Positions 1-26,167 of a DNA stretch of 26,167 nucleotides are shown here, piece after piece (the first letter of the stretch is position 1; every line of letters begins with the position of its first letter). Both the position numbers and the translations under genes were made by a program. The stretch is from positions 1 through 26,167 of the IMG/VR virus record IMGVR_UViG_3300047562_004681; one strand, written 5' to 3'. Below the pieces are notes generated by a model. It was given only the letters and a program-made list of their open reading frames with translations. It ran no database searches and was not told the origin of the DNA. Source of the DNA: a virus.

Positions 1-3000
1 GATTGCTTTGACTTTCGACCCAAAGTTTCAGCTGATGGATCATTTCAAAATTATATCTCACCTCCAAAAACAAATATTAGATGTGATTTTCATCACTACT
101 TAAATCGAACTGATAATCTATATTTAGATCGATTTGGCAATTTTGGAGTGACTAGGGGATTGCCAGATTTATTACCAATAGCACCTGAAGAGCCAGGTGA
201 TGCAATGTCACTTGCAACTTTGGATATAAAAGCATATACAGCATCTCCCGATGAGTGCTTTTTAAATAAAAAAGACAATAGACGCTACACGATGAGAGAC
301 ATCGGCCGCATCGAAAATCGTGTATCTAACTTAGAGTATTATACACTTCTATCTCTTTTAGAAAAAGAAGCCAAAGACCTGGAAGTCACGGACGCTCAAG
401 GACTAGATCGTTTTAAAAATGGATTTATTGTAGATAATTTTACATCTCATGGGATTGGGAACATATTTGACCTAGACTACAGATGCGCAGTCGATCCGAC
501 AAATGAAGAGCTACGCCCTTCAATCTGCCAGAAGCACGTGTCGTTGATTGAAAAGAACGGTTTACTGTCTGCCGGATTGATTTCAAATGCGAGAAGTGAT
601 AACAATTACAAATTAACTGGTAAACTTTTTACACTCGATTATGAGCCTGTAAAGTTTATTGAGCAAGAATTGGCATCTCAGGTAGAAAACGTCAACCCTT
701 TTGCTAAGTTTACATTTAAAGGTAGAGTCAATCTCGACCCATCAACGGACACGTGGAGAGATACGGAAACTCTTCCCAAAGTAAGCATTGAAGATGAAAG
801 TGCATTTGAGGCAGTAAAGGCAGGAATAAACCCTGATGCCGTAGTGTGGGGTGAGTGGGAAACCAGTTGGACTCGAACAGATGTAACGAGAAGACGACTA
901 CCAAAAATCGTCAAACTTGGACCAAACAAACCCGACGCAATTCACGGAACAAACTGGCCACGTTACGTAACTAGAAGAAATGAAATAACAACAACAATTA
1001 CGAGCGAGGAAATTAGGCGAGGTTTCAGTCAAGAAGTTGTTGCAGGTGCATTTAAAACCGAATCTCTTGGTAAAAGAATTGTATCTATAGTTTCCGCTAA
1101 TTACATGCGGGAAAAAACCATTACAGTTAAGGGAAGTGGATTTTTACCAAATGCAAAACTCTTCCCGTTTTTTAATGATGAGCCAGTATCCCAATTTTGC
1201 AGACCTGTAGGGGGAACTTTGGGGCAGCAATTACAAGCCGATTCTAAAGGATCGGTTGATTTAACATTTGAACTGCCAAAAGGAAAATTTTTAACTGGTG
1301 AGAGAACATTTAAATTAACTACCAGCGAAACTAACCAAAGAAATCCACAACCAGCATCCGAAGGTGAAGCGAAATATTATGCTGTGGGTTGGATCGATCA
1401 AGTTCAAGAGACTGAATTACTAATTAGACAATTTGAAATTCAAACTGTCGAACAAACTGATACTAGAAATCCAAATCCAATAATCGACACTGAAATAAGG
1501 AGCAGAACTGTTAAGGAAGATCCAATAGCCCAATCGTTTGAAATAACTGAAAGGGGAGGGTGCTTTCTATTAGCAGTTGATGTATTCTTTTTCTCAAAAG
1601 ACAATAACATACCAATCAAACTACAGCTTAGACCTTTATCAGATGACGGATATCCGACTAATCGAATTATGCCATTTGGCGAAGTCGTAAAACCGGCTGC
1701 GGATGTTGTTGTCAATTCGGTTGATTTGTTAAATGGAACATTAACCGTAACTGGAGATGGAGACGTTGAAGGATACACCAAAGGTCCATGGAAAGTTTCA
1801 CCAACTAACATTAATTTAACACCAATTCAAACAGTTAAGAGTAAAAATCAAGAAACCGGAACTCGAACGACTGATATTCCGAATGGCGTTGCAGTTTCCA
1901 TTTTAGCCGAAGGTCAATCTGGTGCCGTCAACGATATGATCCCTACTCGCTTTGTATTCGAATCTCCAGTTTACTTGCAAGAAAATAGCGACTACGCAAT
2001 AGTTCTTCTTTCAGATTCTCTTGAGTATCAGGCTTGGGTAGCTCAGGCCGGTCCAATTACAGCTCGGCCTGGAGGAGTTCCTATATTTGGAGAGGATATT
2101 AATACGGTTATAGGATCAGACGAACAGATATTAAGCGACAATTTCATAGGTGGAGTGTTTTACAGAAGCTCAAACGGCACAACCTGGAACGCAGACCAAT
2201 TTGTCGACCTAAAGTTTGCCCTTCACAAGGCTAAATTTCCCGTTAATGAGCCAGCGACAATCGAATATGTAAATGAGAATGTTCCTTTAGTAAGATTAGT
2301 GTCAGATCCTCTAATCACCAAGGAAGGTTCTACTAAAGTAAGAGTATTGCATACTAATCACGGGCACCCAGCTTTTGAGACGCTGACAAGAGTAGTTCTT
2401 AGTGGAGTTGAAACTGCCAACGGTATAGACTTAGAGCTTATTAATCGAGCGGAAGGGTGGGCTATAGAATCGGTTGAGCTGGATAGTTATATTATTGATA
2501 TATCAGAATCAGACCCGGCCACCTCATCTGGTAGAGTTGGAGGAATTAACGTTACCGCAACACAGCACGTATCATTCGATTCAATGTTCTTTAATATAAA
2601 CCAGCTTTCCTTCCCCGAAACAAGCGTGAATTGGGAATGTAGTACGACTAACGGCTCAAACGTATCGTACAATGAAAATCTACTTCGAACAAAACCTTTT
2701 GGAGTAAATTCATATATTTCAATAGAGCCAGGTCAGACGATTAACTTTAATAATCCAATGACCATTTCTTCAGCAATTAACGAGAGAAACTCACTCGATA
2801 GTCCACAAGGTCCATCAACAATAACTAACCCCACTACTCAAAGTGATCGCAAGGCATTAAAGACCAGAGTTATTCTGAACACATTTAACGAGAATTTGTC
2901 ACCAGTATTAGACTTTGATCGAATTTCTGCTATTGCAATAAGCAATCGAATTAATCGACCGGAGAGTATCAATGTAGTTGGATTTGACGATAATCAAATT

Positions 3001-3708
3001 GTACCGACTTTAGTTTCTCCGGAAGTAACAACGACTGCTAGCAAGATATCATTCTATGCGAGCGGAAAAATTGAAACATCTGATGCTCAAGTTGCGCAAC
3101 ATTTGTCAAACATAGACATTGGAAAGTTAATTACAATAACTGGTACAACATCGGAACTTCGAGATAAAACTGATGTCAAAGTTGTTAACGTTACATACAC
3201 TCCAAGTAATCCTGGAGTCAAGTGTCAAATTACTTTAGATACTCAATTTGATGGAGTTGATGGGGCAGACACAGGAGATGTTGTTATTACTCAAAAGGAA
3301 CACTTCGTCGATGAAATTGCTCCTATTGGTGGCTCGGCCGCATTTAAATACATAACTCGCCAATTGGCACTAGCCAGGCAATCAACAGCTTTGCAAATTT
3401 CATTTGATGCTAATAGACACGTCTCCCATGACATCGAGCTGTATTACAGATTAGCCCGAGTTGATTCAAATGTGCCTTTTGAAGATTTAAATTGGGTTAA
3501 AGCTGAGTTTAACTTAAAGCAAAATGCGCTAGTTAATCCAGCATATCCTGAGCCAAACGTTTCTAATGAGCAATTTACGGAGTATTCATCGACAATAGAT
3601 AATTTACCGCCATTTACCGCATTTGCTATAAAAATAGTATGCAAAGGTGGAAATTCGGCAATCCCTCCACGAATATCAAATTTGAAGGGAATAGCGTTAG
3701 ATGTCTAG
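1..3708 (+). CDS. DUF4815-type virion protein (5' partial)
   Basis: The reading frame is open from base 1, so the true start lies upstream. The visible part is 1,235 residues. The segment from about base 150 to 550 (LPDLLPIAPEEPGDAM, then the DIGRIENRVSNLEYYTLL region, then GLDRFKNGFIVDNF) matches what I know of the DUF4815 family of T4-like and cyanophage virion proteins. These are usually annotated as tail-fibre or baseplate-associated. The remainder is long, beta-rich and low in cysteine, as expected for a fibre. Arginine codons are mostly AGA and CGA. It overlaps the next gene by 8 bases and sits upstream of the gp12-like genes, the place where baseplate-periphery genes lie in T4-like genomes. 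The exact position in the virion is inference. Confidence 0.85.
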   Translation, partial: DCFDFRPKVSADGSFQNYISPPKTNIRCDFHHYLNRTDNLYLDRFGNFGVTRGLPDLLPIAPEEPGDAMSLATLDIKAYTASPDECFLNKKDNRRYTMRDIGRIENRVSNLEYYTLLSLLEKEAKDLEVTDAQGLDRFKNGFIVDNFTSHGIGNIFDLDYRCAVDPTNEELRPSICQKHVSLIEKNGLLSAGLISNARSDNNYKLTGKLFTLDYEPVKFIEQELASQVENVNPFAKFTFKGRVNLDPSTDTWRDTETLPKVSIEDESAFEAVKAGINPDAVVWGEWETSWTRTDVTRRRLPKIVKLGPNKPDAIHGTNWPRYVTRRNEITTTITSEEIRRGFSQEVVAGAFKTESLGKRIVSIVSANYMREKTITVKGSGFLPNAKLFPFFNDEPVSQFCRPVGGTLGQQLQADSKGSVDLTFELPKGKFLTGERTFKLTTSETNQRNPQPASEGEAKYYAVGWIDQVQETELLIRQFEIQTVEQTDTRNPNPIIDTEIRSRTVKEDPIAQSFEITERGGCFLLAVDVFFFSKDNNIPIKLQLRPLSDDGYPTNRIMPFGEVVKPAADVVVNSVDLLNGTLTVTGDGDVEGYTKGPWKVSPTNINLTPIQTVKSKNQETGTRTTDIPNGVAVSILAEGQSGAVNDMIPTRFVFESPVYLQENSDYAIVLLSDSLEYQAWVAQAGPITARPGGVPIFGEDINTVIGSDEQILSDNFIGGVFYRSSNGTTWNADQFVDLKFALHKAKFPVNEPATIEYVNENVPLVRLVSDPLITKEGSTKVRVLHTNHGHPAFETLTRVVLSGVETANGIDLELINRAEGWAIESVELDSYIIDISESDPATSSGRVGGINVTATQHVSFDSMFFNINQLSFPETSVNWECSTTNGSNVSYNENLLRTKPFGVNSYISIEPGQTINFNNPMTISSAINERNSLDSPQGPSTITNPTTQSDRKALKTRVILNTFNENLSPVLDFDRISAIAISNRINRPESINVVGFDDNQIVPTLVSPEVTTTASKISFYASGKIETSDAQVAQHLSNIDIGKLITITGTTSELRDKTDVKVVNVTYTPSNPGVKCQITLDTQFDGVDGADTGDVVITQKEHFVDEIAPIGGSAAFKYITRQLALARQSTALQISFDANRHVSHDIELYYRLARVDSNVPFEDLNWVKAEFNLKQNALVNPAYPEPNVSNEQFTEYSSTIDNLPPFTAFAIKIVCKGGNSAIPPRISNLKGIALDV

Positions 3709-3943
3709 TAAGTTGGTTAAAGTTGAAGGAGAAATTGGACTATACAGAGATACACGCTCTGGTGGAATAGTCGCTGATGATGTAGCTTATGCTCGATATA
3801 AACAAGAGAGAGAAAAAAAGCTCCGTGAAATATCGCAAGAAGCTAGAATAAATAGACTTGAAGAAAAAATGAACTCAATTCAATCAAGTCTGGGAGAAGT
3901 AATTTCTATTTTACGGAGCAAAAATGGCAATTCCACAAGTTAA
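3701..3943 (+). CDS. Small coiled-coil protein downstream of DUF4815
   Basis: An 80-residue protein whose start overlaps the end of the DUF4815 gene by 8 bases, which suggests translational coupling. The N-terminus (VKVEGEIGLYRDTRSGGIV) resembles small proteins that follow DUF4815 genes in T4-like phages. Residues 30-70 are highly charged with heptad-like spacing (YKQEREKKLREISQEARI, then RLEEKMNSIQSSLGEV), a likely helical coiled coil. The next gene starts 20 bases before its stop. It is probably a virion accessory or assembly protein, but no specific function can be assigned. Confidence 0.75.
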   Translation: MSSKLVKVEGEIGLYRDTRSGGIVADDVAYARYKQEREKKLREISQEARINRLEEKMNSIQSSLGEVISILRSKNGNSTS

Positions 3944-4127
3944 TATAAACAGTTTTACAATCGCAACGCAGGCAGAAACAATAAACGACATTGCCAACTT
4001 AGAAGGCGATTTAGACAATCTTGAAACCGCAAATAAAGACACTTTAGTTGATGCGATAAATGAAATTCACAGTGGGCTGGGTGCTATGAAAAGGAGCATT
4101 TTAACATACGCAATAGCAATGAGTTAA
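3924..4127 (+). CDS. Small hypothetical virion-region protein
   Basis: A 67-residue protein. Its ATG is preceded at good spacing by GGAG inside the end of the upstream gene, supporting this start and translational coupling. It holds the phrase DTLVDAINEIHSGL, a short helical motif of the type TLVxAINEI that recurs in phage fibre and virion proteins. The rest is not recognisable. Its place between DUF4815 and fibre genes suggests a structural or assembly role. Confidence 0.65.
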   Translation: MAIPQVNINSFTIATQAETINDIANLEGDLDNLETANKDTLVDAINEIHSGLGAMKRSILTYAIAMS

Positions 4128-4133
4128 TCAATT

Positions 4134-4832
4134 ATGATACCGTCCCGATTTAAAAATGCAATGAAGCCAGCCGTTGGAGAGTCCTGGGTGACTCTATATT
4201 CCGCACCTGCGGATATGGCTAGTCTTATATTGCAGATAAATGGTGCTATTGCCGGAACCGCATCTCTTATCGGCTCGGCTCGAGTTTTAGATTCATCGAC
4301 CGGAACATACTCATACTTAATTAAAAATGCTCCAATTCCACAAGGCGATGCCATAAGACTTATCGACCAGGCCAAAATCGTTCTTGAGGCCAACGATGTT
4401 CTTGAAGTCAAGTGTGAATCTCCGGATGAAACAATCGACTACATTGGCTCGCTAATTGAAGACGTTAATGACGACTCAATTGGAATTAAATTAGGAACAT
4501 ATAAAAATTCTATCCTTTCGGATGTTGGCAATGAATGGTCAGTTTTGTATGAAACCCCAGCCGACATGACTACATTTGTTCTTCAGATTAATGCAGCAAA
4601 CATTTCCGAAAGCGGCGTTCAAGTTTCAGTTAGATTGTTTGACTCATCTGAGGGAGTCCACGTAACCGTTTTGGAAGGTGCCCAGGTTCCTATAGCAGAT
4701 GCAATTCGCCTTATTGATCATTCAAAAATTGTTTTAGAAGGAGGAGACAAGTTAGAAGTTAAATGTTCCACGCCTGGTGAAGCCGTTGATTTAGTTGCCA
4801 GTATAATTGAGGATGTAAATAGGGAAGAGTAA
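4134..4832 (+). CDS. Virion protein with two tandem copies of one domain
   Basis: A 232-residue protein made of two copies of a domain of about 100 residues, near residues 16-115 and 130-229. The copies align over SWVTLYSAPADM and EWSVLYETPADM, over DAIRLIDQAKIVLEANDVLEVKC and its second-copy equivalent, and both end in SLIEDVN or SIIEDVN. This is an internal duplication and probably a beta-sandwich pair. No catalytic residues are seen. The ATG has only a weak ribosome site. The stop overlaps the next start as TAATG, so it is co-translated with the collar gene. Probably a fibre or baseplate accessory protein. Confidence 0.75.
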   Translation: MIPSRFKNAMKPAVGESWVTLYSAPADMASLILQINGAIAGTASLIGSARVLDSSTGTYSYLIKNAPIPQGDAIRLIDQAKIVLEANDVLEVKCESPDETIDYIGSLIEDVNDDSIGIKLGTYKNSILSDVGNEWSVLYETPADMTTFVLQINAANISESGVQVSVRLFDSSEGVHVTVLEGAQVPIADAIRLIDHSKIVLEGGDKLEVKCSTPGEAVDLVASIIEDVNREE

Positions 4833-7246
4833 TGAGCTATATACGTGGAGCACTACCATTTCTAATATACAACCCCAATACACGAGATGACATCGTACCC
4901 GACGGGCTTACTCAACGTTTTGAGCTTTCGCAGGAAGTGCCGGGTGGATACGAAGGAAATGTTCAAGTCGTTAAGAGAGAGTACAAGCTTGACATGCTTG
5001 TTGAAAACAGCCCTCTTATTGGATTTGTTAGTGAGTTGGTAGGTGAGAGTAATGTATACAAGATAACTTGTGATGACTCTTCATTGGCAGCGGCTCTTTC
5101 AATAATTAATCCAGGTGATGTATTAATCACATCAGGTGCAGCCAACGCATCTAACAACGTAAAAAATATCGTCATTTCTAGCTTATATGACGGCACCTCC
5201 ATTATAATTACAGTTAGCCCCGAATCTGCACTGGTTAATGAACTTCCAGGTGCTTCTATTACACTCATAAGACGATTTGTTGGTTCCTGGGAAATATTAG
5301 AGCCCGAAATTGACTATATAATCGATAAAAACGGGGATGAACTCTATAAGGAAATCGTTTTAAAAAAAATTCCTCAAGAAGAGGACGTTATTTACGTCGT
5401 TCATAGGGGAGAGGCTACCTACAACTTTGTTCCAACTGAAAAATCAGTCGGCCCTGCTCAACTATCAGAAAATCTTCGTAATTTCAAAGTAGACATATTT
5501 GAAGGTGACGGCTCATTAACGGATTTTACTATTACAATAGATGATCCTGACGAGATAGTAAATGCACGAACGCTGGAGGTGTCTGTTGACGGAATTCTTC
5601 AGTATGGAACTGACCCAGATTTAAGTTTTACTGGCGATTTTGAGCTACTTTCCGATAAGAGAACAATTCGCTTCGCATCCGCCCCGGCGAATGGTGCAAA
5701 AATTCATGTACGGAATTTGGGATTCACCACCGTTTCCAGGCGACAAACTCTTTCGCCTTCCCAGATCGGCTCTGTCGCCGAGGGTTCCATCGGCACAACT
5801 GAACTAAAGAACGGTTCTGTAACTAATGAAAAATTAGCAATCAATTCCGTATCAACAAGTAACATTCAGCCAAATGCCGTCAATGATTCTAAAATTTTAA
5901 TGCGAAATAACGAATGGTTAAGGTGGTCCAGTGGACTGACGCCAAATACAGTTGTTTCGGTATTAAAAGTAGACGCATTAAATTTAACAACTCTACGCAG
6001 CCCGGCAGGAACTCTTTCACTTGATGTAGCCGGCAGCCGCACGATTCATGTTACTCAAACTGCAATTTTAGACGCAACTGCGAGTGGTGAAGTAGACATC
6101 GGAACAGATGCAAATAAGTTTAAAGATGCTCATTTTTCTGGAACGGTAAATGCCGAAAACATTGAAGTTGCCGGAACAGTCGACGGAGTAGATGTATCGG
6201 ATTTGCAGGCTCAGGTTGCAGCTTTAGCTGCGTTAGTATCCACAAACACTCCAACTGGTAGCATCAAACTGTGGGCAAAAGACACTGGAGCCCCAGCGGG
6301 ATGGCTCTTATGTAATGGACAAGATTACTTTATTGCGGATTACCCTACTTTACATGCTGAAATTGGGAGGACGTTTACTGAAACTGGATTGCAGCCTGAC
6401 AAGTTTCGTGTACCTGATTTTAGAGGTCGATTTCCACTAGGCAAAGGAACCGGAACTGGAACTGGAACTGGATGGGGAATTGGTAACACCGCAAGGGGTG
6501 GAAGTTTAGACCATACTCACAGCGTTCCCGCACATACTCACAGCCTTAACAATCATACGCACTCTATTCCGGCGCACTATCATGGAATGGGAGCTGGGGC
6601 GGATTTAAATATTATCAGCGTTTTTAACCCCCTCGACTGGCCTTCTGGAACAGCAGAAATAGACACTCGTCCGTCTAGGGGTGGGCATACTACAAGCATA
6701 GGGCACACTCATACAGTTACAGGTCAAACGGGTACACCAATAGAAGTAATTAATGAAAACTCCAAAGATCTCAATCATACACATTCGGGCACTACAAGCA
6801 TCGACGGTTCCCACAGTCATACACTACCAACTAGTAAATTAAGGGAAAGTGATGGGGGGAGCACCCCAAGAGATCGAATAAGAGTCACCGGACGAAATGC
6901 AACTGAACCAGCATCAACTACTACGATAAATGACAACGACAGCTCACATAGTCACAATTTCACAACCAACTCCACAACTACTCCTAGCCTTAGCCATCGA
7001 CATTCGATAAATTTAAGTGTAAATGATCGGCAAACTGCAAGTTCAAGTTCAGACGGAACTCACATTCACTCCAAAGAAACTTTTAAGGGGAGAATAGGAT
7101 TAGTCGATGAAGGAGCAGACGGAAACGGGTCGATGACTTCAGGTCAAGCAGCGGGCAATACAGGAGATCCCGTATACAGCGCAGGATCAAATACGGGAGG
7201 TGCTAACCCCGCATATCAAACGATTAACTTTATCATTCGAACGTAA
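4832..7246 (+). CDS. Tail-collar fibre protein with His-rich metal-binding tip (gp12-like)
   Basis: An 804-residue protein. Residues 1-300 are beta-rich with fibre-type modules. Near residue 472 begins a phage Tail Collar domain (GSIKLWAKDTGAPAGWLLCNG, then PDFRGRFPLGKG). From about 560 to 752 there are ten H-x-H motifs (HTH, HYH, HSH, HRH, HIH) separated by polar spacers. In T4 gp12 and gp37, H-x-H pairs bind zinc or iron inside the trimeric tip, so this is likely a trimeric receptor-binding fibre with several metal ions. The C-terminus AYQTINFIIRT is the usual collar-family ending. A GGAACT hexamer repeat lies between the collar and the His region. It starts at TAATG with GGGAAGAG upstream. 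Confidence 0.85.
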   Translation: MSYIRGALPFLIYNPNTRDDIVPDGLTQRFELSQEVPGGYEGNVQVVKREYKLDMLVENSPLIGFVSELVGESNVYKITCDDSSLAAALSIINPGDVLITSGAANASNNVKNIVISSLYDGTSIIITVSPESALVNELPGASITLIRRFVGSWEILEPEIDYIIDKNGDELYKEIVLKKIPQEEDVIYVVHRGEATYNFVPTEKSVGPAQLSENLRNFKVDIFEGDGSLTDFTITIDDPDEIVNARTLEVSVDGILQYGTDPDLSFTGDFELLSDKRTIRFASAPANGAKIHVRNLGFTTVSRRQTLSPSQIGSVAEGSIGTTELKNGSVTNEKLAINSVSTSNIQPNAVNDSKILMRNNEWLRWSSGLTPNTVVSVLKVDALNLTTLRSPAGTLSLDVAGSRTIHVTQTAILDATASGEVDIGTDANKFKDAHFSGTVNAENIEVAGTVDGVDVSDLQAQVAALAALVSTNTPTGSIKLWAKDTGAPAGWLLCNGQDYFIADYPTLHAEIGRTFTETGLQPDKFRVPDFRGRFPLGKGTGTGTGTGWGIGNTARGGSLDHTHSVPAHTHSLNNHTHSIPAHYHGMGAGADLNIISVFNPLDWPSGTAEIDTRPSRGGHTTSIGHTHTVTGQTGTPIEVINENSKDLNHTHSGTTSIDGSHSHTLPTSKLRESDGGSTPRDRIRVTGRNATEPASTTTINDNDSSHSHNFTTNSTTTPSLSHRHSINLSVNDRQTASSSSDGTHIHSKETFKGRIGLVDEGADGNGSMTSGQAAGNTGDPVYSAGSNTGGANPAYQTINFIIRT

Positions 7247-7255
7247 GGAGGGCTA

Positions 7256-8167
7256 ATGTCATATATCAGCAAAGGCAATTCTTACGGATTATTCGAAAAA
7301 CAAACCATAACTCCAGATGGGACGACGGATACGTTTAATCTCAGCTTTCGCCCAGGGCAAAGCGGTGCAATTTTAGTTGTTTATGCCGGAACAATTCAGG
7401 AGCCTGGTCGTTCATATAACTTAGTAAATGGCGGGAGGCAGATAAAATTTTCGTTTGTACCCGATGCCGGTGATCAGCTTTATGTCCTCTACCTCGGACG
7501 AGAGCTGGCGATTCCAGCCGTTGTTGGAAACTATCCAGTTCATATCACTAAAGTGGGCGACGGCATAAACTCAGCATTTTCTCTTCTGGTTAATTTTACT
7601 CCAGTCGAGCCTGCTATCATGGTTTTTAAAAACGGAACTTTGCAGCATCATCCAGCAGATTGGACATTAGATACAACAGACGGAGTAAAAATAGCCTTCA
7701 GCTCAGTTCCTGCTTCGGGCGATAAGCTAGACATTTATATACACGGAGTTGAGCGAACGGACTTACTTACAGTCGATGACGCTTCAATCACGGCTCAAAA
7801 GCTAAACCTCGCCTACACACTTTACACTCCAAATATTTCAACGTTTAACGGAATGAGTTTATCCTCTCCAGAAATATCAGTCTCTCGATATCTCACTTTT
7901 GGAAAGTATTGCAAAGTTCGACTTTTGTTTTCGGCAACGTTCGGGGACACCGCAAGTAATACAGTAAGATTTACACTCCCCCTTGAAAATGACGGCTCTG
8001 GTTTAGTTGCAGGTACTGCGACACTATCCACATCAACAACATTAGAGCACGGGGTTTTGAGATGGGGAGGGCTAAACGAAGTTGATATTAAACGTATAAA
8101 TGGAGTCGACTTCACAGTCGGAGAAGAATGGACGTTTGAAATAGTTTTAGAGTACGATTTAGTTTAA
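7256..8167 (+). CDS. Fibre protein with two beta-sandwich modules
   Basis: A 303-residue protein with a strong ribosome site (AAGGAGGG) just before its ATG. Residues 10-90 and 95-170 hold two copies of a module that also occurs in neighbouring genes. The pattern is an opening DG-T-x-F stretch, a V-F/Y-x-G-T hairpin, Y-x-L, then I-x-F-x-x-P-x-x-GD and a closing beta strand (examples FVPDAGDQLYVLY and SVPASGDKLDIYI). The C-terminal 130 residues are beta-rich and unrecognised. The position in the fibre operon suggests a tail-fibre or baseplate-periphery component. No enzymatic motif is visible. Confidence 0.75.
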   Translation: MSYISKGNSYGLFEKQTITPDGTTDTFNLSFRPGQSGAILVVYAGTIQEPGRSYNLVNGGRQIKFSFVPDAGDQLYVLYLGRELAIPAVVGNYPVHITKVGDGINSAFSLLVNFTPVEPAIMVFKNGTLQHHPADWTLDTTDGVKIAFSSVPASGDKLDIYIHGVERTDLLTVDDASITAQKLNLAYTLYTPNISTFNGMSLSSPEISVSRYLTFGKYCKVRLLFSATFGDTASNTVRFTLPLENDGSGLVAGTATLSTSTTLEHGVLRWGGLNEVDIKRINGVDFTVGEEWTFEIVLEYDLV

Positions 8168-8170
8168 AAT

Positions 8171-8854
8171 ATGGCAACTACACTTACCTCAACTATTACC
8201 GAGTTAGATATCGCTCGACTTAAAAAAGAGATTGAGTCTCTGGGGAATATTCGTGTAATTAGCGTAAATCCTCCAACCGGTTCTTTACCGACTACTGTCG
8301 TTTTAACGCAAGGCGACAAAATAAGCAACTTAACTGAAACTCAAGAAACCGACGCTCAAGAAGTGCTTGATGCACACGTCAGTGCATTAGATAAATCCGC
8401 AAAGCTAATAGCAAAAAATAAAGTTGTTATAGGAACCCTAGAGGCTGGGGAAATTCAATTTGATACATTCGGTAATGCCTGGAAAATTGACGAAAGTAAA
8501 AACTTAGTTCCACATGGGGCCGGATTGCGGTCCATCGGATCTCCAACAAATCCAGTAAACGTCATTTATGCCAATGAGGTAGTAGGAGCTGAAATAGGAG
8601 GCGGCGGACCGGGAGGACTTGGTGGAGATGCGGTTTACAACGAAGTACCAGTAGGTCAAGTAAACGGAGTCAACACAGTTTACTTTACAATTAATGATTT
8701 CTTAGCCGGCAGTACAAGAGTATTTGTAAACGGCGTCAGATTAACTTTGGGTGAAGCTAAAGGATATACAGAAACCGACACGAATCAAATTACTCTAAGT
8801 TTTGCTCCCTTGGTCGGGGATGAAATATTGGTAGACTACACTCCAATCGCCTAA
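8171..8854 (+). CDS. Fibre-associated protein with C-terminal beta module
   Basis: A 227-residue protein starting 3 bases after the previous stop. The N-terminal half is helical and polar (ELDIARLKKEIESLGNI). A glycine-rich linker (GGGGPGGLGGD) joins it to one copy of the shared fibre module: EVPVGQVNGVNTVYF, then RVFVNGVRL, then FAPLVGDEILVDY. The middle segment (DTFGNAWKIDE, then HGAGLRSIGSPTNPV) looks like a fibre shaft insert. Its stop TAA overlaps the stop of the opposite-strand gene at 8851, so the two genes meet tail to tail. The function is inferred from context. Confidence 0.75.
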   Translation: MATTLTSTITELDIARLKKEIESLGNIRVISVNPPTGSLPTTVVLTQGDKISNLTETQETDAQEVLDAHVSALDKSAKLIAKNKVVIGTLEAGEIQFDTFGNAWKIDESKNLVPHGAGLRSIGSPTNPVNVIYANEVVGAEIGGGGPGGLGGDAVYNEVPVGQVNGVNTVYFTINDFLAGSTRVFVNGVRLTLGEAKGYTETDTNQITLSFAPLVGDEILVDYTPIA

Positions 8855-9111
8855 AGCTTTTTCCGATATTTGAAAAAGAATATAACGTTTATACCAACGA
8901 CCACTGAATTAAATCCGTAATTTAACAGTAAAGGCATTTGCTTTGAAGTTAGGTATACATAAATCCCCATCAAAACGACACCCCAGAACCAAAATAAAAG
9001 GGTGCCTAGCGAGAGCCCGGAGACATCCCGTTTTCTAAGTGTGCATATCAATTGCGGCACTGAGCTGAGAATTAACAAAACCGAAGCGATAAAACCTAAA
9101 AAATCGACCAT
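8851..9111 (-). CDS. SemiSWEET-like PQ-loop membrane protein
   Basis: An 86-residue protein with three predicted membrane helices (about 4-25, 32-54, 58-82). It has the PQ-loop signature SSVPQL in helix 1, the loop DVSGLSL leading into helix 2, and a conserved-type asparagine (LLLNYGF) in helix 3. Length and order match bacterial SemiSWEETs, which dimerise into sugar transporters of the inner membrane. Its start has a good ribosome site (GAGG four bases before ATG) and a minus-strand CATAAATA late promoter about 35 bases upstream, so it is likely expressed late and independently of the fibre operon. The substrate is unknown. Other PQ-loop proteins of similar size are possible. Confidence 0.75.
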   Translation of the reverse strand: MVDFLGFIASVLLILSSVPQLICTLRKRDVSGLSLGTLLFWFWGVVLMGIYVYLTSKQMPLLLNYGFNSVVVGINVIFFFKYRKKL

Positions 9112-9145
9112 AAAACCTCGGTCTCACTATGAGAATTTAACAAAC

Positions 9146-9153
9146 TATTTATG
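9146..9153 (-). promoter_or_regulatory. Late promoter for the SemiSWEET-like gene
   Basis: CATAAATA on the minus strand, matching the T4-type late box (N)ATAAATA. The expected transcription start near 9140 would give a leader of about 29 bases before the ATG at 9111, similar to the plus-strand late promoter facing away from it at 9192. Confidence 0.6.
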
Positions 9154-9191
9154 ATTTACATATCGCCTACTCTCGTTAATTGGCTTAAAAT

Positions 9192-9199
9192 CATAAATA
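9192..9199 (+). promoter_or_regulatory. Late promoter for fibre gene 9237
   Basis: CATAAATA about 38 bases before the gene's ATG, giving an expected leader of about 32 bases. It is divergent to the late promoter at 9146-9153. Confidence 0.65.
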
Positions 9200-9236
9200 T
9201 CTGCAAATATATCTTTATTCTTTTTTGGAGATACAA

Positions 9237-10583
9237 ATGGCAATAACACAAATACGTGGCAATACTCAAATTAAAGCGGGAACAATTCTCGACGCACAGA
9301 TTTCCGCATCTGCCGCAATTCAAACATCTAAGCTCGCAGAGGGAGCAGAATTTCTTAAGCGTGACGGCACCGTTGCTTTAACTGGCAATCTTAATGCAAA
9401 TAGCAATAAAATTGTTAACTTGGCAGCACCTGTTGACGCTGGCGACGCTGTAAACAAAGGTCATATTGATACTGAGCTTTTGGCTTATCTCAAACATGAT
9501 GGTAGCGTTGCTCTCACCGGGAATTTGAATGCCGATAATAACTCGGTTATCAATCTCGCAGCACCAGTAAATGCAAACGACGCAGCTCGTAAAGTATACG
9601 TAGACGATCTGGACGCTCTTAATGTGCGTTTGGACGGCACACGTGCAATGACTGGCGATCTGGACCTCAATAATAATAAAATCACAAACCTCGCAGATCC
9701 CGTTTCAGCATCTGATGCAGCAAACAAGGGATATGTTGACAGCGTAGCACAAGGACTGGACGTTAAACTCTCAGTTCGTGCTGCAACTACAGGAAACATT
9801 ACTCTCAGCGGTTTACAGACCATTGACGGAGTTGCTCTTGTACAAGGTGACAGAGTTCTTGTAAAAAGTCAGGCCAACGCTGTAGAAAATGGCATATATG
9901 TTGCCGGATCTGGAGCATGGGTACGATCTGACGACATGAGCGATTCGTCTCAGGCAACTGCCGGAGCATTTACGTTCGTTGAAGAAGGTACAGCTAATGC
10001 TGATAGCGGATGGGTAATATCTACAGATAACCCAATTGTTCTCGATACAGATCCAGTTAACTTTGTTCAATTCAGCGGTGCTGGCTCCTTCGAAGCTGGT
10101 GCAGGTCTTCTTAAGACCGGTAACACCATTGACATTATTTCTGCTAACGGCGCTATCGTTGTAAATGCAGATGATGTTGCATTGACTCTTGAAGATGCGT
10201 CATTGGAAATTACCAGCAGTGGTTTGAAAATTGCAACTGGAACAGCAGGACAAGTTCTGGTTGGCGATGCAAGTGGCGTACCCCTTGCGACAACTCTTTC
10301 GGGAGATGTTGCATCCGTAACTGCAAGCGGAGAGGTAACTCTTATTTCAACTATTGCACGCAAAGCGGACGTAATTGTTCGTGAAGTTCCAACCGGAGCA
10401 ATTGACGGTTCAAATACGGCATTCTCCTTAGCTAATTCTCCAGTTGATGGAACAGAGGCAGTATTCCTTAACGGACTACTTCTCAATGCTGGTGGAGATG
10501 ATTATTCAATCTCCAACAATGCAATCACAATGGTAGCTGCTCCAGAGAGCGGAGATCGACTTCTTGTTACTTACATAAAATAA
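9237..10583 (+). CDS. Tail-fibre/fibritin-position protein with MTGDL repeats
   Basis: The start is the ATG at 9237, eight bases after GGAGA, not an in-frame TTG at 9225. The 448-residue product has three tandem repeats of about 44 residues (near 40-84, 85-128, 129-172), each of the form DGT-x-AMTGDLDLNNNKI-NLADPV-A-DAANKGYVD, a known phage fibre repeat. It then has a beta domain (RVLVKSQ, then NGIYV) and at the C-terminus one copy of the shared module (AIDGSNTAFSL to GDRLLVTY). It occupies the place of fibritin (wac) in T4 order. Seven of about eleven arginines use CGT, unlike the DUF4815 gene. With its own promoter, ribosome site and terminator, this suggests a very abundant virion protein. 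Confidence 0.8.
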   Translation: MAITQIRGNTQIKAGTILDAQISASAAIQTSKLAEGAEFLKRDGTVALTGNLNANSNKIVNLAAPVDAGDAVNKGHIDTELLAYLKHDGSVALTGNLNADNNSVINLAAPVNANDAARKVYVDDLDALNVRLDGTRAMTGDLDLNNNKITNLADPVSASDAANKGYVDSVAQGLDVKLSVRAATTGNITLSGLQTIDGVALVQGDRVLVKSQANAVENGIYVAGSGAWVRSDDMSDSSQATAGAFTFVEEGTANADSGWVISTDNPIVLDTDPVNFVQFSGAGSFEAGAGLLKTGNTIDIISANGAIVVNADDVALTLEDASLEITSSGLKIATGTAGQVLVGDASGVPLATTLSGDVASVTASGEVTLISTIARKADVIVREVPTGAIDGSNTAFSLANSPVDGTEAVFLNGLLLNAGGDDYSISNNAITMVAAPESGDRLLVTYIK

Positions 10584-10615
10584 GGTTGGGGATAACTATA
10601 TAATCCTTTGAAATT

Positions 10616-10652
10616 GGGGGGCGGTTCCTTTAAAGGGCCGCCCCCTTCTTTT
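10616..10652 (+). terminator. Rho-independent terminator after fibre gene 9237
   Basis: A perfect 8-bp GC-rich stem, GGGGGCGG (10617-10624) with CCGCCCCC (10638-10645), loop containing the palindrome CCTTTAAAGG, followed by TTCTTTT. It ends the transcript of the fibre gene 32 bases after its stop. Confidence 0.9.
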
Positions 10653-10686
10653 ATGCAATGTTTAAAAAACTCGCTATGAGAGGAGT

Positions 10687-10694
10687 TATAAATA
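10687..10694 (+). promoter_or_regulatory. Late promoter for collar gene 10732
   Basis: A perfect TATAAATA. The expected start near 10700 gives a 32-base leader before the ATG at 10732, the same leader length as for the gene at 9237. Confidence 0.75.
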
Positions 10695-10731
10695 GAGATC
10701 TGTACAACAATTATCTTTTACCGGCACAGTC

Positions 10732-13113
10732 ATGTCAAAAACAGAAGTCTCAGGGAAAACCATTAAAGACGGTTCCATTCAACGACGAGATATTGATGTC
10801 ACCTCGGAAGGTCAATCGTTAATTACAAAAGTTATTCCTGGAAATAACGTTATCATTTCATCAACAGGAGCAGATGCCGGAACTGGAGATGTCACTATTG
10901 AATTTACTGCATTAAACGCAGCAAATAACAAATGGCTTAAATGGAGAGATTCTGGTGATTTATTTTATATCAACGCTTTAAAAGTTGATGAAAATCACGA
11001 TGTATTTCTTAATGCAGGACGAACCTTACCCCCCACTTTAGAAACAGATCCCCCACAAGTCGAATTAAGGCAAATATTTCTTCAGATAAACGAAGAAAAT
11101 GCTCTTTCAATAACTGACACCAAGAATCTCAGAGTTCATGCGACTAATTTTTCAATTTTAGGCACAACCAGCAACGGAGCCGATAATCAAAGCATAACTA
11201 TAACTCCCGCTGATGCTGATGTGGATTTAGCAACTCGAGGTGCAAGTGTAAAAATACACGGCAACGAAGCTTCGCCGGGCGCAGGAAGTCTTGTACTTGA
11301 ATCGGGAAATAAAAGCTTAGCTAATATTAGTTTACATGCAGCTGCCGTAAACGGCTCAATTGAATGTAAAATAAACAATTCCAGCATTCTTTCTCTATCA
11401 CCATTTGCGATTTTAGCCAATCAAAGCTTAGAAATTCCAGCTGGCAGTCTCAGTAGCCTTCCACTTTCATTTACCGGAGATTCTAATACTGGATTGTATA
11501 ATGAGTCCGCTGATTCATTAGCCATTGTTACTGGCGGAGAGTTAAGAGTCAAGGTAGATCAAGACGGGCGAGTTGGCATTGGAAACTCATCACCTGATGC
11601 CAGACTTCACGTAACAACGCTCGACGCTGCAACTAAAGGTCTTATAGTTAAAGGTGCAGCATCACAAACTGCAAACTTGATTGAGGGTCAGAATAGTTCT
11701 GGCTCTGTTGTCTTTGCCGTAAGCCCCACTGGAGTTCTTTCGTCAGGATCAATAGCCGCTGCAAACGTTACGGGACTTGCAACAGTAGCTACAAGTGGCG
11801 ATTATAACGATTTAAATAATACCCCAGATGTAATTTTACAATCTGAAAAGGGAGTTGCCAATGGGGTCGCTACTCTTGACGCTGGCGGATTAGTTCCATC
11901 GTCTCAGCTTCCAAGCTATGTTGATGACGTCCTTGAACATGCAAATCTAGCTGCATTTCCTACTCCAGGGGAGCAGTCAAAAATTTACGTTGCTCTTGAC
12001 ACCAATAAAATCTATCGCTGGACGGGTAGTGTTTATGTTGAAGTTAGCCCAGGCGCAGGGAATTCTGACACTGCAACAAAGCTTTTAAACGCAAGAATTA
12101 TAGCCGCTACAGGAGATGCGTCTTGGTCTGTATTATTTGACGGCTCACAAAACGTTTCAAATCCCCTTACTCTTTCGGATACCGGCGTTGTGGCAGGGGA
12201 ACACACTAAGGTAACAGTCGACTCAAAGGGTAGAGTAACATCCGGAGCTGATTTAGAAGCAGCTGATATTCCAAATTTAGACGCATCAAAAATAACAAGC
12301 GGTGTAATAGATAATGCAAGACTTCCTCAAGGATTTGGAGTCCCAACCGGAACAATTGTCGCATTTGCCGGATCTACTGCCCCATCTGGATGGCTAATAT
12401 GTGATGGAACGTTAATATCACAAACTACATATGCAAATTTGTTTGCCGTCATAGGGGGAACTTACAACGGCCTTGGAATTCCGCCGCTGCTTCAATTTCG
12501 ATTGCCAGATTTAAGACGGCGAGTTCCTCTCGGCAAGGGCGCATCTGATAATCTTGGCGATGATGATGGACTTGCAGCTAGTAGCAGACAGCTGAATCAC
12601 GCTCATTCAGTAACTGTCAAAGGTCATCATCACGCAATGACTGGAGCTGGCTCAAATCTTTTAGTAGACATTTCACATACACATGCAGCAACTTCAGTAA
12701 CAGGAAGCATTGGCGGTTCGGACGGTACTCATACACACACAGCGGCAACGGGTGCTGCGGGAGCGCATACTCATAGTATTGCAGCCCCAGTTTTACTTAG
12801 AACTGCAACTTCTGGAGCTTCGGGTAGGGCGCTCAGGCCGGGCGATGCTGATGCCTACACAAACCCAACACACAATATTGTAGGAGCCGGCGATCATACA
12901 CACTCAGTCAGCGTAACTTCTACTAACTCAGGTCACGGTCACTCATTTAGTCTTAGCGCAGGCGGTCAAACTCTCGGCACAACCAATAAAACCGCAAGTG
13001 GTTCAATTGGAAAGGTAACTGAGGGAGATGACGGAAATAGTGATAATACCTACGCAAGTACTCCTACAAATAACGTCAACTATGTGATAATGAATTATAT
13101 TATTAAGACGTAA
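10732..13113 (+). CDS. Second tail-collar fibre protein with His-rich tip (gp12-like)
   Basis: A 793-residue protein transcribed from its own late promoter. It has an N-terminal fibre base (SKTEVSGKTIKDGSIQRRDI), a beta shaft, and an adapter-like segment with GVATLDAGGLVPSSQLPSY, common in phage fibres. A Tail Collar domain begins near residue 536 (GTIVAFAGSTAPSGWLICDG, then LPDLRRRVPLGKG). The His-rich tip begins about residue 621 with about seven H-x-H sites (HAH, HHH, HTH, HGH). It ends in NYVIMNYIIKT like the first collar protein, so the two are paralogues in the collar, tip and end, while shaft regions differ. It is probably a second trimeric metal-containing receptor-binding fibre. No clear Shine-Dalgarno is visible before the ATG. 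Confidence 0.85.
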   Translation: MSKTEVSGKTIKDGSIQRRDIDVTSEGQSLITKVIPGNNVIISSTGADAGTGDVTIEFTALNAANNKWLKWRDSGDLFYINALKVDENHDVFLNAGRTLPPTLETDPPQVELRQIFLQINEENALSITDTKNLRVHATNFSILGTTSNGADNQSITITPADADVDLATRGASVKIHGNEASPGAGSLVLESGNKSLANISLHAAAVNGSIECKINNSSILSLSPFAILANQSLEIPAGSLSSLPLSFTGDSNTGLYNESADSLAIVTGGELRVKVDQDGRVGIGNSSPDARLHVTTLDAATKGLIVKGAASQTANLIEGQNSSGSVVFAVSPTGVLSSGSIAAANVTGLATVATSGDYNDLNNTPDVILQSEKGVANGVATLDAGGLVPSSQLPSYVDDVLEHANLAAFPTPGEQSKIYVALDTNKIYRWTGSVYVEVSPGAGNSDTATKLLNARIIAATGDASWSVLFDGSQNVSNPLTLSDTGVVAGEHTKVTVDSKGRVTSGADLEAADIPNLDASKITSGVIDNARLPQGFGVPTGTIVAFAGSTAPSGWLICDGTLISQTTYANLFAVIGGTYNGLGIPPLLQFRLPDLRRRVPLGKGASDNLGDDDGLAASSRQLNHAHSVTVKGHHHAMTGAGSNLLVDISHTHAATSVTGSIGGSDGTHTHTAATGAAGAHTHSIAAPVLLRTATSGASGRALRPGDADAYTNPTHNIVGAGDHTHSVSVTSTNSGHGHSFSLSAGGQTLGTTNKTASGSIGKVTEGDDGNSDNTYASTPTNNVNYVIMNYIIKT

Positions 13114-13133
13114 TTAAAGGTAATTTTCGGGCA

Positions 13134-13141
13134 TATAAATA
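13134..13141 (+). promoter_or_regulatory. Late promoter for gene 13206
   Basis: A perfect TATAAATA, about 20 bases after the collar gene's stop and about 65 bases before the ATG at 13206. Confidence 0.7.
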
Positions 13142-13205
13142 TTCTGCAATAATATCGAGTAAGATACTTAATAGCTTTAGTGCTAATTATTTGGAGATAT
13201 TAAAC

Positions 13206-13454
13206 ATGTCGGAGCAAAATACTGCAAATCAAGTTAGTCTTGTCGAGGTCTCAAAGGCTTTGGAGGTCGTAGCAGTTCTTTTAAGTCAACTAAACATTCC
13301 CGCTACAAGATCGCAGGAATTTGCAATTACCATCAACGTTTTAGGTGAATTGAAGACTCATGTCGATTCAAAATTAAATCCTCAAAATGTTGAAGAATCG
13401 GTTGTTTCTGAGGCCGAAACTGCCGCACTAGCCCAAGAAGCCCCTGCCGAGTAG
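13206..13454 (+). CDS. Small late protein of unknown function
   Basis: An 82-residue protein starting at ATG 13206, ten bases after GGAG. A TTG at 13191 in frame is an unlikely start. The leader TTGGAGATA is nearly the same as that before the abundant fibre gene at 9237. The product is acidic and mostly helical (SLVEVSKALEVVAVLLSQL, then QEFAITINVLGELKTHVDS) with an alanine/glutamate-rich tail. No family is recognised. A perfect late promoter and a strong ribosome site suggest an abundant virion or morphogenesis protein. Confidence 0.7.
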   Translation: MSEQNTANQVSLVEVSKALEVVAVLLSQLNIPATRSQEFAITINVLGELKTHVDSKLNPQNVEESVVSEAETAALAQEAPAE

Positions 13455-13461
13455 CATCTGG

Positions 13462-13487
13462 AAACATAAATAGATGTGTTTATGTTT
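13462..13487 (+). repeat. 9-bp inverted repeat overlapping a late promoter
   Basis: AAACATAAA (13462-13470) and TTTATGTTT (13479-13487) are perfect reverse complements with an 8-base spacer, and the left arm contains the CATAAATA box. It could be a protein-binding site or a symmetric late promoter firing both ways: the right arm gives CATAAA on the other strand. Confidence 0.6.
13465..13472 (+). promoter_or_regulatory. Late promoter upstream of structured gap and holin
   Basis: CATAAATA. The expected start near 13478 lies about 12 bases before the first strand of the predicted three-way-junction RNA (13490). Transcription would continue into the holin gene at 13617. Confidence 0.55.
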
Positions 13488-13489
13488 AA

Positions 13490-13594
13490 GGCTTCAGGTG
13501 GTCTCTAATTAATCGTATTGATATACCCACCTTAATACGATTGAAGGATTATATCTTTTACACATTTGTAAAAATGTACTGATCATCTGAAGCC
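13490..13594 (+). ncRNA. Predicted three-way-junction RNA (leader of holin or free ncRNA)
   Basis: A gap of 162 bases without a gene holds three nested helices. P1 is GGCTTCAGGTG (13490-13500) with CATCTGAAGCC (13584-13594), 11 bp with one G-U. P2 is 13509-13520 with 13533-13544, including the perfect core AATCGTATT/AATACGATT. P3 is ACATTT/AAATGT (13562-13577) closing a GTAA (GNRA-type) tetraloop. It starts shortly after a late promoter and ends 22 bases before the holin ATG, with the holin ribosome site AAGGAAGAGAG outside the structure. It could be a regulatory leader or a separate RNA. No known class is recognised. Confidence 0.55.
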
Positions 13595-13616
13595 AAAATT
13601 CCGCAAAGGAAGAGAG

Positions 13617-14144
13617 ATGCTTTCAGAGACTATCACATCTTGTATAAAGTCAAAAGGTCATTTACTGCAAGAGCATTTACAAACCTTAGTCGTGGCGATA
13701 CTGGCAGTATTCGCTCCGTTAAAAACGATCATGCTTGCTCTTCTGTTTCTTATTGTCTCGGATCTGGCAACAGGTCTCTGGGCTTCTATTGTTACTCACG
13801 CCCCTCTTACATCCCGACGACTTGCTAGAACGGTAGTTAAAACTTTAGTTTACCTTACAACTATTTGTGTTGTACATATCGCAAACCGATACCTTTTATC
13901 AGCCGGAAGTTTTGCTCTTCCACTGGATACTTTAATTGTATCTTTTATTGCGCTAACTGAAGTCAAGTCTATACTTGAAAATTTACAAAAAATTCAAAAT
14001 CAACCATTCCTGCAATACATAATAGATCGTCTTGCTTCTGATAAAAGTGAGATTCAAGGTAAGATTACAAAAAAACCCGTAACACGAAAATCATCCAAAG
14101 GAAAAAGACGTGGCACTTCCAAGCGACAGAAACTCTCTAATTAA
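13617..14144 (+). CDS. Phage holin (Phage_holin_4 type)
   Basis: A 175-residue membrane protein. Hydrophobic segments lie near residues 22-52, 75-92 and 100-116. The phrases VSDLATGLWASI, LTSRRLARTVVKTLVY and ALTEVKSILENLQKI follow the conserved pattern of the Phage_holin_4 family (D-x-x-TG, then S-R-x-x-x-T-x-x-K, then E-x-x-SILENL). Such proteins open the inner membrane at lysis. The tail is long, basic and Lys/Arg/Ser-rich (KKPVTRKSSKGKRRG), typical of the cytoplasmic end of holins. Ribosome site AAGGAAGAGAG. The end overlaps the gp13 start by 35 bases. No endolysin is seen nearby. Confidence 0.8.
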   Translation: MLSETITSCIKSKGHLLQEHLQTLVVAILAVFAPLKTIMLALLFLIVSDLATGLWASIVTHAPLTSRRLARTVVKTLVYLTTICVVHIANRYLLSAGSFALPLDTLIVSFIALTEVKSILENLQKIQNQPFLQYIIDRLASDKSEIQGKITKKPVTRKSSKGKRRGTSKRQKLSN

Positions 14145-15396
14145 ATTTTGTCTCCAGGAACTAGGTGCTCCAGTCGTTCAAATAAATGTTGATGAAGAGC
14201 AAATAGAAAATCAAGTAGACAAAGCTCTTGAAATGTTCAAAGAGTACCACATTGATGGTACTGGAATATTTTACAAAGCATTTAGAGTAACTGGCTCAAC
14301 AATACAGCTGAAAAGCGTTTCTGACACTGATTTCAAATATCACGAAACAATTGTGGGCAGTTCATCTGGAACTCGTGCAAGAGTTGAACACTACGACAAA
14401 GATACAAAAACAATTACATTTGTCATACTAAACAGAATAGATGCAGATGAGTTTGAAGCAGCCGCACAATCTGATTTTGATGTTAATACACTTATAACCG
14501 GTGAGGTTCCTTCAGGTCTTGTAAACGGAACTAACACCACATTTACTCTTGCAAACACCCCAAAGCCTGGAACATTGCAAGTTTATCTCAACGGAATACT
14601 ACAAAAAGCTGGGGACGGAGAAGATTATAATATACTTGGAGATGTAATAACATTCACAAATGCCCCCGATGAGGGAACTACAATACAGGCCAGCTATGTT
14701 AGCACTCAGTTAGTTTTATCATCATCTGGGAGTAGCAGTGGCTCTGCTGGATTTTTAGATGGAGAGACTGTTACTGGAAATATATCAGGAGCATCCGGAG
14801 TTTTGTTAGACTTTAATGCTCAAACGCTCGGCATGATAGATAAGAAATATATTGAGCTAAGCGACTCAGTAGTTGGCATTATCGAGATGCTTAGACCTAG
14901 AAGCACGTTCGGTTCTCATCCGATTAACCCTTTTGATTTGCAGTATCAGCTAGCTCAACAAGTAACTATTCACACGTTTCTAAATGCGGACGTTACAACT
15001 TATTATCAATTTCAGCAAGATATCCAACTGTGGAATCAGCTATTTGTTGGATACAAACCTCATTGGCACTCTCGAAAACAAAATAGACTCTACATTCATT
15101 CTAACTGGAGAGAGGAGTTTAAGGTAGGCGAGTACATTGTGGTCAAATTCTGGGGGACTATACTTCCAGAAGAATACCCTAAAGTATATGGAGATAAGTG
15201 GATTCGTAAATACTTAACCGCATTGTTACAGGTTCAGTGGGGAAGAAATCTCACTAAGTATAATAACGTAACACTTCCCGGTGGAGTAGTGCTAAACGGA
15301 AATCAAATACTGGAGTTAGGTCTAAAGGAAAAGGAAGAAGCTGAGATTGAACTTCGTTCCACCTATGAAATGAAGACTCCGTTTAAGATAGGGTAG
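14110..15396 (+). CDS. 13: Neck protein gp13, enlarged by inserted modules
   Basis: A 428-residue protein from a GTG at 14110. The family start MALPSDR supports this choice. The N-terminus (LQELGAPVVQINVDEEQIE, then ALEMFKEYHIDG) and the C-terminus (DKWIRKYLTALLQVQWGRNL, then LPGGVVLNGNQILELG and MKTPFKIG) match T4 gp13 as I remember it, the neck protein joining head to tail. T4 gp13 is about 310 residues. The extra length lies near residues 60-240: a YHETIVGSSSGTRARV segment, one copy of the shared fibre module (SGLVNGTNTTFTL to FTNAPDEGT) and a GETVTGNISGASGV segment. These could form surface decorations on the neck. It overlaps the holin gene by 35 bases. Confidence 0.88.
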   Translation: MALPSDRNSLIKFCLQELGAPVVQINVDEEQIENQVDKALEMFKEYHIDGTGIFYKAFRVTGSTIQLKSVSDTDFKYHETIVGSSSGTRARVEHYDKDTKTITFVILNRIDADEFEAAAQSDFDVNTLITGEVPSGLVNGTNTTFTLANTPKPGTLQVYLNGILQKAGDGEDYNILGDVITFTNAPDEGTTIQASYVSTQLVLSSSGSSSGSAGFLDGETVTGNISGASGVLLDFNAQTLGMIDKKYIELSDSVVGIIEMLRPRSTFGSHPINPFDLQYQLAQQVTIHTFLNADVTTYYQFQQDIQLWNQLFVGYKPHWHSRKQNRLYIHSNWREEFKVGEYIVVKFWGTILPEEYPKVYGDKWIRKYLTALLQVQWGRNLTKYNNVTLPGGVVLNGNQILELGLKEKEEAEIELRSTYEMKTPFKIG

Positions 15397-15403
15397 CCAT
15401 TCT

Positions 15404-16264
15404 ATGACTGCCAATAAGTATTTCAATCATTTTAAAAATAAAAAAGAGCAAGATCTTTTAGATGATCTAATGAATGAAATCATTCAAATCCACGGTTTAA
15501 ATTGCATTTACATTCCACGTTCGGGTCCGGTTGATTTGTTTTATGGTGAAGATCCACTAGCAAAATTTGACAAGTGGTTTGAAATGGTAGCCTACATTAA
15601 GAGCACTGATGGATTTACAGGTAAAGCCATGTTGCAAAAATGGGGCATAACCATGGAACAGTCTATCACCATTCAAATTGGTAAAACTGAATTTATTAAA
15701 CAGATTGGTAACTACCTCGCTCCCGTAAATCGTCCTAGAGAAGGAGATCTTTTGTATTTTCCTTATGGTATACCGGGACAATATCTTCTTGAAATCAAAT
15801 ACATCACAGACAACGTACCCTTTGTTGAATTAGGAAAGGATTACATTTACGAAATTGATTGCAGAGTATTTACTTACAGCCACGAAAATATTCAGACCGG
15901 ACTGCCTGAAGTTGATGCAATTGAAAATGAAATCAAGCAAGGAATTGAAATTGAAGTGGGCATGGGACTTGGTGATTTTGTAAAAGGAGAGGTTGTATAT
16001 CAAGGAGATTCATTTGCCCTTTCCACATTCAAAGCTGTTATTAAAAATATTAATGGAACTACCGTCCATTTGTCTAACATCAACGGAACGCTAAATGAAA
16101 ATGATGTCTTACAGGGAAACACATCCGGAGCAACACGCTCTATAACTGGCGACCAACAAGACATTATTAATGACACCACCGCACAGAATAAGATTATCGA
16201 AACCCAATCGGCATCTGTTGTTATTAAAAATAGCAGAAATCCATTTGATAAAGGTAAGCTATAA
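15404..16264 (+). CDS. 14: Neck protein gp14
   Basis: A 286-residue protein. The phrases NKKEQDLLDDLMNEIIQIHG, IYIPR, LFYGEDPLAKF, YFPYG and FVELGKDYIYEI follow T4 gp14, which with gp13 forms the neck that closes the filled head and receives the tail. The C-terminal part contains a beta insert (LSNINGTLNENDVLQGNTSG) resembling the segment inserted in gp13. It ends with the gp14-like SRNPFDKGKL. Only 7 bases separate it from gp13, and its stop overlaps the gp15 ATG (TAATG). Confidence 0.88.
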   Translation: MTANKYFNHFKNKKEQDLLDDLMNEIIQIHGLNCIYIPRSGPVDLFYGEDPLAKFDKWFEMVAYIKSTDGFTGKAMLQKWGITMEQSITIQIGKTEFIKQIGNYLAPVNRPREGDLLYFPYGIPGQYLLEIKYITDNVPFVELGKDYIYEIDCRVFTYSHENIQTGLPEVDAIENEIKQGIEIEVGMGLGDFVKGEVVYQGDSFALSTFKAVIKNINGTTVHLSNINGTLNENDVLQGNTSGATRSITGDQQDIINDTTAQNKIIETQSASVVIKNSRNPFDKGKL

Positions 16265-17094
16265 TGTTTGGGCACTTTTATCACGGCACACTAGAAAAGG
16301 TTACAAAAGCGTTCGGAACGCTTTTTAATCGCATTTACGTGGTAAAGTATGATACCGACGGAAAAGAAGTCGAGAGAAATCTAGTTCCTATTAACTACGC
16401 CAACAGACATGCTTATATTGCTCGTTTGGAATCTCAGCCTGAGTTAGAGGACTTAGTAGCAGTCGAAGCCATATTTCCCCGTATGGCCTTTGAGATTACA
16501 GGTATGTATTACGATTCAACTCGAAAGTTAAACACAATACATCGCCGGACCACCGACCTCGGAGAGGACTTATCTGTTAACTCGACATATCAATCTGTTG
16601 CATACAATGTCGATTTTGGATTGACCATTGTCGCAAAGCATGTAGTCGATGCCAATCAAATACTAGAGCAGATTTTGCCATATTTTACCCCAGCATACAC
16701 AATAAAGATTAACGCTATACCAGAAATGGGCTTTGAGGAAAATATCGCAATTGAACTGAGAAGCATCTCTCCATCAGATAACTATCAGCAGGAACTTGAG
16801 ATCCAACAAAGACAGGTGCGATTTGATTTATCGTTTACAGCCAAAATAAACTTTCACGGGCCAATTGACAGAGCCGGCGTTATTAAACAAGTTCAAGTCG
16901 ATTTTCACACCCCAAAAGACCTTGACGATGAGGCTCTTTCCAAGACTCCTCGAAGGGCTCGCAGCACCACAACAACAAACCCTCCAGATGCCAACCCAGG
17001 AGATGATTTTGGTTACACTGAAACATGGCAGGAATTTGTTGATAATAAAAAGTTTAACCCCGAAACTGGCACTGACGAAGAAATTCCAGAATAA
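16264..17094 (+). CDS. 15: Tail completion and sheath stabiliser protein gp15
   Basis: A 276-residue protein. The opening MFGHFYHGTLEKVTKAFGTLF, the segment VPINYANRHAYIARLES, and VDANQILEQILPYFTPAYTI match T4 gp15, whose hexamer caps the tail tube and contracted or extended sheath and joins the tail to the neck. Length is near that of T4 gp15 (about 270). The C-terminal 50 residues are polar and Pro/Thr-rich, as in T4. It begins in a TAATG overlap with gp14, completing the T4 order 13-14-15. Confidence 0.9.
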   Translation: MFGHFYHGTLEKVTKAFGTLFNRIYVVKYDTDGKEVERNLVPINYANRHAYIARLESQPELEDLVAVEAIFPRMAFEITGMYYDSTRKLNTIHRRTTDLGEDLSVNSTYQSVAYNVDFGLTIVAKHVVDANQILEQILPYFTPAYTIKINAIPEMGFEENIAIELRSISPSDNYQQELEIQQRQVRFDLSFTAKINFHGPIDRAGVIKQVQVDFHTPKDLDDEALSKTPRRARSTTTTNPPDANPGDDFGYTETWQEFVDNKKFNPETGTDEEIPE

Positions 17095-17128
17095 AACTTA
17101 CTTGTTACGCCACTATTCATATTGAGAC

Positions 17129-17136
17129 TATAAATA
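17129..17136 (+). promoter_or_regulatory. Late promoter upstream of gene 17317
   Basis: A perfect TATAAATA, in the context CTATAAATAATC that recurs at 24489-24500. The expected start is near 17142, giving a leader of about 175 bases, far longer than at the other late promoters here. Confidence 0.7.
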
Positions 17137-17141
17137 ATCAA

Positions 17142-17301
17142 TAGGCATTGTAGTGTAATGTTACGCTCAAAATAAACAAATCGCTGAGCTACCGTTTTGA
17201 GTATGACAACGAATCAGCACGGCAAGGGATAAATCCCCAACGTTTTACTTATTTTTCGTTTGCAAGTGTCGGGAATATCGTGGAATAGACTGACCAATGC
17301 C
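17142..17301 (+). ncRNA. Possible structured leader or ncRNA
   Basis: About 170 bases without a convincing gene. The first bases of the predicted transcript, GGCATTG (17144-17150), are perfectly complementary to CAATGCC (17295-17301), which is followed by TTTTT. Inside are AGTGTA/TACGCT (17152-17167, one G-U), CTCAAAA/TTTTGAG (17166-17172 and 17195-17201, partly exclusive with the former), GGGA/TCCC with a four-base loop (17226-17237) and GTCGG/CTGAC (17268-17272 and 17290-17294) next to the closing helix. The start of the region resembles a tRNA acceptor and D arm, but no T-arm sequence is present. This is weaker evidence than for 24504-24591. Confidence 0.35.
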
Positions 17302-17316
17302 CTTTTTAAGGAACCT

Positions 17317-17595
17317 ATGGCAAAGAAAAAATCTCGCATCGAAGAAATCAATGAAAAGCTTTTAGAGCATGTCGAGGCTATGGAAAATCTTTTCCCCCCT
17401 GAACTGCAAATGAATATTAACGTCATTGGCAGGGACGAGCAGGGAGTTGGATGTGAGTTTATAATCGGTCGAGATGGTCCATCTGAACTACTCGGAGTTA
17501 TCGAGCGAACCCTCAAGCGGGTATCTGCCCCAAATAAAGCTTCCGGGTTGAAAAAGAAGGCGGCACCTAGGTCAACAAAAAAGACTAAAAAGTAA
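17317..17595 (+). CDS. Small protein with basic tail, unknown function
   Basis: A 92-residue protein from ATG 17317, preceded by AAGGA at good spacing. An in-frame ATG at 17260 lacks a ribosome site and falls in the structured leader. The N-terminus is helical and charged (KKKSRIEEINEKLLEHVEAM), the middle has a beta-like part (INVIGRDEQGVGCEFIIGRDG), and the tail is strongly basic (KKKAAPRSTKKTKK), suggesting nucleic-acid or acidic-protein contact. In T4 the gene after 15 is the small terminase 16, but this protein is much shorter and I see no resemblance. Its last 11 bases overlap the end of the opposite-strand protease gene. Confidence 0.7.
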   Translation: MAKKKSRIEEINEKLLEHVEAMENLFPPELQMNINVIGRDEQGVGCEFIIGRDGPSELLGVIERTLKRVSAPNKASGLKKKAAPRSTKKTKK

Positions 17596-18853
17596 GTCGC
17601 CTCACCTTGCTCACGTTGGGGTTATCTTGAGCAACTGCCGAAATTGTAACTCTTCGGCGTCTGCCCGGACTTAATATAATTCTTCCTTTAGCTGATGTTA
17701 CACGAAGAAATGAGCGCCTATTCATTGTAATTTGCAATGTCCGATTTGCGAGTAACTCACTTGTTACTGAACGCAAAATAATTCTTATCTTACGCCGTTT
17801 AAATTTACTAATAGAAATTGTTGCGCCGTGGAGCGACGGTGGTACTGAGTCTACTCGAATGCACGAGCCAAATGCGTCAACAAATGCGTTAATCTCCCCT
17901 AAGCTATAGCCGCTAAATGTTGGATTACCAAAGCTAATTGACGGGTACATAAGACTTCCCGGAGCGTTCTGATCATGCCAAGCTCCCAAATTATGCCCAA
18001 GCTCATGAGCAAGTACTGTGTGGGTAACTGAAGCATATGATTGAGTCACGTTATAAGAATACGTTGGCGCACGGCAGACTACGCCAATGTATGCAATTCC
18101 TATCGTCGAGCCGTCTAAATCTTTGCCAGTAAATAGCACTTTAACATTTTCAGGTACGAGTGTCGTTGATTGCCGCCTAAATTCATTTAGTAATTGAGAT
18201 GGATTTGTTTCTGGTGACGTTTCCGAATAGTTTACCAATCGAGCCATCTCAAGTCTCATGTTCAATTGATTGGCATAAAACGCTTCAGCTGCGTTAATTG
18301 TGGCAGCAACCTGAGCATCAGAATTTGCACCATGCTGCATTTGCCATTCAGGATCTGTAAATGCCGCAATGGTTAATATTCTGGCGGTTTCAAAAGATGC
18401 AACAGACAATTCATTGATAACAGTGGCGTGAGTGTGCGCACCATCATGATCATTTCCACATGTTTTACCCTTTATCACCGAACTTGGAACGCTGTTTACT
18501 CGAACTCCAGATGAATTTACTTTAAGCCTAAACATCCTCTGCCGGCTTCTCCTTGAGCCCGTAATTTTACCCGGAAACTCATAGGTCCATTCATCGCCTG
18601 ATCGTACAGCGGCTAAGGGAAACGTTTTGGAATGGATTTTAACTCTTCCTTGATAGAACTGATGGGTCTTTGCAAAATTGAATCTTTTCTCACGCTCAAC
18701 TCGAACGTCAACTGTCCCCAACCCCCGCACTCGAAAAGTTTCGGCATAACTAAATTCAGTTAGGCAAAGTAAAAGTAAAGAGCATCTAAATACAATACGG
18801 AGATGTCTGTATATGATATTTGAAAGATTGTTCGCTGAAATGATTGAGACCAT
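17585..18853 (-). CDS. Secreted metzincin-type zinc metalloprotease
   Basis: A 422-residue protein. The zinc site HELGHNLGAWHD (first His at residue 283) fits HExxHxxGxxH/D, and SLMYPS about ten residues later fits the metzincin Met-turn, so it is a reprolysin-like protease. A signal peptide is likely: the hydrophobic stretch VFRCSLLLLCLTEFSYA precedes a plausible cleavage site after SYA, near residue 37. The catalytic domain has paired cysteines around it. The C-terminal 85 residues form a basic beta-rich domain (FKRRKIRIILRS). The only in-frame ATG start available overlaps the divergent gene at 18813 by 41 bases, and its ribosome site is poor. A secreted protease is rare in tailed phages. 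It could degrade surface or biofilm protein. Confidence 0.8.
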   Translation of the reverse strand: MVSIISANNLSNIIYRHLRIVFRCSLLLLCLTEFSYAETFRVRGLGTVDVRVEREKRFNFAKTHQFYQGRVKIHSKTFPLAAVRSGDEWTYEFPGKITGSRRSRQRMFRLKVNSSGVRVNSVPSSVIKGKTCGNDHDGAHTHATVINELSVASFETARILTIAAFTDPEWQMQHGANSDAQVAATINAAEAFYANQLNMRLEMARLVNYSETSPETNPSQLLNEFRRQSTTLVPENVKVLFTGKDLDGSTIGIAYIGVVCRAPTYSYNVTQSYASVTHTVLAHELGHNLGAWHDQNAPGSLMYPSISFGNPTFSGYSLGEINAFVDAFGSCIRVDSVPPSLHGATISISKFKRRKIRIILRSVTSELLANRTLQITMNRRSFLRVTSAKGRIILSPGRRRRVTISAVAQDNPNVSKVRRLTF

Positions 18854-19130
18854 AGCGGGTGAATTCTCCCAAACTCAAAAAAACTTTCTTAAATTTGTCT
18901 TAAAGCCGATTTACAGTGACAAACTTAAGACTACTTTACATGCTCATTCGCTACTTGAGCACGATCCTTTACAGGTGGCCGTAAAAGACAGCATCGAGCG
19001 GCGATTAAGAATGGAACTAAACCTTCTTCCTCCGAATCCAACCGCTGAGGAGTCCTCCAAAATAAACGAACTCCAGGCCAAATATAGAGAAAAGTGGAAA
19101 GCTCTTGCTCTTAACAAAGGCATCCATTAG
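18813..19130 (+). CDS. Hypothetical helical protein
   Basis: A 105-residue protein with GGAG about 10 bases before the ATG at 18813. A later ATG at 18840 is possible and would nearly remove the 41-base overlap with the opposite-strand protease gene. The sequence is mainly helical (FERLFAEMIETIAGEF, then LRMELNLLPPNPTAEESSKI, then NELQAKYREKWKALAL). No family is recognised. Confidence 0.6.
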   Translation: MIFERLFAEMIETIAGEFSQTQKNFLKFVLKPIYSDKLKTTLHAHSLLEHDPLQVAVKDSIERRLRMELNLLPPNPTAEESSKINELQAKYREKWKALALNKGIH

Positions 19131-19223
19131 TTTTAAGTTTACTCTAAAGTTCACATTCTCAGCCATTACTATTTTTGCATAAAGTAATTTTCGCCGTACG
19201 ATTTCATTTGATAAACTCACCTC

Positions 19224-19790
19224 ATGCACTATTATCGCATTGGACAACTACAGAAGCATCTGTATCTATATGTCGATACGAATTTCACGCATAAAGAGCC
19301 CGTGGGATTTATTCCGTGCGTTTGGTTTGGGCTGGTTTCTTACCCTTCACGTTCCTGGGGATGTAATCTTTTATTAGAAAACGGAGCAATTTATCGCAAC
19401 GTTCCCATAAGCGCCCTATCGTTTACTCCTAATGCTGAACCCTGGTCTCTCGAGCAGGCACAAGCCTACAATTGCTACAGTGACTCGTTTACCGTCATAG
19501 AGTATACATTCCTATCCGGATTGAAATGTGCCGTTAAAATTGATTCTAAGGCACTTATTGGTCATTACTTATTTACTGTAGCGCCTACACATGATGGATT
19601 CTCGCATGAGCCTGAGCAAAATAAAGAATTGCTCTTTATTAGATTAAATAATGGCCGATTAACCGTACAGCCGACAAATCACATTAAAATTGAGGACGTT
19701 AGCTTCACTGAAAAGTTTAATGGCGATTTAAGCTTGCCAAAGGGATTAAAAGGTCAAAAGGAAATATATCAAGCAGACGAGGGAAAATGA
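19224..19790 (+). CDS. Conserved phage protein of unknown function
   Basis: A 188-residue protein. The phrases CVWFGLVSYPSRSWGCNLLL and ENGAIYRNVPISALSF resemble a conserved hypothetical protein that I associate with T4-like phages of aquatic bacteria. That recollection is not checked. The rest is beta-rich with a conserved-looking aromatic pattern (LEQAQAYNCYSD). No catalytic motif, signal peptide or membrane segment is seen. The ATG at 19224 follows 93 bases of AT-rich DNA with no late promoter box. Confidence 0.75.
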   Translation: MHYYRIGQLQKHLYLYVDTNFTHKEPVGFIPCVWFGLVSYPSRSWGCNLLLENGAIYRNVPISALSFTPNAEPWSLEQAQAYNCYSDSFTVIEYTFLSGLKCAVKIDSKALIGHYLFTVAPTHDGFSHEPEQNKELLFIRLNNGRLTVQPTNHIKIEDVSFTEKFNGDLSLPKGLKGQKEIYQADEGK

Positions 19791-19833
19791 AAAATTTGTA
19801 GACCTGAAGGTTTGAAAAAGAGATAATGAAAGT

Positions 19834-20097
19834 ATGAAAACGTTTTACAAATACATCAGAGGGTATGAAATAGATAAAAATGGAACTCGAGTGTGGTTTT
19901 ATAAAAAATTAAAGGCCACCACAAAACGGTCTCTCACTCAGAAATATCAAAGCCTCATTTCAACTCTGAAGACTAAAAGTCACCCATTTGCCATTAAACA
20001 AACAGTGACGTACAGCAAAAAAGATGGCAATTTGGCAGTCATTTCATACAAAGGATTTCCCGAAGGACTAGGCAATAACGTATTTTACTGGACATAA
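19834..20097 (+). CDS. Small hypothetical protein
   Basis: An 87-residue basic protein (KTFYKYIRGYEIDKNGTRVW, then LKATTKRSLTQKYQSLIS). It follows the previous gene by 43 bases and precedes the next by 5, so it is probably co-transcribed. The upstream bases contain GAGATAATGAAAG, a modest ribosome site. Aromatic and basic residues in a compact beta-like pattern could suit nucleic-acid binding, but no family is recognised. Confidence 0.6.
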   Translation: MKTFYKYIRGYEIDKNGTRVWFYKKLKATTKRSLTQKYQSLISTLKTKSHPFAIKQTVTYSKKDGNLAVISYKGFPEGLGNNVFYWT

Positions 20098-20102
20098 AGC
20101 AT

Positions 20103-20663
20103 ATGAATATCTTTTATCTGCACAATGACCCCGAAATCTGCGCCCAATATCATGTCGATAAACACGTTGTGAAGATGATTCTCGAATATGCACAGCTCCT
20201 ATCAACAGCCCACAGAGTCTTAGATGGAACGCAAACTGATGCCATATCTGACAAGGGTAGAAAGAAAACTCTCTATGTTCTGTCAGATGAGAGGGATTCT
20301 CACCTCTATCAAGCCACACACATAAACCACCCAAGTGCCAAATGGACCAGGCATTCAGCGCAAAACTATCAGTGGCTTTATAAAATGTGGCTCGCATTAA
20401 TGGAGGAGTACACATTTAGATACGGCAAAGTTCACACATGCGAAAAGCTCAAAGTGGCCTTAGCCAATACCCCAAACAATATTCCCACAAATGATTTTAC
20501 ATCTCCTTGGAGAGCTATGCCGGATGAGTTCAAAGTTCCAAGAACGGTCAAAGATTACACGATTCAATCGTATCGAGCGTATTATAATGGCTCAAAGTCC
20601 CACATGTTTAAGTGGAAAAATCGAGCCGCACCTGAGTGGATAGCCTATGAACAAGCAGTGTAA
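20103..20663 (+). CDS. Conserved phage protein, DKHVVKM family
   Basis: A 186-residue protein. The opening (MNIFYLHNDPEICAQYH, then DKHVVKMILEYAQLLSTAHR) and the segments HINHPSAKWTRHSAQNYQWL and RAMPDEFK are typical of a widespread phage protein family. Database entries in this family are sometimes named pyrimidine dimer glycosylase, but I see no resemblance to T4 DenV and treat the function as unknown. Conserved His, Lys and Trp residues suggest an enzyme or nucleotide-binding role. It sits with dCMP deaminase and a zinc-cluster protein, so a nucleic-acid role is plausible. Confidence 0.8.
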   Translation: MNIFYLHNDPEICAQYHVDKHVVKMILEYAQLLSTAHRVLDGTQTDAISDKGRKKTLYVLSDERDSHLYQATHINHPSAKWTRHSAQNYQWLYKMWLALMEEYTFRYGKVHTCEKLKVALANTPNNIPTNDFTSPWRAMPDEFKVPRTVKDYTIQSYRAYYNGSKSHMFKWKNRAAPEWIAYEQAV

Positions 20664-20985
20664 ATGTTGTTATCAATATAAAATACTTTCAGAATTTCAC
20701 AAAGATGCCTCAAAGCCGGATGGTACAAGGATTTACTGCAAATCTTGCCAACTTTCAAAACTTCAATCATACCGAGAAAGTAATAGAGCAAAGAATCAAG
20801 ATCGTGACCCTTACAACAAGTACGAAAGATTGTTTAAGAGATGCACACACTGCAAAGAGGAGTTAACCGTATTTCAATTTCGCAAAAATCCAAATTTCCC
20901 CGACGGTCTAGCCTGCGAGTGTGATAAGTGCCACAAGGAATACTCAAAACAATATCGAGCAAAAGCTAAATCAAAATGTGCCTAA
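20647..20985 (+). CDS. Double zinc-cluster protein
   Basis: A 112-residue protein overlapping the previous gene by 17 bases. It holds two similar Cys4 units. The first pairs CKCC near the start with YCKSC about 25 residues on. The second pairs RCTHC with CECDKC. Each unit has the phage pattern C-x2-C, then F-K/R-K-D/N-x-x-PDG, then C-x2-C followed by a basic tail. This matches the zinc-binding part of HNH and endonuclease VII-like proteins, but no catalytic HNH part is present. It is probably a DNA- or RNA-binding protein. The repeat arrangement indicates internal duplication. Confidence 0.7.
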   Translation: MNKQCKCCYQYKILSEFHKDASKPDGTRIYCKSCQLSKLQSYRESNRAKNQDRDPYNKYERLFKRCTHCKEELTVFQFRKNPNFPDGLACECDKCHKEYSKQYRAKAKSKCA

Positions 20986-21003
20986 GCCGGGCAGTTAAAA
21001 TGT

Positions 21004-21489
21004 ATGAAAATTAACTCTGACCAATTCTTCATGAGCGTTGCAATCTTAAGCTCTCATAGAAGCAAGGATAAAACTCAAGTAGGAGCCTGTATAGTAAGCG
21101 AGGACAAGCGAATTATTGGTGTCGGATGGAATGGTATGCCCAAAACAATTCAAGGCGTACAGAACGATGATGTCTTTCCCTGGGGCAAAGAGTCTGACAA
21201 TCCACTAGAAAACAAGTACATGTACATAATTCATGCTGAGCCCAACGCAATTTACCACGCCTCAGAATCTGTTAAAAACTGCACCATGTATCTAAATTGG
21301 TTCCCCTGCGCTGAGTGCGCAAAGGCAATAGTCCAGTCAGGTATAAAGAGATTGATATATTTAAAACATGCTCCAACGGATAGATATCAAGTCTCCATGG
21401 AAGGCGCAAAAAAGATATTAACTCTAGGTGGAGTTGATGTTGTTGAGTACGCCTCGAATAAACATGATTTAGTTATTAAGTTTGAGTAA
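21004..21489 (+). CDS. dCMP deaminase
   Basis: A 161-residue protein of the cytidine/deoxycytidylate deaminase family. Zinc ligands and catalytic residue are visible as HAEPNAI (His77, Glu79) and PCAECA (Cys102, Cys105), and the substrate region GVGWNGMP lies before them. It converts dCMP to dUMP, feeding dTMP synthesis during phage replication, as Cd does in T4. Length is slightly below T4 Cd (about 190). The start ATG lacks a clear Shine-Dalgarno. An ATG four bases earlier is in another frame. It is followed by 34 bases and a late promoter that belongs to the next gene. Confidence 0.9.
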   Translation: MKINSDQFFMSVAILSSHRSKDKTQVGACIVSEDKRIIGVGWNGMPKTIQGVQNDDVFPWGKESDNPLENKYMYIIHAEPNAIYHASESVKNCTMYLNWFPCAECAKAIVQSGIKRLIYLKHAPTDRYQVSMEGAKKILTLGGVDVVEYASNKHDLVIKFE

Positions 21490-21508
21490 AACCTTAACCA
21501 AGTCCACA

Positions 21509-21516
21509 CATAAATA
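21509..21516 (+). promoter_or_regulatory. Late promoter abutting gene 21524
   Basis: CATAAATA ends only 7 bases before the ATG at 21524. The expected transcription start (about 6 bases after the box) falls at 21522, so the message would be almost leaderless. Confidence 0.5.
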
Positions 21517-21523
21517 GTATTTC

Positions 21524-21922
21524 ATGAGCAGACATAAACAATCAGAAATAGAAGCCCTCGCCTCCGCAATTGGAGAAGTCATATCGAGCACTCCTTCATC
21601 CTCAGAGAGTCTACTTTGTGAAGAGGCCAAAGCTTCCGAGCAAAAAGATGACGAAATCTTAGTTCATAAAGCTCATGGGAATCGCCACCTCGTTATGAAA
21701 GGAAAAAAGGTCGGCGGACTATTAGGACATATCGACCGTATTCCAAATGTTAACCTAGATGATATGAGTAGCAGCCCAGAAACCGACGGGCATCATGCTT
21801 ATGGCCTAGAATGGAAAACCGGAAAGAGTGGTATTCCAAAAGAAAGGCAAAGAAGATTAGGTCAGTTCCCCTCTCATGAAGAGGCAGTTGCCGCAATCAA
21901 AAAGTTTCACAAACTCCCATAA
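21524..21922 (+). CDS. Late protein with putative capsid-targeting leader
   Basis: A 132-residue protein. The N-terminus (MSRHKQSEIEALASAIGEV) resembles the leaders of the proteins at 24970 and 25314. It has possible prohead-protease sites I-G-E after residue 18 and L-C-E after residue 33. After a Ser-rich linker comes a small domain ending FPSHEEAVAAIKKFHKLP, which resembles the end of the protein at 25314 (SDEHEAINKLKAHHNLP). No enzyme motif is seen. A late promoter overlaps its start. It is proposed to be an internal head protein, by analogy with T4 IP proteins. Confidence 0.7.
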   Translation: MSRHKQSEIEALASAIGEVISSTPSSSESLLCEEAKASEQKDDEILVHKAHGNRHLVMKGKKVGGLLGHIDRIPNVNLDDMSSSPETDGHHAYGLEWKTGKSGIPKERQRRLGQFPSHEEAVAAIKKFHKLP

Positions 21923-21936
21923 TTCAAACAAGAGCT

Positions 21937-22428
21937 ATGATTACTTTCCTTGAGTATATCCAGCTCTTTGAATCAGATTCCCCTCTAGTTCTCTATCATG
22001 GTGGAAGGGGATACGTTTCTAAGCCTAATCTAAAGCGTACACAACGAACGGACAGAGGAGTGTATGGCAAAGGATTTTATGCCACCACCGACCCTCAATC
22101 AGCTGCCTTCTATGGTCCAAAGGTAAGCCAATACGAAGTCTCTAAAACTGCCAAAGTATTCTCAACCTCATTTGACCCAAGAGAAGCCAATAGCTCACAG
22201 GTAAATGATGTCATATCTCACCATAAATCTTTAAATCCAAACTTAACAGATTCAGACCTGGAAGATATTAAAACAAATCATTCAAGTTGGAACAAAGCTG
22301 TAAACGATTACGCTGACCATCACAAGTTTGATATGATTCATCTCTCACAGAAACATTACAATCCTGAGATTGTGGTCAAGAATCCAAAGGCATTGCGCTT
22401 CGTTGGTAAACACAAAAGCTCCAAATAA
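21937..22428 (+). CDS. Putative ADP-ribosyltransferase with capsid-targeting-like leader
   Basis: A 163-residue protein with AAGAG before the ATG. Residues 19-60 read like the start of an H-Y-E type ADP-ribosyltransferase: LYHGG (His21), then GVYGKGFYATTD (Tyr48), then AAFYG. Near the C-terminus NPEIVVKNPKAL supplies a candidate glutamate, Glu144. Small toxin and phage ARTs share this layout. T4 encodes Alt, ModA and ModB, which ADP-ribosylate host RNA polymerase and ribosomal proteins. The first twelve residues MITFLEYIQLFE end in L-F-E, fitting the (L/I)-x-E cleavage rule of T4 prohead protease, so it may be packaged like Alt. Function and target are inference. Confidence 0.65.
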   Translation: MITFLEYIQLFESDSPLVLYHGGRGYVSKPNLKRTQRTDRGVYGKGFYATTDPQSAAFYGPKVSQYEVSKTAKVFSTSFDPREANSSQVNDVISHHKSLNPNLTDSDLEDIKTNHSSWNKAVNDYADHHKFDMIHLSQKHYNPEIVVKNPKALRFVGKHKSSK

Positions 22429-22490
22429 AATGTTTCAAACATGTTCTAAAGTAATGCTCAAGCGCATCTTTGAACTGTTAACATATTTGA

Positions 22491-22676
22491 ATGAAGTCTC
22501 CTAACGAACAACTCTCCGATGCTGAGCGTGTAAAAAAGCTTGAAGCTATCATTGCAAAAATCTCATCTGCCAAATCTTTAAAAGAGGTAAGGTCAATTCT
22601 CGGACTTGATTCTGATACCAATTCGTCTCCAGTATTGAGATTGAGTTCCAATTCTCTAGTGTTCAAAAGGCGATAA
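22491..22676 (+). CDS. Small hypothetical helical protein
   Basis: A 61-residue protein, charged and helix-prone (SDAERVKKLEAIIAKISS, then LKEVRSILGLDSD), with a basic end. No clear ribosome site and no late promoter box lie upstream. A perfect 6-1-6 palindrome, ATGTTTCAAACAT, occurs about 55 bases before the start. The composition looks protein-like but the gene is unproven. Confidence 0.45.
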   Translation: MKSPNEQLSDAERVKKLEAIIAKISSAKSLKEVRSILGLDSDTNSSPVLRLSSNSLVFKRR

Positions 22677-22971
22677 AGGGCAAATTCTCATACTCGCAAC
22701 GGCGAAAAATGAGAAAAATGTGAAAGATCCGGACTCGTCGTCGATTTTGAACTTTGATTCCCCCCTCCGCCGTGGCGAAAACGGAAATTTTTTCAGTTTG
22801 TCAAGATTTTAATTTGAGCGAGTGAAAATATCAGAAATGCGATATGAAATCCTGCGCCTCGGCGCAAAGTTCATTCGAGCGAGTGAAGGGACTTGATCAA
22901 TTTCAATTTTGATATTGAGAAAAGCTCCTCTTCAATTTTGAAATTGATCAGCAGATTCCCATCTTCCTGAG
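22677..22971. other. Structured non-coding region between convergent genes
   Basis: About 295 bases with no convincing gene. It contains two copies of GAGCGAGTGAA (22816-22826 and 22877-22887), a compact GC hairpin TGCGC-CTCG-GCGCA (22853-22866), and a 13-bp perfect inverted repeat at 22894-22950. Short C- and T-rich runs occur, but no standard terminator T tract follows the hairpins on either strand. It lies between a plus-strand gene and the end of the minus-strand cluster. Confidence 0.6.
22894..22950. repeat. 13-bp perfect inverted repeat with 31-base spacer
   Basis: TGATCAATTTCAA (22894-22906) and TTGAAATTGATCA (22938-22950) are exact reverse complements. The spacer can form a small inner pairing (ATTGA with TCAAT). 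It lies 22 bases past the stop of the minus-strand gene at 22972, so it could act as a transcript-end hairpin for that gene, though a T tract is lacking. Confidence 0.7.
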
Positions 22972-23481
22972 TTAGAAAGTTGAATCGTACGATTGCTTGT
23001 AGCCGGCGTTAGTCAAATGATCAATGAATCTGATCTCTGCACTATCCTGGGAGAATGTTTTAAACACTGACTCGGATGGAATTCTGACATAGTTCTCTCC
23101 ATTGGTGAGAAGCTGTCCGTGGTCCTGGGCTCGATAGTCCAAAGATCTGAACTGTGCGTAGTAAGCCTTGTTAGCGGTCTCGATATTAACGCCGATGCGA
23201 TTTTGAATCTTCCACTCAAGAGCCTTATTCGCATGAGCGAGTTTCTGCTCCTCTTGCAGCTTGATAGCCTCAGCCTCTTGCTTGATAGCCCTAGCTGATT
23301 TAGGTCGATTAGTACGGCTCATGAGGACGCTAGCGCAATCAACTCCGACTCGGATGATCTCTAGGGTGGACTCGCCATTCTCGAAGACCTCGAGGGCAAC
23401 AGTGCGCTTTAAACCTTTACGACCGCAGCAGTCACATTCTGTCTGGTCGTCTGAGATGCCTTTGATTGTGTATGTATTCAT
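22972..23481 (-). CDS. Phage zinc-finger-like protein, early/middle cluster
   Basis: A 169-residue protein with a good ribosome site (AAGGTAGGTG before the ATG). Near the N-terminus C-D-C-C-G (Cys16, Cys19) followed by LKRTVALEV, and later VGVDCASVL, follow a phage/plasmid family with the pattern CxxCG, then L-x-TVAL, then G-x-x-C-A. The family appears to bind zinc and its function is unknown to me. A long Lys/Glu/Gln-rich helix follows (AIKQEAEAIKLQEEQKLA). It is served by its own promoter (23500-23527) and separated from the upstream minus-strand genes by a terminator. Confidence 0.75.
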   Translation of the reverse strand: MNTYTIKGISDDQTECDCCGRKGLKRTVALEVFENGESTLEIIRVGVDCASVLMSRTNRPKSARAIKQEAEAIKLQEEQKLAHANKALEWKIQNRIGVNIETANKAYYAQFRSLDYRAQDHGQLLTNGENYVRIPSESVFKTFSQDSAEIRFIDHLTNAGYKQSYDSTF

Positions 23482-23499
23482 ATATCACCTACCTTCTAG

Positions 23500-23527
23500 T
23501 ATATAGTATCGGCGGACTTCAAACAAA
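23500..23527 (-). promoter_or_regulatory. Early/middle-type promoter, box copy 1
   Basis: On the minus strand, TTTGTTTGAAGT (23527-23516), ten bases, then TATATA (23505-23500). The same box and the same 10-base spacing to a TATAT sequence occur at 24414-24387. Overlapping sigma-70-like elements TTGTTT and TATACT with 17 bases between are also present. The box lies within a near-perfect palindrome (23518-23542), TTCAAACAA...TTGTTTGAA, which could be an operator. Confidence 0.55.
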
Positions 23528-23540
23528 CTTTAGTTGTTTG

Positions 23541-23582
23541 AAAGAAAAAAAGCCTAAGCTATATGTTTCAATAACTTAGGCT
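23541..23582 (-). terminator. Rho-independent terminator of the minus-strand cluster
   Basis: On the minus strand, AGCCTAAG and CTTAGGCT form an 8-bp perfect stem (23551-23558 with 23575-23582) around a 16-base loop, followed directly by TTTTTTTCTTT. It ends the transcript of the genes between 24351 and 23603 and insulates the promoter of the next gene. Confidence 0.85.
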
Positions 23583-23602
23583 CTAAGGTAGTGATGTGAG
23601 GA

Positions 23603-23860
23603 TTAAGCGGCCCTGACCGGAACAAAAAGAACTGGAAGTCCAACCTCAGAGAAGGCAGTCTGGAACCTGGTTTTAAGCTCCTCTGTGACCTCCAGAGCGG
23701 GGACATAGAGATTGTCGGGGAATGAGTTGTTTCGAGGATCATCTCCCAGGAAATACGATTTTAGAGGGTACTTGCGGGAAAGCCTAGCGAGAGTCTTAAT
23801 CTCGGAATCTTTCAATCTGTTAACGTGCTCAGGATTAAATGCGATAACTGTTTTTTTCAT
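23603..23860 (-). CDS. Small hypothetical early/middle protein
   Basis: An 85-residue protein with a strong ribosome site (AAAGGTGGTG) before the ATG. It has a helical start (NPEHVNRLKDSEIKTLARLS), a middle with FLGDDPRNNSFP, and an alternating end (VGLPVLFVPVRAA). No family is recognised. It starts 15 bases after the 58-residue gene and ends 21 bases before the terminator stem, so it is the last gene of the unit. Confidence 0.7.
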   Translation of the reverse strand: MKKTVIAFNPEHVNRLKDSEIKTLARLSRKYPLKSYFLGDDPRNNSFPDNLYVPALEVTEELKTRFQTAFSEVGLPVLFVPVRAA

Positions 23861-23874
23861 GACACCACCTTTGT

Positions 23875-24051
23875 TTATTTAACTAACCCTGGCTCCAACG
23901 CCTCAACCATCTCTTCCAAAACCTGCTCAGCGGTCTGAAGGGACTTCTTGTACGAGGGAGCGTGATACGAAGCCTGACGAGCCCTCTCCGAGGTAATCAA
24001 CCTCAAAGCCGTCATCATTGCCTCAACTTTCATTTCCTTGCTCATTTCCAT
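23875..24051 (-). CDS. 58-residue hypothetical protein
   Basis: A short open frame: it begins MEMSKEMKVEAMMTALRLIT, continues with a helical middle (RQASYHAPSYKKSL, then TAEQVLEEMVEALEPG) and stops with LVK. AGGT lies 7 bases before the ATG. A second ATG two codons later is also usable. It sits 9 bases after the upstream gene's stop and 15 before the next start, exactly filling the gap in a compact unit, which supports it as real. It is amphipathic and helical, with no family recognised. Confidence 0.7.
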   Translation of the reverse strand: MEMSKEMKVEAMMTALRLITSERARQASYHAPSYKKSLQTAEQVLEEMVEALEPGLVK

Positions 24052-24060
24052 AGCATTTAC

Positions 24061-24351
24061 CTATTTCAAATGTTTAAATGTTTCGTTTATGATATCTGGA
24101 TTTAAAACTCTAAACTGATTAGGTCTTTTAGAACCAGTGAATTCAATCAAGTGAGGGCGGAATGTAGTACCCTTCCCGGTCTCATTGAAGTAGAGGTTCC
24201 TAAGCCATTCTAGTTTACACTTAATCAAGCTATTTGCCTCGAACCATATTTCGTGCTTATTCTCGTCAAATTGCAGGTTGCCCTTAGTAGATTGCAATAG
24301 TCGATTACTCTTATCCTTCGTTACCAATAGTGCAAACTTTTTATGTCTCAT
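24061..24351 (-). CDS. Small basic hypothetical protein, first gene of minus-strand unit
   Basis: A 96-residue protein with AAGGAA before the ATG at good spacing. It is basic and probably beta-rich (MRHKKFALLVTKDKSNRLL, then HEIWFEANSLIKCKLEWL). No family is recognised. A box promoter (24387-24414) lies about 40-60 bases upstream. The next two genes follow at 9 and 15 bases, so the three form one operon ended by the terminator at 23541-23582. Confidence 0.7.
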   Translation of the reverse strand: MRHKKFALLVTKDKSNRLLQSTKGNLQFDENKHEIWFEANSLIKCKLEWLRNLYFNETGKGTTFRPHLIEFTGSKRPNQFRVLNPDIINETFKHLK

Positions 24352-24386
24352 ATTTGAGTTCCTTTATCTAACTCTTTCCGCCTACA

Positions 24387-24414
24387 GATATACCTTCGTC
24401 ACACTTCAAACAAA
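24387..24414 (-). promoter_or_regulatory. Early/middle-type promoter, box copy 2
   Basis: TTTGTTTGAAGT (24414-24403, minus strand), ten bases, then TATATC (24392-24387). It drives the three-gene unit starting at 24351. Confidence 0.55.
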
Positions 24415-24489
24415 GCTTAACATATTTTTTAAAAAATAAGTGAAAATTCATCTACACAATTTGCGTATGAGTAGATATGAAATATTGGC

Positions 24490-24497
24490 TATAAATA
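24490..24497 (+). promoter_or_regulatory. Late promoter abutting structured RNA
   Basis: A perfect TATAAATA in the context CTATAAATAATC, shared with 17128-17139. The expected start (about 6 bases after the box, 24503) falls one base before the first paired base of the predicted RNA. Confidence 0.7.
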
Positions 24498-24503
24498 ATC
24501 TTC

Positions 24504-24591
24504 GCCCGGTTGCTAGGGGGTGTTTTTACCGTTTCCTGCCACTAACTCAAACTCGAAGCAGAACGGTGTCAGAGTTTGGGAGTGACCGGGC
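24504..24591 (+). ncRNA. Predicted pseudoknotted ncRNA with its own late promoter
   Basis: An 88-base element. P1 is GCCCGGTTGCT (24504-24514) with AGTGACCGGGC (24581-24591), 11 bp with two G-U pairs. P2 is ACCGTT (24528-24533) plus CTGC (24536-24539), pairing with GCAG (24558-24561) plus AACGGT (24562-24567), 10 bp with a TC bulge. The P2 loop contains CTCAAACTC (24546-24554), complementary to GAGTTTGGG (24572-24580), 9 bp with one G-U, forming a pseudoknot whose second strand abuts P1 directly. The last pairing could instead compete with P2 as a switch. The sequence does not match a tRNA or any ribozyme or riboswitch I recognise. The 3' end is uncertain; a weak ATTTG/CAAAT hairpin followed by TTTCTTT lies at 24592-24614. 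Confidence 0.65.
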
Positions 24592-24697
24592 ATTTGAACT
24601 ATCCAAATTTCTTTGACAGTTCATTGGCACATTTCAGAGTACAATTTCCGCACATTAAAAAGTACCAATCTCCCTACGAATTTCCATGATTAACAAA

Positions 24698-24725
24698 ATG
24701 TAGAAAACGTCAAACTTCAAACAAA
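24698..24725 (-). promoter_or_regulatory. Promoter box copy 3
   Basis: TTTGTTTGAAGT (24725-24714, minus strand), identical to copies 1 and 2. At the same spacing the -10 region is CTACAT, poorer than TATATA or TATATC. If active, its transcript would cross the structured RNA in antisense. Confidence 0.4.
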
Positions 24726-24811
24726 AGTGTTTTAAATTTAATAAGTTAGCTTTTGGGGACTTCGAGTCTTTTTCTATATCGAGATGGACATTTAGTCTAG
24801 GAGATTTGCGT

Positions 24812-24907
24812 ATGAGCCGGGGGAGAATGTTTGAGTATGCGGCGATTATTTTATTATTCACCGCAGAACTTAAGGGGATTAAAGAGGACTCTCACAATTC
24901 TGAATAA
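24812..24907 (+). CDS. Possible 31-residue micropeptide
   Basis: The frame reads MSRGRMFEYAAIILLF at the start and ends KEDSHNSE. AGGAG lies about 8 bases before the ATG, and a short hydrophobic stretch could be a membrane segment. The upstream bases TTTGCGTATGAG are repeated at 24460. It ends 12 bases before the late promoter at 24920. Evidence is limited to ribosome site and position. Confidence 0.35.
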   Translation: MSRGRMFEYAAIILLFTAELKGIKEDSHNSE

Positions 24908-24919
24908 GCTCAAATTCAC

Positions 24920-24927
24920 TATAAATA
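24920..24927 (+). promoter_or_regulatory. Late promoter for genes 24970 and 25314
   Basis: A perfect TATAAATA. The expected start near 24933 gives a leader of about 37 bases before the ATG at 24970. Confidence 0.7.
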
Positions 24928-24969
24928 GACTTGCAAGTAATCAACTCTACGAAACTAAGAATTTTACCT

Positions 24970-25305
24970 ATGAGCAAGAAGACCGAACAACAGATTATCG
25001 CCGAATGTATTTCTACACTACTGGGAGAGGAGATTGATTCAGGGGAGCCAAAGTCCAGGACCGCCGAGCTGAGCGTTTTAAAGGCTAGGCTCAAGCCGCT
25101 TGGGTTTAAAGTCAAGACAAAGACTCTCTCACACGGAAAGCACGCAACGTTTCACCATACCGAAAGCGGACAGGATTTGACCGGCAATGCGTTTAGCCCC
25201 GAAGCCGCTCAAAAGTGGAAGCCTCTAATGGATGTTCTTGGTGACTACGATGAGATAACTCACGACGGCGAAAAAGTATACGGCATTAAGGCGGGTAGAA
25301 AATAG
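24970..25305 (+). CDS. Late protein with putative capsid-targeting leader
   Basis: The start is ATG 24970, as an upstream in-frame TTG at 24931 lies at the transcription start. The 111-residue product begins MSKKTEQQIIAECISTLLGE, nearly the same as the next protein. Candidate prohead-protease sites are I-A-E after residue 12 and L-G-E after residue 20. The body (LKARLKPLGFKVKTKTLSHG, then HHTESGQDLTGNAFSPEAA) is a small basic domain with no recognised family. No good Shine-Dalgarno is seen. Co-transcribed with 25314. Confidence 0.7.
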   Translation: MSKKTEQQIIAECISTLLGEEIDSGEPKSRTAELSVLKARLKPLGFKVKTKTLSHGKHATFHHTESGQDLTGNAFSPEAAQKWKPLMDVLGDYDEITHDGEKVYGIKAGRK

Positions 25306-25313
25306 TATCTTCT

Positions 25314-25805
25314 ATGAACAAGAAAACCGAACAGGACATCATCGCCGAGGCGATTGAAACATTTGTTGAGGATGTTGCCTGGGGCAATGATGAAGAGTAC
25401 GGAAGAGACATTGAACATCCCACACATGATGACATTCGAGTCTTTAGGCGAAGTCGTATTCCAGGCGCTCCTGTAGATTATGGTAGCACAAAGAGATATA
25501 GGAGTATCTTAAAGAATGCTCAGGGAGACCCCTCAAAAACCACTCAGGCGGAAATTGCACATGTCTCCCCCACGGGAGAGAGGAAAATTCTTGGCAGAGT
25601 TGTAAAAACTCCTAGACTTGATGATGAGGGAATTCCAACCGGGCAGCATCACATAAGTGTGCTTGCACCCTCTTCAAATAAACCAGGTAAATTGGAATCT
25701 ATAGCCAACTATGTTTCTGACGAGCACGAGGCTATTAACAAACTAAAGGCGCATCATAACCTTCCTCAAGTTTCAAAGAAAGTAAATAAAAACGATTTAG
25801 ACTAA
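25314..25805 (+). CDS. Late protein with putative capsid-targeting leader
   Basis: A 163-residue protein starting 8 bases after the previous stop. The leader MNKKTEQDIIAEAIETFVE shares 10 of the first 12 residues with the protein at 24970, and the DNA there is about 80% identical. The rest of the two proteins differs. I-A-E after residue 12 is followed by Ala, as in the T4 internal-protein leader I recall (FIAE then A). The C-terminus SDEHEAINKLKAHHNLP resembles that of the protein at 21524. The body is polar and basic with no recognised domain. Proposed internal head protein. Confidence 0.7.
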   Translation: MNKKTEQDIIAEAIETFVEDVAWGNDEEYGRDIEHPTHDDIRVFRRSRIPGAPVDYGSTKRYRSILKNAQGDPSKTTQAEIAHVSPTGERKILGRVVKTPRLDDEGIPTGQHHISVLAPSSNKPGKLESIANYVSDEHEAINKLKAHHNLPQVSKKVNKNDLD

Positions 25806-25873
25806 GCTTACGTTTCTATCATCCAGCCGGCATTCCTAACACAAACTTGACGTTTTCTATCTTATGTCAAACT

Positions 25874-25881
25874 CATAAATA
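25874..25881 (+). promoter_or_regulatory. Late promoter abutting gene 25887
   Basis: CATAAATA ends five bases before the ATG at 25887. The expected start coincides with the ATG itself. The intervening GAGG would work as a ribosome site only on a longer transcript coming from upstream. Confidence 0.5.
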
Positions 25882-25886
25882 GAGGT

Positions 25887-26147
25887 ATGACTACACGCTC
25901 CGACATTGATGATATCGTATTTGGCATCTCTTCTCTGCTCCTGGAGGGAAAGGAGAATTTGAAACATTTCGAGGGGCTCTCCGGAGTCTCTAAGCACGAT
26001 CCTTCACAGCTCATTAAAGGATTTGATGTTGAAAAAGAGCACTCCAAAACAGTCGCCGGAGATTCAAAGACCATAGCCAAGATTGTCCTCGACCACCTAA
26101 CAGAAGATCCCGAATATTACACAAAGCTCATTAAAGCCGGATTGTAA
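25887..26147 (+). CDS. DUF5661-like late protein with capsid-targeting-like leader
   Basis: An 86-residue protein. Its second half (FDVEKEHSKTVAGDSKTIA, then KIVLDHLTEDPEYYTKL) follows the pattern of the DUF5661 family (a V-E-x-EH stretch, then IALDHL-x-E-x-P-x-YYT-x-L), seen in phages and plasmids with unknown function. The N-terminus MTTRSDIDDIVFGISSLLLE ends in L-L-E at residue 20, the same place as the candidate cleavage sites of neighbours. It has a late promoter at its start. Proposed to be another packaged head protein carrying a different cargo domain. Confidence 0.7.
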   Translation: MTTRSDIDDIVFGISSLLLEGKENLKHFEGLSGVSKHDPSQLIKGFDVEKEHSKTVAGDSKTIAKIVLDHLTEDPEYYTKLIKAGL

Positions 26148-26167
26148 TCCTTTGCATTAGGTAATCC

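Follow-up and report, generated by a model that had tools for sequence, protein, structure and literature searches.

CyVA-1 (RF02965) is an already named family of structured RNAs, represented so far by a structure model without a known function. A partly similar layout is found in the pRNA of phage phi29, another small phage RNA that contains a three-way junction and pairs through its loops; however, the pRNA loops pair between molecules, whereas the pairing predicted for CyVA-1 is intramolecular and its family occurs also in chromosomes. CyVA-1 RNA has been found at low abundance in a halite cyanobacterial community (PMC7002113), and the family is therefore transcribed. The element described here is a phage copy of this known family with a late promoter.

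The window (the whole virus record of 26,167 bases analyzed in this work) represents a T4-like myovirus and encodes homologs of the head closure protein Hc2 and of the tail sheath stabiliser, the latter with about 40% identity to cyanophage proteins. Searches of INPHARED with blastn gave no match for the RNA with its flanks or for positions 4000–24000 of the window, and none for the relatives L164, L183 and L247 either. The original prediction assigned the element to an unknown class matching no recognised RNA and proposed an Infernal search against Rfam. This search identified CyVA-1 as the sole Rfam RNA of the window (24510–24585, plus strand; 46.5 bits, above the gathering cut-off of 41.4, E 8.5e-08, full model 1–77), and the element is a member of this family (Table 1). 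A match to P14 sRNA was below threshold and was rejected as chance. The RNA of the window has the P1, P2 and P3 helices and the conserved loops of RF02965, which also gave above-gathering matches at other viral and acidobacterial loci. It differs from the Rfam model in that P1 extends further outward, and from the family in that the gene in this phage carries a late promoter; in addition, a kissing helix, absent from the nested model line of cmscan with which we compared it, is supported here by covariation.

Table 1. Coordinates of the CyVA-1 RNA, its parts and neighboring elements (window numbering unless a relative is named)
Feature	Position	Strand	Basis or remarks
T4-type late promoter box TATAAATA	24490–24497	+	sequence
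Predicted transcription start	24503	+	T4 late spacing
CyVA-1 RNA, full element including P1	24504–24591	+	RF02965 match; model R1 match 24504–24590, the window itself having belonged to the R1 seed
P1, 5' strand	24504–24514	+	pairs with 24581–24591; 11 pairs including two wobbles
P2, 5' strand	24517–24521	+	pairs with 24538–24542, one G.A mismatch
Conserved loop A, GUUUUU	24522–24527	+	24523–24526 invariant in 39 sequences
Kissing helix strand 1, UACCGUU	24527–24533	+	pairs with 24562–24568
P2, 3' strand	24538–24542	+	covariation
P3, 5' strand	24546–24554	+	9 bp with 24572–24580
Conserved loop B, GAAGCAGAACGGUGUCA	24555–24571	+	homolog conservation
Kissing helix strand 2, AACGGUG	24562–24568	+	covariation
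P3, 3' strand	24572–24580	+	covariation
P1, 3' strand	24581–24591	+	directly abuts P3
Imperfect hairpin downstream of the RNA, potential 3' end	24595–24623	+	inverted repeat, without U-run
Late box of the next gene (ATG 24970)	24920–24927	+	sequence
tmRNA	L178: 7687–8074	-	Rfam
tmRNA	L183: 3107–3494	+	Rfam

Homologs were gathered by pattern scans and covariance-model searches; many loose matches to the loop patterns were coding DNA and were discarded as chance. The viral relatives comprise L002/L003 (one phage type), L012, L178, L183, L043, L191/L193 and L179/L180/L182, and further L245–L247 and L249–L251. The covariance model R1, built from six viral sequences, independently found acidobacterial members (E-values down to 1.2e-14), and within one family of Acidobacteria it matched 48 of 200 genomes; in Verrucomicrobiota, a group for which there was no positive control, it matched none of 145 genomes. 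The acidobacterial RNA is intergenic and a neighboring gene family is common to at most 5 of 30 loci. Small acidobacterial groups have common tRNA-Arg or tRNA-Leu neighbors, which probably track relatedness.

Covariation shows that the predicted fold of the CyVA-1 RNA of the window is a three-way junction of P1, P2 and P3, in which a kissing helix connects the loops of P2 and P3. In the main alignment of 39 sequences (8 viral and 31 acidobacterial), which was fitted to P1, P2 and P3 and so favors those helices, 94.1% of cells are paired. Shuffles reach 64.7%, and sliding the structure by up to three columns gives no more than 47.7%; the covariation score is 0.72, the control value being 0.20. 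All four helices covary. Changes on both sides were found in 10/10 counted pairs of P1 (94% of cells paired), in 9/9 pairs of P3 (93.5%) and in 4/4 pairs of P2 (90%), where G-C, C-G and A-U types occur between 24517–24521 and 24538–24542 and L183 exchanges the G.A mismatch for A.G. The kissing helix has 97% of its cells paired although it lies outside the alignment model; both sides change at 3 of its 6 pairs (A-U to G-C in 10 sequences, C-G to U-A in 7, C-G to G-C in 3), and a seventh pair, 24527/24568, forms in 39/39. The smaller sets of 6 and 16 sequences also covary above controls. The compensatory changes that had been proposed as a test were thus found in every helix among the 39 homologs, and, in line with the original view that chance was unlikely, the predicted structure is not a product of chance, because its covariation is far above that of shuffled and slid controls.

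The pairings foreseen by the original prediction are all present, yet they are nested differently. Its 11-bp closing helix is P1 and its 9-bp loop-to-tail pairing is P3, both covarying. The 10-bp bulged hairpin survives as its core (ACCGUU 24528–24533 with AACGGU 24562–24567), i.e. as kissing pairs, whereas its outer extension (CUG 24536–24538 with CAG 24559–24561) is poorly kept, with 67% of cells paired and the last pair formed in 13 of 33 sequences; P2, which had been missed, replaces it. P2 covaries, and two hairpins of a three-way junction, joined by a kissing helix, fit in place of the H-type pseudoknot as it was drawn at first. There is also no evidence for the suggested switch between the loop pairing and P2, because the kissing helix, P2 and P3 are mutually compatible and all conserved. 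The minimum free energy of the element is -37.8 kcal/mol (z = -3.4; equally good folds in 1 of 200 shuffles). The corresponding fold exchanges the kissing helix for a local GGUG/UACC hairpin, rejected as the conserved fold since 37% of its inner cells pair across homologs, against 97% for the kissing pairs. The loop sequences GUUUU.CCGUU and GAAG..GAACG are present in the window and nearly invariant in the 39-sequence alignment; in loop B, positions 24557, 24558, 24562, 24563, 24564, 24568 and 24571 are invariant.

The perfect late box noted originally upstream of the element is present. In T4 late promoters the last A of the box lies at -6, which puts the expected start one base before P1, as had been predicted. 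The NATAAATA boxes of the window lie mostly on the plus strand (10 of 11), several of them right before genes, which makes the box at 24490–24497 a plausible promoter. In each of the five T4-like sequences compared (the window, L002, L012, L178 and L183), TAAATA ends 5–7 bases ahead of P1; the chance of such a placement at one locus is about 0.002 at the overall hexamer rate and about 0.01 at the intergenic rate of the window (9 in 3,356 bases), the five sequences falling into two related groups and thus not being fully independent. The late box is absent from the corresponding place in L043, L191 and L179. In the window the RNA is succeeded by about 340 noncoding bases, and a separate late box serves the next gene (in L002 the next gene has one as well), so that the RNA is not the sole leader of that gene. 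The 3' end of the RNA is not consistently marked by a U-run, which closely follows P1 in only 5 of 39 members (in L002, TTTTT comes after P1); for this reason an intrinsic terminator was rejected as a family feature.

A tmRNA (RF00023) lies directly or a short way upstream of CyVA-1 in three of the five T4-like sequences, namely L183, L178 and L012; the contig of the last is cut within the tmRNA, of which 202 bases of the 3' part remain (89% identity with that of L183). It adjoins CyVA-1 without any structural relation to it, and ARAGORN and Rfam found no tRNA or tmRNA in the window. The late box of L183 and L012 sits between the 3' end of the tmRNA and the CyVA-1 RNA. Taken with the next gene's own box and the varied acidobacterial neighbors, this promoter of its own in T4-like phages indicates a stand-alone gene, from which we infer late, stand-alone expression of the RNA. 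The view of a dedicated, pseudoknotted noncoding RNA driven by a late promoter is supported by these boxes at the 5' end and by the compensatory changes. The order of genes in L178, L183 and L012 is tmRNA, CyVA-1, nucleotidyltransferase-like gene.

A scan with loop B alone revealed many viral contigs in which loop A comes after loop B. In 28 distinct viral sequences (e.g. the cyanophage-like contigs L109, L111, L112, L119, L120, L136, L139, L164, L175 and L252–L257) the two conserved loops occur in reversed order and the kissing pairing is kept. These sequences look like an undescribed hairpin-swapped variant: they possess the two conserved loops and the kissing pairing of CyVA-1 but have P3 first and P2 after it, and other flanking helices. 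Among aligned examples 100% of the kissing cells are paired and P2 shows both-side changes in 8/8 pairs, with controls far lower; one kissing pair changes from C-G to U-A in 6 of 28. In Rfam searches none of the scanned swapped sequences reached a threshold, giving only a sub-threshold partial match. Some swapped elements are preceded by a LAGLIDADG gene and followed by a small ORF matching the CP12 C-terminus, while others stand just before tRNA-Leu. A group I intron was rejected as an explanation, as the Rfam introns present in some of these contigs are elsewhere and not at the element. Comparison of L252 with S-RIM50 (3 kb) and S-RIM8 (first 50 kb) revealed only tRNA-Leu in common, and the RNA was not found in these regions. 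Conservation of the same loop bases under direct and swapped connectivity suggests that the functional unit is the loop-loop core. Tentatively, and with somewhat more doubt than belief, CyVA-1 could be regarded as one architecture of a wider RNA group, with a reusable two-loop kissing core used in either order (P2-P3 or P3-P2) by T4-like phages, cyanophage-like viruses and Acidobacteria, the fixed core being the functional site for a ligand, a protein or catalysis. If so, the kissing core would be a previously undescribed general RNA tool of phages and hosts.

What could such an RNA do late in infection? We consider it fairly probable that phage CyVA-1 is a short late transcript of its own, folded into a kissing-locked three-way junction and acting in trans. 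To judge by the box, transcription from the T4-type promoter would begin with the 5'-most base of P1, and the loops of P2 and P3 would then be locked by the covarying kissing helix. The conserved unpaired bases (UUUU of loop A; GAAG, G and CA of loop B) may form one compact tertiary surface, presented to a host-derived or phage-encoded protein or RNP; an antisense role seems less likely, as the two loops already engage each other. A stand-alone, trans-acting structured RNA, probably protein-binding, is what we infer from these features. The original prediction had suggested that the RNA might regulate late or packaging steps; that acidobacterial chromosomes also carry the family speaks against a packaging-specific function.

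Members that count against action in trans are L043 and L191 of the direct form and L111 and L165 of the swapped form, which end about 10–25 nt before a start codon, just ahead of a Shine-Dalgarno-like sequence. For these, especially, a cis-acting leader governing translation or stability of the gene directly behind it is possible, and the same nucleotidyltransferase-like gene next to the RNA in L012 and L183 would agree with it. As an explanation it is nevertheless unlikely: the window and L002 have no directly following gene and a separate late box for the next one, downstream genes differ between lineages, closeness is expected from the tight packing of phage genomes, and a simple search for a Shine-Dalgarno/start combination within 45 nt was negative for every acidobacterial member, the neighbors of which vary. 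Or perhaps the RNA is a knot that blocks nucleases, protecting or defining the ends of late RNAs? The abutment of P1 and P3 without a gap, the kissing knot in a small RNA, suited to exonuclease resistance, and the TTTTT of L002 would fit, but the box makes the RNA begin a transcript rather than end one and U-runs are scarce in the family, so we regard this as improbable. Self-cleaving ribozymes are known to tolerate swapped connectivity around a fixed core, and the same loops in two hairpin orders could accordingly be the core of a self-cleaving or similar catalytic RNA; yet a simple binding module would explain the swapped order too, neither a cleavage site nor flanking conservation was found, and no Rfam ribozyme family matched, which makes catalysis more improbable still. 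Finally, the frame from 24467 stays open in the window, as it does through the RNA of L002, L043 and L191, but is interrupted by stops in L012, L178 and L183 (in L183 inside the RNA) and has no common start and no Pfam or PHROG match; moreover, the changes compensate each other within helices rather than being synonymous. With no conserved open frame the noncoding reading survived the coding check proposed originally; the interior stops refute the frame as a gene and leave a coding region a negligible probability.

For the CyVA-1 family, the phage copy offers a phage-based route to function, in which the dedicated late promoter provides both timing and a genetic handle. The covariation-backed kissing helix, together with the swapped relatives, confines the functional site to some 25 conserved loop bases and allows compensatory mutants to be specified exactly. 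The occurrence of CyVA-1 in both T4-like phages and a bacterial phylum suggests capture of a host regulator or an RNA spread by phages.

An exact 12-base direct repeat TTTGCGTATGAG flanks the RNA gene at 24460–24471 and 24805–24816 (0.01 expected by chance). Elsewhere in the window, a late box is followed by a leader of about 180 bases before the ATG at 17317 (17129–17316), a long 5' region that may contain a further RNA. Among the proteins encoded in the window are a reprolysin-like M12 metallopeptidase with no PHROG match, on the strand opposite to its neighbors (17585–18853, minus), a ferredoxin-like auxiliary protein (19224–19790, plus; phrog_3704), an ADP-ribosyltransferase-like protein (21937–22428, plus; DUF3990 and ART-PolyVal, both below the curated cut-off) and a DUF5661 protein above the Pfam cut-off (25887–26147, plus).
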